A stretch of DNA of 64,000 bases from Brevibacillus panacihumi W25 (GTDB lineage Bacteria > Bacillota > Bacilli > Brevibacillales > Brevibacillaceae), in assembly GCF_000503775.1 (NCBI RefSeq), contig NZ_KI629782.1, forward strand, positions 186,001 through 250,000, read 5' to 3'. Under the pieces are notes generated by a model, which was not told the origin of the DNA, ran no database searches, and worked only from the letters and a program-made list of their open reading frames with translations. Positions 1 through 64,000 of this stretch are shown piece after piece. The position numbers and the translations under genes were made by a program. Positions within the stretch are counted from its first letter, which is position 1; each line of letters starts with the position of its first letter.

Positions 1-207
1 ATTGGCACCTTCCACGTAGACTGGCTGCGTTACTTCATGGCCGCCACGCAGCGCTGGCGTAATCATCGGGCCCCAGCACCCTGGTGCCGTATTGGCGACG
101 ATGTACCCGCCATCACGGACGGGACCTAGCATGGGCTGGGCTGGATCAAGAATGCCATTGATAAAGCTGTTCACATATACCGTTTGCTGGGCAACTGTCT
201 TTTTCAT
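1..207 (-). CDS. Acetamidase/formamidase family protein, N-terminal fragment (3' end outside window)
   Basis: Only about the first 69 codons are inside the window; the gene continues past base 1. The translated N-terminus contains DGGYIVANTAPGCWGP followed by a GGHEVTQPVYVEGA stretch. That resembles the start of the FmdA/AmdA amidase family, which hydrolyses formamide, acetamide or related short amides to ammonia. ATG at 207 is preferred over ATG at 213 because AGGAG lies 8 nt before 207 and only 2 nt before 213. A possible regulatory palindrome half lies just upstream at 225-242. The family call rests on a short fragment, so substrate cannot be stated. Confidence 0.65.
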   Translation of the reverse strand, partial: MKKTVAQQTVYVNSFINGILDPAQPMLGPVRDGGYIVANTAPGCWGPMITPALRGGHEVTQPVYVEGAN

Positions 208-303
208 AGCCATCGCTCCTTAATTACGGTGAAATGCTTACAGCTCTATTATAGCGCTGATTTTACCAGATAGAATGATAGGGATGCTGGGAATGTGCAA
301 TCG

Positions 304-1044
304 TTACTCCAAACGGAAACCTTGCCCCTGCACAAACTCCTTCATATGTACTCTGCGAGGCTTGTTCACGTAGTGGGCCATTTGCTTGGTCCAGCCGTCG
401 GTTTGTTTGCCTTTGGTGCGGCGTTCGTAATAAGCAGCGGAAATTTCCTCGTACTCCTGCAAAGCTTCACGTATTCCGTCTGTATCATACTGCTCTTCAT
501 GGACGTATGCGCGCATCGGGAGGCGCGGCTTTTGCTCGATATCCTGCGCCGGATAGCCCAAGCACATGCCCATGATCGGGTACGTCAAAGGCGGCAGCCC
601 CAGTAGCTCAGCGACCTCCCTCGGATTGTTGCGGATTCCCCCGATCATGACCCCGCCCAGACCGTAGGAACGGGCCGCGAGCAAGACATTCTCCGCTGCC
701 AACGCCGTATCCACCGCCGCTACGAGAAAGCTTTCGACGCCTTCCGCAGCGATCGTTTCCCCATTCATCTCGCAGGCCTGCTGCAGCTTGTAGAAATCGG
801 CGCAAAAAACGAGAAATACCGGACATTCCTCTACCCACTGCTGGCCGCCCGTCAGAACGGCTAATTGCTGTTTTTTCTCACTTGAGCGGACGACGATGAC
901 GCTGTAGGCTTGGACATTATGGGAAGACGGAGCCCATTGCCCGCAGGTCAGGATGTCGGTGAGAATTTCTCCGTCGATCGGCTCCTCCGTATATTTGCGA
1001 ATGGATCGATGTGATTGAATCAAGCGGGTTACTTCTGTCGACAT
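304..1044 (-). CDS. NfsA/NfrA-type FMN-dependent NAD(P)H nitroreductase
   Basis: A 246-residue protein of the nitroreductase family, flavoproteins that transfer hydride from NAD(P)H to nitroaromatics, quinones, azo compounds or free flavin. The N-terminal HRSIRKYTEEPI and the following CGQWAPSSHNVQ segment are the classic FMN-phosphate and ribityl contacts. The mid-protein AARSYGLGGVMIGGIRN and a C-terminal arm rich in Arg/Lys match the NfsA/NfrA subgroup, and the length of about 245 residues is normal for it. The gene follows the VOC gene on the same strand after a 14-bp gap, so the two are probably cotranscribed. No specific physiological substrate can be read from the sequence. Confidence 0.85.
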   Translation of the reverse strand: MSTEVTRLIQSHRSIRKYTEEPIDGEILTDILTCGQWAPSSHNVQAYSVIVVRSSEKKQQLAVLTGGQQWVEECPVFLVFCADFYKLQQACEMNGETIAAEGVESFLVAAVDTALAAENVLLAARSYGLGGVMIGGIRNNPREVAELLGLPPLTYPIMGMCLGYPAQDIEQKPRLPMRAYVHEEQYDTDGIREALQEYEEISAAYYERRTKGKQTDGWTKQMAHYVNKPRRVHMKEFVQGQGFRLE

Positions 1045-1058
1045 GATTGCCTCCTTAT

Positions 1059-1766
1059 TCAGGGATGATATGGTTTTCTACCTATCATAACCGAATAAGG
1101 CGTTTGCGGAACACAAATCTCTTGATCTTTTTCACCGAGAATCGTGATGCGAACAGGTGATGCCGTTGCCTCGCGCTGTGTTCCAAACCAAATCCGGCCT
1201 TCCTGGACGAAAATGAACAAGCCTTCCTGATCACCAACTGGAGCAAATGTTTGCGTCGGCGGCCTCCAGGGAACGACACCAAGCTCTTTCTGCACGAAGG
1301 AAAGCATGTTCGGGACATCGGCTACGGGCAAGCCGATTTCATCGATCCCGAGCACCTGTCCGATGTGAAAGGCGTCTTGCTGTTGGTTCTGTAGATCATG
1401 GCGGGCGATCATCTCTACAATGTTTTGATCCGGGTCCAGGAAATAGAAGGAATGAGCGTTCCAGTGAGGAAAATGAACTTCTGATGATACAGTGCCATCT
1501 TCTTCTGGAAACAAGACCAGAGGGACTCTGCTCTCCATCCACGCTCTTGCCTCCTCGTATTTATTTTCCGGAATCGAGAAGGCGAAGTGGTAAAAAGGGG
1601 CAACGCTGTCCGGCTCCATTCGAGTAAAACGAACACTCGTACGGCCTGCTTGAAACGCAAAATGATCATCCGATTGCTCCGTCTGAAGAAAACCCAGAAG
1701 CTCCGTGTAAAAATGCTTCATTTCGTCCATTCGATTGGCTTGAAAATCAACTCCGATGAACTTCAT
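1059..1766 (-). CDS. Two-domain VOC (glyoxalase/dioxygenase fold) protein
   Basis: A 235-residue protein with two consecutive vicinal-oxygen-chelate modules: residues 1-120 (MKFIGVDFQANRMDEMKHFY, then HSFYFLDPDQNIVEMIA) and 138-235 (IGLPVADVPNMLSFV). The first module keeps the F-Y-LDPDGN-like strand and a terminal Glu typical of metal-binding VOC proteins. The second lacks an obvious metal triad, so it may only complete the fold. VOC enzymes include glyoxalases, ring-cleavage dioxygenases and fosfomycin-resistance proteins; nothing here fixes the reaction. A good GGAGGGGAT site precedes ATG 1766. It probably shares a transcript with the nitroreductase. Confidence 0.75.
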   Translation of the reverse strand: MKFIGVDFQANRMDEMKHFYTELLGFLQTEQSDDHFAFQAGRTSVRFTRMEPDSVAPFYHFAFSIPENKYEEARAWMESRVPLVLFPEEDGTVSSEVHFPHWNAHSFYFLDPDQNIVEMIARHDLQNQQQDAFHIGQVLGIDEIGLPVADVPNMLSFVQKELGVVPWRPPTQTFAPVGDQEGLFIFVQEGRIWFGTQREATASPVRITILGEKDQEICVPQTPYSVMIGRKPYHP

Positions 1767-1863
1767 TCCGATCCCCTCCCTTTTCTTTTAACGTTACCTG
1801 ATTATTCATACTTTGTAAATGATTAAGTTTATTAAATTGCTCAAGCAGTGCCTGCAATAAAAA

Positions 1864-1887
1864 AGGCCACTCGTTTACGAGTGGCTG
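1864..1887 (-). terminator. Intrinsic terminator of the DUF2573-like gene
   Basis: Perfect 8-bp stem GCCACTCG/CGAGTGGC (1866-1885) with a TTTA loop. On the minus strand it is followed by CTTTTTTATT. It lies 15 nt beyond the stop of the small gene ending at 1900, so it closes that unit. Confidence 0.85.
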
Positions 1888-1899
1888 CTGCACGATGTC

Positions 1900-2160
1900 C
1901 TAATGCTTTTGATTTTTCGCTTGATTCCATTGCTTGATCTGTTCAATCATGCCCCTGATTTGATCGCGCGCTTCGGCATGCTCGGGTTCGCTCGCCCAAT
2001 GCTGCACGAGTGGCGGCATCGCTTTTGACATATGCGAATACAGGCACCAGATCTTGACCATTTCCACGCGTTCCGGCGTTGCCTCTCCCGTTAACAGCTC
2101 GGTAAACTTGTACAGCAGCTGATCCAGTTCCGGGATTGGCGTCAGTTTCTTTTCGTCCAC
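1900..2160 (-). CDS. Small conserved protein, YusU/DUF2573-like
   Basis: An 86-residue, charged, apparently helical soluble protein (LDQLLYKFTELLTGE, VKIWCLYSHMSKAMPPLVQHW, then a Glu/Lys-rich helix). From memory the spacing of these motifs matches the DUF2573 family typified by B. subtilis YusU, of unknown function. The start is placed at GTG 2160 because AGGAGG lies 7 nt upstream; a longer frame to 2223 has no ribosome site. It sits downstream of the HAD phosphatase with an 87-bp gap and ends at a strong terminator. Confidence 0.65.
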   Translation of the reverse strand: MDEKKLTPIPELDQLLYKFTELLTGEATPERVEMVKIWCLYSHMSKAMPPLVQHWASEPEHAEARDQIRGMIEQIKQWNQAKNQKH

Positions 2161-2247
2161 GAGATGACCTCCTTCTTTCCTATCGGTCCTTATTTCTTCG
2201 TTCATTGTATCCAATCTGGTCAACAGAAGAAAGGATTTTGCCGCACG

Positions 2248-2934
2248 CTATTCAGCTACGATGCGCAAAAGATCCGTCAGCTTGGAAATTTCGTATGTCG
2301 GGCTGATGTCTGTTTCATTTTTCCTTTGCCGCGGGTTAAACCAGCACGTATCGATTCCGTAGCGATTGCCTCCCAAAATATCCGAGGTTAGCGAATCGCC
2401 GATCATCAGAACGCGCTCCCGGCGGGTGATGCCCAGTTTGGCAAAAGCATAATCGAAAATTTCCTTCTGTGGCTTCTGATAGCCTGTTTCTTCGGAAATA
2501 ATGATCTGTTCAAACATCTGCGATAGCGGCGAATGAGAAATTCTCGGGATCTGAACCTCCCGGAACCCATTGGTAATAATCGCCAGCCGCTGTGTAGAGA
2601 GAGCCTGACACAATTCCTCTGCTCCCTCGACCAGAAAGCTTCCTTCTCCCAAAAACTTCAGGTAGGTGTCCCCAAAGGCTTCTGGTTGATGAGGAAGCTG
2701 ATATTTGTTAAACAATCGTTTAAATCTTTCTACTCGCAGCTCGGATAAGGTGATTTCTCCTCGCTCCAGTTCTCCCCAAATCTCTTTTCCAATCTCTTTG
2801 TAGCAGGCTGTATAATCATCTGCCCGGTCCAGCATATCAAAGGCGGTATACACCTTTTGCAAAGCGTATTGCTGTGCCCGCTGAAAGTCAAATAGCGTAT
2901 CGTCCAAGTCGAATAATAGGATATCGTAGTTCAT
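2248..2934 (-). CDS. HAD-superfamily nucleotidase, YjjG/YfnB type
   Basis: A 228-residue HAD hydrolase. Motif I is FDLDDTLFDF with Asp9 as the predicted nucleophile and Asp11 as general acid. Motif II is the AIITNG stretch, the motif III Lys is in GYQKPQKEIF, and motif IV is MIGDSLTSDILGG. An alpha-helical C1 cap lies between motifs I and II. This arrangement is that of the YjjG/YfnB group, pyrimidine 5'-nucleotidases proposed to clean up non-canonical nucleotides. ATG 2934 is chosen because GGGGAGG lies 5 nt before it; the in-frame extension to 2973 lacks a site. Confidence 0.85.
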   Translation of the reverse strand: MNYDILLFDLDDTLFDFQRAQQYALQKVYTAFDMLDRADDYTACYKEIGKEIWGELERGEITLSELRVERFKRLFNKYQLPHQPEAFGDTYLKFLGEGSFLVEGAEELCQALSTQRLAIITNGFREVQIPRISHSPLSQMFEQIIISEETGYQKPQKEIFDYAFAKLGITRRERVLMIGDSLTSDILGGNRYGIDTCWFNPRQRKNETDISPTYEISKLTDLLRIVAE

Positions 2935-3018
2935 CAGGTCCTCCCCATTGTTGTCGATTTCGTCTTTGATCATTGTAAATCATTCTCACCGTTTCGCAAG
3001 TGCAATGGCCACCAAAGC

Positions 3019-3056
3019 AAAACAGCAAGGCCACGATCACGGGCCTTGCTGCTTGG
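3019..3056 (-). terminator. Intrinsic terminator of the chemoreceptor gene
   Basis: Ten-base-pair stem CAGCAAGGCC/GGCCTTGCTG (3023-3032, 3042-3051). Read on the minus strand it is followed by TTTTGCTTTGG. It begins 11 nt after the stop of the chemoreceptor. Confidence 0.8.
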
Positions 3057-3061
3057 TGATA

Positions 3062-4780
3062 TTACGAAATTCGAAAACGGTTGATCTGTTGCTTCATGTC
3101 ATCGGCCAATGCAGCCAGATTTTGTACGGAAGAGGTAATCTCTTCTGATGTAGCCAGTTGTTCTTCGGAAGCTGTGGAGCTTTCTTGGGAAAGCTGCAGC
3201 ACTTGATCAGAAATGCTTGTGACCTCTTCAATTCCCGCCGCAACCTGTCTGCTGAAGTCGCGAATCTCTTCTACGGATTCATTTACCTCTCGCACTTGGT
3301 GGTTGACGTTGTCGATCGCGGCTTCAATAGCAGCAAATGCTTGCTCGGCTTGTCCCGTATACGTCAAGCCTTCTTGAACCAGCATGTTGCCATTTTCCAT
3401 CGCGCCTACCGCCTGAATCGTCCCCTGCTGAATCAAGCTGGTCATTTCGATGACCTGCTCCGCAGACTTGCGTGATTCCTCAGCCAGTTTTCGGACCTCC
3501 TCCGCGACGACGGCGAATCCGCGCCCGTGTTCCCCGGCACGTGCCGCTTCAATCGCAGCATTCAAGGCCAAAAGATTGGTTTGCTCCGAGATCGCTGTAA
3601 TAAGGGAAACGATATCGGTGATTTGCTTGGAACGCTCGTCCAAAGAACGAATCAATGCTGACGTTTCCTCCGTAGAGGAACGGATGGCATTCATCTGGGA
3701 CAGGACGTTGTGAATGGATATCGCCCCTTGCTGCGTCATCTTTGTAGCGCTTTCCGTCGCACTCAGCATGCTTTCGCTCGATTGAGAGATGTGATCGACT
3801 TCCTCGGCAATTTCCTCGACTTTGAGCGCCGTTGCCTTGAACGTCTCCAACTGCTTTTCTGCTCCGATCGCATTTTTTTGCGAAAGGTCTGCTACTTGCG
3901 CTGCTGACTCTGCGCTTTGTTCCGTCGATGCTGACAATTCCTCGGTAGAAGCCGCGATATATTCACTGGATTCCGATACCTGGACCAGGATCTTTCGTAA
4001 GTCATCAACCATCTGGTTCATGGAGTCAACCAAAACGCCAATTTCATCGCGATTCCGTACGCGAATCGGTTCGATGGAGAAATCTCCTTCCGCCAACTTT
4101 TTCATCGACTCGCTTACTTGAATCACTGGTTTGGATATGAACCGACCGATCCATATACTGATCGCCAGTCCCATTACGAGCGCAATGAGCGTAGCAACGA
4201 TCAACATTGTAATGATAAAGGTCGTGGTTTCCTTCGCTTTGTTCTGGTCTTTCTCCATGACGGATTTGGCGATATTGAGAATATTGTCCGCCTGTTCGTG
4301 AAAAATCGATCCCGCACTGCTGATCGTGGAGTTTTGGAATTGGATCTTGGCCAGCTCAGGATTTTGCTGGTTCATATCGATCAAATCTCGCATCAGGCTG
4401 TGGTACTTGTCATAGGCCATGGTAAGATCCGCGATCTGTTCTTTGGCCTCCTCGTTTGGTGCTGTCGTCGCAAACTCATCCAGCGCGGTTTGAAAGATCA
4501 TCTCCGATGCTTCATAGAGGGATACGTAGGAAGTGTCTTCTGTCAAAAGATATCCGCGCAGCGCATTTTCCTGTACAATCATTTCCTTTTTCAGCAATTG
4601 GACGTTTTCAATGACAAGCGAATGCCGCATCAGCAAATTGCTATAGGTCCAATCCACGTTTTTGATTTGCACCATGGCGATCCAGGATACGATCGTAAAC
4701 AATAGCAAAACCGATAAGAAACCGCTGACAATTTTTTTTGCAATGGTAAATGTGAATACAGCTTTCTTCATGTGTACCAT
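3062..4780 (-). CDS. Methyl-accepting chemotaxis protein
   Basis: A 572-residue transmembrane chemoreceptor. Order of parts: N-terminal TM helix (about residues 17-35, [17 protein letters not shown]), a helical extracellular sensor of about 150 residues (four-helix-bundle/CHASE3 style), a second TM helix (about 190-210), a HAMP linker, and a long cytoplasmic coiled coil. The signalling hairpin tip includes [20 protein letters not shown] and [18 protein letters not shown], the invariant CheA/CheW-binding region. It would report an unknown stimulus to the flagellar motor through CheA. The start is uncertain: ATG 4780 has GGGG-rich sequence close upstream, and ATG 4771 is the alternative. It is monocistronic, closed by its own terminator. 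Confidence 0.93.
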
Positions 4781-5024
4781 AAACCCCTATCCCCGATAAT
4801 CGTTATTTCTCTCTATGAGTGATCTGGCGACATGCCAGAGCTTGTCTATACCGTTATCACCACACTCTCCCGCGTCTGACAGGCCCTTTTCAAGAAAATG
4901 AAAAATACCTGTTTCATAAACTATTTCCCTTATAGAAATTTTATAAACATTTAGAGGAAAATATTGCCGAACCCGTATATAATTAGAGGGGTTTTCACTC
5001 CAACTTTAAAGGTGATTCGTTACA

Positions 5025-7430
5025 ATGATAAAAAAAATGCTGCTCGTCGGATGCTGTATTGCCCTGCTGCTTCTTTTTACCATGCAGGAGGCGCCGGCAA
5101 AACTGAAAGAACATGTGATTCGCAATCCTTGGTATATCTTTTCCTGGGATGACGATGGAAATATAATGATTACCGATCCCGAGCAATATGAAATCTTGTC
5201 AAACATCGAGTATGTGGCTGAATACGGAGAAATCTACAATGCGCTTCAACCGGCATATCCCAAAGGGAGCGCAAGTATTGTTTTTGATCAATCGCCGAGC
5301 ATGCGGGAAGGATCAACCATCGAAATACGTTCCGAATCCTATGCTGGGCGACTGAATAAACCACTGGTCCACCAAGCGAAAGTGACCAAAGTCGTTGGAA
5401 ACGAAGTGCATTTTGCGCCGCCACTGGCGCTGCCGATAGACCGCAATGTTTTCGTGAAGCAGGAACAAACCCGTGTCCAAGATTGGACACAAAAGCAGGT
5501 GCAAACAAGCAAAACAGATACCGGCTGGACAGTAACCATGATTGGAAAAACCCCTGTTTCCGTAGTAACGACGCAATATCATTTGGATCAAAATAGTCCG
5601 ATGATTGGCGTGATTGTAAACACTAGCTATCAAAAGGATGTAAAGGTGTTTCGAGAGGCGCTGGATCTTACGTTCAAACCGCAAGTGTCAGAGGTGTACC
5701 GCAAAAACCGGATTGTCGACACCTGGTGGCTTCAGTCTGCCTATTGGCTAGACCGTGAAGGGGTTCGCTTCGGCTCCGGCAATCGATGCGCGTTTTTGTA
5801 CCATACACCAGAGGTTTCATCTCTTGAGCTGTATACCGATAAGAAAGAACTCCTCATCAACCTGGATCATATGAATGATCATCATTACGTGCAGCAAACC
5901 GAGGACAATCGGGTAGGAAAAGTTCGCCATCCTTCCGAATATCGTGCCACGCAGAAGCGAACGAACTCCTTTTCTCTCGTGGTTGGCTATCAGCCCAAGG
6001 TTATGCCGCGTTTTATGACCCAGCCTGACGGGTATTTGGCGACACATGTGTGGACCGAGCATGCGGATGAACAGTCCTTGGAGACGAATCGGGCTATCTA
6101 TTTTGGCTCTGAGAAGATCACTGACGTCTCAAAAGCAGTCGGCGGCTTTGTCAAATACGGGATACCCGTTACGAAAAGCGTTTTTTATTCCAATCCGTAT
6201 TACAAACCGGACGAACGCTCTTCTATCGCGATCAAACAAAGGCCGGACTTCTTGTCCTTCCTTGATCAGCTTCATGCGAATGGGAATGAAATCGTGCTGC
6301 ACACGCTCTATCCTTTCGAGTTCCGGCACTATCAGCCGACCACAGAAGAAGCGATGTCATTTATGCAAAATCGCTTCAACAGTGTCACCTGGATTGATCA
6401 TGGGTACCTGAAATCCAGCTTTGCCTTTAACGGTCTGGACATCAAGACCCCTAACTACATGGCAAATATGTGGGAAAAATATGACACCCGTTATTTCTGG
6501 CATTACAGCTCGGAAGATACCGGAAATATCAATACCTCTTTCGATCTCTATCAAAATCGACGTAACGATGCCCAGCGCACTCCGTTGTACTGGTCGCACC
6601 CGACCGTCACTGGCCCATTCTACACCTGGGCAGCATTGGTTGTGCCCGAAGATACCTTGGATCAGTATACCGGCAAACATTTGTATGATCTGGTGCGCAA
6701 TCGCGGAGTTTTGATCAACCATACCTACCTCGCCAGGATTCCCACCGAAAAACGAGGTGGCCATTTTATCGGCCAGGACGCAAAAGGAGACTGGGTTATT
6801 CAGCCCTCTTTTGATAAAGTGTTACAAAGAATGGCAGCTTTGCGCGATCGAGGGGATCTATACCTGACCACCGTTGGGAACATCATGGATTATTGGCTGG
6901 ATCTCTCTCATGTGCAGATGGCGTACGCACCCAACGGAGCCGTCTATCTAAAAAATGAGAGCGGCCATCCGATCAAAGGCTTGTCGATGGCAGCGCGGAG
7001 CAAAGAAGTATATGTGAACGGGAAAAAACCTCTCCAAAGAGAGGCGAATGGCGACTTGGTATTCTGGTTTGACCTTGCCCCCGGGGAGTACGCTGTCATC
7101 GCGGATACTCCTGAGGCCAGCCTCTATCAGGCGGATTGGAATCGTCCGATCACACTGCAGTCAAAAGAATGGGAGCAACCGCAAAAGCAGTTACTCCAGC
7201 TGCAAAATTTCACGAATCTCCTGCTCAGTCAGAGCAGACAAAGCCTCTTCACCTGGTTGAATGACTTCATCAATCAGGTGTTTTTTCTTTTGTTGAAGAT
7301 CGTACATTTTTTCTTCTACTGTTCCTTGTGTGACCAGTCTGATGACCTGCACGATCTTTTTTTGTCCGATGCGATGGGCTCGATCCGTTGCCTGTTCCTC
7401 AACTGCCGGGTTCCACCACAAATCGTATAA
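5025..7430 (+). CDS. Secreted deacetylase-like protein of unrecognised family, reading frame running antisense into the next gene
   Basis: The frame codes for 801 residues. Residues 1-26 form a signal peptide (MIKK, a hydrophobic run, then EAPAK). The following 300 residues look like beta-rich domains. The part at roughly 340-640 has the feel of a polysaccharide-deacetylase beta/alpha barrel: AIYFGSEKITD, GNEIVLHTLYPFE, SVTWIDHGYLKSS and LINHTYLARI supply candidate His and Asp ligands. I do not recognise a named family. From base 7191 onward the reading is exactly antisense to the helicase gene, giving a low-complexity hydrophobic tail (LLLKIVHFFFYC). The native stop codon is therefore probably lost, and the functional protein may end near residue 722. 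A TATAAT hexamer at 4978-4983 could be its -10 box. Confidence 0.7.
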   Translation: MIKKMLLVGCCIALLLLFTMQEAPAKLKEHVIRNPWYIFSWDDDGNIMITDPEQYEILSNIEYVAEYGEIYNALQPAYPKGSASIVFDQSPSMREGSTIEIRSESYAGRLNKPLVHQAKVTKVVGNEVHFAPPLALPIDRNVFVKQEQTRVQDWTQKQVQTSKTDTGWTVTMIGKTPVSVVTTQYHLDQNSPMIGVIVNTSYQKDVKVFREALDLTFKPQVSEVYRKNRIVDTWWLQSAYWLDREGVRFGSGNRCAFLYHTPEVSSLELYTDKKELLINLDHMNDHHYVQQTEDNRVGKVRHPSEYRATQKRTNSFSLVVGYQPKVMPRFMTQPDGYLATHVWTEHADEQSLETNRAIYFGSEKITDVSKAVGGFVKYGIPVTKSVFYSNPYYKPDERSSIAIKQRPDFLSFLDQLHANGNEIVLHTLYPFEFRHYQPTTEEAMSFMQNRFNSVTWIDHGYLKSSFAFNGLDIKTPNYMANMWEKYDTRYFWHYSSEDTGNINTSFDLYQNRRNDAQRTPLYWSHPTVTGPFYTWAALVVPEDTLDQYTGKHLYDLVRNRGVLINHTYLARIPTEKRGGHFIGQDAKGDWVIQPSFDKVLQRMAALRDRGDLYLTTVGNIMDYWLDLSHVQMAYAPNGAVYLKNESGHPIKGLSMAARSKEVYVNGKKPLQREANGDLVFWFDLAPGEYAVIADTPEASLYQADWNRPITLQSKEWEQPQKQLLQLQNFTNLLLSQSRQSLFTWLNDFINQVFFLLLKIVHFFFYCSLCDQSDDLHDLFLSDAMGSIRCLFLNCRVPPQIV

Positions 7431-10400
7431 AATCACAGTATCTGCACCAGTCAAGTTCAGCCCGGTCCCCCCTGCTTTCAAGGAGATCAGGAACAAATCC
7501 CCCTCTCCTTCATTAAACCGTTGGCACAGTGGAACACGCTCGCGGACAGGAGTTTGTCCATCCAAATAAAAATAAGGAATTCCCAGCTCGCCCAGTGTGC
7601 GCCCGATAATCCCCAGCATCTCCGTAAACTGCGAGAAAACGAGAACGCGTCTGCCTGCTTGACGACATTCCTCCAAGGTGTCTAGCAGCTGCTCGAACTT
7701 GGCGGAGCTGCCTGTGTACTCTTCGACAAACAAAGCAGGATGACAGCATAGTTGGCGCAAACGGGTCAAGCCCGCCAATATTTTGATGCGGTTTTTTTGG
7801 AACCCTTTCTCCTGTAGATGCTTCAAGGTTTCCTGCTGTAATTTGACCAGGTAGGACAGGTACAGCTTTTTCTGCTCCGGAAGCAGGTCCGAGGTCTGGA
7901 TGGATTCAATCTTCTCCGGAAGCTCCTGCAGGACATCCCGTTTGACCCGGCGCAGCAAGAAAGGCTTGATGCGTTTGGCGACGATCTCGGATGGCAGTTC
8001 GTTAAACGCTTTTCGGCTGGGAAACAGCGCGGGAAACACGGCATCATAAATCGACCAAAGCTCCTCCAACCTGTTCTCGATCGGGGTCCCGGTCAAGGCA
8101 AAGCGGTATTCTGCCTGTATCTGCTTTACAGCATGGGCTGTCTGTGTGGCATGGTTTTTAAACGCCTGGGCCTCATCAAGGATCAGTGAATGGAAACGGG
8201 ACTTGGCAAAATGGTCGTGATCGCGGCGAACGAGCGGATAAGAGGTAATGATTACATCGACCTCTGCCGTCTCCCGGTATCTCTGTTCACGCTCCTCCTT
8301 GGTTCCATCTGCAACCACGGCTTTGACCTGTGGCGCGAATTTCCTCAATTCATGGTACCAGTTATACACCACGGAAGCAGGCGCTACAATCAAGGCAGGA
8401 AGCTTCTGCTCCCGAATTTCCGGCAAGACTGAGACGAGGAATGCGATACTTTGCAAGGTCTTGCCCAATCCCATGTCGTCGGCCAGAATCCCGCCAAAAC
8501 CATAATGGGCCAGTGTTTTCATCCATTGAAAACCGTACCGCTGATAATCACGCAATACATGCTGTAATGAATCGGGCAAGGGAAAATCCAGGTTGTCCGG
8601 ATGGCGCATGTTTTCCAACAGTTTGCGGAATGACTTACCCAATTGAACAGTGCGTCCCTGTTGATCGGCATCCAGGAACCGCATTCCCCGTATCAGTGGC
8701 AGGCGCACCTCGCCGCCCTTCAAATCGGCTTGACGTATGCTCATCGCATCGAGAAAGCGGCCGATCTCTTGAAATTCCTCTCCCTCCAACGGCAGCAAGG
8801 AGCCATTTGGAAGACGATAGTATCTGCGCTTCTCCTCGACAGAATGAAGCAGTTGGCGAATTTCTGATTCCGGAATTCCGGCGAACTCAAACTGTACGTC
8901 CAACCAATTGGTTCGTTCCTTCAGCTCCACCTTGACCTTTGCACCGACTTGTCCCGGATGAAGCCTGGTTTTGACCGCAGATGTTGCGTACACCTGGACC
9001 AGCTTCTCCAACTTGGGCACGACGTGGTAGAGAAAATGATATTCAGCTTCCTCATTCTCCAAAAAATAACCGGCCTCTGTTTGGGTGAACATGCTATTTT
9101 GCATGATCTCCAGGATCTTCTCTTCTTTTTCAACGTCCCGGATGAGAATCTGAAAATGGGGCTGCTTTGGCTCTTTTTCCTCCAACGGATTGATCATGAC
9201 CTGCCCGTAATGAAATTCCAAGCCAGCTAACAAGCGGTCCCGGATTCTGTCCAAATAGAGCTTCGCCTGCAACGGCGTTTTCACGATTCGATCGGAAATC
9301 GCAGGGGCGATCTGTACCTCTCCCAGTTTCATCAAGCCCGGTACAACCTGCTCAATAAATGGAGATAGCTGTTCGGGTTCAATCACGATCCTTTCGGCGT
9401 TCGCTTTTTCCATGATCTGTTTCAGTTTGAAGAGACGCTTGCAAGGCTCACTCCCTAATTTGTATAAAGCCCCCTCGTACTGCGCCATCCCGTAAGCCTC
9501 TAGGATCGTCAAGCGATCCAAACCCTTTACGCTCATTTGGTACTCTTCTTGTCTACCTTCCTCATCCTGCGTGAACGAAAAGGATAGCGGCAAATTCCCC
9601 TCTCCCAGCTCAATACCATGGTACTCCTGATCTCCCTGGACCCATTTCACCAAAGGAGCTTTTTGCAAAGCCGACAGCATCCGTTCCCAGAACACAGGCG
9701 GAATCAAGAGGATTCGTTCAGCGTTGCGCATGCCAGCATAGCCGATCTGGGCACTGTTGTTGATAGCTTCCCGAAACATGGCTTCATGCTGATATATTTC
9801 GAGGAGCAATTGAATCACTTCCTCATTTTCTCGTTCAAAGCAGTGCTCCAGGGGCTCAAAGGTGAAGTGCTTGGAAAAGACGAAAGCTTCCTTGCGGGCG
9901 ATCCTGTTCAAAAAATCACGCATTTTCTGCACAATATAAAGCCTCTTGCTGCCTAGCCGCATTTCGATGCCAAAGAGCAATTGCCGATATCCATATGGGT
10001 ATGGCCGAACAGTGAATTCCACCTCAAGGGTTTCCCGCGAATCGAAGCGTACCCGCCCGATCTGCTTTGCCGACTCTTCCTTTCCTTGCCCCTGAAACAA
10101 ATCCAGCATGCTTTTGGCTGCATGCAGTCTCAAACCGTCTCGTCCGCCCTGAGTAGCTGTCGTGCTCAGGTAAGGACGGAGCAGAGTACCGTGTTCCATA
10201 CGTTCATGGAGGTGTATCAGAACTGCTGCAATGTGCTGGCAATGATGATCATAAGAAGAAAGAGAGGGACACGTGCATGACGCATCCATGCTCCGATCCT
10301 GAGCGAATTCAATGGATACTGCAAAATCTTCCCTTCCACTGACCACCGCTTCATACACTCCGTAGTCATGATCGATGTGCGTGAGCCCCACTTTTCGCTC

Positions 10401-10481
10401 CCTGACGTATGCCTCACCCTTTTCGTATGCCAATCTGCCACATAATAGCCGAATCTCTTGTCGCGTAAGATGAAAAGCCAT
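7191..10481 (-). CDS. SNF2-family DNA-dependent ATPase/helicase with N-terminal SWIM zinc finger
   Basis: A 1096-residue protein. The SWIM zinc finger is CTC...CQH with Cys69, Cys71, Cys81 and His83. A long middle region of about 500 residues follows, as in bacterial SNF2-associated domains. The two RecA-like domains are at the C-terminus: Walker A DDMGLGKT near residue 667, DEAQ box near 769, and motifs V/VI as LKAGGTGLNL and ATDRAHRIGQ. Such proteins move along double-stranded DNA; their bacterial role is poorly defined. ATG 10481 is preferred over upstream codons because AAGGA lies 7 nt before it. The 3' end overlaps a convergent gene without any intergenic space. Confidence 0.92.
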   Translation of the reverse strand: MAFHLTRQEIRLLCGRLAYEKGEAYVRERKVGLTHIDHDYGVYEAVVSGREDFAVSIEFAQDRSMDASCTCPSLSSYDHHCQHIAAVLIHLHERMEHGTLLRPYLSTTATQGGRDGLRLHAAKSMLDLFQGQGKEESAKQIGRVRFDSRETLEVEFTVRPYPYGYRQLLFGIEMRLGSKRLYIVQKMRDFLNRIARKEAFVFSKHFTFEPLEHCFERENEEVIQLLLEIYQHEAMFREAINNSAQIGYAGMRNAERILLIPPVFWERMLSALQKAPLVKWVQGDQEYHGIELGEGNLPLSFSFTQDEEGRQEEYQMSVKGLDRLTILEAYGMAQYEGALYKLGSEPCKRLFKLKQIMEKANAERIVIEPEQLSPFIEQVVPGLMKLGEVQIAPAISDRIVKTPLQAKLYLDRIRDRLLAGLEFHYGQVMINPLEEKEPKQPHFQILIRDVEKEEKILEIMQNSMFTQTEAGYFLENEEAEYHFLYHVVPKLEKLVQVYATSAVKTRLHPGQVGAKVKVELKERTNWLDVQFEFAGIPESEIRQLLHSVEEKRRYYRLPNGSLLPLEGEEFQEIGRFLDAMSIRQADLKGGEVRLPLIRGMRFLDADQQGRTVQLGKSFRKLLENMRHPDNLDFPLPDSLQHVLRDYQRYGFQWMKTLAHYGFGGILADDMGLGKTLQSIAFLVSVLPEIREQKLPALIVAPASVVYNWYHELRKFAPQVKAVVADGTKEEREQRYRETAEVDVIITSYPLVRRDHDHFAKSRFHSLILDEAQAFKNHATQTAHAVKQIQAEYRFALTGTPIENRLEELWSIYDAVFPALFPSRKAFNELPSEIVAKRIKPFLLRRVKRDVLQELPEKIESIQTSDLLPEQKKLYLSYLVKLQQETLKHLQEKGFQKNRIKILAGLTRLRQLCCHPALFVEEYTGSSAKFEQLLDTLEECRQAGRRVLVFSQFTEMLGIIGRTLGELGIPYFYLDGQTPVRERVPLCQRFNEGEGDLFLISLKAGGTGLNLTGADTVILYDLWWNPAVEEQATDRAHRIGQKKIVQVIRLVTQGTVEEKMYDLQQKKKHLIDEVIQPGEEALSALTEQEIREILQLE

Positions 10482-10552
10482 CGTCGGTTCCTTTCTATCA
10501 ATCGATTTTCCGGGCTGTAGGTCCTTCATTTCACCATCATAACAGATGAAAC

Positions 10553-10614
10553 GAAAAAAACTCTTTTGAGTCACCCGTTCCCAATGTGGATTCGGACCCA
10601 AAAGAGTTTTTGGT
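10553..10614 (-). terminator. Strong intrinsic terminator after oppD
   Basis: A 13-bp stem AAAAACTCTTTTG/CAAAAGAGTTTTT (10556-10611) followed on the minus strand by a further run of T. It lies between the stop of oppD (10630) and the start of the SNF2 gene (10481), so it closes the opp operon and separates the helicase gene. Confidence 0.88.
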
Positions 10615-10629
10615 TTTAGGCTTTCATCA

Positions 10630-11652
10630 TCATGATCTTTGCATCTGAAATGTCTCTCTCGCCTTCAAAGAGCGCTGATCCTGCAGCCAACAGGCGGTAC
10701 CGTGCTGTTCATTCAAGCTCGTTCTGGGAGGAGCGTGATGATGGCATACCTTCATGACGTATGGACAACGGGGTGCAAAAGCACAACCGGTGCCCAGTCG
10801 GCTTACGTCAGGTGGCGACCCCGGGATTGGCACCAGAGGTTCCTGTCGATCTGCGTCCAGACGCGGCATGGATTGCAGCAATCCCTTGGTGTACGGATGC
10901 TGCGGATTGGAAAAAATTTCATCCGTTGGACCAATCTCGACGATTTCCCCGGTGTACATGACCGCGACTCGCTGCGCCATATTGGCCACAACACCCAGAT
11001 CGTGGGTAATGAGAATCATGCCCATCTGCGTCTGCTCCTGCACACTTTTCATCAAATCCAGAATTTGAGCCTGAATCGTGACGTCGAGAGCAGTAGTCGG
11101 CTCGTCCGCGATCAAAATATTGGGGCGGCAAGCCAATGCGATGGCGATGACGACGCGCTGTCTCATCCCGCCGGAAAATTGGTGCGGGTAGGCCTCCATA
11201 CGCTCTTCGGCATTGGGAATGCCCACGAGCTTCAGCATCTCAATCGCTTTTTGACGAGCCTCTGCTTTGGTCAAGGTCTGGTGTTGCACAATTCCTTCCA
11301 TGATCTGCTGGCCGATCTTCATAGTCGGATTCAGCGAGGTCATCGGATCCTGAAAGACCATGGAAATTTCCTTGCCACGCAAAGACTCGAGTTCTCGTGG
11401 TGAAATGGTTGTAATATCCATATTTTGGTAATGAATGCGACCATCTGTAATCCGCGTCGTCTGTTTAGGCAGCAAACGCATCAAGCTTTTGGCCGTCACT
11501 GATTTTCCAGACCCCGACTCACCGACGATTGCCAGCGTCTCCCCTTTGTTCAGGGTAAACGATACGCCGCGAACCGCCTGGATCACTCGATCCTGAAGAT
11601 GAAAAGAGATACGCAAATTTTCAACTGAGAGTATAGTCTCGTTCATCGACAT
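10630..11652 (-). CDS. oppD: Oligopeptide ABC transporter ATP-binding protein OppD
   Basis: A 340-residue ABC ATPase. Walker A is GESGSGKS, the Q-loop lies in [13 protein letters not shown], the ABC signature is SGGMRQR, Walker B is [12 protein letters not shown] and the switch His is in [11 protein letters not shown]. The C-terminal extension with clustered cysteines ([14 protein letters not shown]) is typical of peptide-transporter ATPases. It is the last gene of the operon and powers import through OppB/OppC. No oppF partner follows: a strong terminator comes directly after it, so either OppD acts as a homodimer or an OppF is encoded elsewhere. Confidence 0.93.
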
Positions 11653-11663
11653 CGATCCCTTTC

Positions 11664-12728
11664 CTATTTTTTCATTCGTGGGTCGAGAGCATCGCGAAGT
11701 CCGTCAGCCAGCAGGTTGAAGCTGATCATCAAGACACTGATGATAATACCCGGGAATACGAGTTTGTAGGTAAAATAGCGCATTGCCACATAGCCATCCT
11801 GAATCAGCATGCCCAAGGAAGCGAGCGGCGGCTGCAGCCCCAAGCCAATAAAGCTCAAGAAAGCCTCGAAGAAAATGGCGCTGGGAATGGTAAACATGAT
11901 CGTGACCAAAATCGGACCGATTGCATTCGGCAGCATGTGCTTGACAATCAGACGGGAATTGGATGCGCCTAATGCCCTGGAGGCCATGACGAATTCCTGA
12001 GCCTTGATCTGCAGGATTTGCCCGCGGACGACACGCGCCATGCTGACCCAGCCTGTGACGATCATCGCCAAAACAATCGAGAAAATCCCCGGCTCCAGGA
12101 TGAGAATAAAGAGAATGATGACGATCAGATTCGGGATCCCCATCAGCACCTCGATAATCCGCTGCATCACCGTGTCAGTCCGACCGCCGTAAAAAGCTGA
12201 AATTCCGCCGTAGGCTACCCCGATGATCAGATCAAGCAAGGCAGCCAAGCTTGCGATCAACAAGGAGATTTGCGTTCCTTTCCATACGCGCGTCCACAGA
12301 TCCCGGCCAAATTCATCGGTACCGAACCAGAAGTTCTCTGTCACGCCGCGGACTTCGTATTGGTTGATTCCCTTCGAATCGATTCCATCGAAACCAAGCC
12401 ACTCAAGCCCAGGAACTTTTGGGGGCAAATTGGAAAAAAGAAGATTCTGCTCGTCGTAGGTACGCCCTGACATCGCAGGACCGGCCAACGCCAGAAAGGT
12501 GATCAAGAGGATCATAAACAAAGACAGGACCGCACCTTTGTTCTTCACCAGTCGCTGCCAGGCGTCTTGCCATACAGATTTCATCGGACCGCTGGTTTGC
12601 TCTTGCAGACTGGCATCGACCGGCTCCGGGACGAAAAGATCCTCGGGAATCGAATCTGCAGGAAAGAGTGGTGCTGCGGATTGAGGAAGCTGCGAGTTGT
12701 TCTTGGTTCGTTCCAGTTCCATGCTCAT
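11664..12728 (-). CDS. oppC: Oligopeptide ABC transporter permease OppC
   Basis: A 354-residue inner-membrane permease. A soluble N-terminal tail of about 55 residues precedes the first TM helix (VLSLFMILLITFLALAG). A large extracytoplasmic loop and five more TM helices follow. The EAA coupling motif for the ATPase is the stretch ASRALGASNSRLIVKHMLP, and AFLSFIGLGLQPPLASLG is the conserved OppC/DppC end. Its start codon overlaps the oppB stop by 4 nt, which indicates translational coupling. It pairs with OppB to form the pore. Confidence 0.93.
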   Translation of the reverse strand: MSMELERTKNNSQLPQSAAPLFPADSIPEDLFVPEPVDASLQEQTSGPMKSVWQDAWQRLVKNKGAVLSLFMILLITFLALAGPAMSGRTYDEQNLLFSNLPPKVPGLEWLGFDGIDSKGINQYEVRGVTENFWFGTDEFGRDLWTRVWKGTQISLLIASLAALLDLIIGVAYGGISAFYGGRTDTVMQRIIEVLMGIPNLIVIILFILILEPGIFSIVLAMIVTGWVSMARVVRGQILQIKAQEFVMASRALGASNSRLIVKHMLPNAIGPILVTIMFTIPSAIFFEAFLSFIGLGLQPPLASLGMLIQDGYVAMRYFTYKLVFPGIIISVLMISFNLLADGLRDALDPRMKK

Positions 12729-13666
12729 CCTTTTTGGCTTCCTCCTCGCAAATTGATTCGTGGATCCAGCAAACCGTACAAAATATCGACGATAAACACC
12801 ATGAAGATAAAGAGAAAGCTGTAAAACAACGTAATCCCCATGATAACGCTGTAATCATTCACGATGACAGAGAGCGAGAATTGCTCCCCAAGACCCGGCA
12901 CCGAGAAGATTTTTTCAATGACCAGTGTACCCGTCATGATATTGACAGCAAGAGGTCCGAGCATCGTGACAACAGGAATCAAGGCATTGCGCAATACGTG
13001 TCGGATGATGACCTTGCGCTGATTCAACCCTTTCGCCTGTGCTGTCATGACATAATCCTGGTTGATGACATCCAGCATCTCGGTGCGGATAAAGCGAGCC
13101 ACAGTGGCGATCACCGTCACCGACAGGGCGAGCGTAGGCAAAATGGTATATTCGTAGCCCTTCCATAAAGCAGGAGGCAGGAGGCCCCACTTCAATCCCA
13201 CGTAGTATTGCAAAAGTGCTGCAAAGATGAAGGACGGGATTGACATTCCCAATACGGCCAAAGTCACAGAGGTGTAATCCAGCAAGCTATTATGTCGCAG
13301 AGCCGATGTCACACCTAGTGCTAATCCTACCAAGGTCCCGACGATCAACGCCTGAAATCCGATCAGCGCCGATGGACCTATTCGCTCCGAGATGACTTCG
13401 GTTACGCTTCTCCCCACATACTTGTAAGAGTCGCCCAGGTCACCTTGGACCAAATTGCTCATGTACTTCAGATATTGAATAGCAACGGGCTGATCCAAGC
13501 CGTACTTGGCATTCATGTTCGCCAGTTGCTGATCATTCAATCGATCATTGTTAAAGGGCGTACCTGGAAGCATCTTCATCAAAAAAAAGGTCGCGGTCGC
13601 GATAACCAATAATGTGACCAGCATATATCCCAACCGTCGCAGCAGATATGCTCCCACTTCGTCCAC
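12725..13666 (-). CDS. oppB: Oligopeptide ABC transporter permease OppB
   Basis: A 313-residue permease with six predicted TM helices. It opens with LLRRLGYMLVTLLVIATATFF, the usual OppB/DppB N-terminus, and carries the EAA-type motif MTAQAKGLNQRKVIIRHVLR for coupling to the ATPase. The GDLGDSYKYVG loop after TM1 is also typical of this family. It lies 83 bp downstream of oppA, and that gap holds two hairpins; the following oppC overlaps by 4 nt. It forms the translocation channel with OppC. Confidence 0.93.
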   Translation of the reverse strand: MDEVGAYLLRRLGYMLVTLLVIATATFFLMKMLPGTPFNNDRLNDQQLANMNAKYGLDQPVAIQYLKYMSNLVQGDLGDSYKYVGRSVTEVISERIGPSALIGFQALIVGTLVGLALGVTSALRHNSLLDYTSVTLAVLGMSIPSFIFAALLQYYVGLKWGLLPPALWKGYEYTILPTLALSVTVIATVARFIRTEMLDVINQDYVMTAQAKGLNQRKVIIRHVLRNALIPVVTMLGPLAVNIMTGTLVIEKIFSVPGLGEQFSLSVIVNDYSVIMGITLFYSFLFIFMVFIVDILYGLLDPRINLRGGSQKG

Positions 13667-13693
13667 CTCATCTCATTCCAGCGTCTGTAAAGC

Positions 13694-13735
13694 TCCCCCA
13701 CAGGGGGAAAGAGGATGCTTGGCGGCACCCTCTTT
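13694..13735 (-). promoter_or_regulatory. Tandem intercistronic hairpins between oppA and oppB
   Basis: Hairpin 1: TCCCCC/GGGGGA with an ACA loop (13694-13708). Hairpin 2: AAAGAGG-A-TGC/GCA-C-CCTCTTT with one mismatch and a 6-nt loop (13708-13735). On the minus strand neither is followed by a proper U-run, so they are more likely to stabilise the oppA message or attenuate read-through than to end transcription. Such elements are common behind genes for solute-binding proteins, which are needed in excess over permeases. Confidence 0.65.
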
Positions 13736-13749
13736 TCACATGAAATCAT

Positions 13750-15417
13750 TTATTTCACGATATCTGCCCAGAGGTAATTGTTCGTTGGTGCAGTTGGCAG
13801 GTACACAAAATCTTTTACGTACTCTTTTTGCAGAATCGCGAGTCCTTCTTGATACATCGGCGCAATCGCCACATCTTCCTCGATCAAGATTTTCTCCAAC
13901 TCTACCATTTGTTTGAAACGGCTTTCCAAATCGGTGTTCAGCTTGGCTTGCTGCACCAGCTCATCGTATTTCGGGTTGGAATATTTCATCCGGTTTGCAG
14001 AACCGCCCGTCACCCACATGTCGATATACGTCATCGGGTCGGCGTAGTCTGGTCCCCATGTCCCCAGGGAAAGGTCGTAGGTGATCGCTTTCTCAATTTC
14101 CAGACGTTGGTTGGAAGGTACGTTTTTCAACTCAAGAGTCAGACCAGGGAGATTTTTCTCCAGTTGATTTTTCAGGTACTCCCCGATTTTCTTCGATCTG
14201 TCGGTGTCAGCAGCGTTTACGCCAAGCTTCACCTCGGTTACGCCGGATTCCTTCAGTCCCTGTTCCCACAATTTCTTTGCATCTTCAAGCGAGCCTTGCT
14301 GCAAATCGCCGTTGAATTCGCGGAAATCTTTACCCGACGCGTCTGTTGCAAAACGCTTCGGCACGAGGCCGTTCAATGGCGATGAACCATCGTTCAGAAT
14401 GACATCAGTCAGACCTTTTTTATCCCATGCCATGCTGATCGCTTTGCGAATGTTCTTATTCTTCAGTACAGGATGTTCATGGTTAAAGCGGATGAAATAG
14501 ATGGTTGGCGTTTCGATAATATGAAAACGAGGGTCATCTTTGAACTGATCCACGTAGGAAGAGTCCAGCTCAATGCGATCAAGTTGACCCGCTTCAAACA
14601 AGGTGAGCCTTGCGGGAGCATCTTTGACAACATAGCCATCGATCTGATCGAGCTTTACTTTTCCTGCATCCCAGTAATTCGGGTTTTTCGTATAGGTCCA
14701 GCCCTGATCATGCTTCCAATCCGTCAGCATGAACGGACCATTATACAGCATATTGTCGTATTCGAGGCCGTATTTGTCTCCCTTGCTTTCGACGAATTCC
14801 TGTTTTTGGGGATAGAACGTTGGGAAGGACAGCAATTGATTCAACAGCGGGTTTGGATTTTCCAATGTTACTTCCAACGTACGGTCATCCAATGCTTTTA
14901 CTCCCAGCTCGTCCGGCTGTTTTTCGCCCTTTTCGATCGCAACCGCGTTTTTCACAGCCAGAGTTTCAAACATGAAGCTGTAGTGGCCGGCTTCTTTAAA
15001 TACCTTCTTCCAAGAGAATTCAAAATCTTTGGCCGTAACAGGCGATCCGTCGCTCCATTTTGCGTTGTCGCGAATCGTGAAGGTATGAACCAGTTTATCT
15101 TCACTCACATCATGCTTTTCCGCGATGGCGAGATACGGTTGGCCATTTTGATCCCGACGATAGAGCCCATCCATCGTATTGTTGAGTACAGTGAAGGAAA
15201 CCGTCTCATGAACGTGGGCTGAATCCAGACTTGGAATTTCGTCTGTATTAAAAACCTGCAATACTTTTTTACCGCTGCTTGGCTGTTCTGTGGTCGTTCC
15301 ACCGTTGTTGCTTGGCGCAGGCGTTTGGCTGCTCGACTCGCCTGAGTTGAAGTTACAGCCTGTCACCGCCAATGCGGCCATCAACGTAAAAGCCAGAAAA
15401 CTCTTTCTTTTTTTCAT
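13750..15417 (-). CDS. oppA: Oligopeptide-binding lipoprotein OppA
   Basis: A 555-residue solute-binding protein of the SBP_bac_5 family. A lipoprotein signal peptide ends in the lipobox LAVTGC, with Cys21 as the lipidated residue, followed by a Ser/Thr/Pro-rich linker. Family marks include SLDSAHVHET near the start of the mature domain, NAKWSDGSPVTAKDFEFSWKK, and the GTWGPDYADPMTYIDMW segment near the C-terminus. It captures peptides outside the membrane and passes them to OppBC. It is the first gene of the operon, with a possible promoter and CodY-like box at 15480-15509. Confidence 0.94.
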   Translation of the reverse strand: MKKRKSFLAFTLMAALAVTGCNFNSGESSSQTPAPSNNGGTTTEQPSSGKKVLQVFNTDEIPSLDSAHVHETVSFTVLNNTMDGLYRRDQNGQPYLAIAEKHDVSEDKLVHTFTIRDNAKWSDGSPVTAKDFEFSWKKVFKEAGHYSFMFETLAVKNAVAIEKGEKQPDELGVKALDDRTLEVTLENPNPLLNQLLSFPTFYPQKQEFVESKGDKYGLEYDNMLYNGPFMLTDWKHDQGWTYTKNPNYWDAGKVKLDQIDGYVVKDAPARLTLFEAGQLDRIELDSSYVDQFKDDPRFHIIETPTIYFIRFNHEHPVLKNKNIRKAISMAWDKKGLTDVILNDGSSPLNGLVPKRFATDASGKDFREFNGDLQQGSLEDAKKLWEQGLKESGVTEVKLGVNAADTDRSKKIGEYLKNQLEKNLPGLTLELKNVPSNQRLEIEKAITYDLSLGTWGPDYADPMTYIDMWVTGGSANRMKYSNPKYDELVQQAKLNTDLESRFKQMVELEKILIEEDVAIAPMYQEGLAILQKEYVKDFVYLPTAPTNNYLWADIVK

Positions 15418-15479
15418 GAGTGCCCCCCTACCATCCAGATCTCATATAGACGATATAACCATATATGGATATACTATAT

Positions 15480-15509
15480 AAAGTACAATTTTTCTGAACT
15501 CTCAGTCAA
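15480..15509 (-). promoter_or_regulatory. Candidate oppA promoter with a CodY-like box in the spacer
   Basis: On the minus strand TTGACT (15504-15509) and TACTTT (15480-15485) are spaced by 18 nt. The spacer segment 15488-15502 matches the CodY consensus AATTTTCWGAAAATT at 11 of 15 positions, centred on TTCAGAAAA. CodY control of peptide transporters is common in Bacillales. The -10 is weak, and the downstream leader is very TATA-rich with a CCATATATGG palindrome. Confidence 0.35.
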
Positions 15510-15552
15510 GCCTTAATTAAAATTATCCCGCTTCCGAAAGGTATCTAGTCTC

Positions 15553-15933
15553 ATGTGGTCTTCTCTTACAAGAACAGGGTGGATGCTTCTTGCTCTGAGC
15601 CCAGTTATCGCATCGTTGTTCTATTCTCTCGTATTTCCCAGTGATCCCTATTACCTGACCTGGCTCGACGGGCTGACTTATGCCTCTTTACTTATGCTGA
15701 TGATTGGCGCCATCCTCCTAGTCCGCAATGGCAGATTCTTCTACGGTTTTATCGATAGCTGCAAGCGTTTTTTGCGTTCCCTGCGAAAAAAGGAAAGCTT
15801 TATCCGCGAGCAGGAAGGTCACCGTGCGGATGCCGTTTATCAACAAAAAACATGGTCACCCACGCCGTTCTTGCTTGTGGGATTCTTCTATTTTCTCCTC
15901 AGTCTTGCTCTCTCGATTCTCTCTATTTCCTGA
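15553..15933 (+). CDS. Small membrane protein, DUF3899-like
   Basis: A 126-residue protein with three predicted TM helices: residues 10-28 (WMLLALSPVIASLFYSLVF), 39-58 (LTYASLLMLMIGAILLV) and 104-124 (TPFLLVGFFYFLLSLALSI). The second and third helices flank a basic cytoplasmic stretch (CKRFLRSLRKKE). From memory this layout matches the DUF3899 family, often found beside opp genes in Bacilli; function unknown. It is transcribed away from oppA, with AAAGG 11 nt before the ATG, and ends in a hairpin shared with the convergent pxpA. Confidence 0.65.
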   Translation: MWSSLTRTGWMLLALSPVIASLFYSLVFPSDPYYLTWLDGLTYASLLMLMIGAILLVRNGRFFYGFIDSCKRFLRSLRKKESFIREQEGHRADAVYQQKTWSPTPFLLVGFFYFLLSLALSILSIS

Positions 15934-15941
15934 CGCCAAAT

Positions 15942-15970
15942 AGGCTGACCACGTCTTCGGTGGTCAGCCT
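15942..15970. terminator. Hairpin between convergent DUF3899-like gene and pxpA
   Basis: Perfect 11-bp stem AGGCTGACCAC/GTGGTCAGCCT with a 7-nt loop, placed between two converging stop codons (15933 and 15978). Neither side has a clear U-run, so it is a weak or factor-assisted terminator. Confidence 0.6.
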
Positions 15971-15977
15971 GCTTGAT

Positions 15978-16736
15978 TCAAGATTTCTTGACGGAGCGAA
16001 TCTCAATGCCTGCCTCGCGAAATGCGTGGTGGATTGCTTTCGTCAATTCAACCGCTCCGGGGGTGTCTCCGTGGATGCAGATCGTATCGGCACGTACCGT
16101 CGCTTCCTTGCCATCCGGCGTCGTCACTTTTCCTTCCTTCACCATGCGCACGACTCGTTTTGCCATCGTCTGCGGATCGGAAATCGTCGGTCCGGAACGC
16201 GTCAGGACGATGGAACCATCTTCTGTATGTTCGCGATCGGCGTACACCTCGAGCGCGATCGGGATGCCCATCTTTTCCCCGAGCCAGGCGACAGCCGAGC
16301 CGTTCAAGGCGAACACGATCATTTTCTCATCGAGCATCGCCAGGCCCTCCAGAAACGCACGGGCGATCTTTTCATCCGCCATCGCCATCATATACAGGGC
16401 ACCGTGCGGCTTGCAGTGGTCCAGATCCAATTGATACGCTCGAGCAAATTCGCGCAATGCCCCCGTCTGGTAGAGGATGTAATCGCGAATCTCTTCTGCC
16501 GAGCAGTTCATATACCTGCGTCCAAAGCCCATCATATCGGGAAAGCCGGGATGAGCGCCGATGCTCACCCCGTGCTGGCGAGCGAGCTGGACGGTTTTTC
16601 TCATCACGTGCGGATCGCCAGCGTGAAAGCCGCAAGCGATATTGGCGGATGAGATCAGGGCCATCATCTCTTCATCATTGCCCAACTGGTAGTGGCCAAA
16701 GCTCTCGCCCATATCACAGTTCAGATCTACGTACAT
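15978..16736 (-). CDS. pxpA: 5-oxoprolinase subunit A (LamB/YcsF family)
   Basis: A 252-residue member of the LamB/YcsF family. It starts with VDLNCDMGESFG and continues with SANIACGFHAGDP, GVSIGAHPGFPD and KPHGALYMMA, whose Asp, His and Glu residues line the sugar-deacetylase-like barrel. In the PxpABC complex this subunit opens the lactam ring of 5-oxo-L-proline with ATP to give L-glutamate. Here it is the last gene of a nine-gene minus-strand run, just after the biotinyl carrier. Because of the molybdenum hydroxylase genes upstream, the true substrate could be a different lactam; the sequence does not decide. Confidence 0.9.
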   Translation of the reverse strand: MYVDLNCDMGESFGHYQLGNDEEMMALISSANIACGFHAGDPHVMRKTVQLARQHGVSIGAHPGFPDMMGFGRRYMNCSAEEIRDYILYQTGALREFARAYQLDLDHCKPHGALYMMAMADEKIARAFLEGLAMLDEKMIVFALNGSAVAWLGEKMGIPIALEVYADREHTEDGSIVLTRSGPTISDPQTMAKRVVRMVKEGKVTTPDGKEATVRADTICIHGDTPGAVELTKAIHHAFREAGIEIRSVKKS

Positions 16737-16749
16737 GTCTACCTGCCCC

Positions 16750-17001
16750 TCACTTGATCAATGTTACCAATTCCTGGCCAGCGTCAACCAGTTCCTCGTT
16801 ATTGACAACGAATTGATCTACGATGCCGTCCGCCTCCGCCTTGATCTCGTAAAAGTTTTTCATGACCTCGATTAAGCCGATGACGTCACCCTCCTTGACC
16901 GACTCCCCAGTCTGCACGAATTCCGGCATATCCGGGCTAGGTCTGCGATAAAAAATGCCCGGCAATGGGGATACAATTGCTGTTTTCTCTGCCATTTTCA
17001 C
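16750..17001 (-). CDS. Small biotinyl carrier protein (AccB-like single biotinyl domain)
   Basis: An 83-residue single biotinyl domain with no N-terminal extension. SPLPGIFYRRPSPD opens the fold and GLIEVMKNFYEI carries the acceptor Lys48 in an E-V-M-K context; the usual motif is EAMKM, so the residue after Lys is unusual. The counter-strand VNNEELVDAGQELV is intact, so biotinylation is expected. It lies between pxpC and pxpA with gaps of 9 and 13 bp. GTG 17001 has AGGAGG 5 nt upstream; ATG 16995 is the alternative. It probably serves the PxpB/PxpC carboxyltransferase-type pair. Confidence 0.85.
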   Translation of the reverse strand: MKMAEKTAIVSPLPGIFYRRPSPDMPEFVQTGESVKEGDVIGLIEVMKNFYEIKAEADGIVDQFVVNNEELVDAGQELVTLIK

Positions 17002-17010
17002 ACTCTCCTC

Positions 17011-17991
17011 CTAGCTCCCGCTTTCAATCATCTGTGCAACCCGCCCGAGCTTGGCCTGCACATCTTTTCTCGCATCCAAGGCTTCTGCCATCGTGACGGA
17101 GACAAAGCGCACTTTTTCGTTCGTTTTTATCTGCGCCATGCGATCCAGATCGGTGCTGATCACAGTCGCGATGGTCGCGTAACCGCCGCCCGTCACCGCA
17201 TCGTGCAAAAGGACAATCGGTTCGACGCCATCCGGCACCTGGATGGACCCGATCGGGTAGCCCAGGTCTGTCACATTGGAAGGATTGCTGCCTGCGCCAA
17301 ATGGCTGTTCGCGTTCGACGAATTGCAGCCGCTCCCCTCGATGACGATACCCGGTACGATTGGCCTCCGGCGTGACCGTCCATTCGGTAGCCAAAAAAGT
17401 CTCTTTGCTTTCTTCCGTCAGTCGATAGCTGCAAAGCCCTACCACAACACGTATCTCATGTGTTTTCCCGTAGGTGGGTATCAGGCTTGCTTCTACGCTG
17501 GTACCAGCTGCTACTGACTTCCGAATCATGTCTGCCGTGTGGATCACGTCTCCCTCCGCCAACGCCCTGCCTTCAAACCCGCCGATGCCGATCAAGGTAT
17601 AGGTCGACCGAGAACCCATGACGAGAGGAACTGCAATCCCGCCCTCTACAGCCAGATACACCCGCGCTCCGCCCTTGACAAAGTCAAAGGAAAGCTGGTC
17701 TCCCTCCCGAACCTCCAGCGTCGTCCACATGGGAACAGGCTGTCCATTGATTTTGGGAGGAATTTCGCCTCCTGTCAGACTGATTTTCATCCTCTTGCCA
17801 AATTCCAGGACTGGTCCGAGATACGTAATTTCCAACACCGCAGCTTCGGGGTCATTTCCCACCAGCAAATTGGCGACGGTATACGCATATTTGTCCATGG
17901 CACCAGAGGGAGGCATTCCAATCTCGTAATAACCGATGCGACCACGATCCTGAACAGTCGTCTGCAGTCCAGGCTTGAGAACCTTAATCAT
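17011..17991 (-). CDS. pxpC: 5-oxoprolinase subunit C (AHS2/KipA-type carboxyltransferase domain)
   Basis: A 326-residue AHS2-domain protein. Family marks are LKPGLQTTVQDRGRIGYYEIGMP at the N-terminus, MDKYAYTVANLLVGND, GGFEGRALAEGD and the late SVTMAEALDAR. AHS1 (PxpB) and AHS2 form one unit that in urea carboxylase is the carboxyltransferase domain, and in PxpABC phosphorylates the substrate with ATP. It overlaps pxpB by 8 nt, consistent with coupling, and is followed 9 bp later by a biotinyl carrier. That combination favours a urea-carboxylase-like chemistry over a purely PxpABC one, but this is inference. Confidence 0.9.
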   Translation of the reverse strand: MIKVLKPGLQTTVQDRGRIGYYEIGMPPSGAMDKYAYTVANLLVGNDPEAAVLEITYLGPVLEFGKRMKISLTGGEIPPKINGQPVPMWTTLEVREGDQLSFDFVKGGARVYLAVEGGIAVPLVMGSRSTYTLIGIGGFEGRALAEGDVIHTADMIRKSVAAGTSVEASLIPTYGKTHEIRVVVGLCSYRLTEESKETFLATEWTVTPEANRTGYRHRGERLQFVEREQPFGAGSNPSNVTDLGYPIGSIQVPDGVEPIVLLHDAVTGGGYATIATVISTDLDRMAQIKTNEKVRFVSVTMAEALDARKDVQAKLGRVAQMIESGS

Positions 17992-18880
17992 GGTACAACC
18001 TCCTTAATGCCCTCTCGGCAAAGCCCTCCAGATCGGCGAGGACCTCTCCCGGCGTAAATTGAATCTCCTTTTTGTGATAGACAAAGCTGCCATCCTCGAC
18101 TTGCTCACGGATCGCCTGGTACTCCTCTGCCCCTATGCTGCGATAACGGAAAATATCGCCCTGCTTCGGAAAGACGATGGACTCCTGAAAGTCGAACAGC
18201 GTCTGATCCTTTTGATAGATTGGCGCGGGCGCAATGCCGTACAATTGGTAGCCGCCTGCTCCTTGAACTGGATAGATGACGGAAAAAGCTCCGCCGAAGC
18301 CAAATGCCCGTTCTGGGGTGAACGTACGCGGCCGGACGTATTTGGGAACCTCGATCTGCTTTTCCCGGGGAACCATCTGGAAGCACCAAGGCAACCCGGG
18401 AACAAAGCCAATCATCGAGACGAGGAATGGAGCGCTTGTAATCGCTTCGATAAAGGCTTCTGATGAATCATAGCCGTTTATTTTCGCGGAATATTCCAAA
18501 TCCGTCGAATCCGGATCCTGATGCCTGTCGCGGAATCTCATCAGTGCTTCATGCGTCCAGGGATCGTTGAAATAGACGGGCACATCGACCAGACGAGAGG
18601 TGATGGTTATATCATCGAGCCCTTCCATTTCGCGCTCGATTTGCTGCAATCGCGCCATCAATTCCTCAGGCGGGATCACATCCGGATCAAAACGCACCAT
18701 GTATGAAGCATTGGAGGGACAGATGTCGTATACGCCTTCGAGATTGGCTTCCTTCAGCTTTCGCGTGATGGCTATCCCTTTAAAATTGGCTTCCAAGCTC
18801 ATCGCTTCGGACAATTGAACAAAGATAAATTCATCCCCGCCATATTCGTAGCGGGTTTGCATCTGGGTAACTTCCTTCAC
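17984..18880 (-). CDS. pxpB: 5-oxoprolinase subunit B (AHS1/KipI-type)
   Basis: A 298-residue AHS1-domain protein, longer than the usual 230-250. Marks: YEYGGDEFIFVQLSEAMS near the N-terminus, PVYFNDPWTHEALMRFRDRH in the middle, then MIGFVPGLPWCFQMVP, VRPRTFTPERAFGFGGAFSVIYP and a long C-terminal extension after about residue 240. GTG 18880 is preferred because GGAGGTGA lies 5 nt before it. PxpB homologues were first described as KipI, an inhibitor of sporulation kinase A, but the conserved role is in 5-oxoprolinase with PxpA and PxpC. It starts 55 bp after xdhC with no terminator between. Confidence 0.88.
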   Translation of the reverse strand: MKEVTQMQTRYEYGGDEFIFVQLSEAMSLEANFKGIAITRKLKEANLEGVYDICPSNASYMVRFDPDVIPPEELMARLQQIEREMEGLDDITITSRLVDVPVYFNDPWTHEALMRFRDRHQDPDSTDLEYSAKINGYDSSEAFIEAITSAPFLVSMIGFVPGLPWCFQMVPREKQIEVPKYVRPRTFTPERAFGFGGAFSVIYPVQGAGGYQLYGIAPAPIYQKDQTLFDFQESIVFPKQGDIFRYRSIGAEEYQAIREQVEDGSFVYHKKEIQFTPGEVLADLEGFAERALRRLYHD

Positions 18881-18935
18881 GGCGATCACCTCCATAAACA
18901 TCTGAAAATCATTGCGTTCAAAACGGATTTTCCAA

Positions 18936-20084
18936 TCAAGATGTCTGCGTCAGTGAAAGATGGGATGCTCTCTCGCGATTCGCTTGCCGATCACGCAAAA
19001 ATCCGCCATCCTGACCTCTGTGCACCGCAACCAATTCTGCGAGGATGCTTACCGCGATCTCCTCAGGGGAGTCAGCCCCCAGATTCAGTCCGATCGGATT
19101 GTACAAGCGTGAGAGTTCATCCTTGGTAAACGTTATGCCTTCTTGCATTAGAGAATTCATGATTCGCTCGCACCGCTTTCTTGGGCCCAACATTCCCACA
19201 TACGGCGCTTTCGACTGTAAAGCAAAGCGCAATGCATCCTTGTCACGCTCCAGGTGATGGTTCATGATCACCACGTAGGTACATCCCCCGATGGACGCAT
19301 CCACCATCTCTTGTGGCGAGATCAGCAAACGCTGCTCCGCTTTGGGGAAGCGTTCCGCGGTATTGAATCCGGGCCTCGGATCGACGACGGTCACGGAAAA
19401 ACCGAGCGTGGCCCCCATTTCGACTAGCGGCAACGCATCATGTCCGGCTCCAAAGACCAGCAATTGCGGTGCTGGCTGATATACGTCGAGAAAAATCTCT
19501 CCCCCTTCATCAGGAAGGGCAAGCATGGTTGATTTGGCATGTGAGAGATTCAACTGCTGCTGAGCAAGCTGGGTCGCAAACTTGTTCCAGCCCGGAAGCC
19601 CGAGATCGCCAAGTGGATTGCCCCATTGCGGAATGAACATTCTAGCGGGTTTTGATTCCAAACCTTCATCTGATTCTGGAAGAAACAAGGTGCAAAGAAC
19701 CCCTGATTTCCCCTCCAAAACCGTCCTGCGCCATTCCTGCAAGAGATCATTCTGAAAAACAGCGGGCGGCATCGGTTCTATGTACACCTCGACGGTTCCC
19801 GGGCAGCCAAGACCGAGTCCCCATACGAGGTCTTCATCCATGACATACTCTTTTCGCACTGGTTTGGCTGTTTCCATTACATTCAGCGCTATCTCGGTAA
19901 CGTCTGCTTCCAGACAACCTCCCGAAATCATGCCACGGGATTTTCCCTGCGAATCGATATACATTTTGGCACCCGGATGGCGATAAGCCGAACCCGTTAC
20001 ACGGATCACAGTCGCAAGCGCTCCCCCCAGCCCTGCCATACTCGCCTCCTCGATAGCCCTTGCAATCTCCATCTGCTCGTACAT
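18936..20084 (-). CDS. XdhC/CoxI-family molybdenum hydroxylase maturation protein
   Basis: A 382-residue XdhC-type protein with an N-terminal XdhC/CoxI domain (GLGGALATVIRVTGSAYRHPG, MISGGCLEADV, GLGCPGTVEVYIEP) and a C-terminal Rossmann domain (LLVFGAGHDALPLVEMG, VTVVDPR, MLGPRKRCERI). XdhC binds the molybdopterin cofactor, guards its sulfido ligand and inserts it into the enzyme. The position directly behind the three structural genes fits that role. ATG 20084 has AGGAGG 7 nt upstream; an extension to 20147 has no site and would cross an intercistronic hairpin. Confidence 0.9.
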   Translation of the reverse strand: MYEQMEIARAIEEASMAGLGGALATVIRVTGSAYRHPGAKMYIDSQGKSRGMISGGCLEADVTEIALNVMETAKPVRKEYVMDEDLVWGLGLGCPGTVEVYIEPMPPAVFQNDLLQEWRRTVLEGKSGVLCTLFLPESDEGLESKPARMFIPQWGNPLGDLGLPGWNKFATQLAQQQLNLSHAKSTMLALPDEGGEIFLDVYQPAPQLLVFGAGHDALPLVEMGATLGFSVTVVDPRPGFNTAERFPKAEQRLLISPQEMVDASIGGCTYVVIMNHHLERDKDALRFALQSKAPYVGMLGPRKRCERIMNSLMQEGITFTKDELSRLYNPIGLNLGADSPEEIAVSILAELVAVHRGQDGGFLRDRQANRERASHLSLTQTS

Positions 20085-20112
20085 CCGCGCACCTCCTTTT
20101 TGTTTACCGAGG

Positions 20113-20136
20113 GCCCACTCCATCAATCGAGTGGGC
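20113..20136 (-). promoter_or_regulatory. Intercistronic hairpin between the FAD subunit gene and xdhC
   Basis: Perfect 8-bp stem GCCCACTC/GAGTGGGC with an 8-nt loop and no U-run. It lies in the 69-bp gap before xdhC. It could protect the upstream message or lower expression of the accessory and pxp genes relative to the enzyme subunits. Confidence 0.5.
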
Positions 20137-20153
20137 GCCTCCTGCAAACCGCG

Positions 20154-21011
20154 TCAAAGCAAAATGGCTTCCAAAGCCCGCTGTGCATACACACAGCAGA
20201 GGTGTCGCCGATACTCTTCTGACGCAAATTGATCGCTGCCCATCTCACCGTCATCGGCGGCCAACGATGCAGCCTGGCGAATTCGCTCTGCAGTCGGAGC
20301 GTGCCCCAGCAGCTTATCCTCTACGCTTCTGGCTCGGTATGCCACGTCTCCGGCTCCATTGACCGCCACCCGAATGGTGGAGACAACTCCGTCGGGGTCG
20401 AGGGCGGCAATCGCGCATACGCCGACAACCGCATAGCCGGAAGCAGGATGAGCGTATTTCAGATATGTGCTTCTCGCCCCTTCAGGGGGAATCAGAAAGG
20501 AGACGGAAGTGAGAAGACTGGTCTCCGGCAGTGCGGTTACAAGTGGGCCCAGGAAAAAACCATCTGCTTCCACGAGCTCTGCTCCATCCTCCCCTTGGAT
20601 CTCCAGCATGGCGTCCAGAGCGAGTGCGACTCCAGGAAGGTCGGCGGCAGGGTCCGCATGCGCGATATTTCCGCCAATCGTTCCGCGGTTGCGAATTTGG
20701 ATGTCGCCGATCTGTCCGATGGCCTGAGCGAGTAAGGGCAAGTGTTGGGCGACGAGAGGGTCCGAGAGCACTTGGCGATAGGTCGTCATAGCTCCGATGA
20801 CGATTCGATTCCCTTCCTTCCGCACTCCTCTCAGCTCCGGGATCTCCCCGATGTCAATGAGTGTTCCGGGTGTCGTCAAGCGAAATTTGAGCAGCGGCAC
20901 AAGACTGTGTCCGCCCGCCAGCAGTTTCCCTTCCCCGTCACTTTCACGCAAGAGACGGATCGCCTCTTCGACGGAGTGGGCTTGAACATAAGAAAAGGTG
21001 CTTGGTATCAT
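20154..21011 (-). CDS. Molybdenum hydroxylase FAD-binding subunit (CoxM/CutM-like)
   Basis: A 285-residue FAD subunit of the xanthine dehydrogenase/CO dehydrogenase family. The FAD site is LLAGGHSLVPLLKFR near residues 31-45, with a second contact in RNRGTIGGNIAHADPAADLPG. The C-terminal CO-dehydrogenase-flavoprotein domain follows. It passes electrons from the iron-sulfur subunit to the final acceptor. Its ATG overlaps the end of the large-subunit gene by 4 nt, so the two are translationally coupled. Confidence 0.9.
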   Translation of the reverse strand: MIPSTFSYVQAHSVEEAIRLLRESDGEGKLLAGGHSLVPLLKFRLTTPGTLIDIGEIPELRGVRKEGNRIVIGAMTTYRQVLSDPLVAQHLPLLAQAIGQIGDIQIRNRGTIGGNIAHADPAADLPGVALALDAMLEIQGEDGAELVEADGFFLGPLVTALPETSLLTSVSFLIPPEGARSTYLKYAHPASGYAVVGVCAIAALDPDGVVSTIRVAVNGAGDVAYRARSVEDKLLGHAPTAERIRQAASLAADDGEMGSDQFASEEYRRHLCCVYAQRALEAILL

Positions 21012-23356
21012 TCCTTATCCCTCCCACTGCGAATCGCCCGCCATACTTTTTCAGGGGTGAGCGGCATATCCAACGCGGCTACGCCAAACGGCTTCAACGC
21101 ATCCATGACGGCGTTGACTACTGCTGGTGGCGCCGCAGTCGTTCCGGTCTCGCCAATCCCTTTGGCACCGAGCGGATTGACCGGTGAAAGCGTTTCGGTA
21201 AAAGCCGACTCGATCGGAGGGAAGAAACGCGCTTTTGGCATCGTGTAATCCATAAACGTGCCAGACTGCAGCTGGCCCTGTTCCGTATAGACAGCTCCCT
21301 CCCAAAGCGCTTGCCCCACGCCCTGGGCAATTCCTCCGTGCACCTGCCCTTCTGCCAGCAGCGGATTGATCACTCTCCCCACATCATCGACGGCGATGTA
21401 ACGCTTGATCTCCACCTCACCTGTGCCTTCATCTACCTCCACAACACAAATATGTGTGCCGAACGGATAGACGAAATTGGAGGGATCAAAGAAGGATTGG
21501 CCCTCAAGAGCCGGCTCGACTCCTTCCGGCAGATTCCAGGCATAATTAGCAGATCTTGCAATTTGCTGGATCGTCCTGCTTCTCGACAGATCTCCTTTTA
21601 CCGTAAATTGGCCCGCGATAAACTCGATCTGATCCACGGTTGTTTCCAGTTCATGCGCAGCGATCTTGCGCGCCTTTTCGATCACACGGTCCGTCGCCAG
21701 CGAGACGGCAGCCCCGCCGACAGCCGTAGCGCGCGAACCGTATGTACCCCAGCCCATCGAAACGCTTTGCGTATCGCCGGAGACAAGCTCCACATCCGAA
21801 AGGGGAACGCCTAATTTCTCGGCTACGATTTGGCAAAACGTGGTAGCAGTTCCTTGGCCATGCGGTGAAGTACCGGTAAAGACGGTAACTGTACCGCCAG
21901 GGTGGACGCGGACGGTGCTGTTCTCCCATACGCCGCCTTGAAAGCCGATCGCTCCAGCCACTGCTGAAGGACCGAAGCCGCACAACTCTACATACGTGGA
22001 AAATCCAACGCCCAGGTATTTGCCCTTCTGCCGCTGTTCCTTCTGCTCTTCGCGGAATGCCTCGTAGTCGAATATCTCCAATGCTTTATCCAGCGCCTTT
22101 TGATAATCGCCGCTGTCATAGGTGACACCCATCGCACTGTTGTAGGGGAAGGCATCATTCGGAACCAGATTGATGCGTCGCACTTCTACCGGGTCCATGC
22201 CGATTTTGTCCGCAAAGAGATCGATGGCGCGCTCGATCTGGTATGTCGCCTCTGGCTTGCCTGCTCCCCGATACGCATCTGTCGGCGTGGTGTTGGTGTA
22301 GACTCCGTATGTGACGACAGCCGCCTGCGGAATGGCGTACGCGCCTGTGACCATCAAACCGAAGTCTATCGTTGGGCAGCCAGCGCCGAATGTGGACAGA
22401 TAGGCCCCCAGATTGGCCGTGTTGGTTACGCGAAGTGCAGTGATGCGCCCGTCCTTCGTACCCGCAAGCTCTACTTCAAGCACTTCGTCGCGTCCGTGGC
22501 TTGTCGCCATAAAATGCTCCTTGCGTTCCTCCACCCATTTCACGGGCTTTTGGATTTCACGGGCGATGCAGGCGACGACGGCCTCCTCCGTATAGGTGGC
22601 GATCTTGGCACCAAAGCCTCCGCCGACATCCGGTGCGATGATGCGCAGCTTGGTCTCGGGGATTCCCAACACATCCGCATAAATCAGCCGATGTATATGT
22701 GGATTTTGCGAAGTACACCAGAGAGTCATTTCGCCGCTCCCCGGATTGTACTGGGCGACTGCGCCCCTGGTCTCCATCGGACTCGGGATGACCCGTTGGT
22801 TGTAGAGGCGTTGTTTGACCACGACCTCCGCATCCGCGAAGACCTCGTCCGGTATCTCGCCTGCCTTCCACAACAAAGCCAGATTATTCGGCACATCATC
22901 ATGCAACAGAGCGGCGTCATCCTGCATGGCCAGCTCCTGAGACACGACTGCCGGCAATACCTCGTAGTCCACTTCGATCAGATCGAGGGCGTCTCGCGCC
23001 ACGTAGCGGTTCTCTGCGATCACCACCGCAACAGCTTCACCAGCGTAACGCACTTTATCGGTTGCCAGTGCAGGCCGATCCTTCGGTTTCAGGTCGCAGC
23101 CCGGCAAAAACCACATGGCCGGAACAGCTTTCATTTTTCCTGCCAAATCAAGCCCCGTGAAAACAGCCGTGACACCTGGGAGACTTCTTGCCTTTTCAGT
23201 ATCCACACGGATGATCCGGGCATGTGCATGAGGGCTGCGCAGGAAGGCGGCATGTACCATGCCAGTCAGCTTGATATCATCTGTAAAACAGCCGTTTCCT
23301 GTCAGCAAACGCGGATCTTCCTTGCGTCTGACAGCACTTCCGATCAAGCTAGCCAT
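21008..23356 (-). CDS. Molybdenum hydroxylase large (molybdopterin-binding) subunit, not form I CO dehydrogenase
   Basis: A 782-residue large subunit. It begins with IGSAVRRKEDPRLLTGNG, typical of CoxL/CutL proteins. Molybdopterin contacts include APDVGGGFGAK and GVGFSTYVELCG. The active-site loop reads AYRGAGKPE near residue 360, not the AYRCSFR of authentic carbon monoxide dehydrogenase, which places it with form II enzymes, aldehyde oxidases and N-heterocycle hydroxylases. The catalytic Glu is expected in GAKGIGETG near the C-terminus. The reaction is hydroxylation of an unidentified substrate with water as oxygen donor. Confidence 0.9.
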   Translation of the reverse strand: MASLIGSAVRRKEDPRLLTGNGCFTDDIKLTGMVHAAFLRSPHAHARIIRVDTEKARSLPGVTAVFTGLDLAGKMKAVPAMWFLPGCDLKPKDRPALATDKVRYAGEAVAVVIAENRYVARDALDLIEVDYEVLPAVVSQELAMQDDAALLHDDVPNNLALLWKAGEIPDEVFADAEVVVKQRLYNQRVIPSPMETRGAVAQYNPGSGEMTLWCTSQNPHIHRLIYADVLGIPETKLRIIAPDVGGGFGAKIATYTEEAVVACIAREIQKPVKWVEERKEHFMATSHGRDEVLEVELAGTKDGRITALRVTNTANLGAYLSTFGAGCPTIDFGLMVTGAYAIPQAAVVTYGVYTNTTPTDAYRGAGKPEATYQIERAIDLFADKIGMDPVEVRRINLVPNDAFPYNSAMGVTYDSGDYQKALDKALEIFDYEAFREEQKEQRQKGKYLGVGFSTYVELCGFGPSAVAGAIGFQGGVWENSTVRVHPGGTVTVFTGTSPHGQGTATTFCQIVAEKLGVPLSDVELVSGDTQSVSMGWGTYGSRATAVGGAAVSLATDRVIEKARKIAAHELETTVDQIEFIAGQFTVKGDLSRSRTIQQIARSANYAWNLPEGVEPALEGQSFFDPSNFVYPFGTHICVVEVDEGTGEVEIKRYIAVDDVGRVINPLLAEGQVHGGIAQGVGQALWEGAVYTEQGQLQSGTFMDYTMPKARFFPPIESAFTETLSPVNPLGAKGIGETGTTAAPPAVVNAVMDALKPFGVAALDMPLTPEKVWRAIRSGRDKE

Positions 23357-23371
23357 CGTTACCCTACCTCC

Positions 23372-23890
23372 TTAAGCCTTCATAGAGTCGGCCATCGCAA
23401 CTTTTGTTTCCCCTGCTTCCCGTAACGTCTGTGCGGCATGCTTCACCGCGTCCACGATGAACTGGTACCCGGTACAGCGGCAAATGACGCCCTCCAAGGC
23501 AAGACGTATCTCTTCCTCGCTGGGGTCAGGGTTTTCATTCAGCAAGCCGATCGCTGCGATCATTACCCCGGGCGTGCAGAAGCCGCACTGCAGCCCGTGC
23601 TTCTCCCAGAAGCTCATCTGGATGGGATGAAGCCCTTCTTTGCTGGCAAGCCCTTCGACTGTCGTAATGGATTTTCCATTCGCCTGCACAGCCAAGACGG
23701 TACAGGATTTCACGGGATCTCCGTCCAAAAGTACGGTGCAAGCTCCGCACTGGCTCGTATCACAGCCAATATGTGTACCTGTCAGATTCAGTTCCTCGCG
23801 AAGATAATGGACCAGGAGCATGCGCGGTTCGATAACGCTTTTGCTCTCCGCCCCATTGACCTTCATCGATACCTCTGCTTGATGGGCCAT
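23372..23890 (-). CDS. Molybdenum hydroxylase 2Fe-2S subunit (CoxS/CutS-like)
   Basis: A 172-residue small subunit with two [2Fe-2S] clusters. The plant-ferredoxin-type cluster is held by [16 protein letters not shown] and the later SC; the second by CGFCTPGV and the CRCTGY pair in the helical C-terminal domain. It carries electrons from the molybdenum centre to FAD. ATG 23890 is chosen because AGGAGG lies 7 nt upstream; the frame is open further but overlaps the preceding gene. Gap to the large-subunit gene is 15 bp. Confidence 0.92.
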
Positions 23891-23916
23891 CGTCACACCT
23901 CCTAAAAATCGAAAGC

Positions 23917-24369
23917 TTACACCTGTGATGTCAACTTCCTCATTTCCGTGTCTGCCGATTTGAAAAATTGTCCCAAGACGAGCTTTGCCACACCACCCAT
24001 GACGCGTTGACCTACTGAAGCCAGAACCCCTGTCACCACCACCTCCATTCGGCATGTCACCGCAGCCCCGTTCTCCGTCTCGTCCAGATGCATGTGGGCC
24101 ACTGCGTCCACTTCTCCCGGCAATCCTTTTCCCTTTACTTTCAAGCAGTAGTAAGATGGCTCTTCCTGGTCTGTCATTTGGACCTGTCCGGTGAATACAC
24201 CCTTTACGGGTCCTACACTCAATCCCATTTCGACGTCGTAACTGCCGTCATCCATTCGGGAAAAGGATTTGCATCCAGGTATCGCGGTTTTCAGGACGTC
24301 CTCATTTTGGATCAACTTCCAGACAATCTCCCTTGGTAAAGAAAAGGTATGCGTATAGGAAAGCTGCAA
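23917..24369 (-). CDS. CoxG-like SRPBCC protein
   Basis: A 150-residue protein of the CoxG branch of the SRPBCC (START-like) superfamily. It has the opening [22 protein letters not shown], then [23 protein letters not shown] and a C-terminal amphipathic helix ([18 protein letters not shown]). CoxG-type proteins are linked to membrane attachment or quinone delivery for CO-dehydrogenase-family enzymes. The start is placed at TTG 24369, where GGAGGG lies 7 nt upstream; the upstream open frame has no site and crosses the promoter. It is first in the operon, which is unusual, since coxG often comes last. Confidence 0.82.
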
Positions 24370-24464
24370 GTAGTATCCCTCCTTGAAAAAATGCCAAGAA
24401 TTTAATTCGGAATATTTTGATAATTTTCGACATCGCTGTCTTTTCTCCGTGCTTGATACTTTTA

Positions 24465-24493
24465 AATATAGCAGACAAACATACTTCCTACAA
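24465..24493 (-). promoter_or_regulatory. Candidate sigma-A promoter of the molybdenum hydroxylase run
   Basis: On the minus strand TTGTAG (24488-24493) and TATATT (24465-24470) are separated by exactly 17 nt. The implied transcript starts near 24458 and has a leader of about 90 nt before the coxG TTG start. It is the best promoter-like pair in this divergent region. Confidence 0.5.
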
Positions 24494-24575
24494 CAACGAC
24501 TCAAAATATTGCAACTATTATGATAATATGAATTAGAAGGATGATTTTACCATCCCAATAAAGGAGACGAGTTGC

Positions 24576-25823
24576 ATGACGAAAACACTCCGTTCGTTCC
24601 CGATCGATGCCGTACGCCAGAAGTTCCCGGCCCTCAAACGAACCTTTCAGGGAAAAAGCGCCGTCTATTTGGATGGCCCTGGAGGTTCTCAAGTAGTGAA
24701 AAGCTCCATGGACGCCATCTATGCCTACATGGCTAATGGAGGCGCCAATCTGCACGGCTCCTTTCCCTCCAGCCGGGAGACGGAAGCGACGATCGCCGAA
24801 GCCCGCGAATCCGTCGCACAGCTCTTTGGTGCCAAGTCAAACGAAGTCGTCTTTGGCGCCAATATGACTACCATCACGTTTGCCATCGCCAGGGCATTGG
24901 GACGGCAATGGCAGGCTGGCGATGAGCTGGTTGTCACGGAGCTGGATCATCGCGCTAATGTCGACCCCTGGCTTTCGATCGCCGAAGATCGCGGCATGAC
25001 CGTTCGCTGGCTGCGGGTTCATCCGGACAGCTTGACACTCGAGCTGGAGGACCTGGATGACATCATCACGCCACGAACCAAGCTGGTTGCGGTCGGCCTT
25101 GCTTCCAATGCCGTTGGGACCATCAACGATGTTCCAAGGATCGCCGCAAAAGCCAGAGAGGTTGGAGCGATCATGGCCGTTGACGCTGTTCATGCCACTC
25201 CTCATTTTTTTGTGGATCGAGACCAGTTGGGCGCAGATCTTCTGCTTTGCTCTGCCTATAAATTTTTTGGTCCACACATCGGCATCGCCGTCATCCGCGA
25301 AGGATTGTTCGAGTCGCTGCTGCCGTACAAGCTGGCTCCTGCTCCCCAACACCTGCCCGACAAGCTGGAAACCGGGACGCAAAACCATGAAGGAATTGCG
25401 GGCATCAAGCCTGCTGTCCAGTTTATTGCCAGCCTGGGACAAGGCGAGACGCTGCGGGAGCAGTTCCGAAGCGGGTTTGAATTGATCGAATCCTATGAAA
25501 ATGCTCTGGCGGAAAAAATGCGCAACGCCCTGCAAGCCATCCCTGAGGTCACCCTGTACCAAGCAGCTCCCGAAGTGCCAAAAACACCGACGATTGCTTT
25601 TCGAATCGCAGGCATCTCGCCTCATGAGGTCTGTCAACGCATGGCAGATGAACACGCCGTGTTTGTTGCCGACGGCGACTTCTATGCAATGACGCTCGCT
25701 GACAAGCTGGGAATCAATCAGGATGGCGGCTGGATTCGTGCAGGACTTGCTCCTTACAACACGGAGGAAGAAATCGACCGGTTTATCCAAGGCATCCAAG
25801 AGATCGTACATACACTTCGGTAA
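24576..25823 (+). CDS. Cysteine-desulfurase-like class V PLP enzyme lacking the usual catalytic cysteine
   Basis: A 415-residue fold-type I PLP enzyme of the class V aminotransferase group (the VC1184-like set). The PLP lysine is in LLCSAYKFFGPH near residue 229, and upstream contacts are ANMTTITFAIARALG and ELDHRANVDPW. In true cysteine desulfurases the active-site Cys lies in a loop such as RTGHHCAQP; the equivalent stretch here, VFVADGDFYAM, has no Cys. The only Cys residues are next to the PLP Lys and in HEVCQRM. A desulfurase function is therefore doubtful, and a lyase or another PLP reaction on an amino compound is possible. It diverges from the molybdenum hydroxylase genes. Confidence 0.82.
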   Translation: MTKTLRSFPIDAVRQKFPALKRTFQGKSAVYLDGPGGSQVVKSSMDAIYAYMANGGANLHGSFPSSRETEATIAEARESVAQLFGAKSNEVVFGANMTTITFAIARALGRQWQAGDELVVTELDHRANVDPWLSIAEDRGMTVRWLRVHPDSLTLELEDLDDIITPRTKLVAVGLASNAVGTINDVPRIAAKAREVGAIMAVDAVHATPHFFVDRDQLGADLLLCSAYKFFGPHIGIAVIREGLFESLLPYKLAPAPQHLPDKLETGTQNHEGIAGIKPAVQFIASLGQGETLREQFRSGFELIESYENALAEKMRNALQAIPEVTLYQAAPEVPKTPTIAFRIAGISPHEVCQRMADEHAVFVADGDFYAMTLADKLGINQDGGWIRAGLAPYNTEEEIDRFIQGIQEIVHTLR

Positions 25824-25835
25824 TGCAAATATAGA

Positions 25836-25877
25836 AAACGAGCCCTCAAGAGTTGCCTCTCGGGCTCGTTTCTTATT
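25836..25877. terminator. Bidirectional intrinsic terminator between the PLP enzyme gene and accC
   Basis: Ten-base-pair stem AAACGAGCCC/GGGCTCGTTT (25836-25845, 25862-25871) followed by CTTATTTTC on the plus strand and TCTATATT on the minus strand. It sits between two converging stops (25823 and 25899). Confidence 0.82.
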
Positions 25878-25898
25878 TTCATGAATGATTTCCAACGT

Positions 25899-27245
25899 TT
25901 ACAATTCCAATTTATGAATTTCCAAGAAGTTTGTCGCAAAGTTGCCGGATACGAAGTCTGGATGCTCCAATAGCTTGGAGTGGAAAGGAATCGTCGTATG
26001 CACGCCATCGATGATGAATTCTTCCAGTGCCCGCTTCATGCGCGCGATGGCTTCTTCGCGATCCTTGCCCCAGACGATCAGCTTGGCCACCATCGAATCG
26101 TAGAAGGGTGTAATTTCATAGCCGGGATAAACAGCGCTGTCAACTCGCACCCCGTAGCCTCCCGGCGGCAGGTAATTGGCTACCTTGCCTGGAGAAGGCA
26201 TGAAGTTTTTGGCGGGATTCTCTGCATTGATCCGGCACTCGATAGCCCAACCGTTGATCTTCACGTCTTCTTGACGGAAGGAAAGCGGCTTCCCGGCTGC
26301 CACGAGAATTTGCTCCTTGATCAGATCAAAGCCCGTAATCATTTCCGTAACGGGATGCTCCACCTGGATTCGCGTATTCATCTCCATGAAATAAAATTGG
26401 CCGTGCTTGTCGAGCAAAAATTCGACTGTTCCCGCACCGTGGTAGTTCACCGCTTTCGCTGCGGCGACTGCTGCCTGCCCCATCGCTTCACGCAAGCTCT
26501 GATCCAGGGCAGGAGACGGCGCTTCTTCGACGAGCTTTTGGTGTCGGCGTTGAATCGAGCAGTCACGCTCCCCCAAGTAGACCACATTTCCGTGCTTGTC
26601 GCCCATTACCTGAATCTCGACGTGTCGAGGCTCCTCTACGTATTTCTCCAGGTAGACCCCTGCATTGCCGAAAGCTGTCTCCGCTTCCTTCTGCGCCTGA
26701 CGAATGGACTTGCTAAGCTCGTGCTCGTCGAAAGCCACACGCATGCCGCGGCCGCCCCCGCCAGCGGTTGCTTTTACAATGACCGGATAGCCGATGCTTT
26801 TAGCGACCTGGAGCGCTTCTTCGATGTCTTCGATCAGTCCTTCTGTACCCGGCACGAGCGGTACATTCGCTGCCCGCATCGTCGATTTGGCTACGGATTT
26901 GTCCCCCATTTTTTGGATGGATTCTGCCTCCGGACCGATGAACGCAATCGAGCAATCCCGGCAAAGCTGGGCAAAGGAAGCATTCTCCGCCAAAAAGCCG
27001 TAACCCGGGTGGATTGCATCTGCTTTGGTCAACAACGCAATGCTGATGATGCGTGACATATTCAAATAACTGACTTTGGAAGCGGTAGGGCCGATGCAGT
27101 ATGCCTCATCGGCCAATTGAACATGCAAGGCTTCACGATCCGTTTCCGAATAGACGGCAACCGTAGCCAGACCCAACTCCCGGCAAGCGCGAATGATCCG
27201 AACCGCGATTTCACCGCGATTGGCGATCAGTACTTTTGTAAACAT
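25899..27245 (-). CDS. accC: Biotin carboxylase subunit (AccC-type) of acyl-CoA carboxylase
   Basis: A 448-residue ATP-grasp biotin carboxylase. Domain order is the pre-ATP-grasp fold ([21 protein letters not shown]), ATP-grasp with the glycine loop [12 protein letters not shown], catalytic [15 protein letters not shown], and the C-terminal Biotin_carb_C domain. It carboxylates biotin on a carrier protein using bicarbonate and ATP. ATG 27245 has GGGAG 7 nt upstream. It is the last gene of the methylmalonyl operon and should work with the canonical AccB at 34688 and the carboxyltransferase at 27742. It could also serve the biotinyl carrier of the pxp cluster. Confidence 0.93.
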
Positions 27246-27258
27246 CCTTTTACTCCCC

Positions 27259-27726
27259 CTACTTGTTCTTGACCGCAATCAGATTTCGTCCATAATCGAC
27301 GAGCTGACCGTCCGCAACAAGAATTTCTTCGACTTCCCCATCCGATACTGCACGAACTTCTTCTGTCAATTGGAGGGACTCGACGTTTAGACGACCAACC
27401 AGATCTCCCGTTTTGATTTTTTGCCCGGGAGTAACAGCAGTGTAGAACAAGCCTACAGAGGACGAGGTGATGTACGATCTTTTTTCCACGGATGCTTCTG
27501 GCTCTGGGGCAGCTATTGCCTCTTCCAAAGCAGCTGCAGCCTGTTGATAGCCTTCGTTTTCTTTGGTTTCTACGGCTTCCTGTGCAGGTATTTCTGGAGT
27601 CACAACGATCGTTGCAGGAGCTGCCTTTTTGATCACGATGCTTTTGCCATCACGCTCCCATTCCAATTCCTCGATTGATGACTGATTCACCAATTTGATC
27701 AATTCCCGTATATCATGAAGTTTCAT
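27259..27726 (-). CDS. AccB-like protein that has lost the biotin-accepting lysine
   Basis: A 155-residue protein with the AccB layout: N-terminal helix-strand module ([17 protein letters not shown] ... [12 protein letters not shown]), an Ala/Glu/Pro linker (residues about 42-85), and a biotinyl fold ([20 protein letters not shown] ... [21 protein letters not shown]). The hairpin tip, which should read EAMK-M/L-x-N-E, reads [11 protein letters not shown] and contains no Lys. I checked the codons on the DNA, and no frameshift is seen. It cannot be biotinylated at the normal site. It lies between the carboxyltransferase and accC genes, so a structural or regulatory role in the carboxylase complex is plausible. 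Confidence 0.85.
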
Positions 27727-27741
27727 CGCAAGTTATCACTC

Positions 27742-29307
27742 CTACAATGGGATGTTCCCATGCTTTTTCGCGGGTCGGCTTTCGGTTTTGTGGCGCAGCA
27801 TTTCCAGCGCTTGCGCCACCTTGGTTCTCGTCTCGCGCGGATCGATGACATCATCGACCATGCCGAGGCTGGCAGCGACGTAAGGATTGGCGAATTTCTC
27901 GCGGTATTCTGCGATTTTTTCCGCTCTTGTCGCAGCCGGGTCCTCGCTTTGCTCAATCTCTTTGGCGAAGATGATATTGGCCGCCCCCTCGGGTCCCATC
28001 ACGGCAATTTCCGCATTGGGCCATGCGTAGACGATATCTGCGCCAATCGACTTGGAGTTGAGCGCCACATATGCGCCTCCGTACGCTTTGCGCAGAATGA
28101 CCGTAATTTTGGGTACTGTCGCTTCGGAATAGGCGTACAAAATCTTGGCGCCATGGCGGATGATTCCCCCGTGCTCCTGGTTGATCCCGGGGAAGAAGCC
28201 GGACACGTCCTCAAAGGTGACGAGCGGAATGTTGAAGCAATCGCAGAAGCGAATAAACCGCGCCAGCTTGTCGGAGGAATGAATATCCAGTCCGCCTGCC
28301 ATGACCTTGGGCTGGTTGGCGATCATCCCGACGCTGTGTCCGTCGATGCGGGCGAACCCTACGACGATGTTTTTGGCGAACTGCGGCTGAACCTCCAGAA
28401 AATCACCGTTATCCACGATCGTCTCGATGACTTTGCGGACATCGTAGACCTTGGTGCTCTCAGCCGGAACCAGCTCCAGCAGTTCCTCCTGCAGCTCACG
28501 CCGTATCGCAGTCTCGACAAGAGGCGGTTTTTCCTGATTGTTTTGCGGCAGAAAGCTGAGCAGACGGCGCACTTCTTCCAAGACCTCCTGCTCGGTCTCT
28601 CCTGTGAAATGCGCATTACCACTGATGCTGGCGTGCACCTTGGCGCCGCCCAGATTTTCCGCCGAAATTTTTTCTCCCGTCACAGTCTCGATGACTTTTG
28701 GACCTGTAATGAACATCTGGCTCGTCTTTTCCACCATAAATACAAAATCCGTAATCGCCGGGGAGTATACGGCTCCACCCGCGCAAGGGCCGAGTATCAC
28801 GGAGATTTGCGGAATCACTCCCGAATAGATCGCGTTGCGGTAAAAAATCGTCCCGTAGCCGTCCAGGGAGCTGACGCCTTCCTGAATGCGCGCGCCGCCG
28901 GAATCGTTCAGCCCGATGACAGGCGCGCCGTTTTTGGCAGCCAAGTCCATCACCTTGGCGATTTTCATCGCGTGCATCTCACCCAACGCTCCGCCGAACA
29001 CTGTAAAATCCTGTGCAAAAATGTAGACAGGCCTGCCGTGAATTTTTCCATACCCTGTCACGACGCCTTCCCCTGGCGCTTCGATCTGGTCCAAGCCAAA
29101 ATGGGTGGCGCGATGCTCCACAAACGGATTCAACTCCATGAAGCTGTCCGGGTCAAGCAGCAGCTCGATCCGCTCACGGGCAGTAAGCTTGCCGCGATCG
29201 TGCTGGGCATCGATGCGAGCGTCTCCCCCGCCGAGTTGAATCTTGAACTTGCGCTCCATCAATTCGTCGATTTTCTCATGCATTTTGCTCATGGCAGGCT
29301 TTTTCAC
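27742..29307 (-). CDS. Acyl-CoA (propionyl-CoA) carboxylase carboxyltransferase subunit
   Basis: A 521-residue PccB/MmdA-type carboxyltransferase with two crotonase-like halves. The N-terminal half has IDAQHDRGKLTARERIELLLD, GGALGEMHAMKIAKVMDLA and LNDSGGARIQEGV. The C-terminal half has GFARIDGHSVGMIANQP, FVRFCD-like IRFCDCFNIPLVTFEDV and SKSIGADIVYAWPNAEIAVMGPEGAANI. It moves CO2 from biotin to propionyl-CoA to give (S)-methylmalonyl-CoA. There is no membrane partner of a decarboxylase pump here, so the carboxylase direction is likely. GTG 29307 is favoured by AAAGGTG 6 nt upstream over GTG 29316. Confidence 0.92.
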   Translation of the reverse strand: MKKPAMSKMHEKIDELMERKFKIQLGGGDARIDAQHDRGKLTARERIELLLDPDSFMELNPFVEHRATHFGLDQIEAPGEGVVTGYGKIHGRPVYIFAQDFTVFGGALGEMHAMKIAKVMDLAAKNGAPVIGLNDSGGARIQEGVSSLDGYGTIFYRNAIYSGVIPQISVILGPCAGGAVYSPAITDFVFMVEKTSQMFITGPKVIETVTGEKISAENLGGAKVHASISGNAHFTGETEQEVLEEVRRLLSFLPQNNQEKPPLVETAIRRELQEELLELVPAESTKVYDVRKVIETIVDNGDFLEVQPQFAKNIVVGFARIDGHSVGMIANQPKVMAGGLDIHSSDKLARFIRFCDCFNIPLVTFEDVSGFFPGINQEHGGIIRHGAKILYAYSEATVPKITVILRKAYGGAYVALNSKSIGADIVYAWPNAEIAVMGPEGAANIIFAKEIEQSEDPAATRAEKIAEYREKFANPYVAASLGMVDDVIDPRETRTKVAQALEMLRHKTESRPAKKHGNIPL

Positions 29308-29319
29308 TCCATTCACCTT

Positions 29320-30343
29320 TTATTGAAAGGATTTTTCGTAGATGGCGATCAACTGCTGGACAGCACTTGTCGCGGAAAGCTCTCCCCTGGCGACTCTCCC
29401 CTCCACATCGGGGAGGGCCTTGGCCACTTCTGGATGGCTGTAAAAATGTGCGTGAAGATAATCGGCTGTCATGCTTTGCATCCAATTCAAGGACTGGGCC
29501 TGGCGACGAGACTGGAGGAAACCTGAGCGTGTCATCCTCTCACGAAAGTTCTCGATCACGGCCCAAATCTCCGGTATGCCTTCACACGTCAGAGAGGAGC
29601 ACATGTACGCTTTCGTCTCCCAGCCTGGCGTGGCTGGCTGCAAATAGTGCAGGACGCGGTTAAACTCGCCTTTTGCGATCAATGCCCGATCTTTGTTCTC
29701 TCCGTCTGCTTTGTTGATCAAAAGGGCGTCGGCAATCTCGATGACCCCCTTCTTGATTCCTTGGAGCTCATCTCCTGCACCCGTCAGCATGAGCAGCAAA
29801 AAGAAATCGACCATCGACCGAACTGTCGTTTCACTTTGGCCCACACCGACTGTCTCTATCAAAATCACATCAAATCCTGCCGCTTCACAGATCAACATCG
29901 TCTCTCTCGTCTTGCGGTTTACGCCGCCCAGTGTCCCGCCGGCAGCGGAAGGACGAATAAAGGCATTCGGATTACGCGACAAAAGCTCCATCCTCGTCTT
30001 GTCCCCCAAAATGCTGCCCTTCGTTACCGGACTGCTGGGATCGACTGCAAGTACCGCTACGCGATGCCCCTTTTCGCATAACATCATGCCGAACGCTTCG
30101 ATAAAGGTGCTTTTTCCAGCACCCGGGACTCCAGTAATGCCGATTCGAATCGACTTGCCGGTATGCGGGAGAAGCTGCCCGAGGACTTCCTGGGCTATTT
30201 CCATGTGAACAGGAGAATTGCTTTCCACCAAGGTGATTGCCTGCGCCAATACCGACCGGTTATTTTCCAGAACGCCTTGTACATATTGCTCCACAGAAAG
30301 CCGGGGACGACGGACCGTAGAGGAAAACGTCAAGAAACTCCGA

Positions 30344-30363
<20 letters not shown>
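29320..30363 (-). CDS. meaB: Methylmalonyl-CoA mutase-associated GTPase MeaB
   Basis: A 347-residue G3E/MeaB GTPase. The P-loop is GVPGAGKS (residues 78-85), the Mg-binding region is [24 protein letters not shown], Walker B is [13 protein letters not shown] and the base-specificity motif is INKADG. MeaB uses GTP to gate cofactor loading and protects the mutase from inactivation. It overlaps the mutB stop by 20 nt and has GGAGG upstream, so it is coupled to its client. Position and length are typical. Confidence 0.94.
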
Positions 30364-32544
<2,181 letters not shown>

Positions 32545-32548
<4 letters not shown>

Positions 32549-34644
32549 GACATCACCCCTATACGTTCCTGAAGGTCGTGAAGCATCTGGTAAGCGTTCG
32601 TCCGGACATGAATCCAGTCATCCACACCGGCAGCCCGGTATTCGTCCATCTGCTCCGTCCCAGGCAATCCAGCCAAGAGCAGGACGACCTCCGGCCTGGC
32701 TGCCTTGATTCGTTGCGCGAAGGGTACGACAATACTGGGATAGCTTTCGTCATCCGAGCAAATGGCGACCACTGGCGCACCCGAGGCGATCGCCTCAGCG
32801 GCTGCTTCCTCTACGCTCGCTGCGGGAGCAGGACGAAGGACCGCAAAGCCGCCAACCGCAAAAAATTCGGCACTAAAGTCGGCACGGGCCTTATGCTTCG
32901 CAAGCGCTCCCATGGATGCCAGATAAACCGTCGGACGATGGCCGTTTTTCTCCCGGTATTGATCGGCTCTCTGGCGCAGGCCCTCGAAGGCTTCTGCTGC
33001 GCGTTGCTTGCGGAGCGGACGTACAGATGTCGGAGCATATTCTGTCGACAAAACAGCCTTCGCCAGCGTCCTCAGTGTTGCCCCGGCATGGACAGCCTGT
33101 ACCGCTTGCTCGATCCATTCAGGAGATGTGATACGGGTTTGCTGCAGCGATTGCAAGAGCGTCGCTTGGATGGAGGCGTCTGCTTGCTGTGCGGCGCCAC
33201 GGATGAACTTTTCCTTTTCAAGTGGCGGTTCTTCGATATTGGGGTACATATTGGTTCCGACGATCCGGTCTTTTCGCTGCGCGATATTCTCCGCTTTCTT
33301 TGCGGCGACCTGCTCGATCTGCGCTTGCACGAATCCGCTCTTGATCGCACTCAGCATCCCGCCTAGTTCCTCTACCTGCTGGAACAAGCCCCACGCTTTT
33401 TGCGCGATCTGATCGGTCAGCCACTCGACATACCAGGAGCCGCCAGCGGGATCGGCGACCTTGGCGAGATGCGCCTCTTGTTCCAGAATAATTTGAGTAT
33501 TGCGGGCAATGCGCCGCGAAAATTCATTGGCAGGTCGGATCGCTTCATCGAAGGCAGAGACGTGAAGGCTGTCGATTCCCCCAACAATCGCTGAAAATGC
33601 TTCTGTGCTTGCACGCAGCATATTGACATATGGATCGAGAACCGTTTTGGTCCAGGCAGATGTCCTCGCGTGAATATTCATTTTTTGCGCTTCAGGACTT
33701 CCTCCATATGCCTCGATGATCGTAGACCAGAGAAGACGAGCGGCTCTCAGCTTGCTGATTTCCATAAAAACCTGAGAACCGATGGAAAAGGAGAACTGCA
33801 TCTTGGGCGCGATCTGCTCGATGGTCAAGCCCCGTTTCAACAACTCGCGGATATGCTCGACTCCGGCAGCCAGACCGAACGCCAGCTCCTGCACGGCATT
33901 CGCGCCTGCGTTGTGGTATGGATGCGACATGACGTGAATCGTCCGCAGTCCGGGAGCATGCTGATTCGCCCACTTGACCACGGCAGCCATGTCTTCATAG
34001 GCATCTTGCAGGGGACATGGAAGCTGGCCATCTGCGATGAGTGTCCCGAGCGGATCCGACCCGACAAAACCCTTGAGGCAGGTTGTCTCTTGGCCGGTCT
34101 TTTCCAGATGGGCCAAAAGTAACGTTAACATGGGTAAAGTCACAAAACCGGTGTGCAAAAACAACGGATATTTTGCAAGGTCGACGCCTGCCAACGCGAC
34201 ATCCATATCTTCTCGGCAGAAAATGGAGACGCCGTGATTGTCGCGTGCCATGCCTGCGCCTGTATCCTCGTCTTGATCGAGCAAAGCGGCATGATTCAGC
34301 AACAGGTTCACCGTCGTCTGCCCGCGCTCCAGATCATGTTTGATGGTTTTGTTGAACGCTTCAGGCGTTGCTTCCCCGATCTCTTGGCTTACTTCCCAGC
34401 CTTTTGCGGCAACACCAAGCGCCCGGGTTCCCCGTATATACGGCGCAGCACCCGGAAGTCCCGTCAGATGTGCCAGGTCCTTCACATCCTCCTCACGATA
34501 AATCGGCTGCAGGGTAATTCCTTCGTAGGTTTTGGTAAGTAGTTTGGCATCGAATGAAGCGCCTTTCAGCGATTTTTCCGCTTCCTCTCGCCACTGCTCA
34601 TAGGTCGGTACCGCAAATTCCTGAAACAACCTCTTATTGCTCAT
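32545..34644 (-). CDS. mutA: Methylmalonyl-CoA mutase small subunit
   Basis: A 699-residue MutA-type subunit homologous to MutB but without the DxHxxG cobalamin motif: the matching region reads [20 protein letters not shown]. Barrel marks such as [20 protein letters not shown] and [20 protein letters not shown] are kept. It forms the heterodimer with MutB and does not bind B12 itself. ATG 34644 is chosen because GGGGAGGG lies about 10 nt before it and because the longer open frame overlaps accB. The gap from accB is 43 bp. Confidence 0.92.
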
Positions 34645-34687
34645 CGATTGATAGCCCTCCCCTCTATGTCCGCTGCTTATTTGCCAA

Positions 34688-35224
34688 TCAGTCCAATTTG
34701 ACCATAAACAAAGGCTGTCCCGGCTCGACCAATTGTCCGTTCTCGACCAGAACCTGGACGATCTCCCCCGACACTTCCGCCTCAATTTCATTGAACAGCT
34801 TCATCGCTTCTACGATGCAGACGACGCTGGACGCGTGCACCCGATCCCCCACTTTGACGTAGGGAGGAGCATCCACCGCGGGGGCAGCGTAGAAGGTCCC
34901 GACCATCGGAGAAACAATCTTCTGTATATTTGCGAAATGGCTTTGAGCGCTATCGACTGTTTCGCCTGCGGTTGAACGCGGAGCTTCTTGAACGACCGCT
35001 CGCTCTGTTTGTGCATGGGTCACCGCTGGGGCGACAACAGCGGGAATTGCTACTGGTGTCTTGGACGAACTGACTGGTTCTGCTTGCACAATCGCTGTCA
35101 CTTGTGCACCGGGAAAACTTCTCTTGATGCTGATGCGCGATTGGTCATCCTTCACCTCAACAGACTCAATATCTGTTTGTTCCAACAATTTTACCAGTTC
35201 TTTCACTTCATATATGGTTAGCAT
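34688..35224 (-). CDS. accB: Biotin carboxyl carrier protein, canonical (AccB-type)
   Basis: A 178-residue AccB-type carrier. N-terminal module [20 protein letters not shown], a Pro/Ala/Thr-rich linker (about residues 45-95), then a full biotinyl domain [20 protein letters not shown] with the acceptor Lys142 in [14 protein letters not shown] 35224 has AGGAGG 7 nt upstream and is preferred to ATG 35230. It is the first gene of the operon, directly behind two TetR-type operators. It should shuttle carboxybiotin between AccC and the carboxyltransferase encoded downstream. Confidence 0.92.
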
Positions 35225-35246
35225 CGTCATTCCTCCTGAACTCCCG

Positions 35247-35264
35247 AGACCGACTGGTTGGTCT
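35247..35264. promoter_or_regulatory. Imperfect TetR-type operator proximal to accB
   Basis: AGACCGACTGGTTGGTCT is a dyad with two non-complementary pairs and the same core as the perfect palindrome 55 bp away. It lies 23 bp upstream of the accB start. Binding by the TetR protein encoded next door would block the mut operon. Confidence 0.65.
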
Positions 35265-35301
35265 GTATACGGTTACTTTACCATGAGGTGCCTTCCTTTG
35301 T

Positions 35302-35323
35302 ACAGACCAACTAGTTGGTCTGT
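35302..35323. promoter_or_regulatory. Perfect 22-bp palindromic TetR-type operator
   Basis: The core AGACCAACTAGTTGGTCT (35304-35321) is flanked by AC and GT, giving a perfect 22-bp palindrome. It lies between the terminator of the TetR gene and the accB start. Centre-to-centre distance to the second site is about 57 bp, so two dimers could sit on either side of the promoter. Confidence 0.75.
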
Positions 35324-35343
35324 TGTGTGATTTTCTTCACTCT

Positions 35344-35396
35344 CTGTAAAAAAAGCCCCGCTACACCTGTTCAGGAAGAGCGGAGCCTATTTTTCA
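35344..35396 (-). terminator. Intrinsic terminator of the TetR regulator gene
   Basis: GCCCCGCT/AGCGGAGC stem with one mismatch (35349-35392) followed on the minus strand by GCTTTTTTTAC. It starts about 20 nt after the TetR stop and separates it from the mut operon promoter region. Confidence 0.75.
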
Positions 35397-35413
35397 TACG
35401 ACACCAAGCTGCC

Positions 35414-36061
35414 CTACCACAGCTTGCCTGGAAAATCATGTTGCTGCAAGAAAAAGCGAGCGTACCTCGGGTTTTTCATCGCGTCTGGCTGCAGGATCGA
35501 ATGCAAAACCATGTCCGCATAAATATCAGCGATTTGCTCGATCGAATACGTACCTGTTTTTTGATACCATTTGTAGATCCAGTTGACCATCCCAAAGATG
35601 GCCATCGAGACAATCGTCACAGGCAGCTCGGGACGAAAATCTCCGCTTTCGATGCCTTCCTGGATCACGGTAAACATCATTTTCTTGTATTGGTCCCGCT
35701 TGCTCTCAATCTCGGAGAAATATTCGGGAGCCAAAAACAAGCTCTCCTGATAAAAAATCGTCACCTGCGACCGATAGAGATCAATCATCATCACAAAGGA
35801 CTTGACGATGGCTTGCAGCCGTTCCGGAGGCGTCTCCCACTGCTCGTAAGCCTCCTGCGCCTTTTCCAGTACATAGGAGATAAACTGGTCGTGGATGATA
35901 TAGAGAAGCTCATCCTTTGACTTGAAGTTATGATAGAATCCGCCTTTGGATGTTCCGCTCTCTTTTACGATCTGATCTACCGTCACCCGATGATACCCAT
36001 GCGCTTCAAACAGACGCATGGAAGTCTCGATGATTCTTTCCCGAATCGATTTCTCGCTCAT
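35414..36061 (-). CDS. TetR-family regulator, likely repressor of the methylmalonyl-CoA operon
   Basis: A 215-residue TetR regulator. The N-terminal helix-turn-helix is VDQIVKESGTSKGGFYHNFKSKDELL (about residues 27-52). The ligand domain that follows is all-helical, with FYQESLFLAPEY and NWIYKWYQKTG as in fatty-acid-degradation regulators of Bacilli. Acyl-CoA or methylmalonyl pathway intermediates are natural ligand guesses. It sits directly upstream of the operon, with two matching dyads in the intergenic region. ATG 36061 is chosen; GTG 36070 is an alternative. Confidence 0.88.
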   Translation of the reverse strand: MSEKSIRERIIETSMRLFEAHGYHRVTVDQIVKESGTSKGGFYHNFKSKDELLYIIHDQFISYVLEKAQEAYEQWETPPERLQAIVKSFVMMIDLYRSQVTIFYQESLFLAPEYFSEIESKRDQYKKMMFTVIQEGIESGDFRPELPVTIVSMAIFGMVNWIYKWYQKTGTYSIEQIADIYADMVLHSILQPDAMKNPRYARFFLQQHDFPGKLW

Positions 36062-36078
36062 TATCTTCACCCGTGAAC

Positions 36079-36105
36079 ATTATAGCATAGATAAGCCATC
36101 GTCAG
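36079..36105 (-). promoter_or_regulatory. Extended -10 promoter of the TetR gene
   Basis: TGCTATAAT on the minus strand (36079-36087) is an extended -10 element. A weak -35 CTGACG lies at 36100-36105 with a short 15-nt spacer. The implied leader is only about 11 nt. No copy of the mut operator is seen here, so autoregulation is not evident. Confidence 0.55.
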
Positions 36106-36112
36106 TCTTTCT

Positions 36113-37009
36113 CTATGGATTCTGACTAGACACTGGGGCAATCCCGAAGTATTCCTCCATGGTCAAGCCGCTCTCCACAATCGCCTTGGAAGTTTCCACC
36201 CCTACATAGCGCATGTGCCATGGCTCATAGATATAGCCAGTGATTGCTTCTTTTCCCTCCGGATAGCGCACGATAAATCCGTAATCCGCTGCGTTCTCAG
36301 CCAGCCAGATCGCTTCCTTCGTCCCGGCAAAACAGCTGCTGGCTGCGCATTTGCCATCGATGCCAGAGATGTCGATGGCAAGCCCTGTCTCATGCTCGCT
36401 CGTACCGGGATACGCACTGTAGGTTCTCGCCTTTTCCAGCCCATCCTTTTTCACGTAGCGGTTAAACAGGTCTTTTTGATAGGCGTGAGGGCGGTATGCG
36501 GAAACTCCTGCAAGCTGAATCCCGTCCGCTTTGGCTGCGGCAAACATTTGCTCCAAGGCAGTCGCTGCTTCCTGACGCATTTTCCTTCTCTCGCTTTTTT
36601 CCGGCAGAAGATACGGCACATTCGGAAAGACCAGATCTGGCGGCTCGTATGATTCCGGCAATTTATGCTGCTTGTTTACCAGCACGGCCATGCTTGCCGG
36701 CTCCGCTACGACCTCCAGATCCAGACCCGCAGGTATTTCCTCTTGCTCGCTTGTTCCTTGCTCCTGTGGCGCAGCTTCAGCCGGCTTGCCTGCTTCTTCC
36801 TCTTGCGAAGGCTTCACATCCGTCCCCTCCTGCTCTTCACTCGTTTGTGGAGGCTGCTCCTCTTGCGCTGGCGGTGGCGTCACCGTTTCCTGGGGCGGGG
36901 ACTGTATCACCTCGCCGCTTGCTGCCTGCCCGCTGCAGCCTGTCATGGCAAGCAAGACCGCTGCTCCAAGCAAAAGGGCTGAACCTCTTTGTTTCCACAC
37001 TCTCTCCAT
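36113..37009 (-). CDS. VanY-family D,D-carboxypeptidase-like lipoprotein
   Basis: A 298-residue lipoprotein. The lipobox LAMTGC places the lipidated Cys at residue 25, followed by about 70 residues of Pro/Glu/Gln-rich linker. The peptidase domain at about 120-290 has the zinc ligands of the VanY/DacY group: SAYRPHAYQKDLF, TSEHETGLAIDISG (His and Asp) and EPWHMRYVG (second His). It would trim the terminal D-Ala of peptidoglycan stem peptides outside the membrane. ATG 37009 has AAAGGA 9 nt upstream. There is no VanR/VanS neighbour, so it is a housekeeping wall enzyme, not a resistance gene. Confidence 0.9.
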   Translation of the reverse strand: MERVWKQRGSALLLGAAVLLAMTGCSGQAASGEVIQSPPQETVTPPPAQEEQPPQTSEEQEGTDVKPSQEEEAGKPAEAAPQEQGTSEQEEIPAGLDLEVVAEPASMAVLVNKQHKLPESYEPPDLVFPNVPYLLPEKSERRKMRQEAATALEQMFAAAKADGIQLAGVSAYRPHAYQKDLFNRYVKKDGLEKARTYSAYPGTSEHETGLAIDISGIDGKCAASSCFAGTKEAIWLAENAADYGFIVRYPEGKEAITGYIYEPWHMRYVGVETSKAIVESGLTMEEYFGIAPVSSQNP

Positions 37010-37039
37010 GCTTTCTTGTCCTTTCAAAGGAAGATCTCT

Positions 37040-38011
37040 CTATTTTTTTTCAAATAGACGCAGGTACTCTCCGAATCCTTCTTTTTCCAGATCCTTTTTG
37101 GGGATAAATCGCAATGCTGCCGAATTGATGCAGTACCGCAGTCCATTGGGACCTGGACCGTCTTCAAAAACATGTCCCAGATGGGAATCTGCTTCGCGAC
37201 TGCGCACCTCCGTGCGGATCATGTTGTGGCTCAGATCGATGTGCTCTGTCACCTGCGACTGCTCAATCGGCTGGGTAAAAGAAGGCCAACCGCAGTGGGA
37301 ATCAAACTTGTCAAGCGAACTGAACAGCGGCTCGTTGGAGACGATATCGACGTAGATTCCTTCCTCCTGATGATTCCAGTACTCATTGGAAAAAGGCGGT
37401 TCCGTCCCGTTGTTCTGTGTCACATGGAACTGCATCGGAGTCAATCGTTGCTTCAATTCTTCCAGGCGGTTCGTATCGCGCCACGCTTCCTTTACGAATG
37501 AAGCACGACCGGATGCAGCCTGATAATACTTGTAGCGAAGCGGATTTTTCTTGTAGTAATCCTGGTGGTACTCTTCAGCTGGGTAAAAAGGTTTCGCAGG
37601 CAGGATCAGCGTAGCGATCGGCTTGTCGAAGCGTTGGCTCTGTTCCAAAAGCCGCTTGGATTCCAGGGCTTGCTGATGCTGCTCCTCGTCGTGGTAAAAG
37701 ATCGCCGGGGCATAGGACTGTCCACGGTCAGCGAACTGTCCGCCAGCATCGGTGGGGTCTATTTGCCGCCAGAAGATTTGCAGGAGCTGCGGATAGGAGA
37801 TCAACGCAGGATCGTAGGTGATTTGAACGGCCTCGTAATGTCCTGTCGCACCGCTGCATACCTGTTCATACGTGGGGTTCTCGACCTCTCCCCCTGTATA
37901 TCCGGACACGACGCGAATGATGCCCGGCATCTGGTCAAATGGCTTCACCATGCACCAGAAGCATCCTCCTGCAAAGGTTGCGACACGGTAATTGCTAGTA
38001 TGATCGCTCAA
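37040..38011 (-). CDS. msrAB: Bifunctional peptide methionine sulfoxide reductase MsrA/MsrB
   Basis: A 323-residue MsrA-MsrB fusion. MsrA comes first with GGCFWCM (catalytic Cys17). The MsrB half includes [24 protein letters not shown] and the catalytic Cys in [11 protein letters not shown]. The Zn-binding CxxC pair of many MsrB proteins is replaced by [11 protein letters not shown], as in the zinc-free group. It reduces both S- and R-methionine sulfoxide with thioredoxin. TTG 38011 with GGGAGG 8 nt upstream gives the normal N-terminus; ATG 38074, with AGGAG 10-11 nt upstream and a CATGGAAATCCATG palindrome at the start, is the alternative. Confidence 0.93.
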
Positions 38012-38157
38012 GTAATTCGCCTCCCTTGGCATTTCCTTGCAAGTGTATACGACTGATTTTACATGGAAATCCATGAGAAGACCACTCCTCAGTTGTTCAG
38101 CAGGGTCCGATCTCCCAGCAGGAGGCCCTTCTTACGCAGCTGACGTGTGATGGCATT

Positions 38158-39537
38158 CTATAGCCAAGCCTTTTTTAAGAGCTTTACGCCAAGCTGGATT
38201 TCATCACATGATAAATTGCTGAAACCAAGTTTAATCATGGGTCTGTCAGTTTTGTTTTCCATGAAGAAAGGAGTAGTAGGATAGACTTTAACCCCCTGTT
38301 TGGAAGCTTGTTGAATAAGCCACTCTTCTGAATGTTCCAAGTGTACTTTCACTAGTACGTACAAGCCCGACTGCTCGCCAATGATAGATATATTTTGCTT
38401 GAAATGATTCCTTAACTCCAAAACCAAGTGCTGCATTTTGCGTTTATAAACGTGCCGCATGCGTTTAATATGGCGATTCCATTCCCCTTGTTCCATAAAT
38501 TTCGCCATTGTGAATTGGCTGAGCAGCGAAGTGGTGCTCTCGAACCGTTTGAACTGATTTTTATAACGGTTGAGAAGCGGCTGAGGCAATACCATATAAC
38601 TTAAACGAATTCCAGGAAGAAAGCACTTTGAGAAATTTCCGAGATAAATCACTCTCGCTGCATCGATGGAAGCGAGAGCGGGAAAAGGCTGTTGGGTATA
38701 GCGAAACTCACTGTCATAATCGTCCTCGATAATGTACCCCTGCCTCTTGTTTGCCCAATGGATCAGCGCATGTCTTTGTTGAATAGGCATGCTTACCCCG
38801 TACGGACTGTGATGGGATGGCGCCACATAAACGATTCGAGATTTCATCTGTTCCAGATGTGAAAAATCAGCGCCTGTCTCATAAACGGGCAACGTTTCAA
38901 GTGTAAAACGATTCAGCTGAAAAGCTTCCCTGGCGCCGTCATAACCAGGATCCTCCACGATCATGCTGGAAAAATCATGTTTCAGGACATGACCGAGGTA
39001 TACGAGCATTTGTTGGGTACTGCTTCCGATAATAATGGAATGCGGGTCTGTTCTCACCCCGCGAGACTGAAGTATATAGGCTGCGATTTGTTCGCGGAGG
39101 CACAATTCGCCAAAAGGTTCCCCGTATCGAAAGCTGTCCTTTGCCGTTAATACTTGATTCGAGATTCTCCTCCATGTTTGTAAAGGGAAATGCGATTGAT
39201 CGACGACGTCTGCACGGAAATCAATGTGAACAGATGGTATCGGCTCTGTTTGCTTGGGAATAGAAGAACTGCGAGCCTCCTGAAAGGAAAGGGGCTCTAA
39301 TTCATTTGCAAAATACCCTTTGCGCCCTTTTCCGCGAATATAGCCTTCTGCAACGAGCTGCTCGTAAGCCATTAATGTGGTATTGCGGCTTACTTGAAGG
39401 GATTGTGCAAGATAACGAATGGAGGGCAATGGCTCCTCCGCCTTAATGTCGCCATGTTCAATCAATAATTTGAAATGCTCGTAGATTTGTTTGTATTTAG
39501 GCGCTCGATCCGTCAAAGCAAATATGGTATTTATCAT
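38158..39537 (-). CDS. MocR/PdxR-type GntR regulator with aminotransferase-like domain
   Basis: A 459-residue MocR regulator. The GntR winged helix is at residues about 12-75 (YKQIYEHFKLLIEHGDI, IRYLAQSLQVSRNTTLMAYEQL, GYIRGKGRKGYFA). The rest is a fold-type I aminotransferase body with AYILQSRGVRTDPHSIIIGSSTQQ and the PLP lysine in LGNFSKCFLPGIRLSY. Such proteins sense PLP or an amino compound. It diverges from paiB, and inverted repeats CTGACATG/CATGTCAG lie in the shared upstream region, so it probably controls itself and the paiB-lysE-B3/B4 group. Confidence 0.92.
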   Translation of the reverse strand: MINTIFALTDRAPKYKQIYEHFKLLIEHGDIKAEEPLPSIRYLAQSLQVSRNTTLMAYEQLVAEGYIRGKGRKGYFANELEPLSFQEARSSSIPKQTEPIPSVHIDFRADVVDQSHFPLQTWRRISNQVLTAKDSFRYGEPFGELCLREQIAAYILQSRGVRTDPHSIIIGSSTQQMLVYLGHVLKHDFSSMIVEDPGYDGAREAFQLNRFTLETLPVYETGADFSHLEQMKSRIVYVAPSHHSPYGVSMPIQQRHALIHWANKRQGYIIEDDYDSEFRYTQQPFPALASIDAARVIYLGNFSKCFLPGIRLSYMVLPQPLLNRYKNQFKRFESTTSLLSQFTMAKFMEQGEWNRHIKRMRHVYKRKMQHLVLELRNHFKQNISIIGEQSGLYVLVKVHLEHSEEWLIQQASKQGVKVYPTTPFFMENKTDRPMIKLGFSNLSCDEIQLGVKLLKKAWL

Positions 39538-39546
39538 TTTATCCCT

Positions 39547-39590
39547 CTGACATGTTCATTTTTTCAGTATTGTACCTTTTTTCATGTCAG
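39547..39590. promoter_or_regulatory. Inverted repeat in the divergent MocR/paiB control region
   Basis: CTGACATG (39547-39554) and CATGTCAG (39583-39590) are perfect 8-bp inverted copies separated by 28 bp of T-rich DNA. The arms begin 10 bp upstream of the MocR start. They are good candidate half-sites for a MocR dimer. Confidence 0.5.
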
Positions 39591-39655
39591 TTTGGATACT
39601 ATCATTCCGTGTAAGGATGTTGGTTGTATATAAAAAAGGAATGAGGGGATGTCGC

Positions 39656-40273
39656 ATGTATATTCCAGAGCATTTTACGATGAAAGAAGGAACTGCTGCC
39701 TACGATGTCATACAGGAAAACAGTTTTGCCACGCTGTTTTCGATTCATAACGGGATCCCCTTCGCTACCCATTTGCCTCTGCTATTAAATCAGGAGAAAA
39801 CCTATTTGTACGGTCATTTTGCCCGTTCGAACCCGCAGTGGAGGGATATTCAAAATCAGACAGTCTTAACCGTTTTTCATGGTCCTCATTGCTACATCTC
39901 CCCCTCCTGGTATGAGACCAATAAAGCCGTGCCAACGTGGAATTATGTCACGGTTCATGTCTACGGAGAAGTTGAGCTAATTGAAAATGAACAGGAGCTC
40001 ATGGATTCCTTGCATGATCTGGTAGGAAAGTACGAAGCCCCAGACAGTTCATACAATTTACACGAGTTAGATGCTGAATTTCTCCTTGGCATGAGCAAGG
40101 GCATTCAAGGATTCAGAATAAAAATCGATCGAATGGAAGGAAAAGCAAAGATAAGTCAAAACCATTCCTTGCAGAGACAAGAACTCGTTATCAAACAGTT
40201 GGAACAGATTCCACACCCAAACGAACAGCAAATTGCCTCCTTGATGAAAGCCAACCTCCAGCAAAAAGGGTAA
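39656..40273 (+). CDS. paiB: PaiB-like FMN-binding negative transcriptional regulator
   Basis: A 205-residue protein of the FMN_bind_2/PaiB family. Marks: [64 protein letters not shown] and [14 protein letters not shown]. subtilis PaiB acts with the acetyltransferase PaiA as a negative factor for sporulation and degradative enzymes; biochemically it is a split-barrel flavin- or haem-type protein. No paiA is present here. ATG 39656 has AGGGGA 6 nt upstream and gives the normal length. It diverges from the MocR gene and is followed 69 bp later by the LysE gene. Confidence 0.9.
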
Positions 40274-40342
40274 CCTTTTTCACCATACTAAGGAGGAGCC
40301 CGAATCAATCATGCCCAAAATTACAACAAGGAGTTGCACGTT

Positions 40343-40981
40343 ATGGAGCTATCAACGATTTGGCTGTTTGTTTTGGCTGCTGCGACATTGTTAATCATCC
40401 CTGGACCAGCAGTCTTCTATATCATGGCAAGAAGTATAAATCAGGGAAAAAAAGCGGGCCTGGTATCCGTTCTCGGTGTATCTCTTGGCGGTTCTGTTCA
40501 TGTTTTAGCTGGAGCGATGGGAGTTTCTGCGATACTGATGACTTCTGCTACAGCCTTTCAGATCGTGAAGTACTTGGGTGCTGCTTATCTGATCTATCTG
40601 GGGTGCAAGACTTTATTTTCTAAATCTGCTGAAACGGCTTCAGATATCCCAGAAGCCCCTCGCGAAAAATTAGGTAAGATTTTTTATGAATCAGCGCTCG
40701 TAGAAATCATGAATGCGAAGACAGCATTGTTTTTTTTAGCCTTCTTTCCGCAATTTATATCGCCTGCTGCCGGATCAGTCACGTCACAATTTTTGCTTTT
40801 AGGAACGATCTTTATTATCCTAGCTTTACTTTGTGATGGTCTGTATGCAGTTCTCGCAGCAAGCATGAGAAAGCGACTCGTAGGCAGGAAAGCGAGCTCG
40901 AAGCTGATGAATCGGATAACTGGCTATTTTTATATTATTTTAGGGGTATTCTCCGCCTTCGCGAGCCCCTTGAAAACCTAA
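40343..40981 (+). CDS. LysE/RhtB-family amino-acid exporter
   Basis: A 212-residue membrane protein of the LysE/RhtB family with six hydrophobic segments. It opens with FVLAAATLLIIPGPAVFYIMARSI, containing the family's P-G-P motif, then GKKAGLVSVLGVSLGGSVHVL, KYLGAAYLIYLGCKTLF and EIMNAKTALFFLAFFPQF. Members export excess amino acids or their derivatives by proton exchange. ATG 40343 has AAGGAG 9 nt upstream. It lies between paiB and the B3/B4 gene, so control by the divergent MocR regulator is likely. Substrate is unknown. Confidence 0.88.
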   Translation: MELSTIWLFVLAAATLLIIPGPAVFYIMARSINQGKKAGLVSVLGVSLGGSVHVLAGAMGVSAILMTSATAFQIVKYLGAAYLIYLGCKTLFSKSAETASDIPEAPREKLGKIFYESALVEIMNAKTALFFLAFFPQFISPAAGSVTSQFLLLGTIFIILALLCDGLYAVLAASMRKRLVGRKASSKLMNRITGYFYIILGVFSAFASPLKT

Positions 40982-41009
40982 GTGACACAAAGGAAAAGGA
41001 GAGATAGCT

Positions 41010-41720
41010 ATGCCCAGATTTATCATTGAAGATGATTTTTGGTCGTTATTCCCTCACGCCAAAATAGGCACCGTGATTTGCCAGGGGATTGATAATTCAA
41101 AAAGAGACGTTGAGATCTACGAGAAGCTGCTGCAGGAGGCGGAAAAAGAAGCGCATACGTTTTTAAGTATGGATGAATTCAGTAGAAACCCAGTCATTTC
41201 CGTATGGCGAGAAGCGTTTCAGAAATTCAAGACTAAGAAAGGGGCAAGGTGTTCCATTGAAGCTTTATTAAAAAGAGTGAAAAATGGCAATCAGATCGGA
41301 AACATAAACCCGCTTGTTGACATCTATAATTCCATTTCCTTGCGTTATGGGCTTCCGTGCGGTGGAGAAGATATCGACACTTTTGCTGGTGATATTCGGC
41401 TAACGCAGGCAAATGGTACCGAAGCTTTTATCCCCTTGGGAAGTGATGAAAATGCTCCGCCTTATGAAGGTGAAATTGTGTACAAAGATGATGCCGGTGC
41501 CATATGCAGATGCTGGAATTGGCGTGAAGCGCAGAGAACAATGCTCACAGAACGTACAAAAAATGCATTCCTCTGTATTGAATTGATAGATGAGACAAGA
41601 AGCGATGAGTTTCATATGGCCTTGAAAGAATTGTCTGATCTAGTGTCGCAGCATCTTGGTGGCATTGTGAGGATTGAAGTGCTAGATCGCAATAATAAGG
41701 AAATGTCAATCTTTGAGTAA
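41010..41720 (+). CDS. B3/B4-domain protein (phenylalanyl-tRNA synthetase beta editing-domain homologue)
   Basis: A 236-residue protein related to the B3/B4 editing module of PheRS beta. Recognisable parts are RNPVISVWREAFQKFKTKKGARCSIEALLKRV, cited here in short as SIEALLKRV, then NPLVDIYNSISLRYGLPCGGEDID and the late CRCWNWREAQRTMLTE. Stand-alone members are thought to bind or hydrolyse mischarged tRNA or modified amino acids; activity here is unproven. It is the third gene after paiB and lysE, in keeping with a theme of handling non-standard amino acids. AGGAG precedes the ATG. Confidence 0.85.
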   Translation: MPRFIIEDDFWSLFPHAKIGTVICQGIDNSKRDVEIYEKLLQEAEKEAHTFLSMDEFSRNPVISVWREAFQKFKTKKGARCSIEALLKRVKNGNQIGNINPLVDIYNSISLRYGLPCGGEDIDTFAGDIRLTQANGTEAFIPLGSDENAPPYEGEIVYKDDAGAICRCWNWREAQRTMLTERTKNAFLCIELIDETRSDEFHMALKELSDLVSQHLGGIVRIEVLDRNNKEMSIFE

Positions 41721-41732
41721 GCAGCTTGAAAA

Positions 41733-41776
41733 GGCTGTCGCACGAACGAACATCTCCGTTCATGTGACAGCCGATC
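41733..41776. terminator. Bidirectional terminator between B3/B4 gene and M20 gene
   Basis: Sixteen-pair stem GGCTGTCGCACGAACG/CGTTCATGTGACAGCC (41733-41772) with one mismatch and one wobble. The minus-strand side is followed by TTTTC. It lies between the converging stops at 41720 and 41782. Confidence 0.8.
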
Positions 41777-41781
41777 TTCAT

Positions 41782-42963
41782 TTATCCCAATTCCTCCCAG
41801 ACCAGGTGGAGAAAGAGCTTTCCCGTGATCAGCATGGCCCGCTCATCTCCGTCAAATCGCGGATGGTGCAAGGGATAGATGGCATCCTGTTCAGGATTTC
41901 CCACTCCTACGAAGAAAAAGGCACCCGGGACCTTTTGCAGGTAGGCGGAAAAGTCTTCTCCTGTCATGCTGGGTTCTACCCGTTTGACTTTATCCTCTCC
42001 GACAACTTTCATCGCGGCCGCTTCGACGCTTCTGACCTGTTCCGGATGGTTCCAGACTGCATCGTAGCCTTTGTGGAACACCAGTGACCCCACAGCATCG
42101 GCTGCCTCGCAAGTCGCTTTTGTGATCTTCGCGATCTGTTCATGCATGAGCTGTCGTACGTCCGGGTTGAAGCAACGAATCGTCCCGGTCAGCTTGCAGG
42201 TATCCGGTATGACATTAGAGGCTTGCCCGCTGTGGATGGAAGCCACCGTTAAAACAGCGGGCTCAAGCGGATTGACGTGACGACTGACGATTTGCTGCAG
42301 GTTCAAGACCAGTTGGCAGCCGACGACCAGTGTGTCTACGGTCAGATGCGGCTGTGCTCCATGGCCGCCGCGCCCCTTGATTTCGATCTCGAACAAATCC
42401 CCAGCTGCCATGGCATATCCTTCTGTCACGGCGACCTCACCTACCGACAACGCCGGCCAGACATGCGCGCCGTAGATGACATCCACCCCGTCCAGGCAGC
42501 CATCCTCGATCATCGCTTTTGCCCCTCCGGGTGGTTTTTCCTCACCAAATTGGTGAAGAAAGACGACATTGCCGCGTAGTTTGTCCCTTACTTTGCTTAA
42601 CACATGGGCTGCGCCCAGCAACGAAGCTGTGTGCAGGTCGTGGCCGCATGCGTGCATGACGCCAGGGATTTTTGACTTGTAAGGCACCTCTTTTTCATCC
42701 TGAATCGGCAAAGCATCGAAATCGGCGCGCAAGGCAATGGTACGGCTCTCCTTTTCTGCCGCTCCTCCTCGAAGCAATCCGACCACCCCGCGACCGCCGA
42801 CGCCCGTCCTTACCTCCAAGCCCAGATTTTCCAGGTAATCAGCCACCTTTTGGGGAGTATTCACCTCCTGGAAGGACAACTCCGGGTGCATATGCAGATC
42901 GCGGCGGATCCTCACCATTTCCGGATACAAGGTCTCCAGTTCGCGACACATAGCGGCAAGCAT
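41782..42963 (-). CDS. M20-family amidohydrolase (N-acyl-amino-acid/peptide deacylase)
   Basis: A 393-residue M20D metallohydrolase. Features: RRDLHMHPELSFQE at the N-terminus, RADFDALPI, the metal-binding HACGHD at residues 104-109, HQFGEEKPPGGAKAMIEDG, and the C-terminal MTGEDFSAYLQKVPGAFFFVG. A dimerisation domain lies in the middle (GRGGHGAQPHLTVDTL). The group includes IAA-amino acid hydrolases, N-acyl-L-amino acid deacylases and aminobenzoyl-glutamate hydrolases. It is the last gene of the second opp operon, 24 bp after the binding protein, so it likely processes the imported peptide or acylated amino acid. Confidence 0.92.
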   Translation of the reverse strand: MLAAMCRELETLYPEMVRIRRDLHMHPELSFQEVNTPQKVADYLENLGLEVRTGVGGRGVVGLLRGGAAEKESRTIALRADFDALPIQDEKEVPYKSKIPGVMHACGHDLHTASLLGAAHVLSKVRDKLRGNVVFLHQFGEEKPPGGAKAMIEDGCLDGVDVIYGAHVWPALSVGEVAVTEGYAMAAGDLFEIEIKGRGGHGAQPHLTVDTLVVGCQLVLNLQQIVSRHVNPLEPAVLTVASIHSGQASNVIPDTCKLTGTIRCFNPDVRQLMHEQIAKITKATCEAADAVGSLVFHKGYDAVWNHPEQVRSVEAAAMKVVGEDKVKRVEPSMTGEDFSAYLQKVPGAFFFVGVGNPEQDAIYPLHHPRFDGDERAMLITGKLFLHLVWEELG

Positions 42964-42987
42964 CGTTTTCCTCCCCTCTTTGCATGT

Positions 42988-44655
42988 CTATTGGACGCCT
43001 GTCATGGACCATTTTTCCAGATCGCGGTGGAAACCGAAGACACGGGGTTCTCCATATGCAATCTTTTTCGAAATTCCGACGAAGTCATTGTCTGAGTAGA
43101 GAGAGATGAGCGGCACGTCTTCATTCCAGAGCTTTTGCAATTCGCTGTAGATTCCTTTTCGAACATCGGAATTGGCTTCCGCCCTGCCCTTTTTCAACAG
43201 CTCTTCCGACTTGGGATTGTCGTATTGCATAAAGTTGTAGGTGCCGCCTACGCCGTAAAGAGACGAGACCTCAGGATCCAACGTCAGCGTAAGTCCCATC
43301 AGTACGACTTCAAAATCTCCGGCCTTGGCCTTCGCGAGCACGGTCGGGAAATCGTATTTCGTGACCTTTACGTTGAGACCTGCGGCGATCAGGTTCTGGG
43401 TGATAATATCAGCGGACTGCTCACGTACCTTGTTGCCAGTCGGAACCATGAAATGCAGCTCCCGATTGAAGTCCCACCCAGCTTCTTGCAGCAATTGTTT
43501 GGCCTTGGCGGTATCAAATGTGTATTTCTTCAGATCTTTATCGAGATAAGGGTTAACCGATGAATAGGGACCGTCTATCACTTCCCCGTAGCCTTTCAGC
43601 AGCTTGTCTACCAGCTGCTGGCGGTCGACGGCGTACGCCATTGCCTGACGCACCTTCGGATCGAGTTTTTTCGTGTTGAACATCATGGTTTGGAAACCAA
43701 TCGTAGGCTCGTCCTTGGCGACAAGATGGTCCATGCCTTTGACCGTATCGTAATCCTGCGGCGGAATTTTGCCGATGCCCCCGCCGACGTTCATGTGAAC
43801 TTCTCCTGTTTGCAATTGGGCGACCATATTCGCAGACGGCATGATTTTAATAAACATTTTCTCCAGCTCCGGTTTGCCGCGATAGTAATCCGGGTTGGCT
43901 TCCAGCTCTACATATTGGTCCTTCTGGTATTTGACAAATTTGAACGGTCCATTGGTAACGGTAGGTTTTTGCATGAAGGGGTCCTGCGACAGGCTCGCCG
44001 GGTCCACTTTTTCCAGCACATGCTTCGGCAAAATCATCAGCTTGCAGCCCAGCTGTTCTTTTAACATATTGGGATCGACTGGCGCTTTGGTTTTGAACTC
44101 CAACGTCTTGTCGTCGACGACTTTGACCGATGGGATGCTGCTTTCGCCCGCTTTGAGCTTCCCGTTTTCCTCTAGTCCATCCAGCATGGACAGATAGCTG
44201 CCTACACTCGTCTCTGTTTTGGGATTGGCGATGAGGTTGAAGGTGAATGCGGCATCGTGAGCCGTGACAGGGGTCCCGTCCGTCCATTTGGCGTCCTTGT
44301 TGATTTTGATCGTGTAAGTCTGGTTGTCTGTCGTCTCAAAGGAATCGGCCAATTTGGGCACGAATTTCAGCGGACCTTCCATTTCCAGGAAGGAGTCAAA
44401 CATAAACTTCTCCGTGAATTGCGAAGCGACGTCCACACTGTTGATCGTATTGAACAAGATCGGCGGATTGGTCATCCCCAGGAACATGGAGCCGCCTGCC
44501 GCGCTTGTGGCACCGGCTGGCGCCTGCGCTGTGCCTCCCGCGGTCCCGTTTCCTTGGACCGGAGCCGAACTCCCGCCTCCACCACCGCACGCGGCCAGTG
44601 TGAAAAGTGAAGAAATAGCCAAAATGCTTGCTGCTTTCTTGACGATTTTCATCAT
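42988..44655 (-). CDS. Peptide/nickel-type ABC transporter substrate-binding lipoprotein
   Basis: A 555-residue SBP_bac_5 protein. The lipoprotein signal ends in FTLAACGGGG with Cys23 lipidated, followed by a Gly/Ala/Ser/Thr linker. NKDAKWTDGTPVTAHDAAFTF and RQAMAYAVDRQQLVDKLL are standard family segments. It is followed by the M20 gene and preceded by the two permease genes, so order is D-F-B-C-A. Sequence differs clearly from the first OppA in the window (DppA-like rather than OppA-like), so the two transporters should have different ligands. Confidence 0.93.
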   Translation of the reverse strand: MMKIVKKAASILAISSLFTLAACGGGGGSSAPVQGNGTAGGTAQAPAGATSAAGGSMFLGMTNPPILFNTINSVDVASQFTEKFMFDSFLEMEGPLKFVPKLADSFETTDNQTYTIKINKDAKWTDGTPVTAHDAAFTFNLIANPKTETSVGSYLSMLDGLEENGKLKAGESSIPSVKVVDDKTLEFKTKAPVDPNMLKEQLGCKLMILPKHVLEKVDPASLSQDPFMQKPTVTNGPFKFVKYQKDQYVELEANPDYYRGKPELEKMFIKIMPSANMVAQLQTGEVHMNVGGGIGKIPPQDYDTVKGMDHLVAKDEPTIGFQTMMFNTKKLDPKVRQAMAYAVDRQQLVDKLLKGYGEVIDGPYSSVNPYLDKDLKKYTFDTAKAKQLLQEAGWDFNRELHFMVPTGNKVREQSADIITQNLIAAGLNVKVTKYDFPTVLAKAKAGDFEVVLMGLTLTLDPEVSSLYGVGGTYNFMQYDNPKSEELLKKGRAEANSDVRKGIYSELQKLWNEDVPLISLYSDNDFVGISKKIAYGEPRVFGFHRDLEKWSMTGVQ

Positions 44656-44701
44656 TTTCCCCCCACATCTATCGTAATAAAAAACGTGTTGCCATCACTC
44701 A

Positions 44702-45619
44702 TTACCTCAGACTTTTCGGATCCATCGCATCCCGCAGTCCGTCTCCCATGAAATTAATCGAGAGAACGGCGAGCAAAATCATCAACCCCGGTGGAATCCA
44801 GAGCCAAAGCTGTGTCGACAGGACTGTAAGCGATTGGGCTTCTGTCAGCATATTGCCCCAGCTCGCTGTCGGAGGCTGGACACCCATCCCGAGAAAGCTG
44901 AGCGAGGCTTCCATGATGATTGCAGAGGCGATGCCAAAGGTGGCGTTGACGAGAATGGGAGCCAGGCAGTTCGGGAGGATGTGCTGGAAGACGATTTTGG
45001 GTGTCGAATACCCCAGTGTAATGCCTGCCTTGACGTAATCCATCTCCTTGATCGACAAGACGCTGCCGCGTACAATCCGGGCGATACCGGGCCAGCCGAG
45101 CAATCCCAGCACGATGATAATGTTGTACAGACTCGGGCCCATGATGCTGACCAGCACCAAGATGACCATCAAGTAGGGAAAGGCCATGAACACATCTGTC
45201 AACCGCATGATGCACATGTCTACCCATTTGCCAAAATAGCCGGCAATCGCCCCCAGGATCGTTCCGATGACGACATAAATCGCAACGGCGCCAATCCCGA
45301 CAGCTAAAGAGACGCGCGACGCGTAGATCAAGCGGCTCGCGATATCACGACCCACCTGGTCCGTCCCCAGCCAATACTCGGCAGACGGTTCCGCAGCGAA
45401 ATCCCCTGTGATTTCATACGGATCCCTGGGCGATATCCACGGAGCCAAAATCGCCATCAGCGTAATGATGGTGAAAATCACCAACCCGACAACCGCGAGC
45501 CTGTGTTTGAAAAAACGCTTCGTAATCATCCTCAGGTAGCTTTCTTCTTCGCCCAGGCCCAAATCCGGCGGGTGCTGCAGGACGGGCTCCTGTTCCGTTT
45601 TCAGATTGGCAAGCGACAT
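44702..45619 (-). CDS. Peptide ABC transporter permease (DppC/OppC-like)
   Basis: A 305-residue permease with a cytosolic N-terminal segment of about 35 residues and six TM helices. The first is VVGLVIFTIITLMAILAPWI; the GTDQVGRDIASRLIYASRVSL stretch is the DppC signature. The coupling motif is VKAGITLGYSTPKIVFQHILP and the C-terminal SFLGMGVQPPTASWGNML is strongly conserved. GGGGGGAG is 3-8 nt before the ATG. It partners with the permease encoded 20 bp upstream. Confidence 0.93.
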   Translation of the reverse strand: MSLANLKTEQEPVLQHPPDLGLGEEESYLRMITKRFFKHRLAVVGLVIFTIITLMAILAPWISPRDPYEITGDFAAEPSAEYWLGTDQVGRDIASRLIYASRVSLAVGIGAVAIYVVIGTILGAIAGYFGKWVDMCIMRLTDVFMAFPYLMVILVLVSIMGPSLYNIIIVLGLLGWPGIARIVRGSVLSIKEMDYVKAGITLGYSTPKIVFQHILPNCLAPILVNATFGIASAIIMEASLSFLGMGVQPPTASWGNMLTEAQSLTVLSTQLWLWIPPGLMILLAVLSINFMGDGLRDAMDPKSLR

Positions 45620-45639
45620 CTGCTCCCCCCCTTTTAGCC

Positions 45640-46590
45640 TTAATTGTATTTAATCCGCGGGTCTGCAACCGAATAGAGGATATCTGCGAGAAGATTGGAC
45701 AACAGGACTGTGATCGCCGCGATAAAATTGATTGCCATTAGAGTCGGGTAATCGCGCGAGAGGATGGATTGAATCGTGAGTTGTCCCAATCCCGGCCACT
45801 GAAAGATCTGTTCGGTCACGACGGCCCCACCGATCAACAGCGGAATATCCATGCCAATGACCGTAATGATCGGAATCAGCGCGTTGCGAAAGGCATGCTT
45901 GTTGACGACGAGAAATTCCCGCAGGCCTTTGGAACGGGCTGTACGCAGATAATCTTGTCCCAAAATCTCCAGCATGCTGGAACGCACATATCGAACCATG
46001 CTCCCTGCAATCCCCGTAGCCAGAACGAAAGCCGGGAGCAGCAAATGCATGATCGTATCGCCAAAGCCTCCGTCTCCCCCGAGTGTATTCATGCCGCCGG
46101 ACGGAAGGATTTGCCACTGTACGGCAAACAGATAGATGAGACCAAGTCCCAGGAAGAAATTCGGTATGGAGATGCCCATAAAGGAAAAGCCGGTGGTTAG
46201 ATAATCAATCCACGAATATTGCCGAGTCGCGCTGATCACGCCGATCGGAATGGCGAAGATGTATGCCAGCAGCAAAGCTGAACCCATCAGCAAAAGCGTC
46301 GGCAAGATCCGCGATGCCACCATCTCCCCTACCGGAGCGTAGGTTGAGAAGGAATAGCCGAAATCTCCCTGCAGCAGGTTTTGCAACCATCGCCAATACT
46401 GGACGTAGATCGGATCATTCAGACCCAATGCTTCTTTTTTCAACTCGATGTCCGCCTGTGTCGCATCCGGGCTGATAAACATTTCCACAGGGTTGCCCGG
46501 TGCCAGATTGACGATAAAGAAACTGAACACGGTCACTCCGAATAGCACCGGGATGGCGATGAGCAAACGCCGTACGATATATGGAAACAC
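45640..46590 (-). CDS. Peptide ABC transporter permease (DppB/OppB-like)
   Basis: A 316-residue permease with six TM helices. It begins FPYIVRRLLIAIPVLFGVTVF and contains LAPGNPVEMF, GDFGYSFSTYAPVGEMV and the coupling motif RTARSKGLREFLVVNKHAFRN. GTG 46590 is chosen because GGAGGG lies 10 nt upstream and because it leaves a 23-bp gap to the upstream ATPase gene; the frame extends to 46635 without a ribosome site. The central channel is formed with the downstream DppC-like permease. Confidence 0.92.
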   Translation of the reverse strand: MFPYIVRRLLIAIPVLFGVTVFSFFIVNLAPGNPVEMFISPDATQADIELKKEALGLNDPIYVQYWRWLQNLLQGDFGYSFSTYAPVGEMVASRILPTLLLMGSALLLAYIFAIPIGVISATRQYSWIDYLTTGFSFMGISIPNFFLGLGLIYLFAVQWQILPSGGMNTLGGDGGFGDTIMHLLLPAFVLATGIAGSMVRYVRSSMLEILGQDYLRTARSKGLREFLVVNKHAFRNALIPIITVIGMDIPLLIGGAVVTEQIFQWPGLGQLTIQSILSRDYPTLMAINFIAAITVLLSNLLADILYSVADPRIKYN

Positions 46591-46613
46591 GAATAATCGT
46601 CCCTCCTTCGATA

Positions 46614-47600
46614 TTAGACAAGTGGAAAATGACACGCTACGGCGTGAGCGGTTTTGGTCAGATCAGGCGCCTGCTCCCGGCAAATCTCTTTGGCAAAGGG
46701 GCAACGAGTATGGAATCGGCATCCTTTCGGGGGATTCGCAGGATTGGGGACGTCCCCCTCCATCACGATCCGCTCCCGATTGCGCAGATGCGGATTGGGG
46801 ATGGGATAGGCGTGCAGCAGAGCTTGCGTATATGGGTGTCTGGGGGATTTGAAGATCTCCTGCGTTTGGGCCAGCTCCACGATTTTGCCCAGGTACATGA
46901 TGGCGATCCGGTCACTGATGTACTTGACTGCACCCAGACCATGCGCGATGAACAGATACGTGAGCTGAAATTCCTTCTGCAAATCCTTCAACAGATTTAG
47001 CACCTGCGCCTGAATCGAGACGTCCAGCGCAGATACGGGTTCATCACAAACGATCAGCTTGGGTTGCAAAATAAGCGCTCTGGCAATGCCGATCCGTTGC
47101 CTTTGACCTCCGGAGAATTCATGCGGATAACGGCTTTTATGGTACTTGGTCAAACCGACGATCTCGAGAATTTCGTCTACCTTTTGGGAAACCTCGCTTT
47201 TCGGTACGAGCTTATGGGCCAATAGCGGCTCTGCCAGCAAATCGCCGATGCGTTTTCTGGGATTGAGCGATGAGTACGGGTCTTGGAAGATAATCTGCAA
47301 ATCCGTGCGGGCTTTACGCAATTCTGCACCTTGCAGCGCGGCCATGTCCTGACCTGCAAAGATCACTCTGCCTTCTGTGGGAGGTTCAAGATGGACGATA
47401 GCTCGTCCCGTCGTCGATTTTCCGCAGCCCGACTCGCCGACAAGCGCCAGGGTTTCCCCAGGGTAGATGTGAAAATCGATCCCGTCCACTGCTTTCACAT
47501 GGCCGACAGTGCGTGAGATAATCCCTTTTTTGATGGGATAATATTTTTTGAGCTTTTCGACGACCAAGAGCGGCGTCTGTTTATCGGGGGGTTTACGCAT
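46614..47600 (-). CDS. oppF: Peptide ABC transporter ATP-binding protein (OppF-like)
   Basis: A 328-residue ATPase with Walker A GESGCGKSTTGRAI, Q-loop IIFQDPYSSLNPRKRIGDLLAEPL, signature SGGQRQRIGIARAL and Walker B LIVCDEPVSALD. The long PRKRIGDLLAEP segment and the GCRFHTRCPFAKEICREQAPD C-terminus are OppF/DppF-specific. Its ATG overlaps the stop of the upstream oppD-like gene by 1 nt. It pairs with that OppD to form a heterodimeric ATPase, unlike the first opp operon, which has no OppF. Confidence 0.93.
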   Translation of the reverse strand: MRKPPDKQTPLLVVEKLKKYYPIKKGIISRTVGHVKAVDGIDFHIYPGETLALVGESGCGKSTTGRAIVHLEPPTEGRVIFAGQDMAALQGAELRKARTDLQIIFQDPYSSLNPRKRIGDLLAEPLLAHKLVPKSEVSQKVDEILEIVGLTKYHKSRYPHEFSGGQRQRIGIARALILQPKLIVCDEPVSALDVSIQAQVLNLLKDLQKEFQLTYLFIAHGLGAVKYISDRIAIMYLGKIVELAQTQEIFKSPRHPYTQALLHAYPIPNPHLRNRERIVMEGDVPNPANPPKGCRFHTRCPFAKEICREQAPDLTKTAHAVACHFPLV

Positions 47601-48622
47601 TAAGCAATCACCTCATTTTGACCGTAGCCAGAGACCACTTGCTCCTCTTCCTGGTACAACCAGCATCTGACACGATGGCCGTTGCTGCCCTGAATCGTGA
47701 GCAGCGGGGGCTTTTGTGTCACGCATTGTTCCGTGGCGTGCTGGCAGCGTTGATGAAAACGGCAGCCCTTTGGCATCGCGTGCAGGTGGGGAACCGTTCC
47801 GGGAATGGAAAAGAGCTTTTGCTGGCTATCGTGTTCGAGATGTGGAATGGATTCCATCAGTCCGACCGTGTACGGATGTTTGGGATCATCGAACAGGGTA
47901 AACACATCCGCCTCCTCGACGACTTGTCCTGCATACATGACCAGCACTTTATCTGCCATTTCTGCGATGATACCCAGATCATGCGAAATGATCATGATGG
48001 CCGTCTGCGATTCCTGTCTCAGTTTTTTCATCAACTCCAGGATTTGCGCCTGGATCGTCACATCCAGAGCCGTCGTCGGTTCGTCCGCAATCAGCAGCCT
48101 TGGCTTGCAGGAGAGAGCCATGGCGATCATGACTCTTTGTCTCATGCCGCCGGACAATTTGTGCGGATATTCGTCGATGATCTGTTCTGCGCGAGGTATG
48201 CCAACCTTTTTGAGCATTTCGATGGCATACGCCCGCGCTTCGCTCTTGGACATTTTCATATGTAAGTGAATTAGTTCCAGCATTTGATTGCCGATGCTAA
48301 ATACCGGATTGAGGGATGTCATCGGCTCTTGAAAAATCATGGAGATTTCATTTCCCCGGATCTCGCGCATTTGAGCTTCCTCCAACTGCGTCAGTTCCCT
48401 GCCGTTAAAGGATATGGCTCCCTTTTTGATCAGACCGGTGCGGCCGAGGAGTCTCATGATGGACAAGGAGGTGACACTTTTCCCGCAACCGGATTCACCA
48501 ACTATTCCAATGGTTTCACCCTGTTTTAATTGAAAGGTGACTTCATCGACGGAAACTACCTCCCCCTTATCTGTGCGAAACGCGACCTGAAGTTTGTCAA
48601 CTTCCAACAAGTTATTCTCCAA
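47600..48622 (-). CDS. oppD: Peptide ABC transporter ATP-binding protein (OppD-like)
   Basis: A 340-residue ATPase with Walker A GESGCGKSVTSLSIM, Q-loop MIFQEPMTSLNP, signature [14 protein letters not shown] and Walker [13 protein letters not shown]. The C-terminal GCRFHQRCQHATEQC is the cysteine-rich OppD tail. TTG 48622 is favoured by GGAGG 8 nt upstream; an ATG at 48646 has no good site. It is the first gene of the second operon, and its upstream 330-bp region holds a cre-like dyad. Confidence 0.92.
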   Translation of the reverse strand: MENNLLEVDKLQVAFRTDKGEVVSVDEVTFQLKQGETIGIVGESGCGKSVTSLSIMRLLGRTGLIKKGAISFNGRELTQLEEAQMREIRGNEISMIFQEPMTSLNPVFSIGNQMLELIHLHMKMSKSEARAYAIEMLKKVGIPRAEQIIDEYPHKLSGGMRQRVMIAMALSCKPRLLIADEPTTALDVTIQAQILELMKKLRQESQTAIMIISHDLGIIAEMADKVLVMYAGQVVEEADVFTLFDDPKHPYTVGLMESIPHLEHDSQQKLFSIPGTVPHLHAMPKGCRFHQRCQHATEQCVTQKPPLLTIQGSNGHRVRCWLYQEEEQVVSGYGQNEVIA

Positions 48623-48887
48623 ACTCCACACCTCCAATTGTTCCATTGGCTATACACCCAAGCAAAACGAACTATCTCGGTTTCACATATTCTTTTGTTT
48701 TATGGGATTGAACAGATTATGCTTATTCAGAGTATACGGATAATTAGTTGCAGAATCAATCTATTTTTCACTCAATTCTGAATTAACTGTTTTCGGTGAA
48801 GCGCTTACAATCCTTGTGGCTCTAAGGAGAATTGATTTACAGATAAACCCAGAGAATACATTTTGGTGCATTCTTTTTCATCAAAAA
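48623..48887 (-). promoter_or_regulatory. Upstream region of the second opp operon (no gene seen)
   Basis: This AT-rich stretch of about 265 bp carries no plausible gene. A dyad at 48797-48809 reads TGTAAGCGCTTCA on the minus strand, which matches the core of CcpA cre sites (about 12 of 14 consensus positions), though it is shifted at the end. A weak -10, CATAAT, can be placed near 48716. The right end (48888 onward) is the terminator of the S9 peptidase gene. Confidence 0.4.
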
Positions 48888-48935
48888 AAGCGCTGAACCG
48901 GCAGAAGACTTCTCTGCTTGTGTCAGCACCTTTTT
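48882..48935 (-). terminator. Intrinsic terminator of the S9 peptidase gene
   Basis: Nested stem: outer AAGCGCTGA/TCAGCACCT (48888-48931) with G-T wobbles, inner GCAGA/TCTGC. On the minus strand it is followed by CTTTTTTTGATG. It lies 24 nt after the peptidase stop. Confidence 0.78.
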
Positions 48936-48954
48936 CTATCTGGCCCATCACCAG

Positions 48955-50967
48955 TCACTTTACATACCGATTGAACCACTCCACCGTATAGTTGAGCCGC
49001 AAGACACGCTGACTGGGATCTCCGCTTCGTGACATCTCGTGATTGGCGTCAGGGAAGCGGATAAAGGATACCGGGGCTTTCCCCTGATGCTGCAAGGTGA
49101 TGAAGAGCTGCTCTGCCTGTTCGATCGGGCAGCGAAAATCCCGCTCTCCGTGCATAATCAGCAGAGGCGTCTTGACCTGTGATGCGAGACGCAGCGGGGA
49201 ATGATGCCACATTTTTTCGGGGTTGGAAAATGGATCAGCCTGAATCTCTTCTGCCGAAAAATAATAGCCAATATCGCTTACCCCGTAAAAACTCAGCCAA
49301 TTGCAAATGCTTCTGTCCGTTACTGCAGCCTTGAAACGATCCGTCTGCCCAACGATCCAGTTGGTCATGAAGCCTCCATAACTCCCGCCAGCAACACCCA
49401 GACGATTTTCGTCGATATAGTCGAGCTGGCAGAGGACATCCACTCCAGCCATCAGATCATCAAAATCATGACCGCCATAGTCTCCGCAGCAGGCTTGCAT
49501 GAAGCGTTCGCCATACCCGTGGCTCCCTCGCGGATTGGTGTAGAGCACGACATAGCCTTGGGCGGCAAGCAATTGAAATTCATGAAAAAAGGTTTGCCCG
49601 TACATCGAATGCGGTCCGCCATGAATCTGAAGGATGGCCGGGTACTTCTTTCCTTCCACGAAATTTGGCGGCTTCATGATCCAGCCCTGGATCTCCCAGT
49701 CTTTCGCACCGGTAAACAGGATTTCCTCCGGCGAGGACAAGGCGATATGCTGAAAAAGCTCTTTGTTCACATCAGTCAGACGAGCTTCTTCCCCTGTTTG
49801 CAAATCGAGGCTGAACAAATCTCCCGGGATGAGCGGGTCACTGACGGCAGCTACGAGACAGTCCTGCTCCGCGTGGTAGGAGAATCCGAATACGTTTTGT
49901 TCTCCATCCATAATCTGGGAAAAAGTGCCGTCCAGAGTGGCTTTCCAGATCCCCGATCTGCCGCGCTGACTTGACAAAAACAGCAGCCCTTCCCCATCTT
50001 TTGTCCACACGCCGCCGTGATCGGGATGGCCAGGCGAACGGACATCTCCAATTGTGACATCGCCAACCTGTACATCCCACTCTGCAGTGAGGCAGGTAAT
50101 GGTTCCTGTTGCAAGATCCGTCACCCAGATTTTTTTCATAGTGCCGTACAGATGCTTGTCTATCAGACTGCCGACAAAAGACAGCTTCGAACCATCCCGG
50201 GAAAAACGCGGCATGCCAAAAGTCCCGTTGCTTTGCGTGATTTTCCTCCATTCTCCCCCGTCTACAGGTACGAGGTAGATGTCGATCTCATGCTGCAGGT
50301 CCGGGTTGGACGAACGGTTGGCGCTTATTGCGACCCATTTGCCATCCGGCGACCAGCTTCCCGCCGTATGATCGCCCGCCCCAGTCGTCAATGGTCTGAT
50401 TTCTCCGGTCTCCACCTGGACGATCGCCAATTGGCGGTTCTTCTCGTACAAAAATCCAAATTCATCTGACTTGTATTTCATCTTGGTGACGCGAATGGCT
50501 TTCTCCGCATTTTGCTTGTGAACGTAATCTTCTTGTTCCGCAGCTTCTTCGCGATACCTGTCTCCCGCTTTCATCCAGGAGGAAAACAGAATCTGCTTTC
50601 CATCCGGAGACCAGAGTGGAGCAGAAGCCCCGTTCGGACAATCCGTGATCATTTTTGGCACTGGTTGTGACTCATCGATCGCAAGCATCCAGATCTGCGC
50701 CTTGCCTGAGCGGTTGGAGACAAAGCAGAGTTTGGACCCATCGGGAGACCAGCGCGGATAGGAATCCCGCACGGGTCCGCAGGTAAGCTCCGTGGTGCGA
50801 TCTTCTTCCCGGGAATAAAGGATCAAATGACTCTGGTATTGGCGTTCTTCATCAATCCTGTTCAGAACATAGACAACTTTAGAACCATCTGGTGAAAGCT
50901 GCGGGTCACTGGTGTAGCGGATTTGGTACAAATCTTCTGCTGTAATGCCCCGTTTGTTGTCAGACAT
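48955..50967 (-). CDS. S9 family (acylaminoacyl-peptidase-like) serine peptidase
   Basis: A 670-residue S9C peptidase. The N-terminal beta-propeller is built from repeats with the WSPDG motif (SPRWSPDGSKLCFVSNRSG, then APLWSPDGKQILFSS and SWSPDGKWVAISAN). The C-terminal alpha/beta-hydrolase domain has GGSYGGFMTNW (nucleophile Ser near residue 527), the Asp in MHGERDFRCPIEQ and the His in FPDANHEMSRSGDP. Members release acylated amino acids or cleave short peptides; B. subtilis YuxL is the relative. ATG 50967 has GGAG 8 nt upstream. It is monocistronic and cytosolic. Confidence 0.92.
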   Translation of the reverse strand: MSDNKRGITAEDLYQIRYTSDPQLSPDGSKVVYVLNRIDEERQYQSHLILYSREEDRTTELTCGPVRDSYPRWSPDGSKLCFVSNRSGKAQIWMLAIDESQPVPKMITDCPNGASAPLWSPDGKQILFSSWMKAGDRYREEAAEQEDYVHKQNAEKAIRVTKMKYKSDEFGFLYEKNRQLAIVQVETGEIRPLTTGAGDHTAGSWSPDGKWVAISANRSSNPDLQHEIDIYLVPVDGGEWRKITQSNGTFGMPRFSRDGSKLSFVGSLIDKHLYGTMKKIWVTDLATGTITCLTAEWDVQVGDVTIGDVRSPGHPDHGGVWTKDGEGLLFLSSQRGRSGIWKATLDGTFSQIMDGEQNVFGFSYHAEQDCLVAAVSDPLIPGDLFSLDLQTGEEARLTDVNKELFQHIALSSPEEILFTGAKDWEIQGWIMKPPNFVEGKKYPAILQIHGGPHSMYGQTFFHEFQLLAAQGYVVLYTNPRGSHGYGERFMQACCGDYGGHDFDDLMAGVDVLCQLDYIDENRLGVAGGSYGGFMTNWIVGQTDRFKAAVTDRSICNWLSFYGVSDIGYYFSAEEIQADPFSNPEKMWHHSPLRLASQVKTPLLIMHGERDFRCPIEQAEQLFITLQHQGKAPVSFIRFPDANHEMSRSGDPSQRVLRLNYTVEWFNRYVK

Positions 50968-51009
50968 GACTTTCACTCCTTTTTTCATGGGTTGATCGCA
51001 TCAGGATCA

Positions 51010-51990
51010 TCAGCTATTCAAATACACTTCTTCGTTTAGCAAAGCTGGCGGCCTCTTCCCTTGCAGACCTGCCACCAGATTTTCCGCCGCAAACTGTGCC
51101 ATGCGAAATCTCGTCTCCTCCGTGGCCGACCCGATATGCGGCAGAGTCACGACATTCGGCATGCCAAGCAGGGGATGATCGTGATCGACGGGTTCCTTAG
51201 CAAACACATCCAAGCCTGCCGCCAGGATTTCGCCTTCCCGCAAGGCCTTGACCAAAGCTTTCTCATCGACAGTCGCGCCGCGGGAGCCATTGATAAAGAT
51301 AGCTGTTTTTTTCATCGCCTGAAATTCCTTTTCCCCGATCAGGTTGGTTGTCTCTTCCGTAAGCGGCACCATCACACAGACAAAATCCGCCTGCCTGCAC
51401 AGTTCGTCCAGCGTACAGTAAGTGGCCTGGTATCGGCGCTCCACCTCTACATTGCGCGAACGATTATGGTAGAGAATGTTCATGTCAAAACCAAGATGTG
51501 CCCGTTTGGCGATAGCAGAACCGATCCGGCCCATTCCGACGATGCCCAAGGTCTTGTGATGGACATCCGTGCCAAACTGGGCGGATGTGAGAGGCGACGT
51601 CCAGCGGCCTGACTTTACGAGCTGGTCCATCTCCGGAATCCGTCGCGCTGCCGCCAGGATCAATCCCATCATCGTATCAGCTACCGTATCCGTTAATACG
51701 TCTGGTGTATTGGTCGCCATGACATGATGCCGGCTCATGGCTCCCAGATCAAAATTGTCGTAGCCGACTGCGATATTGCTGACGATTTTCAGCTTTGGTG
51801 CGCGCTTCAGCAGTTCGTGATCGATTTTCAAACCCGTGCCAATCAGACCCTCCGCTTCGCCCAAGGCTGCATCAAAGGCAGATCGGGCCTCTTCGTTCCA
51901 CTCTTCCAGGTGCATGACCTCGCATGCTTCCTGCAAGTAGGCCAGGACTTCCGGGTATATTTTTTTATACGCGATTACTTTTGGCTTCAT
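51010..51990 (-). CDS. D-isomer 2-hydroxyacid dehydrogenase (glyoxylate/hydroxypyruvate reductase type)
   Basis: A 326-residue D-2-hydroxyacid dehydrogenase. The NAD(P) motif is LGIVGMGRIGSAIAKRAHLG (residues about 150-170). Catalytic residues are the Arg in FINGSRGATVDEKAL, the Glu in DVFAKEPVD and the His in LPHIGSATEETR. It is close to glyoxylate/hydroxypyruvate reductases and B. subtilis YvcT-type enzymes. ATG 51990 is used because the family N-terminus fits (MKPKVIAYKKI); the frame is open further upstream. Confidence 0.92.
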   Translation of the reverse strand: MKPKVIAYKKIYPEVLAYLQEACEVMHLEEWNEEARSAFDAALGEAEGLIGTGLKIDHELLKRAPKLKIVSNIAVGYDNFDLGAMSRHHVMATNTPDVLTDTVADTMMGLILAAARRIPEMDQLVKSGRWTSPLTSAQFGTDVHHKTLGIVGMGRIGSAIAKRAHLGFDMNILYHNRSRNVEVERRYQATYCTLDELCRQADFVCVMVPLTEETTNLIGEKEFQAMKKTAIFINGSRGATVDEKALVKALREGEILAAGLDVFAKEPVDHDHPLLGMPNVVTLPHIGSATEETRFRMAQFAAENLVAGLQGKRPPALLNEEVYLNS

Positions 51991-52020
51991 GTTCGCTGCG
52001 CCCCGCTTTCTGAAGGAAAA

Positions 52021-52062
52021 TAGAAGAAGGACCAACGATTTGCTTCTTCGTTGGTCCCTCAT
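52021..52062 (-). terminator. Intrinsic terminator of the small membrane protein gene
   Basis: Perfect 10-bp stem GGACCAACGA/TCGTTGGTCC (52029-52057), 9-nt loop, followed on the minus strand by TTCTTCTATTTT. It lies 40 nt after the stop at 52098 and inside the unused 5' extension of the dehydrogenase frame, which supports the later start of that gene. Confidence 0.75.
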
Positions 52063-52097
52063 GGATTCCGTATCGATAGATTAAATTCCTGCCTGCC

Positions 52098-52307
52098 CTA
52101 GATGTGGTTGGTGTAGAAATAGTTCAAGAAGTAGGCTGCACTGATCGCAGCGCCGACGATAAAGACGACCCCGCTTTTTTTGCGTTGTTGGGCAAAGCGC
52201 AGAATGCTGAAGCAAAACAGCACGCCGGTTACCATAAAATAGGCTACGGCAACCCAGAAAAAGTCCCACGGCAAACTGGCAAAATCGACATTACCCAATA
52301 AGAACAC
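52098..52307 (-). CDS. Small two-helix membrane protein
   Basis: A 69-residue protein with two predicted TM helices: about residues 14-35 (DFFWVAVAYFMVTGVLFCFS) and 48-62 (VVFIVGAAISAAYFL), joined by a basic loop RFAQQRKKSG, which should be cytoplasmic. It is a hypothetical protein; I do not recognise the family. GTG 52307 has AAGGGA only 2 nt upstream; a TTG 12 nt further in (about 52295), with 11-nt spacing, is possible. It has its own terminator, so it is probably expressed alone. Confidence 0.6.
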   Translation of the reverse strand: MFLLGNVDFASLPWDFFWVAVAYFMVTGVLFCFSILRFAQQRKKSGVVFIVGAAISAAYFLNYFYTNHI

Positions 52308-52413
52308 CGTCCCTTGTCTTCCATCCTGGCAACACGATGGTTTGTATCTTATCCTCCATTATACCAAGAGAATACCAAAGATATCATCATCCTTCCAAAC
52401 CGTAACAGAAGTG

Positions 52414-54405
52414 TCAAAGTTTTGACTCGGCATGCTCTTGCCAAACCTGTGCAGCAGACTTGTGCCAAGCCACGCCTACTGGAAGGGCTTTCTCTACCTT
52501 CTTGCGCAACCCTTCATCTGCTTGCAGTTCTGGACTGAGCAACGTAATAATCCCGCTGTCTTCCCGTGTGCGGATTAGCCGGCCGATGCCTTGGCGCAAG
52601 CGCAAAAGCATGTACGGCATGTCTACCTCATTGAAAGCATTGCCGGCAGCCGCCTTGCGCTTCGCCGCGAACACGGGATCATTCGGCGGGAATGGCAAGG
52701 ACCAGATGACGACATGAGAAAGGGAAGGCCCAGGCACGTCCAATCCCTCCCATAGGGAAACGGCGCATAAATTGCTGTGTTCATCATGCTGGAATTGGGA
52801 GATCAAGTGACTGATTTCCTGATCCCCTTCAAACAGGAAACGCTGCTGATTGCTGGTCTCGCTCCTGCTCTGCAGGCTTTGCTTGAAGGCATGCATCTCC
52901 TCCAAGGAGGGAAACAGCAGCAAGGACCTCCCCTGTGTTTTCTCCAGCATTTCCAGCGTCACGTCTACCTTTTCCGCAAACGCATCAGATGACGTGAAAT
53001 CAGGGGCCAACACCTTCATCCGATTCTCGTAATCATAGGGAGATGCTACGGAAAAAGAGAGATATTCATCGATCCCCAGGCTGTCTGCGAGATAGAAGAA
53101 AGAGCCATCCGCAGACAAGGTGGCAGACGAGAAGACGACCGGCATTTTTTGCGAGAAGACGAACTCCTTCAGAACCTCCTGCACTTTTCGCGGCATTACC
53201 ACGAGACTCGTCCCAGTCGCATCTTCTGTCACCCAGGTAATGACTTTCGAAGGGTCTTCGAACAATTGCAGCGCGATCTGAATCATCTCCAAATGCTCGC
53301 TGACGATATTCAGTTGGAATTCATCCAATGTGTACAGACCGCCCTCTAATACCAGTTCTTCTTGTATGGAATCGATCAGACTCGAAAACGCTTGAATCTG
53401 CGCAAGCAATCCAGGATGGAGCGTGATTTCCCTGCGCTCAGAACCGGGAACCGGTTTGCTCTCCTGCTTGAGCATGGCAAATAAATTGTCGCTTTGCATG
53501 ATCGCATCCTCTACTGCGTACGCCAAAGACTCTCGAATCTCGCCTTTTAGCAGGCGGGTGATCACTTCTTCAAATACGTTGTGGTTTAGTTTATAGGTCA
53601 AAGCCTTCTGCGCTGCCGTCTCGAGCAGATGCCCCTCGTCAAAAATGACAGAGCTGTGACTTGGGAGCAATGGCAAATGTCCTCCCCGTTTTCTCCCCTC
53701 GTAGGTCCAGACATGCTCCATGTAGAAGTCATGCGAACAGATGATGAGATCAGCCGATTTGCGATAGAAATCCCGAGAGAGCGTCTGCCCGCAGCGATGC
53801 TGCTTGTCACAGGAGAAGCAATCCTGGAAAACATCCCAGTTGGCCACATTCCATTGTTCGTCGTCCAGTGCAGGGTATTGACTGCGATCCCCATAGGGGG
53901 AAAATGCTTGCAAGGCTTCGTAGTTATGAACAAACGGAGGCAATTCCTGATAGATTTCCTGATACAGCTCCCCGTCTTCTTCCCGCAAACGGGCTTGATC
54001 CAGCTTTTGCAGACAAAGGTACTGGTTGGGTGACTTACCCAGACGCGCATCAATCTTCATATTCAGGTGCCGGGCCAATTTGGCGATGTCCCCCTCCGGC
54101 TTGACCAGTTGTTCGATCAATGATTCATTCGCACAGGCGATGATTGCCGGCTTGCGCGTATAGCGGGCATAGCAGATTGCGTACAGCAGGTAGGCCAGCG
54201 TCTTCCCAGTACCGACTCCTGCTTCTGCAAAAATCGTCTGCTTTTCTAAAAAGGCCCGTTCGAGTTGAAAAGCCATGTAGATCTGTTCATCCCGCACCTC
54301 AAATCCTGCTTCGGGCAATACTTCATAAAAGACATCGGCAATCCAGTCACTGACTTGCGGGATAAACGGTTGTGTCGGATCGTATGAAAAGGGGTAGCGT
54401 TCCAC
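52414..54405 (-). CDS. DinG/XPD-like ATP-dependent DNA helicase
   Basis: A 663-residue superfamily 2 helicase. Walker A is AEAGVGTGKT with Lys68; motif II is VIFDEGHLL; motif VI is RLRQGIGRLIRTRED near the end. Four cysteines (in QYLCLQK, QDCFSCDKQHRCGQ) form the predicted [4Fe-4S] cluster domain between motifs Ia and II, as in XPD/DinG/YoaA proteins. The exonuclease domain of Bacillus DinG is absent. It unwinds 5'-3' on single-stranded DNA tails, probably in replication fork or R-loop repair. It is divergent from the Lin0512 gene. Confidence 0.92.
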   Translation of the reverse strand: MERYPFSYDPTQPFIPQVSDWIADVFYEVLPEAGFEVRDEQIYMAFQLERAFLEKQTIFAEAGVGTGKTLAYLLYAICYARYTRKPAIIACANESLIEQLVKPEGDIAKLARHLNMKIDARLGKSPNQYLCLQKLDQARLREEDGELYQEIYQELPPFVHNYEALQAFSPYGDRSQYPALDDEQWNVANWDVFQDCFSCDKQHRCGQTLSRDFYRKSADLIICSHDFYMEHVWTYEGRKRGGHLPLLPSHSSVIFDEGHLLETAAQKALTYKLNHNVFEEVITRLLKGEIRESLAYAVEDAIMQSDNLFAMLKQESKPVPGSERREITLHPGLLAQIQAFSSLIDSIQEELVLEGGLYTLDEFQLNIVSEHLEMIQIALQLFEDPSKVITWVTEDATGTSLVVMPRKVQEVLKEFVFSQKMPVVFSSATLSADGSFFYLADSLGIDEYLSFSVASPYDYENRMKVLAPDFTSSDAFAEKVDVTLEMLEKTQGRSLLLFPSLEEMHAFKQSLQSRSETSNQQRFLFEGDQEISHLISQFQHDEHSNLCAVSLWEGLDVPGPSLSHVVIWSLPFPPNDPVFAAKRKAAAGNAFNEVDMPYMLLRLRQGIGRLIRTREDSGIITLLSPELQADEGLRKKVEKALPVGVAWHKSAAQVWQEHAESKL

Positions 54406-54567
54406 GTATGTTCTGCCTCCATTGTACTCAGCTCAAAATGTAATAATCGCATGTTCGTCCTCTGAACACAATATCTCTTCGCTTAAAAGACGCAAGAAAA
54501 TGTCCGAAAGAAGAAAAAGTGGTACACTAGTTTTCGTCATCTACCAAAGACAGGAGCGATTGTTGCG

Positions 54568-54927
54568 ATGGAAAAAGTGATGTTTATTGAAATTGGCATG
54601 GGGATCGACCTGCACGGTCAAAACGTGACGAAAGCCGCAGTGCGTGCGGTGCAAAACGCGATCCATCACAATTCCATGCCCGGTTTGCGATCTGTTCTGC
54701 CTGGCAACGATATTCACAACATGAAGGTGCATGTTCGCTTGGCTGTGCCGGCAGACAAGGAAAAGCTGGATTTGGCTGTGGTACGTGAGGAGCTGCCTTA
54801 TGGAGCGGTCAGCTTTGAAATCGTCGACGGCGGAATGTTGACCTCCAGCGGTGTCGTGATTGCCGAAAAAGAGGATAAAAATGATTTGGCTTATGTCGTC
54901 ATCGCTTCGGTGGAAGTAGGCTATTAG
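54568..54927 (+). CDS. Lin0512-family protein
   Basis: A 119-residue protein of the Lin0512 family, function unknown. Marks: MFIEIGMGIDLHGQNVTKAAVRAVQNAI, HNSMPGL, and the C-terminal DLAYVVIASVEVGY. Distribution across bacteria and fungi is broad in my memory, with no assigned function. The GTTGCG spacing before ATG is plain, with AGGAGCG 7 nt upstream. A TGGTACACT extended -10-like sequence lies near 54521-54530. It ends at a terminator shared with the convergent pepF. Confidence 0.85.
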   Translation: MEKVMFIEIGMGIDLHGQNVTKAAVRAVQNAIHHNSMPGLRSVLPGNDIHNMKVHVRLAVPADKEKLDLAVVREELPYGAVSFEIVDGGMLTSSGVVIAEKEDKNDLAYVVIASVEVGY

Positions 54928-54947
54928 TCAATCGGTAGAAACAAGAA

Positions 54948-55000
54948 AGAGAGTGCTTCCCGACTCGCATGCGAACGGATGCAGCACTCTCTTGTTTTTG
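54948..55000. terminator. Bidirectional terminator between Lin0512 gene and pepF
   Basis: Nine-base-pair stem AGAGAGTGC/GCACTCTCT (54948-54956, 54984-54992) with an inner hairpin region. The plus strand is followed by TGTTTTTG and the minus by TTCTTGTTTC. It lies between stops at 54927 and 55008. Confidence 0.85.
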
Positions 55001-55007
55001 CTATGGT

Positions 55008-56798
55008 CTAAAAGGCTTGTTCCAGCTCATCTACAAGCTGCCCAACATACCTTACCGCCTCGCGAATCGGGTCTGGCTGGGACATGTCTACACCTGCCAT
55101 TTTCATCAGCTCGAGCGGCGACAAGGATCCGCCCGCCTTCAAAACCTCCAGCCAGCGTTGGACGGCTGCCTCCCCCTCCTGTCTGATTTGCCCGGCCATG
55201 GCCGTAGAGGCAGTAAGTCCTGCCGCATACGTGTACGGATAGAGCCCCATATAATAATGCGGCTGACGCATCCAGGTCAAACTCGCGCCTTCATCCAACT
55301 CGACCGCGTCGCCCCAGAAATCGGAAAGCACCCGTCCCTTCCATTCGCTAAGTTGTTTCGCTGTGATTGGCAGATCAGCCTCTGCCGCTTCATAGACCTT
55401 CTTTTGCAATTGTCCTTCCAGCAGATGGGTGACGAAATTGTGATAGTACGTATTCAGAAGCTGCAGGTTGACCCAGCGTTTGAGACGGGTGTCATCGGAC
55501 TGTTCGCGGATATGCTGGGCAAGCAGCAGTTCATTTAGCGTCGACGGGGCCTCAATGAAATAGAGGGACGGCCGATAGTTGGCGTAGCGCTGGTATTTTC
55601 CCGCCAGCATGAAATGTCCGGCATGCCCCAGTTCGTGGGCAAGCGTGAAGGCACTTCGCATGTTGTCCGCCCAAGTAATCAGAATGAACGAATGTGCTCC
55701 GTATGGACTGGAACAAAACGCTCCCGTAGATTTTCCGACATTGTCTACATAATCGATCCATCGGTTATCCAACGCCTGTTTCATGATCGCGGTATATTCC
55801 TCGCCCATGATTTCAAGGGCGGCGAGAATGGTCTTGCCAGCTTCTTGCGTAGTTACCTTCGGACTGAACTCGGGATCGAGCGGCACTTTCAAATCACAGA
55901 CAAGGAGCTTTTCCAATCCTAGGACTTTCGCCTTCAAGCGAGCATAGCGACGCATATGCGGCGCCAACTCGGTCCCGATGATGTCGAGAATATTGTGGTA
56001 CATCTCCATGCTTACCTTCTGCGTGTCCAACAGCATATGTGTGACGGACTCATAACCGCGCAGACGGGAAAGTACGGTCTGTTTTTTCACCTCTGTGGCG
56101 TACGCAGCGGCGAAGGTGTGCTGATACGCTTGCAACGTCTTGGTAAAAGATTCGTAGGCAGCATGCCGAAGCTGATAGTCCGATGACATCTCATAGTCGC
56201 TTTCAAACAAGGCAAACGATACCGGTCTCATCACCCCAGCCGAGTCTGCGACGGAGTCAAAGCGCATGTCGGAAAGCTTGCTGCGATTGTAGATCAGATA
56301 AGGAGCGGAAAATACCTCTCCCAAAGCTGCTAGAGCGGATTCGGTCTCTGCTGACAACCGGTAGGGCTTTGTCGCATACAGATCCAGCAGTTTTTTACGG
56401 AATGGCAAAAGTCCCGGCTCTTCGTCCAAGAATCGCTCCAAGCTGCCATCGGGAAGGTCCAGAATTTCAGAACGGATAAAAGAGAGCGAGGACTGGATCT
56501 GCGAAGCGATGTCCCCTACCTGTGCCGACCTGGACTGATTGGCCGGGTTCGTCCCGTCTTCTGACAGACGCAGACTCGCATAAGTGTGGAGTTGGATAAG
56601 CTGCACTGCCAGCGCATCCTCAGCTTCGAGACATGCGAGCAGCTTGTCCGCGTTGTTCAATTCCCCCTTGTAACGAGTTACGGCAGGCAGCAATTCTTGT
56701 AATTCGCGCAGCTTACTCTCCCATTCTTCCTGCGAGGCAAATAGATCATCCAGGTTCCAAGTCTGTTCGGTGGGCACTTGTTCACGCGTCAATCTCAT
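55008..56798 (-). CDS. pepF: Oligoendopeptidase F
   Basis: A 596-residue M3B zinc peptidase. The HEXXH motif is TLAHELGHAGHFM near residue 390, followed by the Glu ligand in YFIEAPSTLNELLLAQ. N-terminal VPTEQTWNLDDLFAS and the C-terminal ASLTWMRQPHYYMGLYPYTYAAGL are family-typical. PepF cleaves oligopeptides of about 7-17 residues in the cytosol, which could include those taken up by the two Opp systems. ATG 56798 has GGAGGA about 9 nt upstream; the 5' extension to 56912 has no site. Confidence 0.95.
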   Translation of the reverse strand: MRLTREQVPTEQTWNLDDLFASQEEWESKLRELQELLPAVTRYKGELNNADKLLACLEAEDALAVQLIQLHTYASLRLSEDGTNPANQSRSAQVGDIASQIQSSLSFIRSEILDLPDGSLERFLDEEPGLLPFRKKLLDLYATKPYRLSAETESALAALGEVFSAPYLIYNRSKLSDMRFDSVADSAGVMRPVSFALFESDYEMSSDYQLRHAAYESFTKTLQAYQHTFAAAYATEVKKQTVLSRLRGYESVTHMLLDTQKVSMEMYHNILDIIGTELAPHMRRYARLKAKVLGLEKLLVCDLKVPLDPEFSPKVTTQEAGKTILAALEIMGEEYTAIMKQALDNRWIDYVDNVGKSTGAFCSSPYGAHSFILITWADNMRSAFTLAHELGHAGHFMLAGKYQRYANYRPSLYFIEAPSTLNELLLAQHIREQSDDTRLKRWVNLQLLNTYYHNFVTHLLEGQLQKKVYEAAEADLPITAKQLSEWKGRVLSDFWGDAVELDEGASLTWMRQPHYYMGLYPYTYAAGLTASTAMAGQIRQEGEAAVQRWLEVLKAGGSLSPLELMKMAGVDMSQPDPIREAVRYVGQLVDELEQAF

Positions 56799-56934
56799 CT
56801 GGGATTTCCTCCTCTTTTCGACTATGAAAAGATGTATTGGATACTTTTTAGCTATTTCCTGTTCCTCGCATTTCTGAATATTTGTGAAAAAGAATGAATT
56901 CTCTTGGTTCAAAGCGTAAACCCAAGCAGTTTTT

Positions 56935-56942
56935 GGTATAAT
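56935..56942 (+). promoter_or_regulatory. Extended -10 promoter of the M29 aminopeptidase gene
   Basis: TGGTATAAT (TG at 56934-56935, TATAAT at 56937-56942) is a full extended -10 element. No strong -35 is seen 17 nt upstream. The expected start lies near 56949, about 34 nt before the chosen ATG. Confidence 0.6.
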
Positions 56943-56982
56943 ATGGGTGTCTCTAGGATGAATGAAGATGGGAGTCGATAAG

Positions 56983-58212
56983 ATGACATTTGAAAACTTG
57001 CTGGATCGCTATGCCGAGCTGGCAGTTCGAGTCGGAGTAAACGTACAAAACATGCAAACACTCGTCGTCGCAGGGCCTGTCCAATCAGCCCCTTTCATTC
57101 GCAAAGTGGTTCGCAAAGCATACGAGGCAGGAGCCAAGCATGTCTATATCGATTGGAACGACGACGAATTGACCCGCATGAAATACGAGTTGGCACCGGA
57201 AGAAGCTTTTGAAGAATTTCCGCTATGGAAAGCAAAGGGCTGGGAAGAGTTGGCTGAGCAAGGAGCCGCATTTTTGTACCTTTCCTCTTCCAACCCGGAT
57301 CTTTTGCAGGGAATCGATCAGGAACGTATCGTCAAGGCAAGCAAAGCGTCTGGTCAAGCGCTGCAGCGTTTTCGCAGCTATACCATGGCCGATAAGGTAA
57401 GCTGGAGTGTCATCGCTATTCCCTCTCCTGCATGGGCTAACCTGGTTTTTCCCGAGCTTCCTGAAGATGAGCGTGAACAAGCACTGTGGGAAGCCATTTT
57501 TGCAGCGACACGCATCCATGAACCTGACCCCGTCCAAGCCTGGAAAGAGCATCATCAAGAATTGAACCGCAAAGTGGAACACCTGAACGAAAAACAGTAC
57601 AAAGCCCTGCACTACGAAGCACCCGGAACCCGATTGACCATTGAATTGCCCGCGAATCACATCTGGATCGGCGGAGGCAGCGTGAATCAGGACGGGGTAT
57701 CCTTCATGGCCAATATGCCGACAGAAGAAGTCTTTACGGCTCCGAAACGCGATGGAGTAAATGGCGTTGTGCAAAGCACCAAGCCTTTGAGTTACCAAGG
57801 CACCCTGATTGAGGATTTCCAGCTTACCTTTGAAAAAGGGCGAATTGTACAGGTCACTGCCAAGAAGGGAGAAGACTCTCTTAAACGGCTGATAGAAACG
57901 GATGAGGGATCTTGTTACTTGGGTGAAGTGGCCTTGGTCCCCCATCTCTCGCCCATTTCCCAATCAAACATTATTTTCTTCAACACCTTATTCGATGAAA
58001 ACGCCTCGAATCATCTGGCGATTGGCAAAGCTTATCCGACCAACCTTCAAGACGGAAGCGGGATGAGCGACGATGAACTGCAGCAACACGGATTAAATAC
58101 CAGCATGGTCCACGTCGATTTCATGATCGGATCGGATAAAATGAACATCGATGGCGAGACCAGGCAAGGAGAACGCGAGCCTATCTTCCGCAATGGCAAT
58201 TGGGCTTTTTAA
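56983..58212 (+). CDS. ampS: M29-family aminopeptidase (AmpS-like)
   Basis: A 409-residue metallo-aminopeptidase of the AmpS/thermophilic M29 family. It begins MTFENLLDRYAELAVRVGVNVQ and keeps YIDWNDDELTR, the RLTIELPANHIWIGG-like strand, FMANMPTEEVFTAPKRDGVNG with a catalytic Glu, and the C-terminal SNIIFFNTLFDENASNHLAIG and HVDFMIGS. It trims N-terminal residues from peptides with a two-metal centre. ATG 56983 has GGGAG 8 nt upstream and gives the family length. It is monocistronic. Confidence 0.93.
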   Translation: MTFENLLDRYAELAVRVGVNVQNMQTLVVAGPVQSAPFIRKVVRKAYEAGAKHVYIDWNDDELTRMKYELAPEEAFEEFPLWKAKGWEELAEQGAAFLYLSSSNPDLLQGIDQERIVKASKASGQALQRFRSYTMADKVSWSVIAIPSPAWANLVFPELPEDEREQALWEAIFAATRIHEPDPVQAWKEHHQELNRKVEHLNEKQYKALHYEAPGTRLTIELPANHIWIGGGSVNQDGVSFMANMPTEEVFTAPKRDGVNGVVQSTKPLSYQGTLIEDFQLTFEKGRIVQVTAKKGEDSLKRLIETDEGSCYLGEVALVPHLSPISQSNIIFFNTLFDENASNHLAIGKAYPTNLQDGSGMSDDELQQHGLNTSMVHVDFMIGSDKMNIDGETRQGEREPIFRNGNWAF

Positions 58213-58250
58213 CGAGAGTTGCTCTGTATCGAGCGGCATGAAATAGAAGG

Positions 58251-58273
58251 AGGGGGAGCTTGTGGCTCCCCCT
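58251..58273. terminator. Hairpin between convergent ampS and YitT genes
   Basis: Perfect 9-bp stem AGGGGGAGC/GCTCCCCCT with a TTGTG loop, overlapping the YitT stop at 58272. Neither side has a clear U-run. It sits between two converging genes and is probably a bidirectional barrier. Confidence 0.65.
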
Positions 58274-59159
58274 AATGGATATTTTTCTTTTTGAACTGTC
58301 CTCCGTTGACATCGTGGATGGTACCCATCGCGAGGAAAGCTGAATCATCGATATCCTCTACAATTTCCTTGAGCTTCGTCTCTTCCAGCCGTGTAATAAC
58401 GGAAAAAATCACTTTCTTCGCATCACCGGAAAATCCGCCTTCACCGACGAGATACGTCACACTTCTGCCTAATGTGGCTGAAATGGCATCCCCGATTTTC
58501 TCCGCTTCGTCACTGATGATCCACACCGCTCGCGATTGCTCCAGTCCTACCATCGTCAAATCGATCATTTTGAACGCGATATAATAGGCGATCAAAGAGT
58601 ACATGGCCCGGTCCCAGCCAAAAATAAAGCCTGCACTGCCGAGAATAAAGATATTGAAAAACATCACCATCTCCCCTACGGAGAAGGGACTTCTTTTGTT
58701 CAACAGAATCGCGACAATCTCTGTGCCATCAAGCGAGCCGCCAGCCCGAATGACTAATCCGACTCCGATTCCGACGATAATTCCACCAAATACGGCGGAG
58801 AGCAGCAGATCTTCTGTCAAGCCGGAGACTTCGTGCAGCAATGTCGTTCCAATTGACATGACAGCCACACCGAACAAAGTAGCGATCGCAAAACTTTTTC
58901 CAATCTGTTTATAGCCGATAATCAAAAAAGGCAGATTCAAGAGAAATAGGAAGACTCCTAGAGGGATACCCGCCAAATGAGAGAACATGATCGACAGTCC
59001 TGTCACACCACCATCGATGATGTTATTGGGTACGAGGAAAATCTCCAACCCAACCGCGACAAGGCTTGCTCCTACTACGATCGCCAATGCTCGAAGCAGT
59101 AATTTTCTCTTCGACAGCCGCTTATGAGCGGCCGAGACAGGTTGAAATTGTTGTTCCAT
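58272..59159 (-). CDS. YitT-family membrane protein
   Basis: A 295-residue protein with five or six TM helices (residues about 20-210; for example LLLRALAIVVGASLVAVGL and IPLGVFLFLLNLPFLIIGY) and a soluble C-terminal DUF2179 domain (GGFSGDAKKVIFSVITRLEETKL, IDDSAFLAMGTIHDVNGGQFKKK). YitT/UPF0750 proteins are common in Firmicutes, of unknown function, and sometimes linked to metal or ion transport. A normal length and domain order are seen. A hairpin overlaps its stop codon. Confidence 0.9.
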   Translation of the reverse strand: MEQQFQPVSAAHKRLSKRKLLLRALAIVVGASLVAVGLEIFLVPNNIIDGGVTGLSIMFSHLAGIPLGVFLFLLNLPFLIIGYKQIGKSFAIATLFGVAVMSIGTTLLHEVSGLTEDLLLSAVFGGIIVGIGVGLVIRAGGSLDGTEIVAILLNKRSPFSVGEMVMFFNIFILGSAGFIFGWDRAMYSLIAYYIAFKMIDLTMVGLEQSRAVWIISDEAEKIGDAISATLGRSVTYLVGEGGFSGDAKKVIFSVITRLEETKLKEIVEDIDDSAFLAMGTIHDVNGGQFKKKNIH

Positions 59160-59213
59160 CTGCTACCATCCCTGTTCTTTGATCACCACTGTACTTCCAT
59201 CATTCCCCAAGTC

Positions 59214-59248
59214 CTAAAAAAATAGCCAGCTTGTGGCGCAAGCTGACT
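59214..59248 (-). terminator. Intrinsic terminator of the alpha/beta hydrolase gene
   Basis: Stem CAGCTTG/CAAGCTG (59227-59245) with a TGGCG loop, followed on the minus strand by GCTATTTTTTTAGG. It lies 15 nt after the hydrolase stop at 59260. Confidence 0.75.
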
Positions 59249-59259
59249 TACTCTGTCCT

Positions 59260-60069
59260 TTATCCAATGAAATGCGCCAACTCCCGATTGAACTTCTCTC
59301 GCTCACAATAAAACAGCCCATGTCCGCTCTTTTCAAAGGGAATTAATTCCGAATCCCGGATGCCTGCATGCATCGCCTGAGCAAACGCAAAGGGACAGAT
59401 CCGATCCTGGACGCCGTGGAAAATGGCAGTCGGAACATGAATTTTGGGCAAGTCATTGCGCAAATCCTCATCGCGAAGGGCGATCAGCCCTTGTATCGTG
59501 GCGTGGCCGGAAGCAACCAAGCCCAGGCCGTCGAACCAGTTTTTAAAACTTTCGGTCACATAGCGCGCAAAAAAGAGATTGCCGAAATCGCTCAGCATTT
59601 GCGGACGATCCTGGTAGGCACCTTCAATCAGCTTATTTACCTCTTCTTTGGTCATCCCGAATGGATAATCCGGTCTTCTGGTAAAAACTGGAGCAGCGGC
59701 GCTGACTAACGCCAGCTTGGAGACGCGGTGATCGACATGGCGTCCCATATACCGGATCGCAATCGCTCCACCCATGGAAAAACCAGCGAGTGTAAAGTCA
59801 TCCAAGCCTAAAGTATCCACGATCGCCAGTATATCATCCGCCAACCGGTCATAAGAATAACCTGTCCAGGGACGATCTGATTTCCCATATCCTCGCAAGT
59901 CTACCCCAATGCAACGATACCCCAATTTGGGCAACTGATCGAACTGGTATTCGTACATCTCTTGATTGAGCGGCCATCCGTGGATAAACAAGATTGGCTT
60001 TCCATTTCCCGGATCAATGTCCTCCACATACAGATTTACATTGCGCTCTACTGGAATGTAGTAGCCCAC
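59260..60069 (-). CDS. Alpha/beta-hydrolase, non-haem haloperoxidase/esterase type
   Basis: A 269-residue alpha/beta hydrolase. Oxyanion-hole region is ILFIHGWPLNQ, the nucleophile elbow is GFSMGG with Ser98, the acid is the Asp in FHGVQDRICPF and the catalytic His is in SGHGLFYCE. This combination is typical of perhydrolase/chloroperoxidase-like esterases. The substrate is unknown. A strong site precedes ATG 60069 (AGGAGGAGT). It has its own terminator and diverges from ywqB. Confidence 0.9.
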   Translation of the reverse strand: MGYYIPVERNVNLYVEDIDPGNGKPILFIHGWPLNQEMYEYQFDQLPKLGYRCIGVDLRGYGKSDRPWTGYSYDRLADDILAIVDTLGLDDFTLAGFSMGGAIAIRYMGRHVDHRVSKLALVSAAAPVFTRRPDYPFGMTKEEVNKLIEGAYQDRPQMLSDFGNLFFARYVTESFKNWFDGLGLVASGHATIQGLIALRDEDLRNDLPKIHVPTAIFHGVQDRICPFAFAQAMHAGIRDSELIPFEKSGHGLFYCEREKFNRELAHFIG

Positions 60070-60203
60070 ACCATACTCCTCCTTTACTAAGTCACCCTGC
60101 TCTCGTGTTCGTGCAGCCTACCGTAGCTTATGTAGGCAATCGCCAAGTGGATATCCGCCTGCAAAAATAGACCCGAACTAGGCAACCAGCACGCATTTTG
60201 GGT

Positions 60204-60237
60204 TATAATGGGGGGATGACACTTCGTACGGAGGACC
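60204..60237 (+). promoter_or_regulatory. Candidate -10 and ribosome site of the ywqB-ywqA operon
   Basis: GGTTATAATGG holds a perfect TATAAT at 60204-60209; the -35 region is weak. A strong GGAGGA ribosome site follows at 60230-60235, about 9 nt before ATG 60245. Confidence 0.45.
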
Positions 60238-60244
60238 TGACGAT

Positions 60245-61852
60245 ATGCTGCAAAGAGAATTGACACGAGATCAAGCCATTCAGACAGGAGAACAGATCCT
60301 TGAAGTATTGGAAGGTCAAATACTGGAGAGGGGCTACACGTATTTTTCCAACGGTGTCGTTTTCAACACCCGAGTGGAGGACGAAATCCTGCTGAAAAGC
60401 GATGTGCAAGGCACGCAAGTCTATCATGTCTCGTTGAATCTGCAGATTGTGCAGGAGAGCACCTGCACCTGTCCTTACTCCCGCCTGTGCAAGCATATCG
60501 CCGCTACATTTTTTCAAATGTACAGCGTGTTTGAGAATCCGCGTCACTTATTGGCACGCTCGCAACAGCCAAGGACGCTGAAATACTCCCCTGCCCTGCT
60601 GGTCCCTCCCTTTAAAAACGGTATTCAATACTTGACCGGGAGCCATACCGATTCGTGGAGGGACGGTCTGTTGGACTCTTCCACTTCCGTAGCGGAATGG
60701 TGGCGTTTTTTTGAGAACTGGACGCGAAATCTTCCTTCTGCCATGGAGAGCTTCCGCGCCTCCTCCGAGCTTTTCTCCAGTTATGAGAATCTCTTGGGAA
60801 TCGCCGTCTCTTGGCCGCCGAGACGCGCATCACTCTTTGCCGTGCACGCAACCCTCTTTCACCTCAACCTTTTGCAGGAATTCGTGCTAGCCAAGCGCCA
60901 TTCCCACTGGTCTGTAGAGCTGTCACAATCTGCAGAGCGGTTGCTGTCCACCCTGGAAGGTCTTCTATATTATTGGGATCCTTCCCATCTCGATGAGGGT
61001 GATCAAAAGGCATTGATTGAGACAAAACAGCTGTTGAGCGAATGGAAAGATAAGGATGCACTATCCGTTTTCGAGATGCTTGCCTATCAATTGCTTTGGT
61101 GGAACCTGCTGCAAGCACCAGCCTGGGTCCAGCAAGAAACAAACGAAATTGACCAGAGAATCGCAGATCCGACGACGACACCAACAGAAATGGAAAAGTA
61201 CCGGATGCTGAAAGCCCTTTTTCTCGTGATGGATGGAAAGGATCAGGATGCACTCGCGATTTGGCTGACGAGTAAACAGTTGCCTTTGGCGTTCTATTTG
61301 CCCTTCCTGAAGTCATTCGCGCGCGAACAAGACTGGGTGCGCTTATTGGAGTGGACACATCGGCTTGAACGCCTGATTGGAACTGCCGAGAATGGGCAAT
61401 ACCGATTGGTCACGGCAATTTGGCGAGAGGCCATGAAACAGATGGGACGCGAACAGGAATGCGGCACTAAGCTAAGAGCGTTCTTGCCAGGCAGTTTCTC
61501 GGAATACGCCGCCTTTCTCTTTGATCATCAGCAATATCGGGAGTGGCTGGACTTGCAGCTTTCTTACCGGACGCCTTTTCCAGAGCTTCAGGCATGGAAC
61601 ATGAAAGCCATCGAGGAGATGAACCCGACCTTGCTCCTCCCGTTATTTCTATCTGAAGTAAATCGGCTGATTGACGAGAGAAATCGCCCCGCATACAAGG
61701 AGGCCATCAAGCTGTTAAAAAAAGTACGATCCCTGTACAGCAAGCTCAATCAGGAGATGCGCTGGAACAGCTATCTGGAGCTCTTATCTGCAAAACATAA
61801 TCGGCTTCGGGCCTTCCAAGAGGAGTTAAGGAGAGGAAATCTGAACGTATGA
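60245..61852 (+). CDS. ywqB: SWIM zinc-finger protein, partner of the SNF2 helicase
   Basis: A 535-residue protein. Its N-terminal 90 residues carry a SWIM zinc finger, CTC...CKH with Cys74, Cys76, Cys82 and His84. The rest is helical, TPR-like, with no catalytic motif. The pair SWIM protein plus SNF2 helicase matches B. subtilis YwqB/YwqA. Its stop overlaps the start of the helicase gene by 4 nt (ATGA), so the two should be made in fixed ratio and act as a complex on DNA. Function is not established. Confidence 0.88.
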   Translation: MLQRELTRDQAIQTGEQILEVLEGQILERGYTYFSNGVVFNTRVEDEILLKSDVQGTQVYHVSLNLQIVQESTCTCPYSRLCKHIAATFFQMYSVFENPRHLLARSQQPRTLKYSPALLVPPFKNGIQYLTGSHTDSWRDGLLDSSTSVAEWWRFFENWTRNLPSAMESFRASSELFSSYENLLGIAVSWPPRRASLFAVHATLFHLNLLQEFVLAKRHSHWSVELSQSAERLLSTLEGLLYYWDPSHLDEGDQKALIETKQLLSEWKDKDALSVFEMLAYQLLWWNLLQAPAWVQQETNEIDQRIADPTTTPTEMEKYRMLKALFLVMDGKDQDALAIWLTSKQLPLAFYLPFLKSFAREQDWVRLLEWTHRLERLIGTAENGQYRLVTAIWREAMKQMGREQECGTKLRAFLPGSFSEYAAFLFDHQQYREWLDLQLSYRTPFPELQAWNMKAIEEMNPTLLLPLFLSEVNRLIDERNRPAYKEAIKLLKKVRSLYSKLNQEMRWNSYLELLSAKHNRLRAFQEELRRGNLNV

Positions 61853-64000
61853 GTACCGCGACTACACTCAAACTGAACGCTGCGCAACTGACAGATGGCA
61901 CTTTCCTGATTTCCGCGACGGATTCCCATCATCTCGCTGTCGCCCCCGAGGAGCTTGCCAGCTTTCTTTTTGCTTGGGATGAAAAATCGTTTTACGGCAC
62001 TTTTTTGGCAAGGAATGAAGAGGGGTTGCTGCTCAGTCCCCGCGAGGCACTCTCTTTTTTCATCGATCCTCCCTGGCTGCGCCACGTCCACTATGAGCCC
62101 AGTGAGACATTTGCCGCCTATCAACATACAGCGATGATGATCCAGCAAAGTCTCGAGTCCGGGTCTTTTCTCCCCGATTTTGCCGCATGGAGGGCTGGCT
62201 ATCCTGGGTGGAAGTTCGCGGACGAGCCACCTGAACTGCCGGATACCACGAGACGATGGCTTTCTGCTGTCGTTGACGAGATGATCGCATCGCGAGGCGA
62301 AGTTGAACGTGCTTGGGAGAACTTGCAAATTCAATATCCCGCCCTCACCGTTACAGGAGAGGACTTGTCCCCGCATTTGCAAGAACAGGAATGGCTTCAA
62401 TCCATCGGCTGGCTGCCCGATTTGACACCGTTTCGGACTTGTCTGCAACTCCTGGAAGCCACGGAGACGGAAGACGACTGGACCCTGCAATTTCATTTGC
62501 AGGATCGCGAACACCCCGATCGCCTCTACCCGATCGAGCCATCCCTTCTTTTGGCGAGACAAGGCGGATACGAAGAAATACCTGCTGCCTGGCAAGCGTA
62601 TGCGGACCGTATCTACAGGGACCTCACAACATGCTTGGAAGTGATGCCATGGCTGATGGCGGATGAAGCTAGCGGGCAGCTGCGGACACGGCTCGACAAT
62701 GAACATGCATGGCTTTTCCTGACGACAAGCAGCTTGCAATTGGTGCAGGCAGGGATACACGTCTTTTTACCCGTCTGGTGGGAACAGGTGCGTCGCACAA
62801 AACCGCGGCTAAAAGCAAAAATCAAGTCACATGCGGGTACGTCAGGCCCGTCGTTTCTCGGCATCTCGCAGCTTATGGATTTCGAATGGAAGCTGGCATT
62901 GGGCGATGTGGAGATCAGCGAAGCAGAATTTGCCCAATTGCTCAAGCAAAAACAACGTCTGCTGAAGATCAGAGGCCATTGGGTGCAGCTGACACCGGAT
63001 CTTTTCTTGCAGATGCAGGATGCCTTGAAGATAAACCGCGGAAAAAACGCCCTGACCCTTCGCGATGTCATGAACATCCATCTGCGAGCGTTGCCGGAAG
63101 AAGAAATTGAACGCCCCACTGAAGACGACGTACCCCAGCAGTTCGCTATGGAGGTGGAACTGAACCGACCTTTGCAGCAATTGTTCACCCAATTGCAGCA
63201 GACACAAAAAATTCCGTTGCTCCCGCAGCCGCAAGCTTTCCATGGCACTCTGCGCAACTACCAGCTGGCAGGGAGCTCGTGGCTGTGGTTCTTGCGGCAA
63301 TATCGACTCGGCGCATGTCTGGCGGACGATATGGGACTCGGGAAAACGGTGCAGTTCATTACCTACCTGCTGTATGTCAAGGATAACGAGGAGCAAAGCA
63401 CCCCTTCCCTGCTGATCTGTCCCACGTCGGTCATCGGAAACTGGCAAAAGGAATTGGAACGGTTCGCTCCGTCTCTGAAGGTGGTCATTCACTACGGCAA
63501 CCATCGCAAAAGACAGGAGGCATTCTTATCCGAAATCGAAGGGGCGGACCTGGTCATCACGTCTTATGCTCTTTCGCATTTGGATGAACAAGAGCTGTCT
63601 CGTGTACACTGGAATACCATCTGCCTGGATGAAGCACAAAATATAAAAAATGCGTATACCAAGCAGGCTTCTGCTGTCCGTGACCTGCGTGCCAACCATC
63701 GGATCGCGCTGACCGGCACTCCGATCGAAAATCGTCTGAGTGAACTATGGTCGATCTTCGACTTTTTAAACCCGGGTTATCTCGGAGGGCTGGGTGAATT
63801 CACACAGCGTTTCGTCCTGCCGATCGAACGGGATCAGGACAAAACCTTGATCTCCCAAGTGCAGCGTCTGATCCAGCCGTTCCTCTTGCGTCGGGTCAAG
63901 ACCGATCCTTCCATTCAACTGGATCTGCCGGAAAAAAGCGAACGAAAGGAATTTGTCCCGCTCACGGCTGAGCAAGGCGCTCTCTATGAAACGGCCATCC
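61849..64000 (+). CDS. ywqA: SNF2-family helicase YwqA-like, 3' end outside window
   Basis: The gene runs off the right edge; 717 codons are present. The N-terminal 450 residues are the SNF2-associated region. The helicase core starts with LRNYQLAGSSWLWFLRQYRLGACLADDMGLGKTVQF, given here by its Walker A part DDMGLGKT near residue 492. Motif II is LDEAQNIKN near 594, then HRIALTGTPIENRLSELWSIFDF-like text (ALTGTPIENR) and FLLRRVK. Only the second RecA domain is missing. It lacks an internal SWIM finger, which is supplied by the coupled ywqB product. Confidence 0.92.
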   Translation, partial: MSTATTLKLNAAQLTDGTFLISATDSHHLAVAPEELASFLFAWDEKSFYGTFLARNEEGLLLSPREALSFFIDPPWLRHVHYEPSETFAAYQHTAMMIQQSLESGSFLPDFAAWRAGYPGWKFADEPPELPDTTRRWLSAVVDEMIASRGEVERAWENLQIQYPALTVTGEDLSPHLQEQEWLQSIGWLPDLTPFRTCLQLLEATETEDDWTLQFHLQDREHPDRLYPIEPSLLLARQGGYEEIPAAWQAYADRIYRDLTTCLEVMPWLMADEASGQLRTRLDNEHAWLFLTTSSLQLVQAGIHVFLPVWWEQVRRTKPRLKAKIKSHAGTSGPSFLGISQLMDFEWKLALGDVEISEAEFAQLLKQKQRLLKIRGHWVQLTPDLFLQMQDALKINRGKNALTLRDVMNIHLRALPEEEIERPTEDDVPQQFAMEVELNRPLQQLFTQLQQTQKIPLLPQPQAFHGTLRNYQLAGSSWLWFLRQYRLGACLADDMGLGKTVQFITYLLYVKDNEEQSTPSLLICPTSVIGNWQKELERFAPSLKVVIHYGNHRKRQEAFLSEIEGADLVITSYALSHLDEQELSRVHWNTICLDEAQNIKNAYTKQASAVRDLRANHRIALTGTPIENRLSELWSIFDFLNPGYLGGLGEFTQRFVLPIERDQDKTLISQVQRLIQPFLLRRVKTDPSIQLDLPEKSERKEFVPLTAEQGALYETAI

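Follow-up and report, generated by a model that had tools for sequence, protein, structure and literature searches.

A gene run of Brevibacillus panacihumi W25 combining a molybdenum hydroxylase with a predicted biotin-dependent lactam carboxylase

The window analyzed here, a stretch of 64,000 nucleotides from the soil bacterium Brevibacillus panacihumi W25, contains a run of nine genes, all on the minus strand (24369 to 15978), which probably (we put the chance at roughly 0.6) encodes a molybdenum hydroxylase that makes a lactam, a biotin enzyme that carboxylates the lactam nitrogen, and a PxpA-like protein that opens the ring. Inspection of the open reading frames together with Pfam and NCBIfam profiles bears out the gene content, order and strand given for 15978-24369 in a preliminary description of this DNA: CoxG, 2Fe-2S, Mo and FAD subunits, XdhC, CT_C_D, CT_A_B, biotinyl carrier and LamB/YcsF. 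The genes are separate and share one run, so that "fused", the term used in that description, does not apply if taken literally. The features of the run and its flanks are the following.

23917..24369, minus strand: coxG-like protein, TTG start with a ribosome-binding site (Pfam COXG, 76.8 bits)
23372..23890, minus strand: 2Fe-2S subunit of the Mo hydroxylase, coxS-like (Pfam Fer2_2 and Fer2; start context)
21008..23356, minus strand: Mo-binding large subunit, coxL-like (Pfam MoCoBD_1/2 and Ald_Xan_dh_C; PDB alignments; motif)
20154..21011, minus strand: FAD subunit, coxM-like (Pfam FAD_binding_5 and CO_deh_flav_C)
20102..20149, minus strand: intercistronic RNA hairpin between coxM and xdhC (-30.8 kcal/mol, z -4.6)
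18936..20084, minus strand: xdhC, Mo-cofactor insertion/maturation factor (Pfam XdhC_C and XdhC_CoxI; start checked)
17984..18880, minus strand: predicted carboxyltransferase subdomains C/D, "PxpB", CT_C_D (profiles, PDB alignment, residue column, model)
17011..17991, minus strand: predicted carboxyltransferase subdomains A/B, "PxpC", CT_A_B (profiles; urea-carboxylase AGxxPSNxxDxxY loop)
16750..17001, minus strand: biotin carboxyl carrier protein (BCCP), 83 aa (NCBIfam PRK07051, 112 bits, cut-off 87)
15978..16736, minus strand: LamB/YcsF hydrolase, "PxpA" (NCBIfam subfamily NF003814; PDB relatives)
15937..15975, minus strand: hairpin 3' of pxpA with no U run, possible transcript end (-23.3 kcal/mol, z -4.0)
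24576..25823, plus strand: cysteine-desulfurase-like gene, divergent from coxG (TIGR01976, 440 bits, cut-off 352)
25899..27278, minus strand: nearest biotin carboxylase, accC in a propionyl-CoA carboxylase run (PF02785 match C1:211920-212240)

The intergenic gaps range from -8 to 34 nt when coxG and coxS are taken at the starts that bear ribosome-binding sites and the other genes at the first start codon of the frame; the preferred starts, ATG 20084 for xdhC and GTG 18880 for pxpB, give gaps of 69 nt and 55 nt, respectively, ahead of these genes. The hairpin ahead of xdhC, already seen in the preliminary description, is real (0 of 200 shuffles fold as well), and in the relative L035 a hairpin with another stem (z -3.5) occupies the same place. 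Given that Rfam yielded no match across 13000-28500, a riboswitch or other known RNA was rejected. The xdhC-pxpB junction, where a promoter would have spoken against a single run, contains no promoter-like site on the minus strand; across 13000-28500, on both strands, promoter-like sites are about as frequent as chance predicts (11 vs 11.5 expected), and terminator-like sites somewhat exceed the chance number (21 vs 14.9 expected, sd 3.4). The desulfurase-like neighbor, which is conserved in L034 and L035, may supply sulfur to the Mo cofactor. The propionyl-CoA/methylmalonyl-CoA run upstream was rejected as a member of the pathway and is probably adjacent by chance, because among the annotated loci pccB was recognized beside the run only in L034 and L050, which are one and the same contig.

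Both carboxyltransferase proteins fall short of the curated models for the 5-oxoprolinase subunits. CT_C_D, which is 98% identical to a B. panacihumi protein, scores 63.9 bits with TIGR00370 (PxpB; cut-off 145.55) and 118.3 with the urea carboxylase model, and CT_A_B scores 242.4 bits with NF045499 (PxpC; cut-off 500) and 252.2 with the urea carboxylase model. The pair is not a urea carboxylase proper either, for which BC, CT and BCCP form one chain (TIGR02712, cut-off 1303.85), with the two subunit scores coming from separate genes. CT_A_B exceeds the cut-off of the broad TIGR00724 ("5-oxoprolinase/urea amidolyase family"; 275.6 bits, cut-off 230.2), a match which does not discriminate between the biotin and the PxpC readings, and its best PDB match is Escherichia coli YbgK, narrowly above urea carboxylase. 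The AlphaFold model of CT_C_D (pLDDT 87.5) superposes best on urea carboxylase 3va7 (Z 25.0, 278 residues, 2.6 A); folds other than urea carboxylase reach no more than Z 19.7, with about 200 residues aligned. Lys187 of CT_C_D (codon 18341-18343; numbering begins at the ORF start, 18901) corresponds in the alignment to Lys1605 of urea carboxylase, described in the cited part of PMC5770610 as most likely the essential general base, so that the protein combines a carboxyltransferase fold with a general-base lysine of the urea-carboxylase kind. This column is Lys in 81/81 window-type, 9/9 second-type and 11/11 plasmid-borne proteins and Arg in 37/37 canonical PxpB proteins and in all 39 readable proteins of a second canonical sample (a separate phylum sample, made up of 40 loci from the 48 places found in genomes other than the host's, L246 being unreadable at the column); the use of this residue to delimit PxpABC comes from the present analysis rather than from the literature, and single-letter residue classes correlate with mechanism without proving it. 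The eight commonest window-type forms (74/81) contain the loop AGxxxxNxxDxxY, as do all second-type (9/9) and plasmid-borne (11/11) proteins; it is gapped in the canonical forms among the matches listed (14 of 37). The PPSG motif is not general: it occurs in 81/81 close relatives and in 3/11 plasmid loci.

Alignment of the 83-aa carrier places the biotinyl lysine, as expected of a biotin carrier, at Lys48 in EVMKN. The usual biotin motif is MKM, and this departure was counted against the biotin reading; the MK motif is clear in the BCCP of 74 of 77 relatives. The run also lacks an accC of its own, which likewise weighs against that reading; the gene lies inside 6 of the 12 runs with the window's gene order. 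All four biotin carboxylases of the host are encoded elsewhere in the genome; none is an obvious twin of the in-run type, given identities of only 57, 51 and 50% for three of them, with the fourth, a pyruvate carboxylase, yielding no comparison. The idea that the host encodes the in-run accC at another site was accordingly rejected (best 57% of the three compared), and the accC at 25899..27278 is a possible partner.

The gene neighborhoods were compared between relatives (the best 80 of 394 found, which are kin to each other rather than independent draws, and include six of the 12 same-order loci: L034, L035, L038, L039, L041 and L042) and controls (37 of 39 canonical places, leaving out one in G011 with an internal stop and one of two in G031); 27 of the relative stretches are 20,000 bases or shorter and 53 are longer. 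Within 5 kb, BCCP is encoded in 77/80 relatives vs 1/37 controls, and AccC in 64/80 vs 1/37. The relatives without BCCP (L101, L104, L126) lie on stretches of 8.6-12.5 kb, and the sole control with both genes, L155, has an accB-accC pair beside canonical pxpB. No BCCP was found near the 40 canonical loci of the second sample; one accC match there (L232, 23% identity) was taken as chance. LamB/YcsF is present in 78/80 relatives. The window's PxpA belongs to this family at the subfamily level (NF003814, 344.4 bits, cut-off 226; NF003816, 257.7, cut-off 213), below the equivalog cut-offs (NF003813, 297.7 of 392; NF003815, 240.7 of 337; NF003812, 201.6 of 378). The gene content, the biotin site, the class of the catalytic lysine and the association of the genes are thus read from the sequence itself. 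Taken together, the failed PxpB and PxpC cut-offs, Lys in place of Arg and the BCCP/AccC company make it much more likely that the pair belongs to a predicted biotin-dependent carboxylase than to an ATP-phosphorylating PxpBC; judged by the curated models, the earlier PxpB/PxpC identification of the lactam half was mistaken.

The Mo, FAD and 2Fe-2S subunits belong, by their Pfam domains, to the xanthine dehydrogenase/CoxL superfamily of Mo hydroxylases. The active-site loop of the large subunit is AYRGAGK, compared with AYRCSFR in 1ffu and 1n5w and AYACSFR in 8uem; in view of the missing AYxCSFR loop, aerobic CO dehydrogenase (form I) was rejected (TIGR02416, 740.7 bits, cut-off 991.15). The GxGE region, whose glutamate is catalytic in Mo hydroxylases, is intact (GIGETGTT). 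The preliminary description had linked the hydroxylase to lactam opening in a two-step route, and that link stands, even though a PxpABC-type opener is not supported: a Mo large subunit is encoded within 6.5 kb in 46/80 relatives vs 0/37 controls. This distance is quoted because the stretches reach unequally far (up to 10 kb per side for relatives, at least 6.6 kb for controls); the count is 29/80 within 5 kb and 50/80 vs 0/37 over whole stretches, the 30 relatives without the gene including some shortened stretches. The gene-order search proposed there finds the arrangement again in Bacillota, Actinomycetota and one betaproteobacterial plasmid. Among 11 plasmid regions chosen from 561 records with a match, all five genes occur together in every region opened, and a Mo hydroxylase was not found in nine.

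The Mo enzyme could instead act after ring opening, oxidizing a semialdehyde, or on an unrelated compound, the two halves being merely co-inherited. We consider this unlikely, although the top curated matches of all three subunits, each below cut-off, are glyceraldehyde dehydrogenase subunits and the 30 lactam loci without a Mo large subunit agree with it. At eight loci a class-III aminotransferase and an aldehyde dehydrogenase are both encoded alongside the Mo enzyme, which is therefore not simply a substitute for the dehydrogenase. Furthermore, the linked large subunits occupy separate tree positions with other paralogues in between (19 of 44 linked subunits, in a tree with some open forks and long branches), and the set of the Diaphorobacter plasmid adjoins a distant Mo hydroxylase (large subunit 28% identical), which suggests repeated association. 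The Mo hydroxylase probably produces the lactam; the part of PMC11670438 used here contains no proof of lactam formation by a Mo enzyme.

We infer the substrate, the N-carboxylation, the order of steps and the serving biotin carboxylase as follows. The run would serve the catabolism of a small N-heterocycle. The Mo hydroxylase, matured by XdhC and probably the adjacent desulfurase, would yield a lactam by hydroxylating its substrate, a cyclic imine or N-heterocycle (delta-1-pyrroline as a first guess), at the position adjoining the nitrogen. CT_C_D and CT_A_B would be the two halves of a split carboxyltransferase of the urea-carboxylase type which, joined by the carrier and by a biotin carboxylase encoded outside the run, would make up a biotin enzyme that depends on ATP and bicarbonate and adds a carboxyl group to the lactam nitrogen. 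The LamB/YcsF protein would then hydrolyze the activated ring amide, with release of CO2 and an omega-amino acid. Tentatively, 2-pyrrolidinone ranks first among the candidate lactams; it would be degraded through GABA and succinic semialdehyde to succinate. GABA-transaminase-type genes (at least 45% identity to L064/L073) occur in 13/80 relatives, a minority, and 0/37 controls, with none in the window run, and gabT is annotated in 3/11 plasmid regions; together with semialdehyde-dehydrogenase-like neighbors, they fit lactam opening. Four of the six aminotransferases tested exceed the GABA-T equivalog cut-offs and two fail, and another class-III type is encoded at five loci, which may mean that different groups act on different lactams. 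5-Oxoproline was rejected as substrate given that a pxpABC of the Arg type is already present in the host (L048) and that GABA-T and SSADH would be superfluous for a glutamate product.

Slightly less probable than a late or unrelated role of the Mo enzyme is the action of the same biotin machinery on another amide, such as urea, guanidine, hydantoin, creatinine or another ureide. Urea carboxylase provides the nearest carboxyltransferase folds, some relatives adjoin HyuA/HyuB-like genes and an NCS1-type permease (L061), and 2/11 plasmid regions have an annotated amidase close to the set; the near-constant LamB/YcsF partner and the GABA-T and SSADH-like neighbors, which indicate an omega-amino acid, argue against it.

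Still less support is left for an ATP-phosphorylating lactamase of the oxoprolinase type, in which PxpBC phosphorylates, PxpA opens the ring and the carrier is a passenger. Prokaryotic 5-oxoprolinase PxpABC is reportedly the subject of work by Niehaus in 2017. Its PxpA, PxpB and PxpC are homologous to the window proteins, it likewise opens a lactam at the expense of ATP, and phosphorylation by PxpBC is the assumed canonical scheme (in the part of PMC13274462 used here); PxpA of the window is, moreover, an ordinary LamB/YcsF member. However, in canonical PxpABC the catalytic position is occupied by Arg, the PxpC forms listed are devoid of the loop, and BCCP is encoded near 1/37 and 0/40 loci only; these differences, the failed cut-offs and the separate Arg-type set of the host make this reading improbable. 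That the pair is a non-enzymatic regulator of acyl-CoA carboxylase, as the entry of PDB 9yx5 might suggest (the canonical-type pair MSMEG_0435-0436 attached to the complex of a long-chain acyl-CoA carboxylase), is very improbable given the conserved catalytic lysine and loop and the almost constant BCCP and PxpA.

The predicted lactam carboxylase resembles urea carboxylase (Kluyveromyces lactis, 3va7/5i8i) and the urea amidolyase route in the logic of biotin carboxylase, BCCP and CT (A/B, C/D), in general-base lysine, loop and fold, and in N-carboxylation followed by a hydrolase; it differs in that the subunits are split over genes, the hydrolase is LamB/YcsF and the substrate is probably cyclic. 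In Aspergillus nidulans, by comparison a fungal system, lamA/lamB includes a LamB homologue required for 2-pyrrolidinone use and co-regulated with GABA transaminase. Indoleacetate degradation, where a Mo enzyme makes a lactam and an ATP-dependent enzyme opens it, is a precedent for the two-step logic, and the caprolactamase route continues with an omega-aminotransferase and a semialdehyde dehydrogenase. Form II CoxL-type Mo hydroxylases and quinoline 2-oxidoreductase (1t3q), which hydroxylates next to the ring nitrogen, share the Mo/FAD/2Fe-2S subunits and XdhC/CoxDE-type helpers with the window, unlike the loop AYRGAGK. For the indoleacetate pathway, the cited part of PMC5214803 names the 2-oxoindoleacetyl-CoA gamma-lactamase and not the Mo step. 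Caprolactamase CapAB and the ATP-dependent hydantoinases also open lactams with ATP, one proposed CapAB mechanism being lactim carboxylation via carboxyphosphate (both from part of PMC8453981), but with other, HyuA/HyuB-type proteins and without biotin.

Among the matches listed from the open-licence PMC literature (titles and starts of abstracts, where work may be missed), no description of a biotin-dependent lactam carboxylase or of this gene set was found. It is conceivable, at a little under even odds, that a widespread class of biotin enzymes, lactam N-carboxylases that activate the ring amide for hydrolysis, exists unrecognized in Bacillota, Actinomycetota, Pseudomonadota and haloarchaea, its genes being annotated as "PxpB/PxpC" or "allophanate hydrolase subunit", and that lactam-making Mo hydroxylases joined it more than once in many lineages, so that cyclic imines would be converted by a new pathway into GABA-type amino acids. 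If so, many genes with these labels would encode subunits of biotin-dependent lactam carboxylases, which the Lys/Arg residue and an adjacent biotin carrier would discriminate from PxpBC; a cyclic amide would join the short list of biotin-carboxylase substrates; and the adjoining Mo hydroxylases would gain a testable substrate class. The use of lactams, which include industrial solvents and nylon precursors, by some bacteria would also be explained. At present, the genes of such runs usually carry the label of an enzyme that works without biotin.

The nine genes described as a minus-strand run between 24369 and 15978 were all matched by Pfam (9/9), and NCBIfam models also recognize each of them except CoxG; the intergenic spacing is tight throughout the run. 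The identification of a PxpABC-type lactamase in the preliminary description is not upheld. The 'PxpB' and 'PxpC' proteins (CT_C_D and CT_A_B) stay far under the curated values of genuine PxpB and PxpC; the urea carboxylase model gives them higher scores. In sequence-based searches, urea carboxylase is the top PDB match of the PxpB profile, and the matches of PxpC are near-equal (YbgK, 1.3e-48; urea carboxylase, 4.3e-46). The loop AGxxPSNxxDxxY is common to the window PxpC and urea carboxylase, is absent from YbgK and is gapped in those canonical forms that the alignment displays, which represent 14 of the 37. Superposition of the AlphaFold model of PxpB (pLDDT 87.5) yields a Z score of 25.0 on urea carboxylase (278 residues), compared with at most 19.7 on other folds of the family (about 200 residues).

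Lys1605 of the Kluyveromyces lactis urea amidolyase is described in PMC5770610 as most likely the essential general base of carboxyl transfer. Its equivalent in the alignments is Lys187 of the window PxpB (counted from the ORF start at 18901; codon verified). Lysine occupies this position in 81/81 proteins of the window type (the window's own and those of 80 relatives), in 9/9 proteins of the second type of carboxyltransferase (CT) pair and in 11/11 plasmid-borne proteins, and arginine in 37/37 canonical proteins of the host's order. In a second sample, drawn independently from 149 genomes of the phylum, 40 of the 48 places outside the host were fetched; 39 of these 40 loci were readable at the position, all with arginine (39/39), and a biotin carrier was found near none of the 40.

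The gene neighborhoods were compared between the best 80 of the 394 relatives found in GTDB genomes, where the closest named relative of the window PxpB (98% identity) is from Brevibacillus panacihumi, and the 37 canonical loci. A biotin carrier is encoded no more than 5 kb from PxpB in 77/80 relatives versus 1/37 canonical loci; over the same distance, a biotin carboxylase is found in 64/80 versus 1/37, and LamB/YcsF in 78/80 versus 37/37. The three relatives lacking the carrier are all on short stretches. The large subunit of the molybdenum hydroxylase lies within 6.5 kb in 46/80 relatives (50/80 anywhere in the stretch) and in 0/37 controls, with at least 6.6 kb available on each side. The window type is present in 12 of the 39 genomes of the window's own order, six of these loci being also among the 80; the hydroxylase belongs to the same run in 11 of the 12, and the biotin carboxylase gene accC in six, in one case as two ORFs. 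In the relative locus L043, the split of the in-run accC (10102-11169) perhaps reflects a frameshift or an assembly error. Some relatives carry additional molybdenum enzyme maturation genes, namely those for a MoxR-type ATPase, CoxE, a MocA-like transferase, MoeA and MoaE. Among 561 plasmid records with a match, 11 regions were opened, from alpha- and betaproteobacteria, Rubrobacter and haloarchaea, and all 11 contain the complete five-gene set; CT_A_B is annotated there as 'biotin-dependent carboxyltransferase family protein' in 10/11 regions, and LamB/YcsF mostly as '5-oxoprolinase subunit PxpA'.

The run probably encodes a split enzyme of the urea carboxylase type that acts on a lactam. Under this scheme, a biotin carboxylase would put CO2 on the carrier, the CT pair would transfer it to the lactam nitrogen, and LamB/YcsF would hydrolyze the N-carboxylated amide, with release of CO2, leaving an omega-amino acid. 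Gene content, residue class, fold and genomic association are directly supported; we infer that the lactam is N-carboxylated, which substrate is used and in which order the steps occur. The proposed N-carboxylation resembles the lactim carboxylation by carboxyphosphate that is one of the mechanisms proposed for caprolactamase (PMC8453981). The weak point of the scheme is that no accC belongs to the window run. Four biotin carboxylases are encoded in the host genome, including one that lies 1.5 kb upstream of the run, and among the three that were compared there is no obvious twin of the in-run accC.

With regard to the substrate, genes for GABA transaminase-type proteins (at least 45% identity to those of the relatives L064 and L073) accompany 13/80 relatives versus 0/37 controls, and another type of class-III aminotransferase accompanies 5/80. 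When six aminotransferases were tested against the GABA transaminase equivalog cut-offs, the proteins of L064, L073, L085 and L090 passed and those of L070 and L129 failed; the semialdehyde dehydrogenase (SSADH)-like proteins of L064, L073 and L099 score 640.9, 643.8 and 644.0 bits, just under the cut-off of 646.35. Annotated 4-aminobutyrate transaminase is present in 3/11 plasmid regions and SSADH in 2/11. These neighbors point to GABA as the product and therefore to 2-pyrrolidinone as the lactam, at least in the lineages that possess them. The Aspergillus genes lamA and lamB reportedly serve the use of 2-pyrrolidinone. The window run has no neighbor of the transaminase or SSADH type, and one GABA transaminase above the cut-off is encoded elsewhere in the host genome.

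The molybdenum hydroxylase itself is not a CO dehydrogenase, given its loop AYRGAGK versus AYRCSFR or AYACSFR in CO dehydrogenases of known structure; AYRGAGK was found in 28 of the 29 linked large subunits read from Bacillota. In a small tree, the linked large subunits form not one group but several, separated by non-linked paralogues, and a Diaphorobacter plasmid encodes in the same run a three-subunit molybdenum enzyme with a large subunit of only 28% identity. Because of this scatter and divergence, we read the association of the hydroxylase with the lactam genes as one that may have arisen repeatedly. On an Agrobacterium rubi plasmid (L215, 9943-16870), genes for an LLM flavin oxidoreductase and for F420 biosynthesis, together with gabT, come after the lactam carboxylase genes, as if the oxidizing step could be swapped; to our knowledge, this arrangement is unusual for a Rhizobiaceae plasmid.

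Gene pairs matching both halves of the urea carboxylase CT were noted in bacteria and Thermococcales in 2011, when, according to the same remark, none had been studied (PMC3199775). Among the matches listed in a search of titles and abstract starts in the open-licence literature, neither this gene set nor a biotin-dependent carboxylase of lactams is described in later work.

The hairpin previously noticed ahead of xdhC proved strong in fold analysis:

20102-20149, minus strand: hairpin between coxM and xdhC, kept in the relative L034 (11085-11160); in L035 (9265-9345) a different stem at the same place, z -3.5

Given that the more distant L035 forms a stem of different sequence at the same place, selection on the structure is suggested. 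There were no matches to known RNA families (Rfam, 13000-28500), and promoter-like sites in the region around the run do not exceed chance level.

Further genes of these families are the following:

27259-27726, minus strand: biotin carrier (BCCP)-like protein of a propionyl-CoA carboxylase run, with ESLQL at the expected biotinyl-lysine motif and the same letters in L034
34688-35230: intact BCCP of the same run, with the motif EAMKL
host contig C1, 546319-547020: third, solitary LamB/YcsF gene, no CT pair recognized nearby

Since ESLQL replaces the biotinyl-lysine motif, the first of these proteins should not be biotinylated. The host genome has only two CT_C_D genes. A second CT pair, about 40% identical and of the lysine type in all nine read, is present in the relatives L036, L038, L040-L043 and L045-L047 and broken in L037 and L039; it is often found downstream and preceded by a sigma-54 regulator. 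HyuA/HyuB-like genes lie upstream of this regulator in L045, where no BCCP or AccC was recognized near the pair; L046, compared by ORF layout alone, is arranged in the same way. In L047 (7580-11764), coxG, coxS and a coxL remnant of 360 aa stand immediately 5' of the second CT pair, an arrangement that loss of the intervening lactam genes would produce.
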